A stretch of 64,000 bases of DNA from contig CM055109.1 in the NCBI GenBank assembly GCA_029204225.1, positions 46,562,966 to 46,626,965 on the forward strand. The letters are read 5' to 3'. The notes under the pieces are model-generated. The model was not told the origin of the DNA, searched no databases, and was given only the letters and a program-made list of their open reading frames with translations. This stretch comes from Diphasiastrum complanatum (taxonomy: Eukaryota > Streptophyta > Lycopodiopsida > Lycopodiales > Lycopodiaceae). A program made the translations under genes and the position numbers. Below are positions 1 through 64,000 of this stretch, one piece after another. The stretch's first letter is position 1, and each line of letters starts with the position of its first letter.

Positions 1-600
1 CATCAAATCCATTGTAGCATTGATGTTGATAGATGCAATAATAGTTGAGATGGTGGTGGTTTGCCCAGTTGTATAAGACAACATTCCAACTAGGTTCCTC
101 ATCTAACACTTCATCCTCCTCTCCTACCACATATTCCATTGCTTGTTGCAATGTCCCATATTGCTCCCTTTGTTTGAGTTCATGCTTGATGCTTTTTGGC
201 AAAATAGCTAAGAACCACATAATCATTGCATGATTCTGGATTACATTCTGATCAAAGATATTTGATACGTTCAATGTAATCTCTGACCATCTCTTGCTTT
301 CCCATCTTGTCTTACTCAACAAAAAAAAATAGAATCTTCTAGAAACTTCTATGGCTCGAAATGATTAATGAAGACAACTTTCACAACTTTTCAATCATTC
401 CATTCTTGAGCAGTTTAATTGAAATTACCAATCTAGTGCCACTCCTATAAGTGCCATTGGAAATAGCTTGGACTTATCACCTTGATTGACCTCTCCATAG
501 ATCTCAAACTTCGGTATAAATCTGAAGATTTGTAATTCCATTATATTTAGGTATTTCCAATCTAGGTCTTCTTCCAATTATAGGACAAGGAGGTGGGTTT
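1..600 (-). pseudogene. Ty3/gypsy gag fragment
   Basis: This stretch resembles, in the same orientation, the gag region at about 5590-5885. Both share the complement of a Thr-rich stretch (27-75 against 5619-5680), an acidic linker (100-125 against 5700-5730) and the start of the gag core (200-300 against 5815-5885). The minus-strand reading is interrupted, so it is a decayed piece of the same gypsy family. The open plus-strand frame at 45-233 is antisense to it. Nothing else of the element is left on this side. Confidence 0.6.
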
Positions 601-935
601 TCAAAATTCATATCGTCTTGATCAAGATTGAAACTCTTCGGATTGGAATCCTTCAAAATCTATAGAGTATTGACTTGTAGATATTTCACTAGACTATGAA
701 CCTAGAGTGAATTTTGGAAGTTATAATGTTTTACTTGATCTAAGTATCATCCACTACCTATCATCAATCTGTGATTTTGACACTCATTTTTTCAAGAAAA
801 CCATCAAGGTTTTATTGAAAGAGTCCTTTGTTGTACATCAGTTTAGTGCACCATATTATGCATGGGAAAAAGAAGGCTGATGTACAAAATGAAACTTATC
901 CAAAAAAATTAAGGTTCACTAGACATTGACTACAA
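601..935. other. no recognisable feature
   Basis: AT-rich sequence without a convincing reading frame or repeat. It probably belongs to decayed transposon sequence around the gag fragment. Confidence 0.4.
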
Positions 936-1600
936 TGCATGGGATTGAGACTATGGTACTTGCATCCAATGAAGATGAGTCAGTTATTTGAGAGGTGAAA
1001 GTCAGACCACATGAATGTAGTGAAGTTAAAGTATATCTTGAAGCCATATATATCTCAGATCTAGAATATCCATCCGAATCAAGGCACAAGGAAGACTTGA
1101 AGTTTGTGAAGAAAGGATTCCGCAAAAATCCAGATCGCTTCAAACAACAAGAGGGGGCTAAGAAGCTACTGGAGACTTTAGGGACGATCTCACCTTGGGA
1201 GTGGTGGCCAAGATTCTCCCATGGACATCATTATAATCCTATCAATGGCTCCATTCTATCCTAAAAATGGACTCCATGCAATTGAAAATCCATGTAGAGG
1301 ACTTAACTTAAACAAATTATATATATGGTACATAAATGTTCCAATTACAAACACATATCAGAATGAAACACCTAATTATTAGATCCAGTTGAATCGTCCC
1401 CGTCCTGGCCATGGTCATCAAACTCATGTGATCGCGATACATGAGACTGGGACTACGATACTTGCATGCAATGAAGATGTATAAATTTTGTAAGTGATGT
1501 TGTTATAGTGTCCGACCAAATGAATGTGGTGAAGTCAAAATATATGTTGAAGCTGTAATACATACCTTAGAATATCCATCCCAGTCAATTCTCACTCCTC
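936..1600. repeat. imperfect direct duplication
   Basis: Bases 936-1090 recur, diverged but recognisable, at about 1438-1600. Shared words include the ones around 'tacttgca..caatgaagatg', 'accacatgaatgt.gtgaagt' and 'tagaatatccatcc'. The copies lie about 500 bp apart in the same orientation. On the minus strand both encode a short peptide containing D-W/S-D-G-Y-S, which suggests a duplicated exon or a repeat family. A third, inverted match covers about 1185-1226 against 1811-1845 (core 'CTTGGCCACCACT'). Confidence 0.5.
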
Positions 1601-1706
1601 GCCTCTCCAATAATTCGAATAATGATTGCATGGTATTGGAATATGCATATTTATACTCCTCTTTGTGGGAGACCGCTTTACAACAGATTTCTACATCAAC
1701 CGACAA
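1503..1706 (-). CDS. hypothetical exon-like frame
   Basis: A 67-residue minus-strand frame. Its middle reads like real protein (residues 20-45 contain LFELLERRGVRIDWDGYSK) and is followed at about 1563 by AAG|GTATGT, a good splice donor. I do not recognise the family. The related copy at 919-1143 keeps the DGYS core, so this is probably an exon of a repeated gene or element rather than a unique gene. Confidence 0.3.
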   Translation of the reverse strand: MSVDVEICCKAVSHKEEYKYAYSNTMQSLFELLERRGVRIDWDGYSKVCITASTYILTSPHSFGRTL

Positions 1707-1844
1707 ATCGGTGATTGTACTTTAATTTAAACAAATTCACAAATAAAATATGAATTACGACAATATCAAATTCAACTTACGAGTGGGGAAACTTACGAAA
1801 TGGGCATGAAAAGAACCTTGGCCACCACTGCCCAGGTGCGAGGG

Positions 1845-2032
1845 CCCTGCAATGCAAATCGTATAGGATAATCCTTCTTATAGTCACCTGGCTGCGTTAA
1901 AACTGGTCCAATGGCATATTTTGAGGCATCCGTATGAATATGAAACTCTAATGTCCAATCTGGAGAACGCAGAATTGGTGCTGAAGATAATGCTTTTTTT
2001 AACTTTTCAAAGGCTTCTAACGCCTCTACTGT
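1845..2032 (-). pseudogene. start of gypsy RNase H, truncated
   Basis: Positions 1860-2032 match 31450-31635 of element 2 closely. This is the connection/RNase H entry that follows the RT. Homology stops near 1850, giving the left breakpoint of element 1. Confidence 0.7.
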
Positions 2033-3144
2033 TCAAATAGAAACAATAGTTAATTTGTATACAAGTCGTGCTAAATCCGCAAAGAAAATAATAAAAATTT
2101 GATAGTAGTTCGCATGATCCATAAACACATAAACTCCTTGAATTGTTGCTGGCGGTGGCAATTCCACAATAACTTTGATCTTAGAATACTCAGTGGCAAT
2201 ACCATGTCTTGATATCACATGTCCAAGCACCACTCCGTGAGAAACCCATATTTGGTATTTTTCTGGATTTAGAGAAATCTGATATTTGCGGCATCTTTCA
2301 AAGACTTTCTCCAATCGATCCAAGTGATCTGTATCTGTACTATGAACTCCCAAGTCGTCCAAGTAAATTTCAAGAAATTTTTGCAAGTAATCTTTAAAGG
2401 CCAATTGCATTACTCTTTGGAATGAACTTGGTGCATTACAGAGTCCAAACGACAATACTTTGTAAGCATAGGTGCCCCATTCTGTTGCAAAAGTAGTTTT
2501 GTGGCAATCGGCAGGTGCAATCTTAACCTGGTTGTAACCACTAAATCCATCCAGGAAACTATAAGCTTCCGCTCCAGCAAGGCGATCCAAAATGCTTTCA
2601 GTAAAAGGTAACGAAAAGTGATCCTTCCGAGTCACTTTATTCAATGCTTTGAGATTCACACAGATTCGCAATTTCCCATTTTTTTTAGGAACAATGACAA
2701 TTGGTGAAATCCATTCGGTATGCTTGATCTCATAAATGAAATCTGCGTCAAGCAATCTCTGAAGTTCTTTTTTTATCAGATCTGCCACATTAAAATTACA
2801 GCAATAGAACTTTGTAACCTTGGTACTGCATCAGATACTAAAGGTATGGTATGTTCAATAACTGATGTCAGAATACCCTTCAAATCTTGATAAGTCCATG
2901 CAAAGCAATCTTGATACTTAATAAGTAACAAACGGAGTGCTTGATACTGTTCAGGAGTAAGTTGTGATCCCACTTGTACAATCTTTTTCGGTTCTCTTGG
3001 TTCTGCAAGATTCATTGGCTGCGTCCTAGCTGGGCCATCGTAAATCTCTTTAGATTCCGGCATGTGTTCTTCAGGTTCACGATGTGCTTTAGGTAACATG
3101 ATAACCACATCATCCAGTGTATAACGTTTAAAATGCTCCGGCAT
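2033..3144 (-). pseudogene. gypsy reverse transcriptase
   Basis: The frame 3144-2776 has the typical pre-RT stretch (YQDCFAWTYQDLKGI, then EHTIPL). The frame 2788-2033 holds the RT fingers and palm: IVIVPKKNGKLRICVNLKALN, FLDGFSGYNQVKIA, TTFATEWGTYAYKVLSFGL and the catalytic box IYLDDLGVHS with both aspartates present. RT copies element RNA into DNA. The two frames overlap in different phases near 2780, so there is a frameshift. It shares the RT subtype with element 2, which has lost this catalytic box. Confidence 0.85.
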
Positions 3145-3243
3145 ATCATGCTGGACTACATTTGCTTGTTCTTTTTCGAAAGGACTTGTCTTGGATCTTC
3201 GTTTAGTCTTCTTAGCAGGAATTGATCGTGGAGGTGATGACTT

Positions 3244-3906
3244 TCAGGATGACAAATCTTTCTTCATAGGTGAAGACTTCCTAGACGATGATGTCTTGCT
3301 GGAAATCTGACTTGAAGAATCATTCTTGACTTTTCCTTTGCCTTTATCCAATAGAGGTGGCACTTCCTTTGAATCGATCTTTTGAGGGGGATTTTTCCAT
3401 TTCCGGACCATATTATTATGTTGCTTTGCTTGTTTCTTTGTCATCGAACCTGTGATCCTGTCTCCATTCAATATAACTGCTTTGGGCGATTTGATTGTTG
3501 GTTCATCAGGAACATTACGCACTCCAAATCTGGTCGTATCCATATGATGTAGAATCTGTTCATCCGTAAGTTCTGCATTGCCATCATAAGTTAAGGCATG
3601 GCTCATTGGTATGAGATCATCCTCAATTGGATCTGGTATAAGTTCCGTTGATATCCAGACTACATTCAGCACATTTAGTGGAAACGTGATTGGCGTATCC
3701 AAAGTTTGATCTAACAAAGAAATCTCGCTCATCTCTGATTGAATATCTTGTTGACACATATATCCTGCTGTACAATCAATTATTGTAAGAGCTTCATTCC
3801 AATAGACAGTATCCGTTTGAGAATCGTAGTGAACTCCCAATTTTTTCTCTGGTCGATCACAAGGGTGATCTGTTGTTGATGAATCATCATCCGCTTTTTG
3901 AATCAC
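3244..3906 (-). pseudogene. gypsy linker between protease and RT
   Basis: An open 220-residue minus-strand frame, acidic in its first half and Lys/Ser-rich at its end (about residues 175-220). It has no catalytic motif. Its position between protease and RT marks it as the variable linker of the polyprotein. Confidence 0.5.
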
Positions 3907-4330
3907 TGGCTTGATAGTCTAAGTCGTAGGATCAACTTTAACTGCACGTTCACGATTTTCAAAAGTGATTTTTTCAGTACCCCAGTTATGAATTACTTGT
4001 GCAACTCGTAACCATGGACGTCCTAAGAGAACTCGGTAGACATTTGGTGCTTCTGGTAAGTCCATCATGAAGAAAGTAATGACGAACTATACTCCTACAA
4101 TCCTACAGGTATATCTTCCACCATTCCTCATGGACGAACTATCGTTTGATCAGCTAGCTTAATAGCAAAAGTAGCAAGCCTAATCTTTGTAAGGCCCCAT
4201 TTTGTACATAGCTTTGTAGAAATCAGGTTAGCTCCTAAACTGCCATCTATCACGGCTGCTTCTTTAGAAAATTGTCTATGTTGTATCGACAGAGTGATAT
4301 TCTTTTGTTCACTTTTCCAAGCGGCTCCAA
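3907..4330 (-). pseudogene. gypsy aspartic protease remnant
   Basis: Minus-strand reading contains AVIDGSLGANLIS, which matches the active-site region of the related protease in element 2 (AILDGGSRVNIIS). It is followed by LADQTIVRP, parallel to ADQSVVRP there. Stops interrupt the reading. The domain normally cuts the Gag-Pol polyprotein by an aspartate in a D-S/T/G-G loop. Here the loop is D-G-S. Confidence 0.6.
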
Positions 4331-4379
4331 CATGGAGTACATCGTTAGATTCTTCAAATCCAGCACAAAAAAGCGGCTC

Positions 4380-5871
4380 CTAATGGTCTTTTGATTCTTC
4401 TTGAGCTAACTTTTGTGCTAAGACTTCTTTTGCTTTTGGCACCAACTTTAGGAACTCTCCCAATGAAATATTGACCTTGCTAGACAAAATACTCATGAGT
4501 AATTCTGTATGCGGTGCTTCCGGTTCAGTCATCTTGAAGGGTTCTTTGTGATGATGTAATTGATCATTCATATCCGTACGTAAATTTCTTGGAGGCTGCA
4601 ATGGTAAAGACCGAACTTCAGCTGTTACTTTAGCAGCTTCAAGTTCCTCTTCTTCTTGCAGATGTTTAATCCACTGTCTCATATCCTGATATCTTCGATT
4701 TTCTGCATTAAGATTTGGATAGACTCCCGATGTTGTTGGTGTATCGTTCAATGGTATAGAATCAGCAGGTACTGAATCCACTACTGGTTCTTTTTGCTTT
4801 TGTGCTCTGGTGACCACCATCAAGGGTGCACTTGGTTTATTCTGAGCTATTGATCCTTGCTTGATTATTATCAAATTTATAGGTGTTGTAGCTGGTGGTG
4901 GCTTTGGTCTTGCTGGATAGTCTTTATAGCAATGCCCACATCCACAGTCACAACAGAATGGTACAAATTTTCCTTTATTTGGGCATTCTACAACTCTATG
5001 ATTTTCTTCACATGCAAAGCATCCAAGTGGTGCTCTGGCCCAATTTTTCAAGGCTTGTTATTGAGCGGCAGCATAAATGGCATACTGTTCTAAAGATCCA
5101 CCTTCTTGATCATTACCATAGCTCCATTGCTCAGCACTTCCGTAAGGTCCTAGTTCCATTAAATTGGCAAGAGGAGCGGAGTGTTTTGGTGGGGCAGGCA
5201 AAGCTAGACGTTCCGGGTATCCAAGAGTAGATTGTTGCAGTCTTGTTGCTGGATTGCCTCCATACTGTGGATCTCGATATCCATATGGGCATACCGTTGC
5301 TGAATTATCCGAGGGTTGAAGTTGCAAAAGGCAGTCTCATGGTCAGGTGAATTACACAGATGGCAAACACTGATCTCCATTTGGTTTTTCAATCGAGGAC
5401 ACTCGTTCACTGTGTGATTTCCTATACAAATAAAACACCAGACATTTTTCCTAGTAGGAAAAGTCTTTGCAAACTTCTTAGGTTCCTTGTTCACTTCTCC
5501 ATGGAATTTTCCAATGCTTTGATCTTCTCATCAAATTGCAACTGCAACTTTTCCATCTGTTTCTGCTAGGTCTTCTCAAGTTTCTCGAACTCATTGAGCA
5601 TCATTTCTGCAGTAGCATTGGCATTCGTTGATGCAATAGTAGTGGATGTCGTAGTAGTCTGCCCTGCTGTATAAGGCAACATACTGACATTCGGCTCATA
5701 ATCTGAATCTTCATCCTCCTCCCAAATTGCAATGTCCATCGCATTTTGCAAAAGTGCGTACTCAGTATGGCGTTTCAGCTCATGTATGCTCCGTTTAGGT
5801 AGACCTGACAAAAACCACATAATTATGGCATTTTCATTAATCAGCTCAGGCTCAAAGAGGCACTGAGCCAA
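4380..5871 (-). pseudogene. gag: gypsy gag with zinc knuckles
   Basis: The capsid-like start is in the frame 5871-5566, with an acidic linker and a Thr-rich stretch. Next, 5494-5204 carries two knuckle-like arrays, CFICIGNHTVNEC and CHLCNSPDHETAFC, both C-x2-C-x3/4-H-x4-C. The frame 5051-4380 holds another knuckle, CFACEENHRVVEC, then a cysteine-rich patch and a Pro-rich tail. At least three frame breaks separate these pieces. Gag packages the RNA and builds the virus-like particle. This copy cannot make an intact protein. Confidence 0.8.
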
Positions 5872-5889
5872 CCAGACTCTGATCTCTGG

Positions 5890-6620
5890 AGAGAAGCCAT
5901 GGACAAAGAGTATTCCTCTTTGATCAAGAATTAGACATGATCATTAGTCAAAGCTCCTATTGGCTGCAATATCATTGATTGCAAATGGATCTTTAAGATC
6001 AAATATAATGCCAACGGAGCAATTGATCGAAGGAAGGCCAGACTGGTAGCATGAGGATTTACCTAGATCCCGAATGTTGACTACAGTGAGACTTTTAGTC
6101 TAGTCGTCAAACATTCGTCGATCCGAATGCTCTTGTCTTATGCTGCAGCTGCCGACCTCGAAGTACATCAACTTGATGTACAAACAACCTATCTAAATGG
6201 AGTTATACAAGAAGATATCTACATGATCCAGCCCAAAGGATACGTTCTAGAAGGCATGAAAAATTGTGTCTGTAAACTCCACAAAGCACTGTATGGCTTG
6301 AAACAGTCTGCCTGGGCTTGGTTTCAGAGAATTAATACATTCTTCATTGAACAAGGATTTAAACCAAGCACTGCTGATTGCAATGTTTATTCGAAGTTAG
6401 TACAGCAATCCTTCGTTATCATCACCTTGTACATGGATGATACGTTGCTCTTCAGCAACAATACCTTATATGGTTAATAATTCAAAACAGATGTTGTTCT
6501 TAGAATTCGACATGACTGATCTGGATGAAGATCACTTCTATTTGGAAATTCAAATCACAGAGATAGAGCAAATCGACTGATTTACATCACTCAACAAAGG
6601 TATCATCATAATGTTCTTAA
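5890..6620 (+). pseudogene. copia reverse transcriptase
   Basis: Readable motifs in order: a CKWIFKIKYN start near 5972, VHQLDVQTTYLNG (box A aspartate) at about 6165-6200, KALYGLKQSAWAW near 6285, and LYMDDTLLF (YxDD catalytic pair intact) near 6430. Stops occur upstream of 6127 and just after 6477, and a frameshift follows. Not functional. Confidence 0.85.
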
Positions 6621-6630
6621 CAGATACAAT

Positions 6631-7300
6631 TTGATGAATTGTAAATTAGCTCACTCACCAATGGATCCAGGCCTGCATTTGTCAAAGGACCAAAGTCCCC
6701 AGACCAAGCATGAAGAGGAGCAAATGAGAGAGTGTCCGTATCAATCGATACTAGGATATCTCATGTACGCAATGGTCTGTACAAGACCATATATCTCTTT
6801 TGTTATTAGCTCTTATTTGAGTCATGAGGTATATTCGAGCTACCTTGGACCAGTGCGTTTGCTATGGAGATGTCAGCAACGACAATCTTCACCAACTCAG
6901 TGGTTATTCTGATGCAAGCTGGGGAGGAGATACAGATGATCATAAGTCCACATTTGGATTTACATTCTTCTTCAACGGCGGTCCTATTTCGTGGAATAGT
7001 TGTAAGCAAACCTCTATCGCACTTTCTTCTACTGAAGCAGAATACATTGCTACTTCTCAATCTATCAAGGAAGCATTTTAGTTGAGAAATTTGCTATTAG
7101 ACATCAATCTGTATCAGTGCAGCCCTACAATTTTGTTTTGTGACAACCAAAGTGCTATTGCCTTATTGGCCAACCCTAGATTTCATTCTAGGAGTAAGCA
7201 CATTGAGAACATGTATCACTACATCAGGGGCAAGGTTCTCGACAGAGAGGTGAGCTTAACGTACTGCAGAACATAGGACATGGTTGCAAACATCTTCACA
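6631..7300 (+). pseudogene. copia RNase H
   Basis: Frames 6631-6912, 6824-7081 and 7082-7276 form one reading with frame changes. It includes the YQSILGYLMYAM connection, then YSDASWGGDTDDHKS, LSSTEAEYIA and CDNQSAIALLANP, the usual copia RNase H acidic motifs. A TAG at 7079-7081 separates the last two frames. The domain removes RNA from the RNA-DNA hybrid. Confidence 0.85.
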
Positions 7301-7381
7301 AAAGCACTAAGTGTTAATGCACACAACAAATTTTGTGCATTGCTCAGTCTGAAGATCAAGGCATTCATGGATCTAGATTAA

Positions 7382-7860
7382 GAGGGGGTGTTGGATTTAT
7401 TACTTCTACTCTCCTTAAATCCCATTTTAATCTGCCTCCATTCATGCTGCATATTTACTAACGTTGTCACACAGCCTGTATATTTACACGCAAATTCGCA
7501 CAGACGAACAAAACACGAAAAAATCGCGACACTGTGTTTTTACACAGGTTATAGTGAAAGGCAAAACGTCATCACCAACGGTCACTTCAGCATTGACTGA
7601 CGTCGCACCTTTTCACGCTCACCCCATGCAGCTGTGCTAATAGACTGGACAACAACTACGGCCACCCACGATCTCTTACAGACAACACATCCACTGTACT
7701 TTCCACATCTGCACACCTATAATATAATGTATATATACACTGGATACCATTTGGGTATTCAATAGAATGGGAGAATAAGTTGATGAGTGAAGAGACAGAT
7801 ATAGAAGTAGACGAAGTAGATGCCCTGAGCATTGATTCTTCATTCTTGTCAGAATTAAGA
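7382..7860 (+). repeat. polypurine tract and 3' LTR of copia fragment
   Basis: Purine run GAGGGGG (7382-7388) directly precedes TGTTGGATTT at 7389, the expected LTR start after the polypurine tract. A TATA-like run lies near 7719-7738. The right end of the LTR could not be fixed: no matching second LTR is in the window, so 7860 is an estimate. Confidence 0.55.
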
Positions 7861-8364
7861 TTTCATCCCTTTTTATAGATTGAAATAAGTTTTGTAGGGC
7901 ACGTGGTTTCGTCCGCTATTATCTTGTGCTCTACTGCATTATTGACATGTATACGTGATATACTTAATGTGATACAGTTCTTTGTTCTACGTTCAGATCG
8001 ATGTTAATATTGTTATGCTTGTCATTCATTCTGTCTGATCTTTCTAGTTGTTCTTTCTGGTAATAGACGACTAACATTTGGTCTTGTCTTTCGCGAATCA
8101 TTCGTGACTAATTATCAGTCGAGCACAGTCTAGCTCTTCGCGAATCATTCGTGACATATAATTTGTCTTGCTATTCTCGACAAATTATTCTTCTGGCGCT
8201 TCATCCATTAATGCTTGTCTACGTAATCAAGAATGACCATGATTTCCATCATTAAAGTTTTGTTCATTCTGATAGGTGTAGTCATGCTTCCGGAGAGAGT
8301 CATATAACTTGTTTCACTACGCACGAACATTTTCTGTTCGAGTTCGTTTCTCGTTCGTGTCTTG
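7861..8364. other. non-coding, TTCGCGAA-rich
   Basis: No gene. The 19-mer beginning TTCGCGAATCATTC occurs twice, near 8090 and 8138 (48 bp apart), each time with the palindrome TTCGCGAA. Similar TTCG-rich sequence recurs at 55620-56768 and 61900-61960, which suggests an old shared repeat family. Confidence 0.4.
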
Positions 8365-8475
8365 TTTGTGAAAAATGCAAAAATAAGCTTGGTAGAGGCC
8401 AAAAATCTTGTATATAGATAAACACACATGTGTGGAGCATGTTCCCATGTGAAAATAGTGTACTTGTCATGTAGC
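8365..8475 (+). repeat. LTR-like fragment related to the 56769 family
   Basis: Two blocks match the start of the LTR at 56769: TGTGAAAAATGCAAAAAT followed by AGCTTGGTA, and CACATGTGTGGAG-ATGTTCCCA-GTG with one or two differences and similar spacing. Similarity fades beyond about 8475. Confidence 0.4.
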
Positions 8476-8578
8476 ATAATCATATAGGTTGTACATATGA
8501 TTTAATTCAAGTTCTAGTGGCTAAAAAGGCCAAAAAACTAGTTTTCTAGACATATGACACATGGCATCAATCTATTGA

Positions 8579-8980
8579 TTGCATGAGCCACATCATCAAT
8601 ATTCTCTCGTTGGTGGGGCATCTCCCATACCTAAGGCCACCCTTGCAAATACTCCCAGGGCCACATCTCCCATACCGGAGGCCACCCCTGTAGATACTCC
8701 CATGGCCACATGTCCACCAGCTGCCATCCTACCATCGCATGACATAGACAGAAATGGTCACATCATTGTAATTGTGGTAAGAGAGTCATCACATGCATGA
8801 GGGAACTCATGTATGTACACTTTTCCAGAGATATTTCTCATGACTGGCGCGATGACCATAAGAATCGCGTCATTGAACAGTTGCATAGTGAGTTTCCTGT
8901 CCTATATTCCCCCAAGCTAGCTCCAAGCTACTCCTATGAATGGTTCCAAACCACTCCCTGATAATACACTGAGATGTGAA
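8579..8980 (+). pseudogene. possible plant transposase-associated ORF with 15-aa repeat
   Basis: The frame 8579-8800 contains an in-frame 45-bp duplication (8619 and 8664) encoding SPIP-x-AT-x3-TP-x-AT twice, followed by DIDRNGHIIVIVVRESSHA. After a stop a second frame (about 8811-8950) reads VHFSRDISHDWRDDHKN. The layout of a Pro/Thr-rich lead and then a G-x-I-I-x-VV-x-S block recalls N-terminal proteins of plant En/Spm (CACTA) elements, but no terminal repeats were found. Low certainty. Confidence 0.3.
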
Positions 8981-10320
8981 CTCCAAAGCCATCATCAATT
9001 CCCTCACATGACTGTGCATGCCAATATCCCTCCAAGTGAACATGTGAGATCTTCCATGGCCCAAACCAAACAATATGCAACCTATTATCACTGGAATCTA
9101 CATTCCTGATGCAATATGATATGGCAAATTGACTTGACTCACCCAAACTGGCAGTTGAAGTGTATCTCCCGATAACAAACCTAATACACTGCTCCACAGC
9201 TACAATGGCTTGATCAAAATTGACTTATCGACTGCAAAATCGCAAAATCATCACACTCACCACTCACCAAGAGCATCCAAAGTGTGATTATTGACTCGTT
9301 CTTCATCCTCTGCATGTCCCACACACAGCTCGTCCAATGCAAGTCTGCTATCTTGCCCAATGGCTTTCAATTGGCACCACCTCGCACTTCCATCACCTGT
9401 GACCACCAATATGTGTGTACTTCCAAGCTAGCCCATATTCCCCTCCAAACGATAAAATTTCCAAGCTAAAGATGCATGTGTCAATGTAGCTATCACCTGA
9501 CTCGACAATGCCACTGTCAATCATACATGTGAGAGTGTTCCTCCAACGCCACCTGACATTGGGGTTCTAACTCCAAAGTTGAATCTGATCACAACAATTT
9601 TTCATCTGTAACTGGCATACCATGCCTATCTCTCACCTGTGATTGCTTGCCCTCTCAAAATTGTTGCCAATGATGAGTAGTCATGTCGCCAATAGTACAC
9701 TTCCATCATCAAAGCTAGCTTTCTCCACACAATTTTGCTACCATTCGTCTCCATACTGCATTTATTGCTTTCAAACACCCTGTTACCCTGTTAAAAGTAA
9801 GCAATAATGATTTAGAAGTGATTGTGTCTCACCGTACTACCCTGTAATAGGTTTCACCAGCCAAAAATTGCCCCGTATTTAGCCCTATGGTACCCAAATG
9901 GCGAATGTAGCCCATCAGTAGGTCACCTACACTCTGCTCGATAGAACGATGATGAAAACCTCCCAAAATGCATTTTTCCTTGCTCTATGATGTCATTCTA
10001 TCCGCTATCTCTGAGCAGCCAATTTTAGGGGTCATTTTGGGCCAAGGATGGCAAAAAAAGGTGCCTTCTAGCCTTAGTTAGGCTCTTCCAAAAAATGCCC
10101 TTACATTTTGAACTGTTTCTTCGTATTGAATATTTTTAATAAAGTGAAGTCCATTCTAGACTTCAGGTCCCTTCAGCCCATTTCAAGCTGCAAATTTTTT
10201 TAATGAAGAAACTTCATTCTGGCCCTTCAGGTCCTTTCACAACCCATCCATTGGTGGACCTCCATCTAACGATCCATAGCCCTTCCCGAGTGCCACATTG
10301 CGACCGTCGATGCATTTGAG
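8981..10320. other. no recognisable gene
   Basis: Non-coding or heavily decayed. Short open frames (for example 8934-9197 minus and 9284-9469 plus) show no motif. Slightly GC-richer than the neighbours. Probably old transposon sequence. Confidence 0.4.
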
Positions 10321-10683
10321 AGTTGATCCTATGGTTGTCCATGATCTGCCATGCCAAACTACTCCACTCTAGCCATGAGACCCCACAAAACACTATGTGC
10401 ATGGTCGAATTGGATGCACACGACCCTCCTCGTGGTCCTATAGTTGATCCTATGGTTGTCCGTGATCTGTCGTGCCAAACTACTCCACTCTAGCCACGAG
10501 ACCCCACAAAACACTATGTGCATGGTCGAATTGGACGCACACGACCCTCCTCGTGGTCCTATAGTTGATCCTATGGTTGTCCGTGATCTGTCGTGCCAAA
10601 CTACTCCACTCTAGCCACGAGACCCCACAAAACACTATGTGCATGGTCGAATTGGACGCACGCGACCCTCCTCGCGATCCTCT
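10321..10683. repeat. 121-bp tandem repeat, three copies
   Basis: Units start at 10321, 10442 and 10563 with AGTTGATCCTATGGTTGTCC, so the period is exactly 121 bp. Copies 2 and 3 are nearly identical; copy 1 differs at several sites, for example CATGATCTGCCATG against CGTGATCTGTCGTG. 121 is not a multiple of three, so it is not a coding repeat. The open frames through it are incidental. Confidence 0.9.
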
Positions 10684-11278
10684 CTCCTTCTCCTCCTTCC
10701 TCAAGATTTCAGGCTTCTTGCTAGGGTTTTTACATTGTTATGGCTACTTGCAAACAGTCCGATCTTGCTCCTTGGCTGATCCACGATGCTCCACGGCCTA
10801 TTGGATGCTGAAACTATTCACTAGGGTGCCCACCTGTAGGAAATTACAGGTTTGAAAAAGTGCAAGCATGAAGAAAGATCCAATCTTTTTATGCTACAAA
10901 CCCTAGCTATCAAATCTTAGAGAGATTTCTTGGGCATTGCTCAGTCTTTCTCTGAGCTTTCTGTTGCAGCTTTCTTCCTTGTGGTCCTCTCTCCTCCTTC
11001 CTCAAGCTTTCAGGCTTCTTGCTAGGGTTTTTACATTGCTATGGCTACTTGCAAACAGTCCAATCTTGCTCCTTGGCTAATCCACGATGCTCCACGGCCT
11101 ATTGGATGCTAAAACTATTCACTAGGGTGCCCACCTATAGGAAATTACAGGTTTGAAAGTGCAAGCACAAAGAAAGATCCAATCTTTTTATGCTACAAAC
11201 CCTAGCTGTCAAATCTAAGAGAGATTTTTTGGGCATTGCTTAGTCTTTCCCTAAGCTTTTTATTGTAGCTTTCTTCCA
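10684..11278. repeat. 301-bp tandem duplication
   Basis: The segment containing AGGCTTCTTGCTAGGGTTTT at 10711 recurs at 11012, giving a 301-bp offset. The two copies run about 10684-10979 and 10981-11278 and are very similar, with scattered single-base changes and small indels. It follows the 121-bp array directly. It may be part of the untranslated region of the element whose LTR lies at 11784-12359. Confidence 0.85.
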
Positions 11279-11286
11279 CACTGAGG

Positions 11287-11628
11287 TTGCCCTACCTCCA
11301 GTGCCCTGATGCAATTTACGGTTCTGAAATCAGGACGGTATTAACTGCAAATAGCTTGATTTCTCAGAAATCCTTCAACACCTCTCAAAACTGGAAATTT
11401 CTCATTTTCGACCAAATCTATCCATGTAAATTACTATGGCTCTCTATCACTGCTCTTTGCAAACCCATGCAAATCCCGTTGCACCAAATGGCTGTCCACA
11501 TGGTGAATTATGAGGCCACCATCAATGATTTTTCCGAAACCACCGAAACTGCAAGTTTCTCCGTGAATTCTCCCCGGAATCCACCTACAATGATCGTTCT
11601 GATCTTCCCTAAAGCTCTGATTGAATAA
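11287..11628 (+). CDS. hypothetical short frame
   Basis: A 113-residue open frame without recognised motif, between the 301-bp duplication and a retroelement primer site. It may be fortuitous or internal sequence of a non-autonomous element. Confidence 0.15.
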   Translation: MPYLQCPDAIYGSEIRTVLTANSLISQKSFNTSQNWKFLIFDQIYPCKLLWLSITALCKPMQIPLHQMAVHMVNYEATINDFSETTETASFSVNSPRNPPTMIVLIFPKALIE

Positions 11629-11768
11629 ACTTTGTTGTCTCCTACCATTCGTACTGCCGATGTCCCGTATGGAGTCCTCTCTCCTGAGACGCTTTGAGTG
11701 TTATTTCTCCTAGTGAAAGACGTTATTCCATAGCCCCACCAGATCGTGCATACCTGCTACACCCTGTA

Positions 11769-11780
11769 GCTCTGGTACCA
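11769..11780 (-). promoter_or_regulatory. primer-binding site, initiator-Met type
   Basis: Minus strand reads TGGTACCAGAGC, one base off the usual TGGTATCAGAGC complementary to the 3' end of tRNA-iMet. It lies three bases from the LTR end at 11784, the right place for a minus-strand element. Confidence 0.6.
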
Positions 11781-11783
11781 AGT

Positions 11784-12359
11784 TGAAATTCTAATAGAAT
11801 CTAGTGCAGGATGCAGATCACATCACACAAGCACCATAGCCACTCCTCACAAGCTCTCAAAAATGGCACAACAAAAGTTATGTATATTACAAAGAAAATT
11901 GTACATATAGGAAATCCCTAACTGCATGAAAGGACAGATGTCCTAAAATTGGCCTACCACCTACCAAACTAGAACAATGCCCAATAAATGACAAACCTGA
12001 GACATGCCCTTGAGTATAGCATAGAGAAACCCAAATCACTATACAGACTAATTTTCCTATGTGTGGCTACCCGGCTAACCCAAGTAGCCATCTAGAGAAA
12101 ATATGGGCCCAAAGAGGGCCCTATAAGAAATGCCATGTAGGAGAGAGAAAAATAACTATAAAGTAATTAAAATGTCATTTTCTAACTTCTTTAGACATCT
12201 GTCCGCACTACTTTCCATGTAAATGAATGCACCTTAGTTTAGTCACATCAAACTTCACTGGTGTTTAACCACAGTTAAAGTATAATTTTTCAAAGTGCTG
12301 AGATATTCCCTCCCAATAGTTGGGAACACTCAAAAATTTGAATTAGGAGTGACATTTCA
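11784..12359 (-). repeat. LTR of a minus-strand retroelement
   Basis: On the plus strand it starts TGAAAT and ends ATTTCA, a 6-bp terminal inverted repeat around 576 bp, with the primer site just outside the left end. The matching second LTR was not found, so the element continues leftwards as a truncated remnant. Confidence 0.5.
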
Positions 12360-12489
12360 GAAACAAAGCCTATGCCATCTCTATCTCCAGGGTCAAACAA
12401 GTGTTTAGCGCCATCTCTATCTCCAGTGTTGTTAGCGCCATCTCCAGCTTTGTTATTGTCATTGTGTTGTTTGTTACTAAACTATTGTA

Positions 12490-14122
12490 ATGATGGCAAA
12501 GCTTTATCATCTTCATGTGGATCTATCACCAGAATATGCTCCGCTGAGGACAAGAAATTCAAAGCAACCCAAATTGTCAACTTCTGATATGATCCGATAC
12601 AGGGAGGAAAAGATAAAGCATGTAGATATATGGTCATCAGGAACATTGTATCATATTGATCCATGTTCATTGCAACATTTGGATTTTCATTCGGTGAGTC
12701 AATTAATAATCTATATGTGTCATGGCAAAAATGACCTTTTGGGTTATTTTTAGAATTTGATGCTCTGTAGAAATGCACATTCAATGCAAAGAATACATTA
12801 TTTGGAAGAGGAATCAAGAAAAATATCAAAGGAGTGCGAAGAAAAGTCTATAAAGCTGAAAACTTGTTTGGAAGAAAATGAGATGTTCAAAAAGGAGATC
12901 CAAAGGTCGAAACCTTCTTTGCATCATTTTACAACTAGTAATCATGAGATAAAAACTGCATTCCAATCCATACGTATCTCATATTTGTCTCTTGTTAAAG
13001 ATATGTATGTGCTCAACGGAAAGGTCCGAAGCAACAAGAGGAAAAGATTGGTAACCAAGGATATATGTGATCTATCATCCAGAGGAGGTTATAGAAAAAG
13101 ACAAATCTGTGCATTCAAGTAACTTATACCTTATTTGGTATTGAATATTGCTTGAACTTTTTGATTCATTCATAATCACTAGTTTTGTTATTTATTCATT
13201 TCAACTTTCTGTTGATCTGCTTATTATGTTGTTGTGAATACTATGAGTGTCTTAATCTCTACTGACATTTTCATGAACATTATGTTTGCAATGCAGATCA
13301 GCATTGGTTGTTGAAGACCATTTGGCCAATGAGATTTCCATTGGAAACTCACTAGATTCTATCTTGACTTCTAAATCTATGAAATCAATGCTAAACAATA
13401 ATAGAATGAAAAAGATAAAGGCTTCAGTTATTGATAGCATTATGAATGAAGTTCAAAAAAAAATAGACACTACATTGGTTCAAGGGGCATGTGATTTTTC
13501 TAGCATCAGTAGAGAAGCATATGCAACAATGTTTAAGATAATACAGGAGGCATTTGCACAGGTAAGTATTAAAAAGTTTCCAATCCCATGACCATTTAAT
13601 CTTTTAAAAAAATGAGACATGTTAAACCAAGGTATGCAGACAATAGTTGGTAATCCATCTCATATCAATGAAGTGTATTGCTCGAAAAGAGAATGTTTAG
13701 CATATAACAATTTCAACAATTTATTTATTGATATTAATCAGCTACTAACATTCATCATAAAATTTTATGGTATTACAAATGAGAATGTCAATAACAAGTT
13801 GATAGTTGTTTTCAAGTTAGATGAGTCTGAAATTATAAAAGGACAAAAAATGGAGAGAGTCAATCTTACGATCATGAATGGAGCACTTTCAAATTCAAAA
13901 TACTCAGAAGGCCTCAACTTCAGTCAACATGGTGGGACTAGCACAAAGAACAGCTATATACTGCAACTTTTCCAATGGTTTTACAAAAGAATCCAAATTT
14001 GTCATAATACAAAATCTATGGATTATAAAAAATTTCAAAAAGCATGCAAATTATATAAGTCAATAGGCAATAGACACAAAATAAGATTTTGTATATTAAA
14101 TGAAAATTTTTACAAAGTGTGA
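12490..14122 (+). pseudogene. family X copy 1, DDE-transposase-like gene
   Basis: Homologous exon by exon to the minus-strand copy at 18404-16343. The N-terminus (MAKLYHLHVDL from 12493) pairs with MAMFHLHVAL of copy 2. A conserved LLGY block follows, then a Glu/Lys-rich coiled coil (12770-12910). An intron about 13118-13296 (donor CAA|GTAACT, acceptor ATGCAG) is followed by VQGACDFSSISREAY and the acidic block KLDESEIIKGQKMERV (aspartate at 13820-13822). Stops at 12751 (TAG), 13590 (TGA) and about 13614 (TGA) sit at codons that are sense in copy 2. The catalytic second half is missing after about 13900, so this copy is truncated. Confidence 0.7.
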
Positions 14123-14149
14123 AAGTACTGTACTTTAGGACCATAAATG

Positions 14150-14580
14150 GATCTTGAGCTTGATCCTCCACTTGACTTGACTCCAAAACATCAATGAATT
14201 GAATAAGGTGTTGATCCTAAGGTGTTTCTTCAAGTTTACAAATCTTCCACTCTTGAAAGATCACATTTCCACCATTGACAAATTCTTTGGTTGAAAACAA
14301 GTAGATTCTACAATCTCTACTTGAAGAGCAAAACACTACCATTATTCCTATCATTGAAATAGGATTATCTTTGGTCCTTACATTGGAATGATCATGCACA
14401 AAGCATGTGGACACAAAGATTTTCAAAGCAAATGATGTTTCATCTTTTATGACTATTCAAACTATTACAAAAATAGCTATCCAATGAAATTGCTTTATCA
14501 ACAACAAATGTAGATTTCAAAGCATCCCATTTCATTGTCTTGTCATACAAAGTAATAAACACCATGAATCTTAAAGGTAA
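14150..14580 (-). pseudogene. copia integrase C-terminal fragment
   Basis: Minus-strand frame 14426-14217 reads KIFVSTCFVHDH, then SMIGIMVVFCSSSRDCRIY, then STKEFVNGGNVIFQEW. This is the usual copia integrase tail pattern (FG-x-xCFVH..., K-x-I-F-x-GYSS, R-DV-x-F). It is bounded on both sides by plus-strand unknown coding remnants, so it inserted or was joined there. Confidence 0.65.
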
Positions 14581-14589
14581 GAAACAAGT

Positions 14590-14950
14590 CGGTTTACTTT
14601 GATTCCGAGCATTATAACCAATATGAGGCTTACTTAGCTAATAAAATTGATCTTCTCGACAATTATTTCGATTTCTTTCTTCCGGATTCAAATAAAAGCT
14701 ATAGATTAGGCCCCAAATTTTGTGCTGAGTTGAAAGAAAAAACATCAGAGATTACAGATGTTATAGTAGAAGCCAGAGGAAACTTTTTGCAGCATAGTAT
14801 TAGTCTAATTCTCATGGTGTAGTTTTTGTTGTTAGTCCATTTTTTATGAGAGAGGTGAAGGCAAAAGACGTCAATTTTGAAAGGGCTGTATATTTCATCG
14901 AATGCAGTCCAGTGGTGAGATTTTATTTGATTCCATATGAGAATAAGTAA
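14590..14950 (+). pseudogene. unidentified coding remnant
   Basis: Plus-strand reading runs in one frame from about 14592 (SEHYNQYEAYLANKIDLLDN) to about 14807, and then continues one base out of phase (SHGVVFVVSPFFMREVKAKD) to a stop at about 14950. The amino-acid flow is clearly protein-like. I do not recognise the family. It may be another transposase piece belonging to the family X or Y elements around it. Confidence 0.4.
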
Positions 14951-15467
14951 GGATTGCTCGATTGTTTATGTTGCTTTAGTTTGGATTGTTGCAGTCGGCA
15001 TTGCTTTAGTAAGTAAGGATTGCTTTAATTTTTATTTCGATTGTAAATGTTGTTATAAAATACGTGTTGATTTGATATCGGTAGTAGACTAGCAGACCTG
15101 TGGATGATATCGGTTCAAAGCACAATAGAAGTGAAGGGGATGTGTAGGAAACTTAGCACGCGCGTTCAATCGATACTCCACCACTGAGAATAGTGAACAT
15201 AAAGTATGCGACCAAAAAGATGTAAGCCGAAAAAAAAAAAAGACTTGAGGCCACATTTGTATAGAACTATGCCTAAATCCCAGTCGTACAGTTGTCTTAT
15301 ATTCAACAGGTTGATTGTCTCAAAAAACGGCGCCCTTTTCCACACATGGGGTTAAAACACACGCACATTTAGTAGTCATCATGACAATAGTTGGCACAAA
15401 ATTCCATAATTTATAAGCGCAAATTTCTAGACATTCACCCAATAACACGTAGCAAAAAGCAGACCAC

Positions 15468-16419
15468 TTGTCGCACATTAATTTGTCCAATTGTAAATCT
15501 TCAAAAACCTCTTTTAGAGAAAAAAAATTACTGGATCTTCTTGTATATATTATAAATAATCATCATTATATATCGTTCAACAATATTGAAGATGTTTTTT
15601 ATTTGAGAGAAGATGAAATCTTTTCAATTTTTTCAAAAGAATTGTTAGAATTTTCTAATATTATTGATTATGATTATGATGATATCGAGCCCGAGATTGA
15701 TATTGTGACGGATGGCAACTGGAAGTCTGGCAAGGAGGCATTTGATTCCATGGTGGAAAAATACAAAGCTTATTTTGAAACCTTGCCAAGTGAAGAAGAA
15801 TTTTTGGAGTCTCAGAAAAGGTATCCACCAAGGATTCATCATGAACAAGTGAGAACTGAAGAGTCTAGTGGTGGCCACGACATTACAACAAAAAATATCA
15901 TCAGTTTCGATGAAGGTGATCTGGTAAGACATTGTTCTATGACCTAATACCTTAATTAGTGTTCTATTTTTTGTAATTGTGATTTTCATTTTTTTAACTA
16001 AATATATCTCTTATTGCTCTTTTTTACAGAATACCATCGAAGTAGATTGCTTTGCTATAAGACGTGGAGGTCTTTGGGAGGGATTGTTGGGCACAAGGAT
16101 ACATCCCTTGCCCACTATTTGGAATTTTTTAAATAACGACATTTGTATATATCATATGAGTTATAGTCCATTCGCCGCAACCATAATAATGACAATTAGA
16201 GCATCTTCTGATGATAGGTTTTCTTTTCTGATAACACTTATGAGTTTGTCTAAGTTTCCACACTTGTCCCTTTTCCACTTGATTACTTTTTTTCAATGTT
16301 CATGTGGCTTGAACAATTTCTTTCCAAATTCCGTATCTAACACTAGATTGGATAAGAATAACCTCCAATTGATGGCTTATGAGAAACATTTCCTTTCTCT
16401 TTTCCGGAGAGTCTTTTAA
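15468..16419 (+). CDS. family Y gene, unknown function, one intron
   Basis: Exon 1 is open at least from 15468 (no ATG at its head, so the true 5' end lies upstream or is lost) to 15923. The intron 15924-16029 (106 bp) has GTAAGA and TTTTTACAG borders and joins two open frames in phase 0. Exon 2 runs 16030-16419. Exon 1 is acidic: LLDLLVYIINN, FYLREDEIFSIF, then a run of Asp/Tyr, and near its end PSEEEFLESQKRYPPRIHHE. No known domain was recognised. A second copy of the same domain lies at 36700-35945 on the minus strand, so this is a repeated, probably transposon-borne gene. Confidence 0.5.
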
Positions 16420-18404
16420 CTTTTTCAATGGTGGCATTCCCTTTATGTAGTCCTGCCTTTAAAAGAACGTCTTCTTCGAACCTCTTAATAGCTGCTTTAG
16501 CCATAGACTCCGGTTTTGAATTACATGCAAGGAGAATATACAGAGAAATAAATTTTTCAATAATACAAACCTCAGCATGCAATGTGCATATGTGAACATG
16601 TTTTAATAGAATTGCAGCACACTTTTCATATTTGGATCTTCTACATCTCATGTTGGGCCAGTGTTTTGTCGTCCCAAATTCATATTGTGGCAATCTTTCA
16701 TGCAATAAAGACATGGATGCTTTGATGTTGCACCATGAGAGACATTATACATACATTTCAATGTTTTCAAATCGCCTGCAAGGTGCCACTCAATTTGAAA
16801 ACTTCCATGGTTTTCGATTGTAAATTTCTCACCCCCCAAGTGTCTCTTTATAATATCACCATAATTTGTACGTGAAAATATCCATGAAAGTATCTTATGG
16901 TCCTCTTTCATGACCTGTAGAGAAGCAAGTAATTCATAACATGTTAATAAAAAAAGACAATGTATTCAATGTTGATAACGATACTTAACAAGAAAATTTA
17001 AAATTGAAAAATATACCTAAAATGCCGCCAACCACCATATGTGATTTTTCGATTGAACACTAAACATTTGATCATCGGTATCTGAAATTTTATTCATCAA
17101 AGTGACACTCACTCGTTCCAATTTTTGGCCGTTGATGATTTCGGATGCATCTAATTTCATTACAATAATAATCTTTTCCATTTACTTGATGTTTGTCTAG
17201 TTTATAAGATCAAATAATATATTTTAGAACATTTTCAATATCAAGAAAAATACTATTGCAATCGTTGTAATTGAGCTCACCACATTCTGATTTGTATAAA
17301 TCAGTTATATAGAGTGGTTGGCCAGCTACTTTGAACATTCTGTCATTATAATAGTTTCTTGCTAATCTTATCCAATATGGACGAGGAAGATAAGTTTGCT
17401 TCACCATCACTTGAAAAAAAAACTTCTTTAACTATTCTAAAAAAAGTAGAATAAGCATTTTTGCTAATTCCAGAATCATCACATGCACCTTGTATCATAT
17501 TTGCATCCAAGTAAGTTTGAACCTTATTCAAAACAGTCTCTACAATTCCTTTTTTCATTTTTTCAAACCAAGCATTTTTCATCATTGCCTTTGCTGACTT
17601 TCTCGGTAAAACATGACTTAGAGATTCTCCAATGATTGAACAATCTGTTAAATAGTTCTTTGCCACCAAACATGATATGCAACAAACATATAAAAACTCA
17701 AATTATGTTTAATAAATTGATAATGCTAATCAAACTTAAATGACAAATACAAATCAAATAAATAGTTTATAAGAAAACATATTTAAATGTTTGAATTCTT
17801 TTTTTCTAATTGCCACTATGTGTGGATAAGTCATCAATATTCTTCATCAATACTCTCTTTTTCTTTTCATCATTGCCTTTTCTAAAACTTGTATATCAAC
17901 AACAGATTTTAAACTGTCAGATCGTAACTTTTCCATGGATTCTAACATTTCCTGATTTGAGCCCCGAAGGGTTGTGACTGTAGCATTCAACTCTGATATA
18001 GCATGCTTGAGTGCATTGTTTTCAACACTAGCGTGTTGCACATAATGAAGCACTTGTTGTTTTGAATGTTGCAATTGTTGATTAGCAAACTGTAATTGCT
18101 GATTAAGACAAGATACGCTATGCATTCCAATATCACGCAACCTTTGACAATATCCTAGTAATTCGCTATTTCCTTCACATACAAATATGAGAAGATGAGT
18201 TACAGACTTAAAATATGGACACAAATTGGTAGCTAGATCATTACTATAGATTGATTCATCCACTCACAAATCTATATTCTTGTGATTATTCATTCTCAAT
18301 TCTCTAACTATTGCTGCAGCATTCTCTACAGCTTTCAAATTTTTCTTAATAATAATGGGACTGCATTCCATAGGGAGTGCAACATGCAAATGGAACATTG
18401 CCAT
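16343..18404 (-). pseudogene. family X copy 2, RAG1/Transib-like transposase remnant
   Basis: Starts at 18404 (MAMFHLHVAL). Order: LLGYCQRL block, coiled coil rich in Gln and Asn (about 18160-17980), an intron about 17800-17670, VQ-x-Y-L..IQGACDDSGISKNAY, then VAGQPLYITDLYKSE, KLDASEIINGQKLERVSV (Asp at 17149-17151), an intron 17016-16915, EDHKILSWIF, WHLAGDLKTLKCMY (Asp at 16771-16773), KHPCLYCMKDC and, after a frameshift near 16700, VHICTLHAEVCIIEKF. The D-x91-D-x19-C-x2-C...LH order parallels the RAG1 core (D600, D708, C727-x2-C730, then a D-x-LH block). In-frame stops at 18264-18266 and 17017-17019 and two frameshifts inactivate it. A third acidic residue was not located. Confidence 0.65.
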
Positions 18405-19732
18405 CGTTGAAAACTACAATCTATAAATGCTTCAAACCACAATAAGTCTAACTGAATAGAATGAGTAGAGAAAGAGAGGGAGAGAGGGGTAAGATGGAGG
18501 TTAGCTCTGCATGCTAATGGAAAAAGCTTTAACTAATGAAAACAAGAACAATGAAAATAGAGAACAAAAGGGAAAACACCACAATAGCATTAGCAAGAGT
18601 AAATAGCAAATGAGGATCCTTGCTCTCTAAATGGTAGAGTTTCATCCTTCTCATTAAGCATGGAAAATGGCTACAAATGGTGCCTTTTTATCTTTGAGAT
18701 GGCCCTTGCCCCTCGCTTCCTATTCGCTACTTGCAAAGGATGGGATTGGAATTTACACCATCCACAAGAAACACAAACTAATCTATGGTGTAGGAAGAAG
18801 CACACCACCTACCACCATTTGACTTTTGACTAACTCAAAAACTTAGTAACTTAGACTTTGGCCTCTAATATTATTTTTAATTACATGGCCCCAGGTCTAG
18901 TTTATTTCAAAAAGATTATTTACAAGTGCTCATTGGGCCATGGGCTTACGCACGCAGGATGCCACGACCCTCACATCTTATTTCTACTAATTTCGTCATT
19001 TTATTTATTTACATGCACGACGGGAATACCCCCAACAGCCTCATAATTTCACTGTAGGCATACAAAGATTTCAAAAGTGCTCATTGTACTCCCGCTTCAG
19101 TTTTAGCAGTGAGCACACCAAGATTTACACTCTTAAAGCTCTAGCCTCGAATTTTGAAACGAGCATGTAGAGAAGTTATTACATCTCATGCTTAACTAAC
19201 TAATGTCTGAAGTTAACCATACCAGTTAAACGAAGGGCAAGGCCGAAAACTTGGAAAACGGCAACCAAAAGTTACCAGTTCGCATTCTCTCTCTACGTAA
19301 CCTCTCTCTAAAGTGAAATTTCTTAAAGGGCCCACTTGGAGCCCATATTTCCTAATGACTAATAAGATCCCACGTACAACCAAAATAGGTGTTAGATCCA
19401 CACACGAACAAGAAGAGATCACTAAGATCTGTAGGTAGGATATTTCAATACACCGTCCACTTCCCTTGAGAAGATCATCCTCATGAGGAGAAGACGTAGA
19501 GCCAATGATGCGTAGATAATCAAGAAGAAACCAAAAAAAGAAGAAGAGAAACCTAGAAAAGATAGAAACCAAAAAGGAAAGCAAAAGGATGAACTACACC
19601 CAAATCTAGGCTCCATTTGACTTTTAGATTCTACAATTAGCTTGACAACCTTAGTAGCCTTGAATTCTCACTCTCACTACGAGCTTTACCCTCTCCCCAT
19701 TTAACCGATACCCGTACTACACATGACTACTC
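18405..19732. other. no recognisable gene
   Basis: Flank between family X copy 2 and the copia LTR. It has a purine-rich stretch near 18470-18500 and low-complexity AG sequence at 19480-19590. The minus-strand frame 19213-19584 is rich in Phe and Leu because of poly-pyrimidine DNA and is not convincing. Confidence 0.4.
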
Positions 19733-20559
19733 TGTTAGATTTCTTATGCTCAACCTTAAACAAATCGTTCAAGTAATGAGCATCCTGAAAAACAAAGGCC
19801 GACTACATGTTTTTCGACCTTCACAGTTTTCCTTTAAGATTTTTTGTGCCTTAAACGTTTTTAAGGCACCTTCGTCTTTTTTGCCTTTTTCGTCTTTTTC
19901 GCCTTTTTCGCACCTTCGCGAAAAATGCGACAAAGTGGCCAGAATGACTTAGAATGTATCTCTGGCCTACCTTCGGCTTTTTTGCATTTTCCCTACCTTC
20001 GACTTTTTCGACTTTATCTGTCTTCGCTCTAGAGGCACCTTTGAGATCTACATGCCTTCAGCCTAAGGGCACCTTCAGGATTTTACATGCCCTCGGTCTA
20101 AGGGCACCTTCGGGTTTTTTGGATTTTTTCCAATAGTGGCAGACTGATGTCGCCAACTTAGCATCAACCCTAAAAACAGCTGGACCACTAAATATCCCAA
20201 GGCCGATTACCCACTTTGTACATATACAAAGACTAGCGTAAATGGCATTTAAGGCTTATTGGATATTTGTCTCTCAACACTTGTAAATATATATACTAGC
20301 TGAATCACGCTATGTAAGTATTCTTTTTAATCAAAGTTATTAGTAGCCAGCGTAATCACGCTCAACAAGCTGAAGTTATTACTTCAAGCCATTGTATTCA
20401 CGTGCAGTTTTGTCTCACTAATGTATTGTTCATTTGCATAATTTGTATGAATCATTCTTCTTGAATATTGTCTGCTGCTAACTGTTGCGTTTCCGTTCCT
20501 ACACGCCTATGCTCAAAGCTTTGAGCTTCCGCTGCCGGTCATCCTCATGTTTTACGACA
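19733..20559 (+). repeat. 5' LTR of copia element
   Basis: Starts TGTTAGATTTC and ends CGACA directly before the primer site. Contains TTCG-rich pyrimidine runs (19860-20120) and a TATA-like AAATATATATAC near 20285. Bases about 19790-20010 match, in inverse orientation, 38045-37850, so a related LTR piece is embedded there. Confidence 0.7.
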
Positions 20560-20571
20560 TGGTATCAGAGC
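20560..20571 (+). promoter_or_regulatory. primer-binding site, initiator-Met tRNA
   Basis: TGGTATCAGAGC, the exact complement of the plant initiator-Met tRNA 3' end, directly after the LTR. It primes minus-strand cDNA. Confidence 0.85.
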
Positions 20572-20699
20572 GGGCATTTCAGTAATCTGCATTTCTACTG
20601 CGGATTATCAGTCTTGTTTCTATCAAGACATCTTTCTAGCAAACGCGCAGCCAACAGTCCGACAATCGTTGTTTCTATCAACGATCTCATTCAACCAGA

Positions 20700-21638
20700 A
20701 TGGATCCATCATCTAGTTCATCTCTCATTGACAAACTCGATGGATATAACTGCCATCTCTGGAAATTCAAAATGAACGTTATACTTCTAGCCAAAGAACT
20801 GTGGGACATCGTTGATGGCACAGAGCTCAAACCAGAAGGTGATGCAGCCATCATCACCAAGTGGAGACTGGGAGATGGCAAAGCATTTGCCATGATCACC
20901 CTCAACATCAAGGATACTCATATTTGCCACATACGTGTTGTTCAGACTGCTAAGGATGCATGGGACATACTAGCAACTCTCTACGACATCAAAGATGTTA
21001 CTTCCAAGCTTCATCTGAGGAAAAAATTCTTCACCCTCTGAATGTCTGATGCAGATAGTATTTCGAATCATCTCAACATGTTCAAAAATCTTATGGAGCA
21101 GATGACTGCAACTGGCTCAGTCATAGAAGATTCTGATGCACTCATGACTCTATTATCGAGTCTACCTGAAGCCTACGAAAATTGGATAATGGCAATTTCT
21201 ATCCAGGAGCATCTCACTCTATCAATAGTAATTTCGCTGCTCCTACAAGAGGAGATCAGAAGATCAGCATCCTCCTCAAGCTCCAGATCAGATCCTCAAG
21301 CTCTATATTCAAAAAATCAGAAGTTTAGATCCAAGAGATCTACAAAGTCAGATTATACTGACAAGAAGAGCAACATGCAGTCTGGACCAAATTTCGGTTC
21401 AGGATCGAATTCAAGCTCTCCATCATTCCAACCAATGCAGAAACTTTTCTACAGATACTGTAAGAGGACTGGCCACGAAATCAAGGACTACCAAACTTTG
21501 AAATACAACAACAAAAAGAAGAAACGGTTCCAACAACAAGCACACAGTGCTACAACCAGTCACTCAAATCAGCAACAACAAGAAGATGAAGCAGCTTTCA
21601 TAACCAAAGAAGGAGAACAACATGATATTGATTCTTGA
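20700..21638 (+). pseudogene. gag: copia gag
   Basis: Reading opens MDPSSSSSLIDKLDGYN with the WKFKMNVIL signature, then AKDAWDILATLYD and LLSSLPEAYENWI, all typical of copia Gag. A TGA at 21039-21041 interrupts it. The zinc knuckle is damaged: YRYCKRTGHEIKDY keeps one Cys and the His, while the first and last Cys are Tyr. A Gln-rich tail follows. Confidence 0.8.
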
Positions 21639-22023
21639 TATCTAGATTCCAAAGCAACTCAATACATGACTCACCATCGCGACTAGTTCAAAGACTATAA
21701 GTCATTCACCCACTCAAGTTGTGCAACTTGGAGACAACTCATAACATTCAATCGAAGGTGAAGGAACAATCAGAGTTGAATTTAAAAGAGGTGAAGCCAA
21801 CGTTCTCCACGTTCCAAATCTGACCAAGAATCTGCTCTGAGTTAGCTGAATCACTGATTCAGGTCGGAAGGCTACACAATTCGATACAGAAGACTACACA
21901 ATTCTTGACAAATCCCAGAAGGTTCTAGCCTACGGAAAAAGAAGCGACTATCTTTACAGACTCAGCCATTACTACTCTTCTAACAGTCAAGCTCTTGACA
22001 CAGCCACCTCTAAATCAACTGAT
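21639..22023 (+). pseudogene. copia protease and pre-integrase, decayed
   Basis: Broken reading right after gag. It shows YLDSKATQYMTHHRD, where the protease motif D-S-G-A has become D-S-K-A, then VPNLTKNLL and YLYRLSHYY of the pre-integrase. Several stops. Confidence 0.6.
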
Positions 22024-23075
22024 ATGTTGTGGCATTTCAGACTTGGCCATCTTAACTTCAACAGTATCCAACAAATGTCAGTTCAGAGTCTAGTACAAGA
22101 TCTGCCTTCTGTCAACAAGCCAACTTCTCCATGCAAAAGCTGTATTATCAGCAAGCATGTTAGAAGTCCCTTGATTTCAGACTTAGTTCATACATCCAAG
22201 AGCTTGTTTGACCTTGTACATAGCGACATTTGTGGCCCGATGCAGACTGCTTCCATAGGGAGAGCTCTCTATTTTCTAACCTTCATCGACGACTTCTCTC
22301 GACGAACTACTACCTAATTTATCAAGAACAAATCTGAAGCATTTAAGTTCTTCAAGCAGTTCAAGGCATTTGTAGAAAATCAGACCTAGAGGAAGATCAA
22401 AGCTCTGCGCACAGATGGAGGGGGGGAGTATATCTCCACAGAATTCAAGGAGTTTTGCAAGGCCAATGGGATATATCAACAATATACAACCAGCTACTCA
22501 TCTCAGTCCAATGGTGTAGCTGAACGGAAGAGTCGGACACTCATCGAAAGTGCCAAGAGCATGATGGCACATGCCTCTCTTCCAAAGAAATTATGGGCAG
22601 AAGCTGTTACTACAGCTGCCTATTTGCAGAATCGATCCATCACCAAAACCCTGAATGGCAAGACACCTTATGAGGTGTGGACAGGATCGAAACCATCACT
22701 CAAAAACATTCGCGTATTTGGATGCATCACTTTCGTTCAGATCCTTGAAGATCTAAGAAGAAACCTAGATGATAAGAGCAAGAAGACGATCTTGATCGGC
22801 TATTCCCCAAATCACAAGGATACAAGCTCTACAATTTGGATACCGAGAAGGCATTCACCAGTAGAGATGTCATTTTCATGGAAGACCAATTCATAGACTA
22901 CAAAGAAAAAGCTGCTGATAAATCCGACCCGAGGATCGAGCAACTAGACAATTTCGATCCAGAGATTCAACTACAGAATATCGATACTGACTCAGACCAT
23001 GAGTCCAAACCTCAACGAGTCAACCCACATCAGAGAACCGAGGTTCAACCCAAAAGGTCAAACAGATCCAGATAG
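22024..23075 (+). pseudogene. copia integrase
   Basis: Zinc-binding HFRLGHLNFNSI...CKSCIISK, first Asp in HSDICGPM (about 22220), second in LRTDGGGEY (about 22415) and Glu in NGVAERKSRT (about 22520), so all three catalytic residues survive. A C-terminal GCITFVQI...ILIGYSPNHK follows. Stops at about 22314 and 22387 and a frameshift near 22815 inactivate it. The end of the reading (to about 23150) reaches the acidic linker just before the RT. Confidence 0.85.
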
Positions 23076-23197
23076 CCTCCATCCAGATTTATAGATGATC
23101 CGGCCTGCTACTTTGTGCAGGAACCAACCACCGTTTCTGAGGCAATGTGAGGCTCCTGATGTGTGATGGGAATGGTAGCCCCAATGGTCACAGATTG

Positions 23198-24270
23198 TCA
23201 TTGAGTGGAAGCAGAGACGAGGGGAATCGAAAGTTCAGTGCGAACAATAGCAGGGGGTGGAAGCGCAGCTGACGATGTATGCCTAATGCGACATCGTGAC
23301 GCGGAAGGCGAGTCAGGAATGATGATCTCGTTGCATGGACAACGATGACTATGTGAACTCGAGGCCTGGTGAGATGACTCGGCCGGTGCTTTTTCAGAGA
23401 CCGAAAGCACAGAATCCAGGTGGAAGCCATGGATTTTGTTTTCTAGTTGAGAGGCGGCTAGAAGAGACAACAAAGAGCCACCAGCGAACTGTTGCTTAGT
23501 ATTGCTCTTAATAGCACGTTTGAGCTCACCAGAAACAGTCTTGAACCAGTTATATGGTTCAAGAGGGGCTTTGGCTATCTTGGTATAAGAGTCAACTATC
23601 ATATGGAAGTGATGCGATCTTTTCTGAGGTTGCCAACCATCAGGAAGTTGTTCAGTAGCTGGGCAGCAGCGTGTATGGAAGGCTCAGTGATGACATCAAG
23701 GAGGTATTCGTCGTTAGTCGAATGTGAATCGTTGGTGAGGTCGATGTAAGGCTTTATGGCCTGTTTGGCCTGCTTATGGTTGGGTGAGGCTTGTGTTCCA
23801 GACGCTATGCCTATGGCAGCAAAATAATTGCCATGTAGTGCCACATACTCTTTTTGAATCTCCAGGTTATCATCATTGGGACAACTTGGATCATATTGGG
23901 CAAGGTATCAAAGTCAGTGCGTAGGTGGCTAAGGAATTCTGAAATCACTAGGTCATATTCTTCGTTACCCAAGCGCTTCTGACCCAACACCTCGCCTACA
24001 AGTGACTCTAAAAGAAATGCATACACACCTCCGAGTGCATAGCCAATGAATCTCATCATGAAATATACAATGGCTTCAAATGCAGCACGGGTGGTCAAGT
24101 GCCTAAATGGCAGAAATCCCATGACTACTCCATCTATGTCAACCAACGTAGGGCTCACAAACCTTCAACAAAGGCTAAGTCCACAGAAGGATAATCAACT
24201 TCCAAGTACAATGGACTCGAAGTCCAAAAGGAACTCGTGCTCCTCCCGGCAGACGCACCACTGAAGGATT
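23198..24270 (-). pseudogene. unidentified gene remnant, minus strand
   Basis: Three long minus-strand frames join into one protein-like reading through one-base shifts near 23890 and 23605: FEAIVYFMMRFIGYALGG and DLVISEFLSHLRTDFD in the frame 24158-23811, YVALHGNYFAAIGIASG in 23844-23599, and PYNWFKTVSGELKRAI in 23602-23198, ending in a Ser/His-rich tail. A further shift near 24150 leads up to LEVDYPSVDLAFVEGL. A hydrophobic patch lies at about 24110-24010. No family recognised. It abuts the truncated copia at about 23150, so it may be the element or gene into which the copia was joined. Confidence 0.4.
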
Positions 24271-24887
24271 ATAAAACAACCCCCAAATAGGCTACTAATC
24301 TAAGGGAATTATAATGGAAGTCGGTCTATACCACAATTACAGCTCAAGCTCCATTGGGTATGGAGTCGAAAATACAGCATTCACGACCACCGGCACTTTC
24401 AATGGCAATCGGTAAGGCAAGTTTCAAACGGTCAACAAGCAATTTTCAGATAGCCTACGGAACTTTGAAAATGGACAAAAACCATTTCACTATACAAAGC
24501 CATACTTCTACTTATCAGCCCTCACCAAATATGTTAAAGTAGCAAGAAGATACTATAGACGCTAAACTCCCTTTTGGATGCAGCAAACAGTCAAACCGGC
24601 TCCTCTCCTCAATTGGGCTATGGAGTCATTGAGAGAAATGTACCCGAGAATCTCTCAATTTACGATTTAGGGTTTGTTAAAGAATGGCAGTTACGAGCCG
24701 ACACTGCGTATGGGTCTCTTACCAACCAGCGATCTATAGCACTCCGGAGTTAATTATAGAGAAACTAATCCCAACAGGATTTCTACACACCAACGGCTTA
24801 TGCACAACCCATTTGGAAACCTCAACTGGTCGCATTGATGATTACACCATGTCAAGATCGCAGCCAATCAACCGCTTGAAAGTCTAA
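24190..24887 (+). pseudogene. unidentified gene remnant, plus strand
   Basis: Plus-strand, protein-like in pieces: YNGLEVQKELVLLPADAP (about 24207-24262), GYGVENTAFTTTGTFNG then KPYFYLSALTKYVKVARRYY (24357-24560), YGVIERNVPENLSIYDLGF (24620-24680), ending TGRIDDYTMSRSQPINRLKV at 24884. At least two frameshifts and several stops. It is head-to-head with the minus-strand remnant at 23198-24270. Function unknown. Confidence 0.35.
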
Positions 24888-24974
24888 TCTATAATGATGT
24901 TGTGGGTGTGCATAGCGTAGGCCAGAGCGACAGTAGGCTGTAGGTAAAGGAGTGGGTAAACTTTTGAATTGGAA

Positions 24975-27900
24975 CTTCCTGTTTTTATTAATAAAAGATG
25001 GGAAAACCCATCAGAGTACAAAGGAATGCATGTAAAAAGCGTAAAGGCCATAAGGCGAATTGAGATACTGTACAAGTATAACAAAGCAACAATCTCGTAG
25101 AGTATCTACATAAATAAAGCCTACTGCTTGGTGTAAGTCGCTAGTTAAGACAGTTGGAAGTTTAGGTAGTGCAGGAAGCTGTGAAGCAGCCGTTCCTGCA
25201 ACTACGGCACAAGTGCCTGAGTGCATTGTAAAGTCATCAAAACTCGTTGACGATAATAAGCTGTAATGATAGATAAAGGTGAGGCACCACGACCTTGGAG
25301 TTTCGCTGCAAAACCTGCACAGGATGATAGAAAATCATCGAATTTCTTATGCAGGCACCTATATGTTTCCAAAGCAAAAGGGATAAAGCCTTCTCTAGGA
25401 GTGCGATGTGAATAATCTCGCTCTTTATCTGGAGCTGCATGAGAAGCAGCGGCACCCTGAGTAGTTGAAGCACGACGACGGACGGATCAGCAACAACAAC
25501 ATCCCCAAGCGTGCGAATCCCCTCGCGCGAAAGAACAAGATCAACTCGACGTCGAGGCGACTGTGAATCAGACACAGGCAAGATGTGGGTCTGCTCCCGA
25601 ACAACATGAAAGCCGCACTCATGAGCAATAGATGCCAATACGTCACGAATGGAATTATGAGTCGCAGTACGCTCTCCGCCAGAAGGGCAACGCATGAGAT
25701 GAGTGCCAATAGAATCAACAGGGTGACCACAGGAACATTTTGTCAAACCTGCCAGCACTGGATGAGGGGGACCCAACCTAACCCGAAGAGCGGTGAGAAA
25801 CAACTCTGAAGAAAGGCGCAAGTGTGGAACAACAGGGCGCGCAACAAGCCAAGCACCAGCACCCGGGCCTGCACAAGACAAAAGGCGAGCCCAAGTCTCA
25901 TCGGAAGGTGAATCAATGAGAAGCTAAGTGAAAGCATGAGAGTGGAAGCGCTCCAAAAGATACTTCTGAAAATGAGCACGCTGATGGCTAAGCAAAGACT
26001 CAAAGGGAGGCAAAGAAGCTCGCACAGGTGGAGGAATGAGATCCTTGGCCGCACGAAGATGTTGTTGGAAAGGAAGAATGCATGTTTCCACATGAGCTAC
26101 TGAATCGAGAAGAATGAACTTGTTGTCCTGCTGAAACCGAGAGATACGTGCAAAGGCAACAAGGGCCCAACTTCCCATAAAAGCAGCTGGAGCAATAGAA
26201 GCTGTGCAAGAAAGACCAACACCTCCGGACGAAGCGGGAAGAGAGACTTGTCGCTTAACGAACTGACCATTGGGAATACGAAAGGATTCTGAACCCATCA
26301 AGCGACCCAGAATATCTAATAAAGTATTATCGAAATCCTGTAGCAAAGCCAAAATATCAGGAGAGGGAGTAACACACCGTAGAATATAACTTGGCCGTTG
26401 AGCGAAGCATTGAGTGAGAACCCCTAGAGCAACTTGAGCATTGCCAAGCTTTGGTAGCAGATCAGCGTGACGAAGATGTGCGTCCAAAGTGTCCCGCAAA
26501 GAGGAAGCCACAAAATCCGAGAAACCTATAGGAATACCAAGCACTCTAATCCCATCAACCGGAGTATTGAAACCTGTAGGTAAAGGGAGCTCAGGAAGGA
26601 GGCCCTGAGGACACCAAGCAACGCACTTAGAGGGATTGACAGTGAGGCCCAAAGCCGAAAGTTGCTGAGAGAAATGTAGGAAAGCCGGAAAGACGTCATT
26701 AGCAGGTCCCACAATATGCGTGTCAACAGCAATAGAGGGAAACAAACAAGAAGGAAAAGCAACAGAAGAAGCACGCAATGCCCGAAAGTGCGCCAAAGCA
26801 AAAAGAACACCACCCAAGGGATCACCTTGTCTGATACCATCAGCAGACGAGATAACCGAAACATCACCTAAGCGAGAAGCATGACTGAAATATAGAGGCG
26901 CATCCATGGAATAAAAAGAGCGAACAAACGGGATGAGCTGAGCGAGAGGACCATGAGCCGCACGAAGTTCTTCGAAAATGGCCCCTCAGAAAACATAATT
27001 GAAAGCATTTTTAACATCCACCTGAAGGATAACCCAATCTGGATGAAGATCCAAGGTAGCACGCAAAGCATGTATGATTGTCTCGCAACCGCCAGGAGTA
27101 GCACAACCAAACTGATGAGGAAATAGGTGGTCATGAAAATTGTCACGAAGCTGAAAACCAAGAGCCCTAGAAACCAATTTGTATAAAACCTCTCCAACAG
27201 CAATGGGACGCACTCCACCGCCAGGCTTATCCAAGGCTATCAAACGAGCAACACCAAGAATACGAGCAATAGAAAGAGGAATACGGCCACATGCTATGGA
27301 AGAGCAAACTTGAAAGAGCAAACCAAACCCGCTAGCAGAGTCATCAGGAAAAAAACAGTCACGAAGATGCTCGAAAACCATACCAGAAGGACCCCCAGTT
27401 GACAAATGAGGGCTGCGTAGAAAAGCATTAAGAAAATGAGGTTCTGAGAGCTGCAAATCGGAATCATGTTCAAAGTCCTCAACAAAAGAAGGAAGGGAGT
27501 CATTTGTCGGTGGGTGAAGAAGCTCCAAAGCCTGAAGGGTGGCAGCAGAAGGAGTAGCTGGACTTGTAGGAGCTAGAGCACGAGTTGCACGAGAATACTC
27601 ACCCACTTGCCCAAGTAAAACACAGTGACGCAACCGACGATGAACAGGGGGTATAGAAACACCATCCGAAGTCGAATCCCGCTGAGCAGCAAGCGCATGA
27701 CAGCGAAGGAAATGCTCTTCTTGCAGATTTTCCCAATCTCCTGACATAAAGCGACGAATCCTGTTGCGAGTTTCCCTATGACCAGCATCACCACCCCGAG
27801 GAGGCAGAGGCAAACACCAGAGAGGAAAAAGCAAAAAGGCATGCCAAGCTGCAATAAGCGCAAGGAAAAGGGAATGTGTGCATAAAGACGAGGACGAGGA

Positions 27901-28420
27901 AAACTCAAGTGAAAAGCAGTCAAAATATCAAGGGAGCGAATCCAGGTCCAAGCCGAGTCAGGTGGCGAAGTGGGAGCAGGATGAGGTGCAAGGTCGACAT
28001 TGGTCAATGCGAGTTGTTGACGAAAATCAGAGCAAGCGTTATGATGGCGAGAAAGACCGGCACCTTGCACATAAAGGCAACCACAGCCTGCACATGGAAC
28101 ACGGGGACGAGAAGAGGAAGAAGGAGAAAGCTGAGAAACAGAAAGAGAGGAAGAAAGCTGATGGCGAAGATGGGGCGGACAGTATGGCACCACCTGGCCA
28201 GAGGAGACAAGCAAGGAATCCGCAACATCACGGTGGGCTTCACGACGCGCGCAAGAAGGGGAAGCACTAGAAGGATGCTCTGAAGGGAAAGCAGGTCTCT
28301 TTTCTCCACGTCGAACAAGAGGATTGAAATCCGGGAGTTGCAAAGGATGAAAAGATTCTTGAGGAACCATATTGACAGGTAAAGATCCAGCCGCTATCTC
28401 CGACGATTCAAAAAATTAGT
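24975..28420 (-). mobile_element. non-LTR retrotransposon with restriction-like endonuclease tail
   Basis: One open-reading-frame LINE on the minus strand: zinc finger, reverse transcriptase, then a C-terminal CCHC and PD-(D/E)xK-like domain. There is no N-terminal APE endonuclease before the RT. The 3' end lies near 24975-25000, where the minus strand shows TTTTATTAATAAAAAC, a polyadenylation-like signal. Only a few lesions separate it from an intact frame. Its 5' limit is unclear. Confidence 0.75.
25160..28370 (-). pseudogene. LINE ORF: zinc finger, RT, endonuclease
   Basis: From ATG at 28370: CAGCGCLYVQGAGLSRHHNAC (C-x2/4-C...H-x3-C finger), SGDWENLQEEHFLR, TGGPSGMVFEHLRD, LIALDKPGGGVRPIAVG, QVDVKNAFNYVF (box A), GIRQGDPLGGVLF, then AVDTHIVGPANDV, where the catalytic pair should be ADD: the first Asp is Val (codon 26725-26727). 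Next come LGLTVNPSKC, GIRVLGIPIG, CSCGHPVDSIGTHLMRC (25750-25690), RRRVDLVLSREGIRTLGDVV, and after a frameshift near 25485 the PFALETYRCLHKKF end. Lesions: TGA 26986-26988, TAG 25924-25926, frameshifts near 27838 and 25485. It would nick target DNA and copy element RNA by target-primed reverse transcription. Confidence 0.75.
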
Positions 28421-29716
28421 GTGAAGCCTCCTTGTTGGCCAACAAGACCCTGCTACGAATCCTACAGGCTTTGAATTGGCCACAAGCCAGGGTCATTGGT
28501 TGAAGAGCGGGATTGGTGAGGCGCAAATGAGGAAGGAGGGGCAGCCACAGGGTCAGGTGATGGCAAGATCAATGAGCGGGGCAGGGGAGGATCGCAAGGA
28601 GGAGTGTGGGCCGTTGGCAGGCTTCTTCCAGCATGTAGGCAGGAATGGATGGCCACAAAATTGGCAAACTAGGGCACCAAACAGAAGGCACGGCTCACAG
28701 TAGGGCCGCAGGTAGGGAAAAAGGCAATGAACAGGGTCGTGGACAAGTGGCAGCAGGGCAGCGATTCATCACAGCTAGAAGAGTGGGCCGCAGACTGTGG
28801 TGGAGGGTTCGAAGAGCGCAGATCAGTTCGCAGACAGGAAAGAAAAATAGGAAACGGGTCACAGGCAGCGGATAGAGCAACGAACCACAGGCAGGACAGA
28901 TGGGCAAACCCGCAGGCAGAGGTAGAGACACAGGAAAACATCCTCCCTGAGCAGCGATGGACAAACAGTGTGATGGCTACAGATCCAAGGCTGCACATAA
29001 GCAGGAAGAAGGCCTACAGAATACTAAAGATACCTTCTTGTACAACAATTTTAGAGCAACAAATGGATATCGGAAGTGCAATGGACAGGGTTGTAAACTA
29101 GTGATCTACAAGCCTACAAACCAATGAGACACAAGGCTTTACAAGCCATCCTTTTCATACTTTTGCTCCTACAGCCTATAGGGATTTCTAGACAAAAAGA
29201 ATGCCCTGATGTTCAATGCTCTAGCAAATGGCACTACAAAAGAAAAAGTGATTCAAACTTTTTAAAGCATGAAAATAGCAATCCTCCAAGCTTCATATGC
29301 CTATAGATAATGCAACCAATGGCTTGTAATTCTCCACAGCCTGCAACAAATGTTAGAGGACAGCAAAGACATACTAAATACAGTCTTCACAATTCCAAGA
29401 CCTGCAACCACAGAGTTAGATGCAATTAATGGCTTTCAAATCTGATTCAATAAACAATGATCCAAGAAATAAACACAATGCTAAAGGCTGAGAAACAGAT
29501 CAATAGCAATGAATTAGAAGTAGTTTGCAGCAAAGATCCAACAAAGAAGTTAGAGTGGAAGGCACCAGAAAGATCAGCCTCTTCTCCTTTCCTCCTCCTT
29601 GCCTCTATGGAATCAAACAACAAGATGAGGGTAGGTGAGTTGAGATACAACAAATAGACAGGGTCTGAAGTGGGAGGCACCAAGCAGAATGCTTCTACTC
29701 CTTCCCTCCTTCTCCA

Positions 29717-29720
<4 letters not shown>
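28421..29720. other. GC-rich purine-biased sequence, no gene
   Basis: Upstream side of the LINE. The plus strand is G/A-rich between 28480 and 28960, which opens frames on both strands (for example 28727-29101 plus), but none carries a motif. The word GGCACCA followed by an A/G-rich run occurs near 28676, 29563 and 29678, so part of this is repetitive. It may be the LINE's 5' untranslated region or another decayed element. Confidence 0.35.

Positions 29721-29769
<49 letters not shown>
29721..29769. repeat. (CT)n microsatellite
   Basis: About 24 uninterrupted CT dinucleotides. Confidence 0.98.
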
Positions 29770-29771
<2 letters not shown>

Positions 29772-30126
29772 CAAGAAGATGAATGAATGTGTTACGTAGA
29801 GGCTGGCCCCTTCCAATGCTAGAGAGGGCTGAGGCCCAAAGAGGTGCACCTCTTCAGGAATGGGCACCAATAGGCGCTTTTTGGCAGTTGGGATCAAACT
29901 TAAGGGCTGAGTCCCAAATTTGGTTTTAAATCACTAAAGTGGCCTACTGTGAATAAAGCTGCCATTTAACTCCTTTTTAAGGCGAACTGGCACCTCCTAG
30001 CCCCGACAAACCCGGGAACTAGGGGAATAGGCCTCTTGATTAAATTTAAGTCCAGCGTAAATCAATAAATAAACAGAGTTTCAATAAAAGTGCAACCGGC
30101 CAAAATGGGCCATGTACACGTCAGTT
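29770..30126. other. no gene; 3' side of gypsy element 2
   Basis: Non-coding. It should hold the 3' end of the minus-strand gypsy element, but no copy of the LTR at 34360 is visible, so the 3' LTR appears to be lost. Confidence 0.4.
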
Positions 30127-31256
30127 TTAAACAGTTTCGCATTGGCGTAATAGAGTGTGGCGATTATTTTTCATCAAAAATAATTTGAAAAAGAGGTCTT
30201 TTTCTCCGCAAACGATTTCCTTCACTTTATACGGGCCTTCACCAGTAAACTTCAATTTTTCCTTGATCAGCTTGGTTTTGTACATCAATGCGAGATCTCC
30301 TGCTTTCAGATCTTTTTTGTGCAATCGACGATCGTGCCATGCCTTGCGGCAGGCTTTCTCTGCTGCTAACACATGAACTGCCATCAATCGGGTTTCACAT
30401 AAGTTGTGCAACACTTCATGTGTCCCTCTGGGATAGTAAGGGGTGCTAAATCTATGTATCACAAAAAAATCTTCTGGTAAACACTTTATTGTTTGATTAA
30501 CAAAGTGTGCACCCCCGGTCACTGACAATCTCGATCGGACATCCAAATCTGATTATAATATTTTCATAGAGAAACTCGGCCGTAGATTTTGGATCAACAA
30601 CTTTGACAGCTTTGGCTTCAACCCACTTGGTCATATAATCAGTTGCTATGATAATGTATTTGACCTGAGATCCTTGCGCGGCAGGATGAATAGGACCAAC
30701 ACAATCCAGTCCCCATTTTTCAAATGGTGCTTGCGACAAAACCGGATGCAAGGGTTCATAATTTTGTCGAGTAGGTCGTCATGTTCGCTGGCAAACATCA
30801 CATGTTTGAATAAAATTTTTAGTGCCCTTATGAAGCATAGGCCACCAACAACCTAATTGCAAAAGTTTGTGAACAAATAATATCTGTAGAGAAGTGTCCT
30901 CCGCCCATGCCATCATGTGAAAACATATCATGTGGTAAAACACATCTACGTAGAATATTGTCTGATCCACGACGATACAATTGTCCTGCAATCAATTGAT
31001 AAGGTTGAGTCTTATGAATCAATTGTCTCTTCTGTACTTTTGTCAAAGAGTCATTTGGTTGTCCTAGCATCAGGTACTCAACAATATTCGCTACCCACTC
31101 AAGTACTGCTTCGACATAGAACAATGCAGCATCTAGTAGTTCACCATCCACTTCAATGTTAACTGGTGCGGATTCGATTCGCGAAACGTAATGGGCTAGA
31201 TAATGTTGCTTGCCCTTTCGAACCACAATTTGAAAGTCAAATTCAGTCAATAACAA
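30127..31256 (-). pseudogene. gypsy integrase
   Basis: Zinc-binding half: HDMFSHDGMGGGHFS (about 30920), then, one frame over, GCWWPMLHKGTKNFIQTCDVCQRT (HHCC intact across a frameshift near 30890). Core: WGLDCVGPI (first Asp, about 30715), IEIVSDRG (second Asp, about 30520). The reading jumps from FSTPYYPRGTHEVLHNL straight to RLMAVHVLAAEKACRKAW, so the stretch with the catalytic Glu is deleted. The C-terminal LKAGDLALMYKTK...KFTGEGPYKV is present. The domain would insert cDNA into the genome; this copy cannot. Confidence 0.8.
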
Positions 31257-31640
31257 TAATCATTTTGCAATACATCCAGTATTGCACGTCTTGTTTACCA
31301 AGTAAAGTAATGATTGATGATCTGTATAAAAGGCAAAGTGCGTTTCCATGAGGTAGTGATGAAATTTTCGAACAAAAAAAATCATGGCTAACGCTTCACG
31401 TTCTATTGTTGAATAATTCTTCTCTGGATCTGTAAGCTGTCTGCTCGCAAATCGTATAGGATAATCCTTCTTATAGTCACCTAGCTACATCAAAACTAAT
31501 CGAATGGCATATTTCGAGACATCCGTGTGAACATGAAATTCAATCGTCCAATCTGGAGAACGCAGTATTGGTGCTAAAGTTAATGTTTTTTTTAACTTTT
31601 CAAAGGCTTCTAACGCCTCTACTGTCCAAATAGGAACCAT
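31160..31640 (-). pseudogene. gypsy RNase H
   Basis: Reading with IEREALAMIFFVRKFHHYL, FYTDHQSLLYLVNK and LTEFDFQIVVRKGKQHYLA, the usual gypsy RNase H signatures. A TGA at 31257-31259 replaces the Trp normally found before the LLLLTEF stretch. Confidence 0.75.
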
Positions 31641-32330
31641 TATGTGGCAAAGGCGGTTTTGTGTTGATCTTCTTCGGCGATTTGGATCATATTATATCCG
31701 CTAAAGCCATCTAAGAAGGAGTAAGCCTCATCTCCTGCTAGATTTTCTAAGATGGATTCTCTGAAAGGTAGTGGAAAATGATCACGTTCAGTGACGGCAT
31801 TAAGTTTCTTAAAATCGACACAGATCCGGAGTTTTCCATTTTTCGTGGGGACGATGACAATTGGGGAGACCCACTCAGTATGCTCAATTTCATAGATAAA
31901 TCCCGCATCTAAGAGGCGTTGTAATTCTTCTTTGATCTTGGCCTTATAGATGGGATTGCATCTATATGGACGACTCGCAGTGGGCCTCGCACCCGGTTTA
32001 AGTGGGATACGATGCACAGCTACTTGGGGTGAGACGCCTTTCATGTCTTTATAGGTCCAGGCAAAGATATGTCGATATTTTCGCAGGAGCTTTTCAAGCC
32101 GTCTTCGTTGTTCACGATTGAGATGAGCTCCGATGTAGACAAGGTATTCGTTGGTTTCATTTGGCTCACTCAGGGAAAGGGTTATGGCTTGTGCAGGGCC
32201 TTCGTAGGGTGAATTACCAGTGGGCTCACGTTGAGCTTGGAGTAATTTGATTGTGACATCCTCGATCGTATAGTCCTTAAAGTATGCAGGAACATCATGG
32301 GCTGGAGATTCGAGGGGGGCCTTGCCTTTA
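31641..32330 (-). pseudogene. gypsy RT, catalytic half deleted
   Basis: Frame 32044-31640 shows RPYRCNPIYKAKIKEELQ, WVSPIVIVPTKNGKLRICVD, FLDGFSGYNMIQIA and KTAFAT. The sequence then passes directly into the RNase H entry, so the part containing the YxDD box (present in element 1 at about 2360) is missing. Upstream (32050-32330) is the pre-RT stretch. Confidence 0.8.
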
Positions 32331-32900
32331 TCTTGTTAGACTGTGACTCCAGTTTATGATATCAATAGATCTAACATGATGACATTTTTCGTGGCTAGAC
32401 TGGTATGGCTCAAATACTGAGTTGGTGGTTGAGGATCTCTCGTCATGGATGCGTGCAAGTTTGAGTTTACCCGTTGAGTCAATGGTGACAGAACTGTCAC
32501 GATTACCAAAAGTGACTCGGCCTTTGCTCCAGTCATGAACGACTCGTGCATTGGTGAGCCACGGACGACCAAGTAGTAATTCATAAGAATAGGCATTATT
32601 GGGAATATCAAGTACTACAAGATCAACAGAAAACTTGAGACCTCCTAGTTTGATCAGCACGTGCGGAAGGAAACCGGTAGGTCGGACCACACTTTGATCA
32701 GCCATTCAAAGCTGACAAGTAGGTTTGGCTAGCTTGTCTCTCAGATTCCATTCCATCATGAGGGATGTGGAAATGATATTAACCCTAGAACCTCCATCGA
32801 GTATTGCTAAAACTTCACGGGATTGATGATGGGTAGCTGGGATTTTGATGTTGCCTCGTTCACTGAGTGGATTGGTTAGATGTAAAGGCATTTCAAGCAA
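32328..32900 (-). pseudogene. gypsy aspartic protease
   Basis: Frame 32900-32706 holds the active-site loop LAILDGGSRVNIIS. The frame 32705-32328 continues with ADQSVVRPTGFLPHVLIKLGG, YELLLGRPWLTNARVVHDW and KGRVTFGN. The two are in the same phase, separated by a single stop at 32706. This is the complete protease fold of retroelements. Confidence 0.75.
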
Positions 32901-33129
32901 CTCGTCAATAGTGGTGGTGGTATTGGATTGGATCTGTTGTTTCCACTGGCCAGCATGCTTCCAGAGTACATGGAAAGGAAGGGTGACATTGGCTTGTAGT
33001 AAATCTCCCCAGACTTTGATACCTTCAAGGGTTTTGCTTTCAAAGCGCTTGTGAGGTACTTTATGGGAAGAGGAAGATTGTTGGTCGACATTGCAAATTT
33101 GCTAGCGATACTCATGATGCAGCCGAATT

Positions 33130-34260
33130 TCTTAAGATGGGTGAGGATAAACTATCGGAGTTGAATCATCACTTGGAGGAACCACTTGCGGTTGAGTTTT
33201 GTTGGGTGCAAGTGTAGGGGTTTGGCATTGGGTTTGTGCCCGAGTCAAGACCCAAGCAAGATGTGTTTCGATTGGTAAGGTTTCTACTTGCACTGAGCAA
33301 ACAGGAGTGGTTGGCTTAGATCGGGATGGGCAGTCCTTCACGTGATGTTCAATACCACAGTTTTCACAAGCTGGAGGAAAGCGGAGTTTATCTGGGCAGC
33401 GAATACTAGGATGTTTACCTACACAGATAAAGCATCCTCATATTGCGGATAGTTGATGTGCGGCAAAGACAACTTGGTTTGGGTTGTAAGCTTGGGCATT
33501 GGGATCCACCGGTTGAGCATTAGAATCATAGGTATAATAAACAACTGTTTCAGTAGAGTATTGCGGTTGAGTATTATCTTCCACATAGTAGGTGGCCGGA
33601 TCGATGGTATTCGGATCAAGATAATGGACAGCGTTTTGTGGGGCAGGTTGGTTAACAACAAACTGTTGATGTGGGGCTGGGTATTGATTTGGTGCAAGTG
33701 GTCGTGGTTGGTAAACCCTTGGTCGTGGTAGAGGTTGTTGTGGCGGGTACGGGTGGTAAGCTCGATAGATGGTTGGTCTGGTGGCTGCTGGGAAATGATT
33801 TCGTAGTTGAGGGCATTCATTAGTAGTGTGATGCTGTGAGCAGATTGGACACCAGACATTTTCCCTTGCTAGAAAGGATTTCTCAGCAATTTGTTTCATG
33901 GCGGTTTCGAAATCAGCAGTGAGTTTATCCATATGAGATTGTTGAGCTTTTTGTCAGGTTTCCATTTGATGTAGAAGTTCAGAAGACTGAGCAATATTAT
34001 CATATTTCGGGTGATTAGGACGGTCCGGATTCTTAGATTTCTTTTCACGATGGTCAAAGTCATCGTCGGAACCTTCGTCTTCTTCACGGATAGCATCAGT
34101 CATCACATCTTTAAGTTGATCACAAAGGTCAACCGGTTTGAGTTCAGGAGGATGTTTTTTGGCAATCCAACTAAAAATAGTTTTATGGCCATTCGTTCAG
34201 TGATATTTTCATCAACACATTCTACTTTGAGACGTTTAAAACGCTCAATGTAGTTTCGAA
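33130..34260 (-). pseudogene. gag: gypsy gag
   Basis: Frame 33932-33438 begins MDKLTADFETAMKQIAEKS and carries the knuckle CPICSQHHTTNECPQL (C-x2-C-x3-H-x4-C) followed by a Pro/Gln/Tyr-rich stretch. A second knuckle-like Cys motif lies near 33340-33420. An acidic N-terminal part lies at about 33940-34250. Several frame breaks. Confidence 0.75.
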
Positions 34261-34343
34261 CAAACACAAGCAAACATACAACACAGAAGCAAAAAAAAAC
34301 AAAAGAAAAAGGAGAAGAAGCTAGGTAGAAAAATACTTAAAAA

Positions 34344-34358
34344 GCGGCAATGGCGCCA
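34344..34358 (-). promoter_or_regulatory. primer-binding site, Asp-tRNA type
   Basis: Minus strand reads TGGCGCCATTGCCGC. Plant tRNA-Asp ends so that its complement begins TGGCGCCGTTGCC, a single mismatch over the first 13 bases. It sits one base inside the LTR end. Asp priming is known for Athila-type gypsy elements. Confidence 0.65.
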
Positions 34359-34359
34359 A

Positions 34360-35867
34360 TGTTGGAAGTATTTCTAGTTTGTACGGTGGCTAGATCTACT
34401 TACGGATGTAGTGTAGGGATGTAGAGGATCGTCCACTTTCTAAGTTTCTACAACAAGCTTCAACGGAAATACGGAAATAATCAACAGAGATGAGAGCGCT
34501 AAGGCTTACCCAACTAGTGCCCGAAACAAAAATAAAACTAATTAGAACAACAATAAAAACATCCTTGCTAAGGCAAACCCAACTAGCAAGGTTGCTAAAC
34601 TAAGACCTAGATTAACACCCAGAGGGTTTGAAAGATAAATTGCGGCTAACTAAATAAACCAATAGAAACATGCCACAATAATCCAATGAAAGGAGGCAAG
34701 AGGAGGCCCGAGCACCTTCCCTCCAGCTATGCACCTTCCAATGGGAACACAAAGAAATAGAATGATAATCTCAAAGAGAGAGCAATTTAGCATAATCCCA
34801 GAGTGTTGGTTACAATGCAAATACCTCTCCTTTTATGGCAAGGAGGGTCTTCCATAAGTGTCTACTAACTTATGGGACTAATCTATTTCTAGCTTTTCAA
34901 GAACTTCTAACTTAGGATTTAGAACTTCAAATTTCTTAACTTAGGAAAACTTAAGATAAAATATTTCTAATCTTAAGTTTCCTAAGTCTAAGTTCTAAAT
35001 CTAAGTTTAAGCTATTTTATTATTATTTAAGCTTCTACTCATGGACTTACAAAACACATGCCATGGCTTGAAGTTTATTGACAGATACTCATACGTGGTC
35101 TTACAAAATACATGCCACAGAGTTTTATTATTAGTTTTGATTTTCTCTGTATTAGCACAGTTGCTAAAAAATAATGCTAAGATCTGCATTTAGGGTTAGT
35201 TTCGGAGTAATTTTGCTTGATTTGAGTGGATTTGCTTGTTTGAAATCTAATTTGATTGTTAAACAGAAAAAACTATTCAGATCACCAATTTGAAGATCCA
35301 TTTGGATCTGAGATATCAGAAAAAACAACAGAAATCGGTCAAATCTGCCAGATTTTGGTCAAAAGGAGGCAAAAAGCATCATCAGAGCTGATAACTTTTT
35401 GCCCTCTTTCAAGAAACCTTCACCGAGTTGCACACACCTTTGGTTTTGATCACAAAACCTTTAGTTTGAAGGGCGAAGATTAATACCCAGCAGGTTTCCA
35501 GAAACATCAGAAAAACCGTCAAAAAAACCAAAAAATCACCAAAACCCTAAAAATACAGAAAAAGAACCTTCGTCCGATTCACTGTGCATAGGTGTGATTC
35601 AGATCTATCTACTTCCAGGTCGGCAAAGAATAATACCAAAAATAAAAGGGTTTTCAGAAAGGGGTGAGGTGTATGGGTGTGAGAGAGTTGTCATGGACTT
35701 GTAAATGGAAAAGTGAGAGAGTGGCCCGGAGGGTGCATTTTCTTAGGTGTACTATGGCTCTTATGCATGTGGCAAAGTAGGTAAGTTACATATTGACATG
35801 CATGGAAGGTAGGTAGCCTAATATCTAATGTTAGCCACATTCAAGTTGTATTTTCTTGGTTACAACA
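34360..35867 (-). repeat. 5' LTR of gypsy element 2
   Basis: The inner end (plus strand TGTTGGAAGTA at 34360) is well fixed by the primer site. The outer end is my best guess, ACAACA at 35867, which mirrors TGTTGG. About 1.5 kb, non-coding. No second copy is available to confirm the outer end. Confidence 0.45.
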
Positions 35868-35939
35868 TTGGGATTCACCCCAAGTGCATTTATTCTATGG
35901 TAAAAAGTTAGTATATGTCCATCTTATCTTGCATAATAT

Positions 35940-36700
35940 CCATCAATTCCTAGGCCCTTTTTTCTAGGGGTTGTCCATCCCCAATCATAGCGAAGAGAGT
36001 CACAAAGGGTGATCGGTCCTTTGGTTTCTTCTCCAAATCTTTATAGACTCGATTGAGCCTTCTTTATACACTTTGGAAAAAGCCTTCTTCAACTACCATC
36101 TTAAGCTTTAAAAAGCTTTTCAATTCATTCTTCAGGCACTCCTTTAAGTACCTGCACATATCCTTAAAGAAAAAGTTAGGTGTCATAACATACCATTTTA
36201 AAATAAATGGCTCATCATTAGATTCTACTTGTGGAATCTGCACATCAAACTGTTAGCATTTATCTACAGTTTTCATCTCTTGTCTTCAAGTATTGATACA
36301 TCCACAAGCATTTCATCAGTTAGAGTAACAAGCTCTAAGATTCAAAATATGTTTCATACAAAAAAGAATGGAAGATAGGATAGCCTTTATTCATTGGGCA
36401 TTTTGTCTATACAATTATTACACATTCATCTTTATCTTCATAGTCAATGTCATCTTTAAGGTCGTCATCATTAAAATCAATAAAGTTTGCAAATTTCGTA
36501 ATCATATTCGAAAGAACAGATAGCATCTCATCTTCTCTAAGGTCATAACATCATCGATATCATATAGGGATAAGAAAGGAATGTCATCCATGCAGTACAC
36601 ATGTAGATCCAACAAGGTTTTGCTTTGGTCATTCTTGCTTACAATAGATAAAGAAGAAATTGACAATGCATGGGCCTTCACATAGTATAACAATCAATTA
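35940..36700 (-). pseudogene. family Y copy 2
   Basis: Minus strand: LLDLHVYCMDDIPFLSLYD (36630-36560), then, one frame over, LREDEMLSVLSNMITKFANF and an Asp-rich run (36535-36420). This matches copy 1 (LLDLLVYIINN..., LREDEIFSIFS..., Asp-rich run). Further down, FKDMCRYLKECLKNELKSFL and, after another shift, DRSPFVTLFAMIGDGQPLEK are protein-like (36160-35960). At least three frame breaks or stops. Function unknown. Confidence 0.5.
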
Positions 36701-36819
36701 TTTACTATCTTAACCTTTTTTTTTTTATTTATTATATTCCTTTCACCCTCTGCTTATTCTTACAAGGAGTTAGTTTGTAGGGATTTTAGACATGCAGCTG
36801 GCTTATCAGGATTGAGAAT

Positions 36820-36990
36820 AACTAGTCATATTCGATTGTATTATTGGCTCCAAGTTGCTACTTGGAAATGAAGAAGAAGAAATTATTGATGAATTTTTGA
36901 AGCATTTGGATCTAGAAATCTTATATGATAGACATGTTGAAGAACATAATGAGATTTTGAGTATTGTAGATACTAATAGTGAGTTTGCGT
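36820..36990 (+). pseudogene. short unidentified coding remnant
   Basis: Plus-strand reading LLLGNEEEEIIDEFLKHLD continuing to about 36990 is acidic and protein-like. No family recognised. It may belong to a neighbouring transposon. Confidence 0.25.
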
Positions 36991-37329
36991 AAACAAAACA
37001 TAACATGGAAATGGAAGTTGTATTCTGAAGCAAGAATGACTGGCAATTGCTTTCATGGATAAAACTTGCACGTCCTCCTACAATAGAGGCGATTGATGAA
37101 GCATATGTTGTTGTTGTATACTATTTACCCTAGTAGGGTGGAATTGGGAAAGAATGTAGATCGAGCAATGCACTTTGGAGAAAGAAAAAGGAAGGTCATG
37201 TGAAATAGTTGAAGCTAAAAGAAAGAGAGGTGAACATTGTGGTTAGTGATCATTTTGGCCATTGTATAGATGTGGACGTCCAAGCCAGCTGAGTTTTTTC
37301 AAGTACATTCCCTCATTGTTAAATTTGAT

Positions 37330-37480
37330 CGTACATTAGATGATAAGCTATTAGTGTTCTTATAAAGCAAAATCGTGGAGGCTCGTATGTGGTGTGGAAA
37401 ACATGTTTTGCTTGTCAAGGTTGCGTTCAGTAGATCTCTCTATGCACCTTGTGCTTCCATAATCACTTGACAAGTTGTAC
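37330..37480. repeat. dispersed repeat, inverted partner at 42855-42985
   Basis: The reverse complement of this stretch matches 42855-42985 (shared 'TTGACAAGCAAAA.ATGTTTT' and 'CACACCACATA.G.GCCTCC'). Both copies keep one reading frame of about 35 residues (pattern VLIKQ-x2-GG-x-YVV-x-KT-x-FACQ), which hints at a coding origin. Confidence 0.55.
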
Positions 37481-37784
37481 AAGGAATGTGATACCTTCTA
37501 CTCTAAAAAGCAAAAATGACATAAGAAGATCCTAAAATACGTATGCCAATAGATACAAGAGATAATGTGATGACAATGCCTAAAAGCATCAATTTGATGT
37601 CTCAAATCAATGAGGAGATCCAATTTGTGATATGTGAAAGGAATTTTCTATGCCTTAATGTTGAAAACAAGATGATGTCAAAAATTAAAAAAAAATGCTT
37701 TGGTATAAAGGTGGATTGCAAAAGATGGCCCAAAATAAAGCCTCTGCCATATCTTTGGTTTTGAAAACACAATGACCAAAGAAC

Positions 37785-38045
37785 TTGAATGTGCTTCCAA
37801 CTATGTATGGGAGACGTAGTGAATGAGAAAAATAAGGAAACATATGAGAAAAAGCCGAAGGTAGGAAAAATGTGAAAAAGCCGAAGGTAGGCCAGAAATG
37901 CATTCTAAGTCATTCTGGCCACTGTGTCGCATTTTTTGCGAAGGTGCGAAAAAGGCAAAAAAGGTGAAGGTGCCTTAAAAACGTTTAAGACGCAAAAAAT
38001 CTTAAGGAAAAAATGTGAAGGTTCGAAAACATGTAGTCGGCTTGA
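37785..38045 (-). repeat. LTR fragment of the 19733 copia family
   Basis: Bases 38045-37850 on the minus strand match 19790-20010, including GCCGACTACATGTTTTCGA-CCTTCAC and the run of TTTTTCGCACCTTCGC. It is fused directly to the copia gag-protease fragment at 38046. Confidence 0.75.
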
Positions 38046-39363
38046 GTAAAAGATCTCGCATTCAATTTGTAGAGTCGATTCCCGTTGACTCTAGCTCCTG
38101 TAGCAATCACTTTGTAGTGATTCTTGATGTCTTTGACAAGACATTTGTCACTGTCAAACTCAACCTTGAGTTGTTGATCAGCCATCATCCCAACAGATAG
38201 TAGATTGTTAGCTAAGTTAGGTACATATTGCACATTGCTTATATGCTTTATCTTCCCGTTGGCTAACTTCACTGGTACCACTCCTTGCCGTCAGCTTGTC
38301 CAACTTCATCACCATTGTCAGTTTTCTTGAGTTCTGAAAACCACTCTTTCCTTGAAGTCATGTGCTTGGATGCACCACTATCAATGTACCATGTATCATT
38401 GGCTTCATCACTTGTCATTAATGCTGTAATGAACAATTTTGAACTCTTACCTGTATCATCTTCATATTGATCATCATCGTATTGATGTTGATTAGTGTAA
38501 TTGTCTTCATAATAATAGTCATCAGATTGATGTTGATCAGCATAATTTCCCGCTTGCCATTTGTCTTTTCTTTGTTCCATCTCCTTCTTTTTCTTGAAGC
38601 ATTCACGCTCCCAGTGACCAAGTTTGTTGCAGTACCTTCCAGGTTTATCCTGTCTTGAATAGCCATGTCCTTGACCTCGGTCTTGATTCCAATTACCTCG
38701 ATTCGGACTATCATTGACTTTCTCATGAAATTGTTGAGATGATCCTCGGCTTGAGTTTCCTCCTCTCGATTGATACTTTCCACGGCCAAATCTTCCACCT
38801 CGTCCTCTAACTGCAAGAGCTTGATCATAGCTCTTGTTACGATGATTCAAGTTCTCTTGACGTTGCTCTTCTTGCAAAAGCAATCCACCTAGTTCTTCAT
38901 AGGTTGGAAGATTTTCTCTTGTGGCTATACTCGTCACAAACATCTGATGTGACTCACTCAGACTATTCAATGTCAATTGCACGATCTCACAATCTTGTAC
39001 TCGCTCTCCAACTGCTGCTAATTGAGCACGGATCTCTTTGATCTTCAGTATGTGATCGACAATAGTTGCACCATCATCCATCTGCAATGTATGCAACTTT
39101 GTCTTTAGAAATAGTATTCGAGATGTATTTGTCGTTTCAAACAATGCCTTCAATGTATCCCACGCTTCTTTTGGTCCTTCTGAATCTGAAATATAGGGAA
39201 TAATTGCATCTCTAACTGATAAGTTGATGACATTTTGGGCTTTCCGTCTTCTCCTATCAAATGTTCGCTGATCTTCTTCAATCACTGGCCTTGTTACTGC
39301 ATAGTTGACGGCACCTTCCAATTTGCTTGACTCATTAAGGACACTCTCGCTTAGAATTTTCAT
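38046..39363 (-). pseudogene. copia gag, protease and pre-integrase
   Basis: Frame 39363-38269 (364 residues): Gag with EAWDTLKALFETTNTSRI and LTLNSLSESHQMFVTSI, an RGG-rich stretch, a knuckle GRYCNKLGHWEREC whose first Cys is Gly, an Asp/Tyr/Gln-rich linker, and the protease motif DTWYIDSGASKHM. A one-base shift near 38275 leads to PVKLANGKIKHISNVQYVPN and YKL of the pre-integrase. Integrase, RT and RNase H are absent. The usual N-terminal Gag start is also missing, so the 5' end is rearranged. Confidence 0.8.
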
Positions 39364-39433
39364 TACTGGATAGATGAGTCTGGATCACAAAATTTATTCA
39401 CACCACAGAACTGTAAATTTTTTGTTGTACATC

Positions 39434-39685
39434 TGATATCGGTACGACGCGCGGGAGCACGACTGCTCAGGATTCTCTTTACCTCTGGCGCGTCACTCTG
39501 ATACTGCTATTGATATGTGATATCGGTATGATGGGCGGATGTACGACTGCTCTTGGTTTTCTTTACCTCTGGCGCGTCGATCCGATATTGGTACGGATAT
39601 GCTATATCTGTATGACGCGCGGATGTATGACTGCTCAAGATTTTTCCTACCTCTGGCGCATCGATCCAATATTGGTATGGAAAAG
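39434..39685. repeat. 84-bp tandem repeat, three copies
   Basis: Units start at 39434, 39518 and 39602 (period 84). Each carries GACGCGC or a variant near its start and GGCGCGTC or a variant about 40 bases later, an internal inverted repeat that could fold into a stem. It lies in the leader of the minus-strand copia. Because 84 is divisible by three, a repeated 28-residue peptide opens on the plus strand, probably by chance. Confidence 0.85.
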
Positions 39686-40215
39686 ATTAAAAATAGAGAG
39701 AATATGAGAACTTTCAGAGGGAATATTCTAGATTTCCCACTTCGGCGCGGCGGCTACGCCGCCTCCTCTTTGCAAGGATTTCGAAATGTGTGATCGTTCA
39801 AAAGACAGAGATCAGTAATGTGAAAAGTATGAAGCCTTCTAACTCTGAATGGTAGTACTAGACACTATCTAGTGTGATTTGTGGTACTCCAAACGGACAA
39901 ATGAGAGCTTTCTTGGCAAACCTCTCACACAAATAGCACTTTCCACAACAACTAGGAAGTATTGTAAAAAATCTCCCCCACTCAACAAATTTTCAATCTG
40001 TTTGATGCTGCCCTGGCCTTTCTGATGCCTCCGAGACTGTGCTTTTGTTTCCCACTAATGATTCTGAGCTCCAACCCTACAAAATACACCAAAGAAGAAT
40101 CTCTTCCAACCATTTTTGTCTCTCCAAGCTTTCACCTCCCGTGAAGGACTTTCTCACTTCGTTACGGAGCCTATGACAAGTTGTATCCACTGATCAGGCA
40201 CGCAGGACTATCACT

Positions 40216-40227
40216 GCTCAGATACCA
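40216..40227 (-). promoter_or_regulatory. primer-binding site of minus-strand copia
   Basis: Minus strand TGGTATCTGAGC, one base off the initiator-Met complement, immediately next to the LTR end CA. Confidence 0.65.
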
Positions 40228-40438
40228 TGTCAAGAATTAGATATGCAACATCAAGCATTCACCATAAGCAATCACCAAAAGAAGGCTGAAGAGGAACACG
40301 CACTGTCACTCTATCACACTACCACATACAGAATGTAAAATGTACAAATAAACCCTGAACCCTGATAGAGAGAGAAAACCTACGAATAGACTGATAGACT
40401 AGCCTACGGCTATTGACAGCTGGTCACAGCTGTCAACA
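40228..40438 (-). repeat. putative short 5' LTR of minus-strand copia
   Basis: Plus strand begins TGTCAAG next to the primer site. The likely outer end is TGTCAACA at 40438 (minus strand start TGTTGACA). About 211 bp, rich in short direct repeats. The outer end is uncertain because no partner LTR remains. Confidence 0.4.
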
Positions 40439-41473
40439 TTAATGTGCATCGTAAACAGTAACAATGAAGTTTATCATTGATTACTAATAGAATGTGCTTC
40501 CAACTACGTATGGGAAACATAGTAAATGTATGTTTGTTACTTTGGAGATGTTTTCTATTCCTAAGTAGATTTTATGCTTTTTGAAAGCCCCTTTAAGGGC
40601 GAATTATGACCCTAACAATAGTATGCTAGAAGACATATTCTTCTTTCGTTGATCTTTATTATTGTGATATACGATTTTGCAAGTGTGGAATAATATTATG
40701 ACATTATTTGCAAGTGACTATTGAATGACTTATAGAGATGAGCCATAACTTGGAGTAAAAACTTGTACCTCATTAGCTAATGATGATTATTAACAAAAGG
40801 AAATTTTTTCATTATAGTGCAAGCACTAATTGAGCTGGTTGATCTTTGTAAGAAATTGAAGTCATTGACTTACAAAAGAAGGATGAGAGTTTTGCTAAGA
40901 TTTAGGGAGTAGGATTTTTTTTTTATAATGGTTTCTTTGAGGTTTGAGGGAGGAGATGATGTCAAATGGAATGACATACATCTCTAATAGTGGTGTTGCT
41001 ATATGGATAAAATCAGGTGGCTAACATGAACTATAGGAAAACAATGTACGGTTAAGCATGTATATGAATAGCACATTCAAGTAGTACTTAGCATCTAAAA
41101 TTTCTATCATATACCTAAAATCCATGTGATCTTCCCAACATGGCCCACTTTATGGAGAATTAATTGTAATTCAGCATGAAAACAGTATCCACTTTCTACA
41201 CTAGTACAACTTCAAAGAGATCTACTTAATCCGATTCTTCTCCTACAAACTACAAACCCACAAAATATATCAGAGTAGAGCAAAGCTCTACAATGTCTAT
41301 CAAAACTTGGATAACCGCATCGACCTAGACTAGTGCTCTCCGACGTCCATCAAAATTACTTGGATAGCTGCTGCATCGACACTTTTTCTCCTAACTGGCA
41401 CTGGTTATCGCAACTTCTTCTGTCTTCTTGTTGTAATTCATCATGATCAGCAGCCAGTCCGATCGTTGTAGGA
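40439..41473. other. non-coding flank, includes 3' side of the host gene
   Basis: No gene. A 38-bp word at 40491-40528 (GAATGTGCTTCCAACTACG...) also occurs, slightly diverged, at 37785-37822. The stretch 41150-41473 is presumably the 3' untranslated region of the host gene to the right; an AATTAATTCTCC-like AT-rich run near 41155-41170 may serve polyadenylation. Confidence 0.4.
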
Positions 41474-42384
41474 CTAGTTTTCACTTCCGGGGGTGGAAGA
41501 GGTGGGCGAAGCGGAGGGGGAAGGCGAGGGTGCTGTGGAGGTTCCATGAGCTGGAATGGAATGAGGAATTGGATGGAAGGGATGCAGTGGATGAGGTCTG
41601 CCCAAGAAAGGGGGAATATGTGGGATGCCGGTAAAGCGATGGGGTGGCATGAAGGATTTCATGTCATCTACATTTGCAACATCAGCCTCGTCTTCTTCAG
41701 AGTGGAAGATTGTGTGTGGGTAGTTATACTGATCACTAGTCTGCAATGGCAAGTGATACTGAGCTGGTCGATGGAAGAAGGGATTGATTGGATAATTTTG
41801 GGGGATGGGGTGGGGGTAGAAGGGCCAAGGATGCAAGGGAAACAGAGGGAAGTGCGGGTGCATGGGGATGGAAGTTGTGGGGGCCGGTGCTTGAGAAGTG
41901 ACGCTGCCCACTTGCCCCTCAGCTGCTGGCGGTGATGCTGTTGGAGTTGGTGATATTATTGATGACGGTGGTTCCGATACCTGAGATGGAGCTGGCGCTG
42001 TTGTCTGTTCTGAAGGCGCACTCGCACCCCCCGCTTCTTCTTTTGTTGCTTGATGAGCTAGAGCACTCCCAATTGAAGAGGTGAAGTAGTTGTCTGCAAC
42101 ACAACAGCAAACATATTTACACGGTTGAACATTAATGGTTGTATCAGCTGCATGAGGAATAAACTCATTCCTTTTAAGCAGTGATTCATGAGTTCTAAGC
42201 TACACGAGAAATTTACAGGTTAACTAACGAGTAATGGACAATAATATACAGGTAATCAGAAGTATAGAAGAAGACCTGCAGGCATGACGTCCATACTGAG
42301 AACCCGGCCTCCATGAACGGATAGCAGTGCAGTAGTTGACAGCAAAGCTACAAGCTGTGTAACAAGGATAAGAACGGCGGCCAT
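41474..42384 (-). CDS. secreted proline-rich protein, two exons
   Basis: Exon 1 42384-42276, intron 42275-42094 (GT...TGTTGCAG, 182 bp), exon 2 42093-41474. The exons join in phase 1 and give 242 residues. Residues 1-24 are a signal peptide (MAAVLILVTQLVALLSTTAL...) probably cleaved before GGRV. Then come a Ser/Thr/Pro/Ala-rich region (about 60-110), a Pro/His/Phe/Tyr-rich region (HPHFPLFPLHPWPFYPHPIP), an acidic patch SEEDEADVANVDDM, a second Pro/His stretch, and a Ser/Pro tail. This points to an extracellular or cell-wall protein. A TATA box lies 132 bp upstream. No stops or frameshifts, unlike its surroundings. Exact family not recognised. Confidence 0.75.
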
Positions 42385-42515
42385 CTTAGATGCTGTAACT
42401 ATAGATTGAACTTAACTTTGAATCAATGGTCACCAAGGAATGATCAATGACGTTCTCCTGAAGGCAGCTTACTACTTAATCTTCTGTGTGTGGAACTTTG
42501 CAGCAGCAGGGTGCT

Positions 42516-42523
42516 CTTTTATA
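42516..42523 (-). promoter_or_regulatory. TATA box of the secreted-protein gene
   Basis: Minus strand TATAAAAG, which would place transcription start near 42487 and leave a 5' leader of about 100 bases before the ATG at 42384. Confidence 0.6.
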
Positions 42524-42854
42524 CCAGTGGAGGTAATCTACAAATTCTATAATTTTACAGACTGGGTTTCTTTTCTAGCACCATGCGTTCCCAGAAAAGG
42601 AGTTGTTTCTCTATTATTATCCGCCAGCGGCAGCAGGAGCAAAAAACACGCATAGCTAAAAATTAACAAAAGCAGTTCTATTCTATTCTATTGGGTGTCG
42701 AGTGGCTTGAAATAGGCATAAACTTTTCCCCTTCATGCATGCCGAACAACTTCGTAATTTAGGACTAGGTGCACTCTATATGATGAGTCTTACTTGTTAG
42801 AATTGTTTTCTTTATCAATAGTTTGCATGAAAGCGCACGCTGGTGTGTAGAGGG

Positions 42855-42985
42855 TCTGGTGAATGCTCTCTTGACAAGCAAAAGATGTTTTGCACACCAC
42901 ATATGGGCCTCCGGGGAGTTGCTTTATAAGAACGTCACTAATGATAACTTATCATGTTATGCATTGCTTAAGTTTAATAATTCTG
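42855..42985. repeat. dispersed repeat, inverted partner at 37330-37480
   Basis: See the partner copy. On the minus strand it reads VLIKQLPGGPYVVCKTSFAC without stops. It lies about 330 bp upstream of the host gene's TATA box. Confidence 0.55.
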
Positions 42986-44109
42986 GTTGCATTGATTTAT
43001 AGTGGGCAAAGTGTCTTGGATTGCAAAGCTCACTCCCTCACAAAGTTGGAATGAAGATAAGATGACATGAAATCTATTTTCAAACAAATCTTGCCAATCT
43101 TGGCTATTTTTGGACAAAGAAATGACTTAATCTCCCTCACACACTTTGATGTACTTTCAAGACCTGTAAAACAAGTTTAGAGGACCTAATTTCAGCCTAG
43201 ATTAATTAGATTTCATGAATTAAATTCAAATTTAATCAATGGCACTTGATCTTGGTAGCTTGTGTGAACAGCACAATTTTTCTACACTTTCAAAAAGTGT
43301 TTATTGAATGTATTTTAAACTAATATAACTTCAAAAAGCTTATCTCTAAGTCTAAAATGAGTTTTGGCCTCAATTGACAATTTACCAAAATATGACTAAA
43401 CTTCAGTGAAATATCTCACACTCCCTCTTCAACTAGTTTAGGCATAGTTTTAGCCATACTACTTTGATCCATCTTTAGAATGATCTCCATCCTAAGTATA
43501 GATCTCCTTTCTAAGGTTCTAAAGTATCTTTCATAATTGATATAGAGAATAGTGTGTCGCGAACGGGTTTTTGTATCGCGCACGGATTTGATTCTTTTGA
43601 ATTTTTTTATGCGGAAGCTTGCAGGATCCTAGACACGTGACTACAGATCACAGAACAGAAATCATTCTAGCAATCAAGACAACGAAAAACAAGGAGATGG
43701 ACAAGAGAGAGCAACTGTATTATCAGTTTGATTTTTAGAGCGAGATGATCAATGTCCGCTCATTGGCGGCCTGGCACTCTGCTCTTTCGATGTGTTCTGC
43801 TCGTTGGTAGACTTTCATGCACAGCTATTTCGTTTTGCTATTTTTTCTATTCTTTTTTTTTCTGCTCTACTCTTGCACTCTTCTCAGTGTGTTCTGTTGA
43901 TCCAAAAATTGTTTATATCTCCATTGTGTGGAGTTTACAAGATAGCTAAACAGAGAATTACAAGAGTAGTTAACGCTAATCAACTAGTTAGTTACTCTTT
44001 GTTATTGCTAACTGTTTCAGCTGAGCATGAAGTTTCAGACTCCACGCCAGTTGAGCTGCCAGCTGGCAGCGCAAAAGATTTTCTTTCACTTTCTTTTCGT
44101 TTCGTGTCG
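42986..44109. other. non-coding sequence left of the LARD
   Basis: AT-rich, then pyrimidine-rich (43820-43880). The plus-strand frames at 43752-44196 are low-complexity Phe/Ser/Leu and unconvincing. The TTCG-rich end (44085-44109) resembles sequence at 55630-55680. Confidence 0.4.
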
Positions 44110-44633
44110 TGTTATAAGGGAAGCTCCCTAAGATCTTGCTTACAAGACAATAACACAATGGAAAACACGCTATGGAGAAACCACCCAACCAAGTAGAAGC
44201 AACCAATCAACTCTAGAAGCTTCACCCCCAAGCCAAGGAACAAGAGGCATGAATGTAGTGTGAAACTTTGGCAATGAATGCATGATCATAATGAGGAGTA
44301 GAGCGAGTTTGGCCTCTTTTTATAGAGCCATAAGCATCCTGGGCACATAGCCATGCATAGCCCTAAGTTCCCTATACATAGATTCACCTAGAATAGAGTC
44401 CTATGCATGGACCAACTATTCATAGAATTGCTATTGATAACTTTACACATGCATACACTGTCTCGTATCTTGTCTAAACTCCATTTAGTGTGTTCTGGCC
44501 CTCACAAGGATATTAATTACTTTCGGGTCACATCCAGTATGACGTGGCATAACTAACAGCTTGATTTACTGGAGTACCGTGTATCCAAGACTAGGAGTAT
44601 ACTAAATCCTACTTACTGGTCATGGACATAACA
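44110..44633 (-). repeat. 3' LTR of the LARD
   Basis: TGTTATAAGGGAAGCTCCC to GGACATAACA on the plus strand, with inverted ends TGTTAT/ATAACA. Pairs with 49643-50157. Confidence 0.85.
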
Positions 44634-44646
44634 TTCTTCCCTCCTT
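44634..44646 (-). promoter_or_regulatory. polypurine tract of the LARD
   Basis: Minus strand AAGGAGGGAAGAA directly before the 3' LTR start TGTTATG. It primes plus-strand DNA synthesis. Confidence 0.75.
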
Positions 44647-47600
44647 AAACTGTTTCTATCCTTAGAAACTCTCTAAACAAGAAAGAATTACAGTTCCTTT
44701 AACTTTCAATATTAACCAAGAAAATCATTATCCTTAGTCTGACTTTCATATCAAACAAGTACTCAGAGATAAAGCTATTTCAAATCGTTAATCTTTGCTT
44801 TTGGAGTACAACTTAGGTTTGAAAAAGTACACTAAGCGATAAATTTTCCAATTGAGTTACATTCATCACAAGTTAGTAACATCACCTTCATGTAAAACAC
44901 TTACATGAAACACTAGGTGAAATAACCTAACTTAGGAGACTAAAGTTAAGGAAATAATAAAATAATTATAATTACAGTCTGAAATTATCCACAATTCTGA
45001 CAGATAATTCATAAGCTTCCAAGTACAAACATCAATAGAATCCAAACTCTAAGATATGATAATTCATTTAGCTAGAATCTCTAGGAGAATCATTAAGACA
45101 TAGAATGATTAAAACTCAACCATGAGTATCTCAGATACTCTTTTGAGTTAAATGCTCCTATTTCCAGCACCAAATGCAAAAAAACTAACATTCATTCATC
45201 TTAATAGATCTGTCTGTCTCCTAAAATAACTGGAGATCCAATTCAAATGAAGAACTGTACTCAAGCATTTGTAGACCATAAACTGTAGTAGAATAGCATC
45301 CACTAGACTAATTAATTCTCCACAAATAAGATAACTTATCTTGTGAGAATGTTTGTGAGATCCATAGGTCCTCAAATATAACATTGGAGTAGAGGGATTC
45401 AAAAACACTGATTCGAATTCTTACCCATATAATAGATCAAGAATTAATCATCACACTTAAGAATCATTACAATTCCTTATAATCCTCTGACAATAATTAA
45501 GTATTTATTTATGATTTGTCAACCATAAATATTTAGATTCATATGATTCGTCAATCATAATTTCTTGAAATCCAAATCATAATCATTTACAGGATACTGG
45601 AGTATATGTCTAACATAACTCAGGAAAAGTAAGAGTCATTCCAAAATCTTTCCATTAAGAAAATATTGGATTTAGGAATACTTTCTACCAGGATTCTTAA
45701 ACTGAAGTGCAAGATTCAAGGTCTATAAACCACTAGTAATTAAAGACTGATCGCATATCAAAAATGACAATCATCTCCACTACCCCAGAATCACATCTAG
45801 ATACCCAAAGTCCTGTTGAATATCAATTCAGTTATTATTCTTGGATCCATTATGATTCATTATCCAATTGAGCTCTCTGGGATACAATCACTAATGAGTT
45901 GAGTCCCTTCCTTAACTAAGGAATACTCTATCCCAAGAATAATGTATATCCAATGCACACAATTTTAACTGATGAACTGAAATGATTCACTAATCATGCG
46001 TCTTACAAGCAATATAATTCAAAAACCATCAGTTCCCGGTGAATCCACATCACACTGATCGTTTTACCAATTAACTTCATCCAGGAGTAATCAACTACTC
46101 AAGTTAATTGCCAATGATTCAGAAATCTTAATTGTCTTGGTGAAGAATTCAATTATACTAGTATAACACCCCATTTAGATCCTTATCCAAATCATTTATA
46201 AGTTAGTCCATAAATCTTCTATACAAAGATTTGTTAACTCTACAAGTATCTGTCAAAACAATACTTGATCATATGTTCATGTTCATCGACTAGGTTAAGT
46301 GCACCAGATAACCTTCGTAACTAGGATTACACAATAGATTCATACAAGATTAATTGTGCACATATGATAATAATCTCACTAGTACATAAACACATTCTTA
46401 CCTAGCAGAGTCCTCCAGAACCCACATATGTTACTCACATATCTCACTGAGATCTTGTAACTCAACTACAAAATATTTTCTATTTCTCATGAGTAAATAA
46501 CATATCCAGGAAATCTCTGAGACGAATAAAATTCACTCTCAGCAGTTTTCCAATCTCACTTACCTCTAATTACATAATTTCTCCCACTGATTAACCCCTC
46601 TCTGATCCTAGTACTTAAACTAAGATTAGGTTGATCCAACATAGAACTCCCGGATTTAAATTCTGATCAAACTTACTTCTATTCCAATGAAGATGGAATT
46701 AGTAACTTTTGACCTTTTCTGGTACTACCAAATAGATAATGATTCAAATATCAAACATGTGTTAGATCCAAATTGTCCATACAATCCCTAGAGAATTTTT
46801 CTTATTCGAAAAGTTCCAATTAGGTACCTTACTCTGAATCTATCCGAAAATCCTTTCAGATCCAAACTCATTTCTAAACCCTAGCTGGTTCTCTTCTGAA
46901 AGCTATGCAACCAACAGATTCCCAAATAGAATTTTATCCCACCACTTCACCCCTCCTTTTAAAGAAATTATAAATTTCCATATAAGTTAACTGGAAAGAT
47001 GATATATTAAAATATCTAAATCCTAGAAAAGTCAGTAATACGAACTTCCATTAAAGGATTCACCCTATTACACACAGGACTTTTCCTTCAAATATTTTCA
47101 CTCTGAGTGATAGAAACTACTATTCCATCGAAATCCATTTATGCAACGGAGTTATTCTAGGTTTAAGAAATTGAAACAATTTAACCTTAGAATTTATCTG
47201 AATTCCAAGTCTATTCATCCAAGTAATAATTTATATGACATAACAATCTTTTAGAAGAATGACTTCATGTTGGAAAGAATGACATAAATCAGTCTGATAT
47301 CTTTCATTTCTGTCCTATACCTGGGCTGAATATAATTCACCATAGGATTTGACTAAAAATGAAATCAGTTATGTCATTCCTATTATTACAAATTTTCCAA
47401 TAAAATTGGACTGTTTTTCTTTTTATTGACTGGTTTAGCATTACTCTGTTAATATTGACAAAACCTATCCAAATATAGAATATGAAATTACATAAACGAA
47501 AATCTCACCAATAGGATTTCAGTCATTCTTGAGCCGTATCCTGTCAGATTTACTGATTAGATAAAAAATACTATTGCCACTCATCCAATCTGGTCATTTC

Positions 47601-49052
47601 ATATTGTTTGACAATTTTAATCAAATTTAATGAGTATCTTGCACAAACGTTCACTTGACTGATTTCTATCAATCAACATCGATTAGAAAACTTATCAGAC
47701 AAATAACTGATTTCCAATTATCAAATGGAAATTCAACAAAAAAAAAAGAAAAAAAATCAAATTTTAACTTTCAATCTAGGAGTTTCCAACTCCAAAGTTA
47801 AAAAATGACAACACAGTCAAAACTGTCGGCAATTCATTGCGGTTCCTTCTGTCAATTTTAACTTATCTATCACTCGAAAATAGTGAAAACACTGTGATCA
47901 ATTCTGACTGATAAACTTATTTTAATCAATTCACTAATCTAAACTGATTCCACAGATAACGAAAAAATGACCGCAATTTTGATTTTTTCTAGAAATCTCT
48001 AAATTTGTTTTATTTTACATAATTCGAAAATTCTGATGAAAATATTGTTAGTACAAAAGGCAATCGAAGTCAAAAAAAAAAATCGAAACACTGTTCGATT
48101 CCTAATGTTACTAACCCAATGTCAAACTGGCAAGGAAAGCACAGTACACCAGTCATAAACGTCATTGCAGAATTTTTTATGTAAACTTCAGTTTTACGGA
48201 ATTTGTCAGCCATTAACACTGATTTGTGACCCAACTGTCAGAGCACATGCCTATGACCACTCAAATCGATTGTAAATCCTTCATGCATGTCAGAATCACT
48301 CTGAAAATCAGCATGCAACTAATCCATGCAAACACAGTACTCCAAATTAGGGAAATAACTGGCATGCAATCAGAACAATTCCAAATTTTGCCAATTTTAC
48401 TCACAAAACTGCAAAACTTCAGATGATCATAACTTTGGCTATAGGACATCAAATTGGGTGCTGTAAAGCTCAGTACAGAGGAAGACCAAGTAAAAAGATG
48501 CTTGCCACATCAGCATGCCACCTAGGCTTCACACGTGCGAGATCGGAGCTGCCAGAAAATTGTAGTAGAGCGCACTTTTTGTAGACCAAATGATCAAAAA
48601 ACGTGCAAACACCTCCCCAAGCTCAAAATTGATGCTACCAACAGTCTTAAAAAATCAATTAGACCTCCATGAAGCATTCATACTGATCCTAAGATGCAAT
48701 ATAGGCTGAGAACGAAGATTTCTTGATTTGTAGAAGTCAAAATAGCTTCAAACTTGATGGAGATGGTGCATAAGCCACCGGCCATCAATTCACGGGTTTG
48801 ATAGCTTGCTGGGAAGGTAAAAAGAATGCTAATCATGTTGTAATTAATTCTAGAATGATCTCCTTGTGGATTTAGAAGATCCATCCCCTCAAAGTCACCA
48901 AAAATGGTCAGTTTTTGAACTTTTTTGACTTCCTACAAGTCCAATTCCTGAAATTCTTGGTTCTAACTTCAGGGAAAGCTTCAAAAGACTTTTATCCACC
49001 TCTTTACAAGCTCTGCATGGTGTTTTACAGCCACCTACTATCCAACTTTATG

Positions 49053-49083
<31 letters not shown>

Positions 49084-49630
49084 AAGCAAAAATGATGATT
49101 TTTGGCTATTTTCCGTTTTTTTTCATCACCATAAAGTGGAGATTCATGACATACAACTCTTTCTCTAACACATGAAAACCTATTTACAGAATTACAACCA
49201 TATAATTGATCTGATCTTGTTGGATTTTGGTTCTTACTATCTATTTTGTGCCAAAAAGCATGAAAAACCAAGCAATTTTGACCAAAACATAGCCTAGAAT
49301 CATAAATCATTTGAGAGAACCGGCATGCATAATTATATTCATCATTAATGAACCCTAAAATGAAAGTACACTTGCTGGAAACAAGGATTTGATCTACACA
49401 TGAAAAAGCTCCAAAAAAGCTCCAAAATCACAAATTGGCCTTCAAGGACAATTCTCCATAAAACCACAAAGACCCAAGAGTAATGGATCTTAGCAACATG
49501 AAAATTGAAACTAGGATAGTACACCCACTTGCAACCTTGCTATCCACCTTGGAGGAGAATTCTCATGGATCCAATCCAAAATTTCGACAAAAGCTAGCCC
49601 TTCTCCATGTTCTCCAATCTCTGTAAGCCT
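44647..49630 (-). other. LARD internal region, non-coding
   Basis: About 5 kb of AT-rich sequence with only short frames. Contains an A run of about 30 at 49053-49082 (T run on the element strand) and another A-rich run near 47740. No gag or pol signature on either strand. Confidence 0.7.
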
Positions 49631-49641
49631 TGCTGATACCA
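49631..49641 (-). promoter_or_regulatory. primer-binding site of the LARD
   Basis: Minus strand TGGTATCAGCA: the first nine bases match the initiator-Met complement, then it diverges. One or two bases inside the right LTR. Confidence 0.6.
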
Positions 49642-49642
49642 C

Positions 49643-50157
49643 TATAAGGGAAGCTCCCTAAGATCCTGCTACAAGACAATAACACAATGGAAAACACACT
49701 ATGGAGCAACCACCGAACCAAGTAGAAGCAACCAATCAACTCTAGAAGCTTCACCCCCAAGCCAAGGAACAAGAGACATGAATGTAGAGTGAAACCCTGG
49801 CAATGAATCCATGATCATAATGAGGAGTAGGGCGAGTTTGGCCTCTTCTTATAGAGCCATAAACATCCTGGGCACATAGCCATGTATAGCCCTAAGTTCC
49901 CTATACATAGATTCACCTAGAATAGAGTCCTATGCATGGACCAACTATTCATGGAATTGTTATTGATTACACATGCATACACTGTCTCATACCTTGTCTA
50001 AACTCCATTTAGTGTGTTCTGGGGCTCACAAGGATATTAGTTACCTTCGGGTCACATCCAGTATGATGTGGCATAACTAACAGCTTGATTTACTGGAGTA
50101 CCGTGTATCCAAGTCTAGGAGTATACTGAATCCTACTTACTAGTAATGGACATAACA
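49643..50157 (-). repeat. 5' LTR of the LARD
   Basis: Matches the 44110 LTR throughout, with scattered substitutions and a small indel (GATAACTTTA-like segment shortened near 49965). Its inner end has lost the terminal ACA found in the other copy. Confidence 0.8.
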
Positions 50158-50173
50158 CATGTCATGCCTTTTG

Positions 50174-50821
50174 TGTGAAAATTGTCAACATTTCCTTGTC
50201 TAGTTTTAGGCCAAAATTGCTAAAAATGGCACATAGTTTAGGATCTGACTTTTCACACGTGTGAAACAGGTCTAGATATTTTTAGTAAGTGTATTTTTTC
50301 AGTATGAAGAAGTGTCAAACTTCAAGACCTTCGAAATGAGTCCATTTTCATGTATTTTGGACATATATGCCAATTTTACCTATATAGGGCATATTTTAGG
50401 TAAGGAGGGTCTAGAGAGAGGAGAGAGAGTCATCTCTCTCAGCTATATATAGCAGGTAGGCTGTGGAGAAACAGGTTGGAGCAGATCCATTGTATTCATT
50501 TGCTTAATGAGAGATTTTTCTATTGGGTTCTCCTTCCATTGTTGGCATTGTGTAGTGATTGAGTTCAAGCTTTGTGTGTATGATCTTAGGTGCTTTCCAA
50601 AAGTGATAGGCTGATGTATTATGGACTGTATAATGCTATTTTGGGCCGCACTTGATGTTTATGGAAGTTTCCATTTGTGATAAATGCTTTTTGATCAAGT
50701 TCTTTGCATTCTAGGTAGCATAGAATGTGTTGCCAATTCCTAGCTTATGTAGTTTGGAGTGCAAGCATTCAAGCCAATGATCTTGGAGTTTAGATCCACT
50801 TAGGATCTGTATTTTTTCACA
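50174..50821 (+). repeat. 5' LTR
   Basis: TGTGAAAATTG to TTTTTTCACA. Contains the palindromic TTCACACGTGTGAA (50250s) and a TATA-like CTATATATAGC after a GA-rich stretch near 50430-50455, a likely core promoter. Confidence 0.92.
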
Positions 50822-50833
50822 TGGTATCAGAGC
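50822..50833 (+). promoter_or_regulatory. primer-binding site, initiator-Met tRNA
   Basis: TGGTATCAGAGC exactly adjoining the LTR. Confidence 0.9.
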
Positions 50834-51995
50834 TGGTTGGCTTCTATTCATAGTAAGTATTCCATTTTTGGTGATATTTGGATGTTTGATCAAGTTCTAG
50901 CATGATTTTGCATTGCTTTGTTGATCAAATCTTACTAACCTTTGTTTTGTGAGTTGAACTTGTGGATCAAAAGCATATTTCAGGTCTATTGAAGATCAGA
51001 GGCTGAAAAGAAACTATTTTGGATCAGATCATAACACCTAATCATTTGTTGATTGTGAGGCTTGTGCATATTCAATACTAACAATGTTCTTTTCAATCCT
51101 ATTGTTGACAATCTCCATTCTTGGATGAACACTCTCCTTAAGTGGATGAAACTTCTCCTTAAGTGGATGACAAATGCTCTTTTGAGTGAGTTGTAATTCT
51201 CCTAAAGGCTGAGCAAAGCTCCCATTTGGATGAAAGATCCCCTTTTTTGGGTGAACATATTGTAAGCTCCATTGTGAAGAGCATATTGTAAAGATTGTCA
51301 TCAATTTTGGCATAAATTTTGGTGTACTTTGTTGAGCATGTAAGTAACTCTCCTTATGTAATTTGATTGGAGCATTTGCTGGAAGGTGTTAACCATTATT
51401 CAAGTGTGTTTTCAGGTTCTTAACAGGTTGAGGAACATTCTCATGTGAAGTGATCTTAGATCTACATCTAAACACCAAATTTTGACAAGATAGTGAAGCT
51501 AGTCTTGTGATTCACTAAGTGTGCTCATTCATTCACCTCTAAATCTTGTATTTATCACTTGCTGGAGTTTATAAACTTTTAGAAGTGTGGTTTACATGTG
51601 GTTTTACAGGTTGAATCAATATCTTAGTGTGGTGATCATATGTTGATCAAGTTTGTTCATTACTAGGTAATTTTGGCATCCTAGTTTTGGGTATTTTCTA
51701 AGAATGCAAGTAACTCTTCACACCATAACTTGATTTGGTCACTTGCTGGAAAGTTTGAGAGCTTAAGCAAGAGTGTGTTCAGGTTGGTTTGAGTTTGTAA
51801 TCCATTCTTAGTGTGTGCAAAGTGTTGCATGTGTTTCAATCTTCCTTTCTATGCTTGAAAGCCAAATAGTTTCAAGATAGAGGTCATTTAGGGTTCTAAA
51901 TCTTTTAAGATCTTCTCCTTCTTCATTTATTGAGAGAAAGGAGAGTGCTAGGTGCATTAGAACAGAGCCTAAGGACACAAGAAGATTTTAGCATC
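50834..51995 (+). other. long leader of the Gag-only element
   Basis: About 1.16 kb between primer site and the Gag ATG. It has several short ATG frames and repeated words such as CTCCTTAAGTGGATGA (51130-51170) and 'cttgctgga' (51369, 51552, 51742). It presumably carries the packaging signal. Confidence 0.5.
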
Positions 51996-54944
51996 ATGAC
52001 ATCCAATGGTGGAATCATGTTGGAAGCTAAAGAGAGGTTAAACTCTACAAACTATTCAACTTGGAAAGTGAGGATGGAGTCTTTACTAGAGTTGAATGAG
52101 CTAATGGATATAGTTGTGGGAATTGAAGAAAGACCTCTAATTCTTCAAGAGCAACTAAATTTTGATAGAAGGGCTAAAAGAGCCTTACATATCATAAAGA
52201 TGAATGTTACCAATGAACTTCTTAAAGAAGTTGGTAAATGTACTTCTTCAAGTGAAGCATGGAATGCTTTGAAGAAGATCTATGAGTCCAAATCCACATC
52301 TAGGGTTCTCACCCTAAGAAGGCAAATCTTCCAAAGTTGTCAAAGAGAGGGAGAGAGTGCACATTCATTTGTCTTGAAGGTTAAATCCTTGAATGATGAT
52401 CTAGCATGCATAGATGAAAGCATAAAGGATGGGGAACTAGTTCAAGTCATGTTGAATGGTTTGCTTGATGAACATTCTAACCTTGTACAATGCTTTGCTA
52501 TACAAAAGTCCTTGCCAAGTGTCAATGACTTGCAAGAGATCTTGGTGGCTGAAGAGCATAGGTTGCAAGCCAAAGGTGGTGGTGCATCAACACAAGGTGG
52601 AGATGAAGAAGCTCTTTTCACAAAGGGCAAGTTCAAAGGCAAGTGGTCCAAGCAAGGTAGTTTGGAGCATGGAAAGCATTCTTCTTCTTTGCAAAGTAGG
52701 AAGCAAGATAAGTCCAAGTTCAAATGTTTTTATTGTGGAGTGAAAGGACATTTTGCAAATGAATGCCATAAGAAACAAAATGCTAGATCTAGGTTGAGAT
52801 CTAATGTACTTCTTGGAGATGATAATTGTTGTGCTAACTTGGCAAGCTTTGGTGAATCTATGGTCAATTTTTTGGATCCATTGGATCTTGAAGATGGACT
52901 AGTGCTACCTACTAGTCAAATGGAGTCATGTGGTGCTAAATTAGTATCATGTTTGAACTCTTCTACTCATAGATTTTCAAGTCTTGGTGGCTCTTCAATG
53001 GAACTAGATGGCAAGTGCAAAAATGGAAAAGGTAAGGAAGGAGCTAACTTCATCAATGGAGTTGATGAAGATTCTTCTTTGGAAGTGATTGTTGCTAATG
53101 ACTTGTTTGTTCATATGGAAAAAGATGGAGATGCTAAGTGTCATTCTTTGCAAGAAGATGGTTGTTCTTCTAATTCTTTTCATATTGATGTATGTAATCA
53201 TGTGGGAAAAGATGATGGTGCTTTGAGCATGCTTGAAGGAAATTGTTCTTTTACATCTTTTTGTGATAAAGTCATTTGTGCAACAAGTGGTGTCACATTT
53301 CTTCATAAAAAGAGTAGATCAAAGGTTTCTATCATGAGACTTGGTGAGGGAGATCACAAGTCAAAAGGAAGAGAAGTATGTGAAGTGTTCAAAGTAGGAT
53401 GTACTTTGAATGATGTTTTTATGAACGATAGTGAGGAAGAATCATTATCATATGACTCATTACCTAAATCATTGAGTAGAAGTTCATGTTTGAAAAGAGA
53501 GAGTACTTCAATCACTCTTATGTTGAAGGTACTAAGGATTCTTTTCTTGGCTTCTAATATTCAAGAGTCTTCTACTTCTTATGGTGCAACTATCAAGAGG
53601 GAGGTTTCTAACTTTTGTGGTGCTAGCATTAAGAGGGAGTCTTGTGAAGGAAAGGGCAATGGAAGAGTGGTTCTTGGGAAGATCCAAAGCATGGATCTAA
53701 CATCTCTTCATCAACTCAAAGCATTCTATGATTGTGGTGGATTGTTCATTCATGGTCAAGATGGCAAAAGGTTGGTTGAAGAAGACTACATGGAGCAACT
53801 CAAGTGGCAACTTCTTCAAGGCAAGGGAGATATCATTGGTGAGCTTATTGAGGTTTGTTATGAACTCAAGAGGGCTGTTTTGATTAGGTTTGATACTCAT
53901 CTTCACCTACTCTACTTCATGTTAAATGGAAATGTTGGAATCTATCTTTTGGTTTATGATGGTGGCATTGTTTTCACTAACTATAGTGAAGGGTCAAATT
54001 TGAGCATTGATGAGATCTTGTGGGATCTTAATCATGTGTTTGAGAGGGAGTATCTTCAGAGTTTCAGATCTGAAGATGTTCACATATGCAAGATCTTTGA
54101 TGTCTTATTGGAAGATCAAGAGGTTTATCTTGAATTGCTTCATCAACACCAAGAGACAAGTGGCAATTCGAAGCTAGTGAAAAGCATCAAAGAAGAGACA
54201 AATGGTCAAGGCATTTTGGATCTGTTTTTACAGGTTCTTGAAGGTTCAAGTAAGGTCTTTGGAGCTGCAAGGAAGTGTCTTCTTACTCTACCTCACTTGC
54301 CTAATCTCATGTATGAACATTGTTATGTCAATGTGTTGAAATTGTCAAATTTCAATAAAACTAGTTCCATAGTTTTGCATCCTTTGGATCTTGGAGATGG
54401 AATAGTTATCATTGCTGGTTTGTATGATCAAGTACATGAATTCATTCAGATCTTGAAAGGTATTGAAGTGGTCAATATGTTTTCTTTTGAACAAAGTTCA
54501 AGATCTAGTATTCTAGTGTTGGCAAATTGGCAACTTGTTGACATTGTAGGATCAAGCGTTGTGTGCAAATCTTGTGGAGGTACTTCAAGTATTTCAAGTT
54601 CAGGTTTTGGTCATTCAAATGGAGTAGGGAACACATCTTTTTGGCATTCATTCACTCAAAGGCTTTCATGGATTGAAGATCTACAAAGGCAAGAGAAACC
54701 AGAGATGGATACATGGAGGAATTCATTAATTGAGATTCTATGTTCTTTTACATGTACCATTTTTATGATTCTATGTAAAATTGATGTAAGAAATAGTGAA
54801 GCATCCTATATGGACACTATTATCTATATCAATTATGTTGTGTCCTATTTTGTACATATTAGGATCCTTGAGAAGAGATCTATTCTGATGATGGAGATCA
54901 TTCTTAAGTTGGAACAAAGTAGTGTTGTAAAACTAGCAAGTTAA
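51996..54944 (+). CDS. gag: Gag with large unexplained C-terminal region
   Basis: 982 residues from ATG at 51996. The open frame extends upstream to 51930 without an ATG, and MTSNGG parallels MTSISS of the related Gag at 58329. Residues 10-200 form a copia Gag (TNYSTWKVRMESLLEL, SEAWNALKKIYESKSTS, LVQVMLNGLLDEHSNLV). The zinc knuckle CFYCGVKGHFANEC is at 244-257. Residues about 270-560 are Ser/Cys-rich and unknown. Near 590-690 a stretch recalls copia RT: a C-Y-E-L-K-R block, LLYFMLNGN, then LLVYDGGIVFTNYSEG, where YVDD would be expected (VYDGG at 653-657). The catalytic aspartates are absent. The C-terminus (about 905-960) is hydrophobic. No D-S/T-G protease, no integrase. Confidence 0.85.
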   Translation: MTSNGGIMLEAKERLNSTNYSTWKVRMESLLELNELMDIVVGIEERPLILQEQLNFDRRAKRALHIIKMNVTNELLKEVGKCTSSSEAWNALKKIYESKSTSRVLTLRRQIFQSCQREGESAHSFVLKVKSLNDDLACIDESIKDGELVQVMLNGLLDEHSNLVQCFAIQKSLPSVNDLQEILVAEEHRLQAKGGGASTQGGDEEALFTKGKFKGKWSKQGSLEHGKHSSSLQSRKQDKSKFKCFYCGVKGHFANECHKKQNARSRLRSNVLLGDDNCCANLASFGESMVNFLDPLDLEDGLVLPTSQMESCGAKLVSCLNSSTHRFSSLGGSSMELDGKCKNGKGKEGANFINGVDEDSSLEVIVANDLFVHMEKDGDAKCHSLQEDGCSSNSFHIDVCNHVGKDDGALSMLEGNCSFTSFCDKVICATSGVTFLHKKSRSKVSIMRLGEGDHKSKGREVCEVFKVGCTLNDVFMNDSEEESLSYDSLPKSLSRSSCLKRESTSITLMLKVLRILFLASNIQESSTSYGATIKREVSNFCGASIKRESCEGKGNGRVVLGKIQSMDLTSLHQLKAFYDCGGLFIHGQDGKRLVEEDYMEQLKWQLLQGKGDIIGELIEVCYELKRAVLIRFDTHLHLLYFMLNGNVGIYLLVYDGGIVFTNYSEGSNLSIDEILWDLNHVFEREYLQSFRSEDVHICKIFDVLLEDQEVYLELLHQHQETSGNSKLVKSIKEETNGQGILDLFLQVLEGSSKVFGAARKCLLTLPHLPNLMYEHCYVNVLKLSNFNKTSSIVLHPLDLGDGIVIIAGLYDQVHEFIQILKGIEVVNMFSFEQSSRSSILVLANWQLVDIVGSSVVCKSCGGTSSISSSGFGHSNGVGNTSFWHSFTQRLSWIEDLQRQEKPEMDTWRNSLIEILCSFTCTIFMILCKIDVRNSEASYMDTIIYINYVVSYFVHIRILEKRSILMMEIILKLEQSSVVKLAS

Positions 54945-54947
54945 GTT

Positions 54948-54957
54948 GAAGAGGGAG
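54948..54957 (+). promoter_or_regulatory. polypurine tract
   Basis: GAAGAGGGAG directly before the 3' LTR start TGTGAAAA; 13 bases after the stop-codon region of the ORF. Confidence 0.85.
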
Positions 54958-55604
54958 TGTGAAAATTGTCAACATTTCCTTGTCTAGTTTTAGGCCAAAA
55001 TTGCTAAAAATGGCACATAGTTTAGGATCTGACTTTTCACACGTGTGAAACAGGTCTAGATATTTTTAGTAAGTGTATTTTTTCAGTATGAAGAAGTGTC
55101 AAACTTCAAGACCTTCGAAATGAGTCCATTTTCATGTATTTTGGACATATATGCCAATTTTACCTATATAGGGCATATTTTAGGTAAGGAGGGTCTAGAG
55201 AGAGGAGAGAGAGTCATCTCTCTCAGCTATATATAGCAGGTAGGCCGTGGAGAAACAGGTTGGAGCAGATCCATTGTATTCATTTGCTTAATGAGAGATT
55301 TTTCTATTGGGTTCTCCTTCCATTGTTGGCATTGTGTAGTGATTGAGTTCAAGCTTTGTGTGTATGATCTTAGGTGCTTTCCAAAAGTGATAGGCTGATG
55401 TATTATGGACTGTATAATGCTATTTTGGGCCGCACTTGATGTTTATGGAAGTTTCCATTTGTGATAAATGCTTTTTGATCAAGTTCTTTGCATTCTAGGT
55501 AGCATAGAATGTGTTGCCAATTCCTAGCTTATGTAGTTTGGAGTGCAAGCATTCAAGCCAATGATCTTGGAGTTTAGATCCACTTAGGATCTGTATTTTT
55601 CACA
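54958..55604 (+). repeat. 3' LTR
   Basis: 647 bp, near-identical to 50174-50821; ends TTTTTCACA and is followed by the target duplication TTTTG. Confidence 0.92.
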
Positions 55605-55609
55605 TTTTG

Positions 55610-56768
55610 TTCCTGGAGGCATGTTTGACTTTCGCGAATTCGACCTTCGAGTTTCGTTTCGCTTCGTGTCTTAGGGTTTTTGAGGTACGTTGACTTTCAC
55701 AAATTGTGAAGAAACAAAATGCTTCTATTGCCAAACCCTTGCTAGCTTTCCATCCTCATTTTGACAGAAAAGACACACGAAACAAAAATGTTTGCAAACA
55801 ATTTTGCGACACACGACACAAAATCATTCGTGCTCCACAAAAGACCAAGAAGATCAGCCAAGTACCATGGGATACAAGTATTTGATCAGGTATTATGACA
55901 TCAACAGAAGTACTTTAGAACGTGGCTAATCTGCCACTCTTGTGATCCGTGATTATTTGTAGATGTTAATCTTTCTGATCTGGAAGTTACATAACGCAAT
56001 ACGAAAAAGTTTGCGAATTATATACTTTCTGCTTGATGCATAATACTGTAAGACAAAAATATACAGAATACATGTCTACCTGTGGGCGAGACAATTTTGT
56101 AAGAGGATCAGCAGATCTAGAAGTCTGCTAGTAAGCGAAACATTATTCATGAGAGAATTGTATTTCTCTCACGCCAATGCATTGTGTGGATCTGTCGCAC
56201 AGTGCTTGAAATCAGAAGATTAGTAGATAATATTGTAGTTGTTATGCGCATATTATTCTGAATGATTGTATGATCTTGAATGAATATTTTTTTGCTACTA
56301 TTCGTGTATCTGATTCACTTGTTTATTGAATTCCACACATTGGTTTGATTTTGTTGAATGCTATAATAATCTATAACGTAGATCGGCAGTGTTTGTCTAC
56401 ATTCTGGAGGATTGTAGGAATGATATAGCCGGTAGTGATCAACAATCATATCTAAATTCCACAAAAACTGATTTTATTCGCGAATGTTTTCGCTTCGTGT
56501 TTTGCTTCTATTTGCTTCGCGATCACTTGGCTTTAAGCGTAAATGAATTTCAGAGCTCATTTAAATTTCATTTCGCTTTGCTTTGTTTTGTCTAGTTTTG
56601 TTTTATTTCGTTACAGAGCCTGACTGAACTTTTCGTGAATTCTTCTCTTTCATCTAGTTTTGTTTCATTTCGTTTCGTTGGAGAGCTTGACTGGATCGCG
56701 AATTCTTCTCGAGCAGAAATTATTCGTGATCAGAACAGTTTTGCGAAATGTTCATGAATCGTTCGAGA
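55610..56768. other. non-coding, TTCG-rich target sequence
   Basis: Sequence between two young insertions, continuous in the ancestor with 50158-50173 on the left and 61831 on the right. Rich in TTCG, TTTCG and CGCGAATTC words (55628-55675, 56480-56768), as at 7980-8350. No gene; probably an old repeat. Confidence 0.4.
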
Positions 56769-57593
56769 TGTGAGAAATTGGCAAAAATCTAGCTTGGTAT
56801 TTTTTATGATAGAAGTTTGTAAGTGCATCTCACATGTGTGGAGGATGTTCCCACGTGTGGAGAATTGTAAAGTAAATAAAAAATGTTTGATATAGGGGTC
56901 TCATAGAATTTCATAGTCAAGCATTTAGGTGTAGGATGTTGATAGGGTCAAATTTGGCATAGATGGCAAATTATCCATTTCCACTTGTAGTGCCACTATT
57001 GAGCCAAACTAGAGTAGGAGGCCAAACTCGCGCCAATTAGAGTGTAGACAAATGTAATGCTTTTGTTTGATGAAGTTTAAGAGGTCCAATAAGATTTAGA
57101 GGTGGAACCATGAGTGGTCCAATAGAATTTGAGGTTTGTTTGAAAATGGTCCAATAGAATTTAGAGGTGCATGGATCAATGGTCCAATAGGATTAAGAGG
57201 TCGCAAAGTCTGGTCCAATCATAGTTAAGCATAGTGGTAGCTCGTGGATCTACTAGTATCATTGTACTCCTCATTTGGATCTAATTGATTTGGTGATTGT
57301 GTGGATTTTGAGTGTCATTGAATTTCTAGCTTTCTCTCTCTACCCGAGATCTCATGATGGTTTTTCTCTCTCTACCCAAGGAGAGCAGCTTTTTTCTACT
57401 TAGAATATTTTCTGAATACTTCCCACATGTGTGAGTGAGAGTTGGAAGTGATTGAATGCATGTAGTAGTGTGTTTTTGCCATAGGATCTAAGATTGGTCT
57501 TGAATCTCAATCTAGTCTTGATCTTGGTGCATCTACACACCTTAGGAGATCACAAGTACATGTTGTGGACAATCCACATGTCTGAAATCAACA
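56769..57593 (+). repeat. 5' LTR
   Basis: TGTGAGAAATTGG to GAAATCAACA. Contains repeated GGTCCAATAG-AATT words (57085-57200) and CTCTCTCTACCCGAG words (57335-57385). Confidence 0.9.
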
Positions 57594-57606
57594 AGGTATC
57601 AAAGCC
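57594..57606 (+). promoter_or_regulatory. primer-binding site, degenerate
   Basis: AGGTATCAAAGCC adjoining the LTR, compared with the usual TGGTATCAGAGC: two mismatches in twelve. Confidence 0.65.
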
Positions 57607-58328
57607 TACCTAAGGTTACCATGCATTTTGATCCATTCAAGTGAAAACTATTCATCAATCTTGAGCTAGAAATTGTCAAGGTCCATTTTCCTAGCTATCT
57701 TGTTCATTTTTGGATCAAAAGAGATTAAAAGGACATTGATTGGGTCTGACCTGGTACTGTACAAAATCAGATGCTCAGACACATCTGAGGAACATCCAAT
57801 TTCAGTTTGGAAGTTCTCTCTCATGCTTGATCCATTTATCTTCCTTGATAGCTTGTTTTGAAGTTATTTTTGTCTAGTTTCTGATGCAATCAGTTTCATT
57901 CCATTTGGTTGAGCCAATCAAAAGCTATAAGATTTTGAAGAGGGTTAGGTCGGGCACCTAGACCTGGGTGGACACATTTGGTTTGGTCAAGTCACAGTTG
58001 AATGCTTACCAATCTCATCTATATGTGATCTAGGCACTGTTTTGAGATCTTAGCCATTTTGTTTCATGCAATATCATTGTATTTGAGTCACATTTGGTTT
58101 CTTAGTGTATTTCACACGTGCTAAGAGTGTTTGATCCTAACTTTGCCCATACTCCATCATTTGATGTGATGAAGATCTAGTTTTGGAGAGATTGAGATAG
58201 CTAGTGAGAATCATCTCACAGTTTGTTGCAAGATCTTGCATAGGAGATGGTAGCACACCATTATTGGATCCTATAGTGAGAGAGAAGCAACATTTTTTGT
58301 TCATCACTTTTATTTATCTCCAATTTAC

Positions 58329-58912
58329 ATGACTTCAATAAGTTCATACTTGTTGCAACCAAGTGAGAGATTGTCTACTTCCAATTATTCAATATGGAAG
58401 TTGAGGATGGAGTCCATCTTGATACTCCAAGATGTGATGGACATTGTACTTGGGATTGAGGAGGAGCCTCAAGTCCTTCAAGAAGTACAAAAATACAAGA
58501 AGAGAGCTAGGATGGCTCTCCACTACATTAAGATGAATGTCTCTAATGAGATATTGAGGGAGATTGGTGATTGTTCTACATCCAAGGAAGCTTGGGATTG
58601 TCTCAATTCCATCTATGAGGCTAAGAACACCTCTAGGATCCTCACTCTTAGAAATCAAATCTTCCAAAGTAGTCAAAAGAGTGATGAGAGTGCATCTAAT
58701 TATGTTTTGAGAGTCAAGGATATTCATAGGGAGCTTGCATGTATTGGTGACTCAATCAATCAAAGTGAGCTAGTCCAAGTCATTCTCAATGGTTTGAGAG
58801 ATGAATATGACAACCTTGTCCAATCCTATGCCATTAAGGAGGAGCTACCAAGTTTGGAGGCCCTTCAAAGTGTGCTTATTTCTAAAGAATCAAGACAAGA
58901 GTACAAACTCTT
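58329..58912 (+). pseudogene. gag: copia gag
   Basis: Starts MTSISSYLLQPSERL; TSNYSIWKLRMESILIL, KEAWDCLNSIYEAKNTS and LVQVILNGLRDEYDNLV align closely with the Gag at 51996. A frameshift near 58908 moves the reading to the frame that holds the zinc knuckle. Confidence 0.85.
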
Positions 58913-59700
58913 GAGGTGGACAAGCTATCACTCAATCATGATGATGGCAAAGTTCTATTTGCCAAGCACAAAGAGAGGAGTAAGAAGCAACACCATCACT
59001 TCTCTAATGACAAAGCTAAAGACCAAGATGGAGAGGAGGAGGATGATACCTCTCATGCTTCTACTTCAAATCTCAAGAAGAAGAAGATCAAGTGCTTTTA
59101 TTGTGGCAAGGAAGGCGATTATGCCACCAATTGCTTCAAGAAGAAGAATCAACTCAATCAAGCCAACATCACCAATGAGAAAGAAGACTATATTGCAAGT
59201 GATGGAGAAGGCTCTCTTATGGCATCAAGCTTTTGCTCTTCCACCTTCAACAAGGATGACTCATGGTATATTGATAGTGGAGCGTCTTCACATATGTGTG
59301 GCTCCAAGCACTTTTTTTCATTTATTATGCCTTATGATGGAGTCAAGAAGAGCATATACATTGCAAGTAAGCATGAGTGCAATATTGAAGGAGTAGGGAT
59401 TATTCCCTTGAAGCTTGCATCTTCCAAAGATCTCTTTCTCAACAATGTTCTTTTTGTCCCAAAGCTTACAAAGAACATCTTAAGTGTTGGCCAACTTCTT
59501 GATAGTGGCTTTGATGTCAATTTCAATATTGACAATTGTGTGATCAAGAAGGATGGTGAGATCCTTGCATATGGATCAAGATTTGAAGGCATCTACAAAT
59601 TGGATCCAAGTGAGAGTGCAAACTCTCTTGATGTTTCTTATATGTCCAATATTTCAAAGGAGGAGGATCACACAAGATGCACATATCTTCTCTCTTCGAG
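58913..59700 (+). pseudogene. copia zinc knuckle, protease, pre-integrase
   Basis: Frame 58916-59929. Knuckle CFYCGKEGDYATNC, in which the zinc-binding His is Asp. Protease SWYIDSGASSHM at about 59260. Then VLFVPKLTKNILSVGQL and GIYKLDPS of the pre-integrase. The frame is open for 337 residues but lacks the integrase zinc-binding H and C pairs. Confidence 0.8.
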
Positions 59701-60110
59701 TATTATGGTGTATGATTATTCCTTATTATTCAAAGCATATGTTGAGAAGAAATTCTCATTGAAGATCAAAGCTTTGAGGAGTATTGGAGCTCTTGAAAGA
59801 ATAGCACCATATGAAGTTTTATTCAAGATGAAGCCTAAGTTGATCACCTTAGTGAACTTGGTAGTGCTTGCTTTGCACATATTCCCTTGGAAACAAGAAG
59901 GAAGGATGATCCAAGCTCATGGATCATGATTGGATACTCATCCATCAAGGAGGCCTTTAGTGTCTTTACACTCTCTATTTCAAAAGTGATTGTGAATAGA
60001 TATGTCACATTGCATGAAGATTTAATCTTGGAAGTGGCCGAGATCAAGGCTTCTCAAAAAGCATCACAAGTTATCTTTTTTGAAGGTATTCAAGTTATGA
60101 TGGGGCCAAT
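59701..60110 (+). pseudogene. copia integrase remnants
   Basis: FKAYVEKKFSLKIKALRS, where the second catalytic Asp region follows but reads RSIG, then APYEVLFKMKPKL, and one frame over RRKDDPSSWIMIGYSS and VIVNRYVTLHEDLI of the C-terminus. The core with the first Asp and the Glu is missing, so it is non-functional. Confidence 0.75.
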
Positions 60111-61000
60111 GTGTGAGGAGGAGTTTCTTCTTCATATGATTTCAAGAAGATCTTCAAGATGCATGGCCGAGTCTTTATGCCTCACCTTACATGGCAAAGA
60201 GGGGCATCTCTCATGTTTTATCTACTACAACACATTCATATATGCTTCTCTTCCTTTGTATGCTATTTTGCTTCATTGAATTTTTTGGATCTCAAAGTTC
60301 AAGAAAAGCTATACTAGTTTTGTATGATGCTTATGGTATGGACATGTTTCTTGTCATTATTGACTTAGATATATTTCCAATACTTTTTGAAAGCAAGATA
60401 TTGTATAGTCAAAAGTATGCTCTTGGTTCTAGTAAGAACAAGATTGAGCTTGGTACTCACTTTTTTTAAAATCATGTTTTCACATGTTTTGAGGCAAATT
60501 GTAAACTCCTCTTGAGATTAAGTGAAGCATCCAAAGTGGACACTTACATCCTTGAGAGAGTAACTAGCCTAAAAAAGATCAAGATAGTCTTTGATATCAA
60601 GATTAGATCCATCATGGATATAGTTCATTGTACGTGGACTAGTCAAGCTAGAAAGCATATTCTTGATAATCATCATTGTTTCACATCTTATGATCTTGAT
60701 CTCCATGATCCTTATGAGGGTTGGAAGCCTCGGAGTTCTCTATTTATGGTGCATCCATCATGCAAGTGGAACTTTCAAATCAAAGATCATCATCAAGCAT
60801 GGAGGAAGCCCATGATCATAGTGGCATATTGGCAAGAGATCTCTGCCAAAGAGATCTTATCATGGATATGGTGAGGGTGCCGCTATGATGGATCCCTTGG
60901 CTGGTCTTCACTTCTTATGCATACCAAAGGATCCACTCAAAAAGATTTACAAACTTCTCAAGTGATCTAGTACCTTTCCAAGCTATTTTTTGAGGAGGAG
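60111..61000 (+). other. unrecognised internal tail and polypurine tract
   Basis: Where RT and RNase H should lie there are only short frames (60191-60469 and 60512-60874) without RT motifs. The segment ends in GAGGAGGAG (60992-61000), the polypurine tract before the 3' LTR. Confidence 0.6.
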
Positions 61001-61825
61001 TGTGAGAAATTGGCAAAAATCTAGCTTGGTATTTTTTATGATAGAAGTTTGTAAGTGCATCTCACATGTGTGGAGGATGTTCCCACGTGTGGAGAATTGT
61101 AAAGTAAATAAAAAATGTTTGATATAGGGGTCTCATAGAATTTCATAGTCAAGCATTTAGGTGTAGGATGTTGATAGGGTCAAATTTGGCATAGATGGCA
61201 AATTATCCATTTCCACTTGTAATGCCACTATTGAGCCAAAATAGAGTAGGAGGCCAAACTCGTGCCAATTAGAGTGTAGACAAGTGTAATGCCTTTGTTT
61301 GATGAAGTTTAAGAGGTCCAATAGGATTTAGAGGTGGAACCATGAGTGGTCCAATAGAATTTGAGGTTTGCTTGAAAATGGTCCAATAGAATTTAGAGGT
61401 GCATGGATCAATGGTCCAATAGGATTAAGAGGTGGCAAAGTCTGGTCCAATCATAGTTAAGCATAGTGGTAGCTTGTGGATCTACTAGTATCATTGTACT
61501 CCTCATTTGGATCTAATTGATTTGGTGATTGTGTGGATTTTGAGTGTCATTAAATTTCTAGCTTTCTCTCTCTACCCGAGAGCTCATGATGGTTTTTCTC
61601 TCTCTACCCGAGGAGAGCAGCTTGTTTTTACTTAGAATATTTTTTGAATACTTCCCACACGTGTGAGTGAGAGTTGGAAGTGATTGAATGCATGTAGTAG
61701 TGTGTTTTTGCCATAAGATCTAAGATTGGTCTTGAATCTCAATCTAGTCTTGATCTTGGTGCATCTACACACCTTAGGAGATCACAAGTACATGTTGTGG
61801 ACAATCCACATGTGTGAAATCAGCA
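61001..61825 (+). repeat. 3' LTR
   Basis: TGTGAGAAATTGG to GAAATCAGCA, followed by TGAGA. Confidence 0.9.
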
Positions 61826-61830
61826 TGAGA

Positions 61831-62148
61831 GACTCCTATCAGTTCGTTACCAGAATTTTACTGGAAATTTGAATTTGCACACTTTCCATCAAATTGTTCG
61901 CCATTCATCTTTCGCTTCGCGTCACAGCAAAGTTGCATGAGTTCACAATTTTTGACACTTCCTCTTGAACCTTGGAGCTTTGCACGTTTAATCCAATTGT
62001 CTTTCTTCACTTTGCAAAGAGTGGCTTGTCGATCAACTTCAGACTTTATATATTGGACCTGGAGCTCTCCTTTCGAGATCAAATCTCGAATGTGATGATA
62101 CTTCAGATGTTGATGGGAACAAACAAGAAGAATAAAAAAAAACAAATT
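61831..62148. other. non-coding flank
   Basis: Continuation of the target sequence interrupted by the copia. The minus-strand reading 62190-61858 is partly protein-like (KVDRQATLCKVKKDNW-like stretch) and could be a decayed gag-pol linker, but no family was recognised. Confidence 0.3.
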
Positions 62149-62247
62149 GTAGCCTCCAAGGATAGCACGTCGACGTGCTAAGCATCTCACCGGAATTTTT
62201 TTTCGGCGAGACGCTTAGCACGCCGGCATGCTATCCTTGGAGGCTGC
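62149..62247. repeat. foldback (hairpin) element, MITE-like
   Basis: Arms 62149-62193 and 62203-62247 are inverted copies of about 45 bp with some six mismatches, around a loop of about 9 T-rich bases. The left arm contains the perfect 14-bp palindrome GCACGTCGACGTGC. A-rich runs flank both sides, and CAAATT/AATTTG extends the inversion. No coding capacity. Confidence 0.85.
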
Positions 62248-64000
62248 AAAAAAAAATTAATTTGAAATTTTTTTTACTTTGTGGGAATTTTAACTATGTA
62301 CCAAGCCAAATTCTTAATAATGAACATTGAAGTAGTAGCATAAAAAAGGTGGCACACCATGTGCTATCTTTTTGTTGAATGATGGCAAGAAAGAAACTCG
62401 CCAAACTTGCAAAAAACTTACTTGCAAAATTCCAAGGCCCGAATTTATGGAACTACTAGTGACCTATCGAATCAATGGCAAATCTGGCCCACTTAGGCTA
62501 TTGATGTGTCCCATTGAGGTATCCTAAACCACTCCTGGTTGTTTGTTCAAGGATCTTCTATAATCTTGACATGCAACATTGTTCATCTGAGACTTGGTGA
62601 TGCCTTATCGTCACTTTTGATGTTTCATGTGTACCTTCTTAGTCTAGAATTATCAATATCCTTATCCCAAGATGTTCTCCAGGCAGTAGCCCAAAAGCCA
62701 TTGCTCTTGGACAAATTTATTTAGCAACTATATTGTTATATTTCTCTTTTTTTGTTTAATGATTCACTATTGCTATAGAATCAAGTAGACGATTTTAATT
62801 TGTTAGAGTGACATAATTATGTTCGCATGTTATTGAGAGTGTAGGATGTTTCACTTAAATGGAGATGTGATTCCCCTAGATGATCGTCTTCTTGTTCTTC
62901 TTCATGGAGGCCAAGAACTTGTTGTACACTTGCCTTGCATATTGGTTTTGATCACATCCATGTAGTAGTCGTGTAAGAATTCCAAAAACGATTATTTTGC
63001 ATATAGCATTGGGTTACATATATGTGATCTTTATGAGACCACATTCCATGGATTGCTGAATTTGTCAAGTCTTGTGGATAGATAGCATTTTAGAAGTTAT
63101 GACAAAATTCTTGGGTGCACTTGAGGCCATGGCATTGTGAACATTTGTGAGGATCTGTCAATATAGGTCATTTATATCGCCAAAAGATAATTTGTGATGT
63201 CTCATTTAACAAAAGGACCATGACGTATTAAGTAGTATAGGGCTGGAGTTGTTAAAGAAATTGTGACATGATGTATTGTCATTAACATTTGTAGCAAGTT
63301 TGTAATGGTTAGGATTGTTACCATGTTTGTTTGGGTCGTTAAAACTTAGGAACTATTTAGTAAAGGTCAAGATCATTATTATTGGTCTAAATGTTAAACT
63401 TTCTAATGATTGGCTATTGATAAATTTGAGAAGCGAATCCTAAGTGGTAAATGAGCCTAATGGACAGGTTAACGTTGACCGTTAGTACTTTCTAATTGAT
63501 GGGTGACCAAATGTTATGTAGTTTGGAAAGGGTGTTGGACTTGGTTTGGGTCTACTAACACTATGTCAAACGCTTTGATGTATATAGTCTCTTAAAGCTA
63601 GATCTTATCTACAATATCCCATTTTGGGTTTTGTGAGAAATTGGATCCCTACCTCCTGTGAACCACTCTTGCCAATTAGCAAGGAAGCACAAGTAAAGAG
63701 ATGGTACCAAATTTTGATGGATTTTTGTGCTCTTGTATTTGTGATATTTTTTCTCACACTTGAAGACTAATTTGCTGAATGCAGAATGAGCTCATGTTTA
63801 AATGGGCTGTGCAAAGGAGCAAAAGGATTAACTTGCAGAATCTGCACCAACTTTGACCACCCAGTACCTAGCGCACTTTTTGAAGTGCAGTCCTATTTCT
63901 TGAGATAGAATCTCTTTGTCCTCTATAAGAATATATAGTAAAAATGGCCAGGTAAATCATTTATATTACCTTGATTCTAGAGGCGAATGAGTTTGGCACG
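62248..64000. other. no recognisable gene
   Basis: AT-rich sequence with only short frames (for example 62539-62724 plus). One TTTGTGAGAAATTGG at about 63634 resembles the LTR start at 56769 but does not continue. Confidence 0.4.

What the first reader, a model, noticed from the sequence alone, without database searches (positions are those of the whole stretch)
50174..55604. Very young, intact Gag-only LTR retrotransposon with a ~700-residue unexplained tail
The LTRs differ by one substitution and one T. The TTTTG target duplication, primer site and polypurine tract are perfect, and the 982-codon ORF has no stop. Yet it encodes Gag and zinc knuckle only, with no protease, integrase or catalytic RT. 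Terminal-repeat retrotransposons carrying only GAG have been described in plants (TR-GAGs). The large conserved-length tail is what looks new. Recent movement plus an intact frame imply that the protein is useful to the element.
Basis: partly seen in the sequence, partly recalled or inferred. Interest (0 to 1): 0.88.

Follow-up and report, generated by a model that had tools for sequence, protein, structure and literature searches.

The report
Jumping Gag element with dead polymerase tail
This is a recently multiplying plant retrotransposon that makes its own capsid protein but no recognisable working copying enzymes, and part of its long 'unexplained' tail is a worn-out reverse transcriptase that has stayed in frame, which bears on how half-dead elements keep spreading.

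Summary
E1 (50174-55604) has 648/647-bp LTRs differing by one substitution and one T, TTTTG target duplications, PBS, PPT and an open 982-codon ORF: copia-type Gag, zinc knuckle and a 697-residue tail without Pfam match. It is no assembly freak: the one answered search of its 1.74-Gb genome listed 46 near-identical copies (E1 included; a lower bound). I read 41: 37 of 38 others with both full LTRs have perfect 5-bp duplications; 37 of 41 ORFs are open, none frameshifted. The usual form has 1024 codons; E1 belongs to a minority with a 126-bp in-frame deletion. The tail is not wholly new: residues about 555-683 derive from a copia reverse transcriptase whose YVDD now reads YDGG (41 of 41 copies), so it should not be catalytic. 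Residues 286-554 and 684-940 remain unexplained; the last ~40 are shared with another element. In this young family Gag changes look constrained and tail changes neutral (small numbers). Best reading: a non-autonomous Gag-donor element like TR-GAG or wheat RLG_Quinta, moved by enzymes from elsewhere, its tail partly vestigial pol kept open. The partner was not found.

The parts
50169..50173 (+). Target-site duplication TTTTG, left
   Evidence: identical to 55605-55609
50174..50821 (+). 5' LTR, 648 bp, TGTGAAAATT...TTTTTTCACA; TATA-like GCTATATATAGC at 50442-50453 (by eye)
50822..50836 (+). Primer binding site TGGTATCAGAGCTGG (first 12 nt complementary to the 3' end of plant initiator tRNA-Met, recalled)
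50837..51995 (+). Untranslated leader of about 1.16 kb
   Evidence: no ORF of 80 aa or more on this strand before the Gag ORF
51996..54944 (+). Single ORF, 982 codons plus TAA; the stop lies 13 nt before the 3' LTR
52038..52574 (+). DUF4219 plus Retrotran_gag_2 (copia-type Gag), residues 15-193
   Evidence: 5e-22 for Retrotran_gag_2
52722..52766 (+). CCHC zinc knuckle, residues 243-257
   Evidence: E 0.0019, below Pfam cut-off; retroviral nucleocapsid chains 1u6p and 1a6b at E 0.12-0.13
52851..53657 (+). Tail part 1, residues 286-554: unexplained, coding-like; no protease or integrase signal
53658..54044 (+). RT-derived segment, residues 555-683, 33% identity over 116 columns to the copia profile
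53955..53966 (+). Position of the RT catalytic YVDD, here YDGG (residues 654-657); YDGG in 41 of 41 copies read
   Evidence: (alignments)
54045..54815 (+). Tail part 2, residues 684-940: unexplained; no RT or RNase H signal
54691..54692 (+). Approximate point of the 126-bp in-frame deletion relative to the 1024-codon form (also in L009, L010, L011)
54816..54932 (+). C-terminal segment, residues 941-979, shared with E3
54948..54957 (+). Polypurine tract GAAGAGGGAG
54958..55604 (+). 3' LTR, 647 bp
55605..55609 (+). Target-site duplication TTTTG, right
56769..61825 (+). E2: neighbouring related element. LTRs of 825 bp with 19 differences, Gag 55% identical to E1 over 193 residues, protease and integrase remnants out of frame with Gag, no RT signal
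43421..43556 (-). E3: fragment of a different element, with the shared C-terminal segment, the same polypurine tract, and a different LTR starting at 43420

Best explanation
E1 is a recently inserted copy of an actively spreading, non-autonomous copia-type LTR retrotransposon. SHOWN: two near-identical LTRs, target duplication, PBS, PPT, one open frame, many near-identical copies at different sites, copia-type Gag, and an RT-derived segment in the tail that lacks the YVDD motif. INFERRED: the LTR promoter makes one RNA, which is translated into a Gag-tail protein. Gag builds the particles and packages the RNA. Reverse transcriptase, RNase H, integrase and protease come from an autonomous copia relative not identified here. 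The tail is what is left of the pol end of an ancestral polyprotein: an RT piece plus flanks too changed, or of other origin, to recognise. Its frame has been kept because a stop soon after Gag would leave a 3' untranslated region over 2 kb long and expose the RNA to nonsense-mediated decay, so openness matters more than most of the amino acids; only the C-terminal end looks conserved in sequence. The first half (a trans-mobilised Gag donor with a dead-RT-derived tail) I hold at about 0.85; the reason the frame stays open is at most an even bet.
For: Structure. Family and mobility: one search listed 46 copies of the ORF (E1 included) at 98-100% identity, only the 46 best of 123,966 first-look candidates being scored; of the 40 others read, 38 have both full LTR matches and 37 of these 38 perfect TSDs; after removing 2 flank-identical duplicates, 15 of 36 LTR pairs have no substitution. 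ORF: 33 copies of 1024 codons, 4 of 982, 4 with an early stop, no frameshift among 41. RT origin: whole tail against the RT-RNase H part of 35 plant copia proteins, mean local score 69.0 against 41.0 +- 2.9 for 200 shuffles (max 56.0), reversed tail 39.7, and no signal against Gag-PR-INT (40.6 against 40.5; 32 proteins); the same on copy L012 against the RT alone, 68.8 against 37.5 +- 2.3, 0 of 100 shuffles as high; hhalign 116 columns, 33% identity, E 4e-4. YDGG in 41 of 41 copies. Openness rather than sequence: variants in the tail 44 N, 17 S, 4 stop against 45.0, 16.1, 3.9 expected; in Gag 6 N, 8 S against 9.7, 3.7 (P 0.014, uncorrected, one of several regions tested). Long 3'UTRs can trigger NMD in plants (PMC3711448, passages). 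Precedents: PMC11302176 and PMC8704663 (passages).
Against: No autonomous partner was found, because only one genome search was answered. Gag against tail N/S is only marginally different (Fisher P 0.057), Gag singletons alone (5 N, 5 S) are not significant (P 0.11), and the copies are so young that most variants are singletons, probably after insertion. Stops in the tail are as frequent as expected by chance (4 against 3.9), and flags one stop in 2 of the 5 copies not read. The last 36 codons differ from E3 with pN/pS 0.35 (bootstrap 0.16-0.70), and codon-position bias exceeds the stop-free null, which speak for past amino-acid constraint and not for openness alone. Weaker RT tests: the pol HMM gave the tail 5.0 bits with 1 of 1000 shuffles higher, the RT-only HMM 7.4 bits with none higher; hhalign probability was only 30-36%; an early single-protein test with looser gaps gave 81 against a shuffle maximum of 94 for the whole tail. 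No RNase H, protease or integrase relic was detected. The structure model was useless (pLDDT 33).
Confidence: 0.6

Rival explanations
1. The tail is a functional, repurposed domain: a dead RT fused to Gag that still works in the particle, for example by holding the partner's polymerase or the RNA, or by interfering with the partner. Its sequence is under selection across families.
For: Strong coding signal beyond absence of stops. The C-terminal segment is shared with E3, which has a different LTR (score 102 against 23 +- 4), with pN/pS 0.35. A weaker match to E2 near the same place (53 against 34 +- 5; 3 of 2000 shuffles as high); E3 against E2 gave none. 37 of 41 copies open.
Against: Tail variants in the young family show no deficit of amino-acid changes (0.92). 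A linked tract of L010 at residues 301-336, apparently from a diverged subfamily, holds 9 amino-acid-changing and 4 silent changes, about the unselected proportion (expects 9.4 to 4.0 for shared changes in that part of the tail). A 42-residue in-frame deletion is tolerated by copies at three independent sites. The E3 comparison covers 36 codons and one pair.
Confidence: 0.25
2. Nothing maintains the tail: a recent master copy happened to be open, and the family is too young for its copies to have decayed.
For: Mean pairwise difference 0.18%; LTR difference 0.18% per site; the search scored only the best candidates, so decayed copies are under-sampled. Stops among variants equal expectation, 4 against 3.9.
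Against: The RT-like block has diverged to about 33% identity from plant copia RTs and lost YVDD, yet 697-739 codons carry no stop. An unselected reading frame of that age should be broken many times over: 53 stops are expected in a shuffled tail.
Confidence: 0.2
3. E1 is an ordinary TR-GAG or Quinta-like element whose tail was captured from host or other sequence; the RT resemblance is a small embedded piece.
For: Residues 286-554 and 684-940 show no pol signal. No homologue of the tail at E <= 0.001 in about 5.8 billion proteins, of which 6383 sharing words were scored. The authors of the Quinta paper say its extra domain may have been acquired later (PMC11302176, passages).
Against: From RVVLG to the end there are 426 residues in E1 and 468 in the usual form, against 446 in copia protein P0002, so the RT block lies where pol should be, which fits decay in place better than capture. 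This is a geometric argument only.
Confidence: 0.15
4. Assembly chimera or a single decayed copia element.
For: None beyond the odd ORF.
Against: 46 copies (E1 included) at 98-100% identity, different target duplications, no frameshift in the 41 read.
Confidence: 0.01

Closest known systems
TR-GAG elements (terminal-repeat retrotransposons with GAG domain), e.g. Arabidopsis AT5TE33540 of ATCOPIA63 (PMC8704663, passages; sunflower set in PMC9784723, passages)
   Same: Two LTRs, one ORF with Gag, no protease, integrase or RT domain by family search; AT5TE33540 was seen transposing in ddm1 plants.
   Different: AT5TE33540 has a 562-residue Gag ORF; here 982-1024 codons with a 697-739-residue tail holding a dead RT segment. 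The paper I took for the defining one (PMC4350172) is not held.
RLG_Quinta of wheat, partner of RLG_Cereba (PMC11302176, passages)
   Same: One ORF with Gag plus a domain of unknown function, no RT or INT coding, recent copies, argued to be moved in trans while donating Gag.
   Different: Quinta is gypsy-type (RLG) with a named autonomous partner; E1 is copia-type with no partner identified, and part of its extra domain is traceable to RT.
RLG_Sabrina and RLG_WHAM of wheat, 'semi-autonomous' Gag-protease elements (PMC9744471, passages)
   Same: High-copy elements giving Gag but lacking RT and INT.
   Different: Gypsy-type, with a protease domain and no RT-derived tail described in the passages seen.
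BARE2 of barley (PMC9744471, passages)
   Same: Copia-type (recalled), presumed to be moved with help from a relative.
   Different: The opposite loss: BARE2 has a disrupted GAG with its other genes intact.

Membership tests
LTR retrotransposon | Two near-identical LTRs, TG...CA ends, target duplication, PBS, PPT | tested here: met
   37 of 38 further copies with perfect TSDs
Copia-type (superfamily) | Copia-type Gag | tested here: met
   Retrotran_gag_2 'gag-polypeptide of LTR copia-type', 5e-22
Copia-type (superfamily) | Integrase before RT in pol | tested here: inconclusive
   RT relic present; no integrase signal in the tail. Relative E2 keeps protease and integrase remnants after Gag
Autonomous copia element | Catalytic RT (YVDD), integrase, protease | tested here: not met
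   YDGG in place of YVDD; no PR or INT
TR-GAG | LTRs plus one ORF encoding Gag, no other pol domain by family search | tested here: met
TR-GAG | ORF limited to Gag | tested here: not met
   697-739 residues follow Gag and the zinc knuckle, with an RT-derived block
TR-GAG / Quinta-like | Moved in trans by an autonomous partner sharing LTR ends, PBS and PPT | not tested
   no search for a partner could be run; the genome search stayed busy
Quinta-like (Gag plus unknown domain) | Single open frame, Gag followed by an unknown domain, kept in many copies | tested here: met
   37 of 41 ORFs open, no frameshift
LARD or TRIM | No coding capacity | tested here: not met
   982-codon ORF with coding signal

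The most novel reading that the evidence does not exclude
A lineage of copia-like elements has turned its own polymerase into a non-catalytic Gag-fused domain shared across families with different LTRs, and these Gag-pseudo-RT proteins form particles that capture a partner's replication enzymes: a retrotransposon 'satellite' with a repurposed dead RT.
Probability: 0.18. Interest if true: 0.75.

Novelty: new variant of a known kind. Interest (0 to 1): 0.5.

Why it matters
Gag-only elements raise the question of why non-autonomous elements keep coding for anything. Here is a very young family with dozens of near-identical copies in which Gag is kept, the polymerase is dead, and yet about 700 codons after Gag stay open. 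It separates three causes that can be tested by sequence comparison and reporter RNA: a useful tail, protection of the RNA from decay, or plain youth. It also suggests that 'domains of unknown function' fused to Gag, as in wheat Quinta, may be worn polymerases and deserve a profile search against RT.

Tried and rejected
Chimera or lone decayed copy: rejected. RNase H relic at the C-terminus: looked good by eye, failed the test (E1 end -0.6 bits with 833 of 1877 listed shuffles as high, E3 698 of 1974; one search also negative). Protease or integrase relic in residues 286-555: none against P0002 or 32 copia proteins. Tail 1 against E2: best frame 27 of 400 shuffles as high, not significant. Protein search with the tail: no hit at E <= 0.001 among 6383 candidates; with the whole ORF: 1 hit among 5839 candidates, a Taraxacum copia protein, 25% identity over 19% of the query. 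IMG/VR scan: nothing. Rfam: nothing in 49500-64000. Structure prediction of residues 540-982 without an alignment: mean pLDDT 33, so no fold search was run. PDB sequence search: only weak matches at the zinc knuckle, best E 0.12. A whole-ORF N/S comparison of old subfamilies was not possible. Literature: six searches on Gag-only or non-autonomous elements (one search found no paper, the others listed 7 to 20 papers each, some from longer lists) showed no description of a Gag ORF with an in-frame dead RT tail; I saw titles and starts of abstracts, and passages of four of those papers (PMC9784723, PMC11302176, PMC9744471, PMC8704663), so this is a weak absence. PMC3711448 (passages) came.

Full report
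WHAT IS THERE. The element E1 lies at 50174-55604. Its LTRs are 648 and 647 bp and differ by one T/C substitution and one missing T. The target duplication is TTTTG on both sides. The primer site TGGTATCAGAGC follows the 5' LTR directly and GAAGAGGGAG precedes the 3' LTR. One ORF runs from 51996 to 54944, 982 codons, ending 13 nt before the 3' LTR. Pfam sees DUF4219, copia-type Gag (5e-22) and a CCHC knuckle just below its cut-off, and nothing credible afterwards.

IS THE FRAME REAL. The 697-codon tail has no stop, where shuffles of it average 53 and never fall below 33 in 2000. Its codon-position bias (77.7) exceeds 1000 plain shuffles (max 22.0) and 2000 stop-free random sequences of the same composition (max 50.9). 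It has been coding sequence for long.

THE FAMILY. The own-genome search was answered once. The window is part of a 1.74-Gb assembly. It listed 46 ORF copies, E1 included, at 98-100% identity; only the best 46 of 123,966 first-look candidates were scored, so copy number is a lower bound and decayed copies are under-sampled. Both LTRs matched over full length in 38 of 40; 37 of these 38 have perfect 5-bp duplications and L015 does not; there are 34 distinct duplications. Two pairs (L010/L011, L028/L029) share flanks and are duplicated DNA, leaving 39 independent insertions with E1. Of 36 independent LTR pairs 15 have no substitution and the mean is 0.0018 per site. With the rice rate of 1.3e-8 (recalled, perhaps unsuitable here) that is of the order of 70,000 years.

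ORF FORMS. Of 41 ORFs 33 have 1024 codons, 4 have 982 (E1, L009, L010, L011, all with the same 126-bp in-frame deletion), and 4 end early (after 642, 817, 920 and 1000 codons: L027, L030, L026, L021). None has a frameshift. One search also flags a stop in L028 and L029; it lies five codons before the Gag ATG, in the stretch I had included upstream, not in the ORF. The deletion form has three independent sites, so it moves too.

WHAT THE TAIL IS. Against the RT-RNase H part of 35 plant copia proteins the whole tail scores a mean of 69.0, against 41.0 +- 2.9 for 200 shuffles (max 56.0) and 39.7 for the reversed tail; against Gag-PR-INT there is nothing (32 proteins). On copy L012 the RT part alone gives 68.8 against 37.5 +- 2.3 (0 of 100 shuffles as high). 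hhalign aligns residues 555-683 over 116 columns at 33% identity (E 4e-4 to 6e-4, probability 30-36%). The match begins RVVLG..SMDL, runs through the region of RT motif A (motif name recalled; FIHG, EE.YMEQ) and reaches YVDD, here YDGG, which is so in 41 of 41 copies. Less favourable tests: the pol HMM gave 5.0 bits with 1 of 1000 shuffles higher, the RT HMM 7.4 bits with none higher, and a single-protein test with looser gaps did not beat every shuffle for the whole tail (81 against a maximum of 94). The 35 proteins are related to each other and were chosen by me from the 120 listed, so they are not 35 independent tests; the shuffles carry the same dependence. I take the RT origin of this block as well supported. 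Nothing upstream (286-554) or downstream (684-940) can be tied to protease, integrase or RNase H.

RELATIVES IN THE WINDOW. E2 (56769-61825) next door has a Gag 55% identical to E1's over 193 residues, LTRs with 19 differences in 825 bp, protease and integrase remnants in other frames, and no RT signal. E3 (43421-43556, minus) is the 3' end of another element with a different LTR but the same PPT; its last ~36 codons match E1's (score 102 against 23 +- 4 for 2000 shuffles, max 47) with pN/pS 0.35 (bootstrap 0.16-0.70). E2 and E1 share a weaker match nearby (3 of 2000 shuffles as high), E2 and E3 none. E1 against E2 Gag has pN/pS 0.40 (0.32-0.49), silent sites being near saturation.

SELECTION IN THE YOUNG FAMILY. 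Among 79 distinct variants, Gag has 6 amino-acid-changing and 8 silent, against 9.7 and 3.7 expected from context-matched placement (P 0.014, uncorrected among several regions and classes; singletons alone P 0.11, shared alone P 0.066). The tail has 44, 17 and 4 stops, against 45.0, 16.1 and 3.9. Gag against tail: Fisher P 0.057. No stop in the ORF is shared by two copies. L010 carries a tract of linked changes (301-336, part shared with L047/L048, and 248-249 shared with L031/L037) that looks like recombination with an unsampled subfamily; between 301 and 336 it has 9 amino-acid-changing and 4 silent changes, about what no selection would give. The numbers are small and 57 of 79 variants are singletons.

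HOW IT LIKELY WORKS. E1 gives Gag and needs RT, RNase H, integrase and protease from elsewhere, like TR-GAGs, of which one has been seen moving in Arabidopsis ddm1 (PMC8704663, passages), and like wheat Quinta, whose ORF is Gag plus an unknown domain (PMC11302176, passages). Why the frame stays open is unsettled: RNA protection from long-3'UTR decay, which operates in plants (PMC3711448, passages; not shown for this host), a partly functional tail, or youth. I lean to openness with a constrained C-terminal end.

LIMITS. No partner was found; the search for E3's family did not complete. The structure model was unusable.

Noticed in passing
window 56769-61825: E2, a second fairly young element (LTRs 97.7% identical over 825 bp) beside E1 with related Gag and a pol broken by frameshifts; flanking CGAGA/TGAGA looks like a 5-bp duplication with one change.
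   Followed up: partly
window 43421-43556 (minus): E3, a 3' fragment of another element sharing E1's C-terminal codons and polypurine tract but with a different LTR; a stretch 75% similar to part of the sequence after it lies at 37315-37448.
   Followed up: partly
L010 (and L011, L031, L037, L047, L048): Clusters of linked variants at ORF residues 248-249 and 301-336 suggest template switching with a diverged, unsampled subfamily.
   Followed up: partly
window 49643-50157 and 44113-44633: E1 landed about 16 bp beyond a repeat whose 94% identical copy lies inverted at 44113-44633.
   Followed up: partly
window 5851-7357: Decayed copia RT-RNase H of another lineage (38% identical to a Taraxacum copia protein over the RT), used as a positive control for the RT profile.
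   Followed up: partly
window 25237-28370 (minus): Non-LTR-like RT open frames (LINE-like by eye, not searched) with 49% GC in a window of 39% GC.
   Followed up: no
whole genome G000: 1.74 Gb in 5176 contigs; long contigs numbered up to C23 were seen. This fits the clubmoss Diphasiastrum complanatum (n = 23) from memory only.
   Followed up: no
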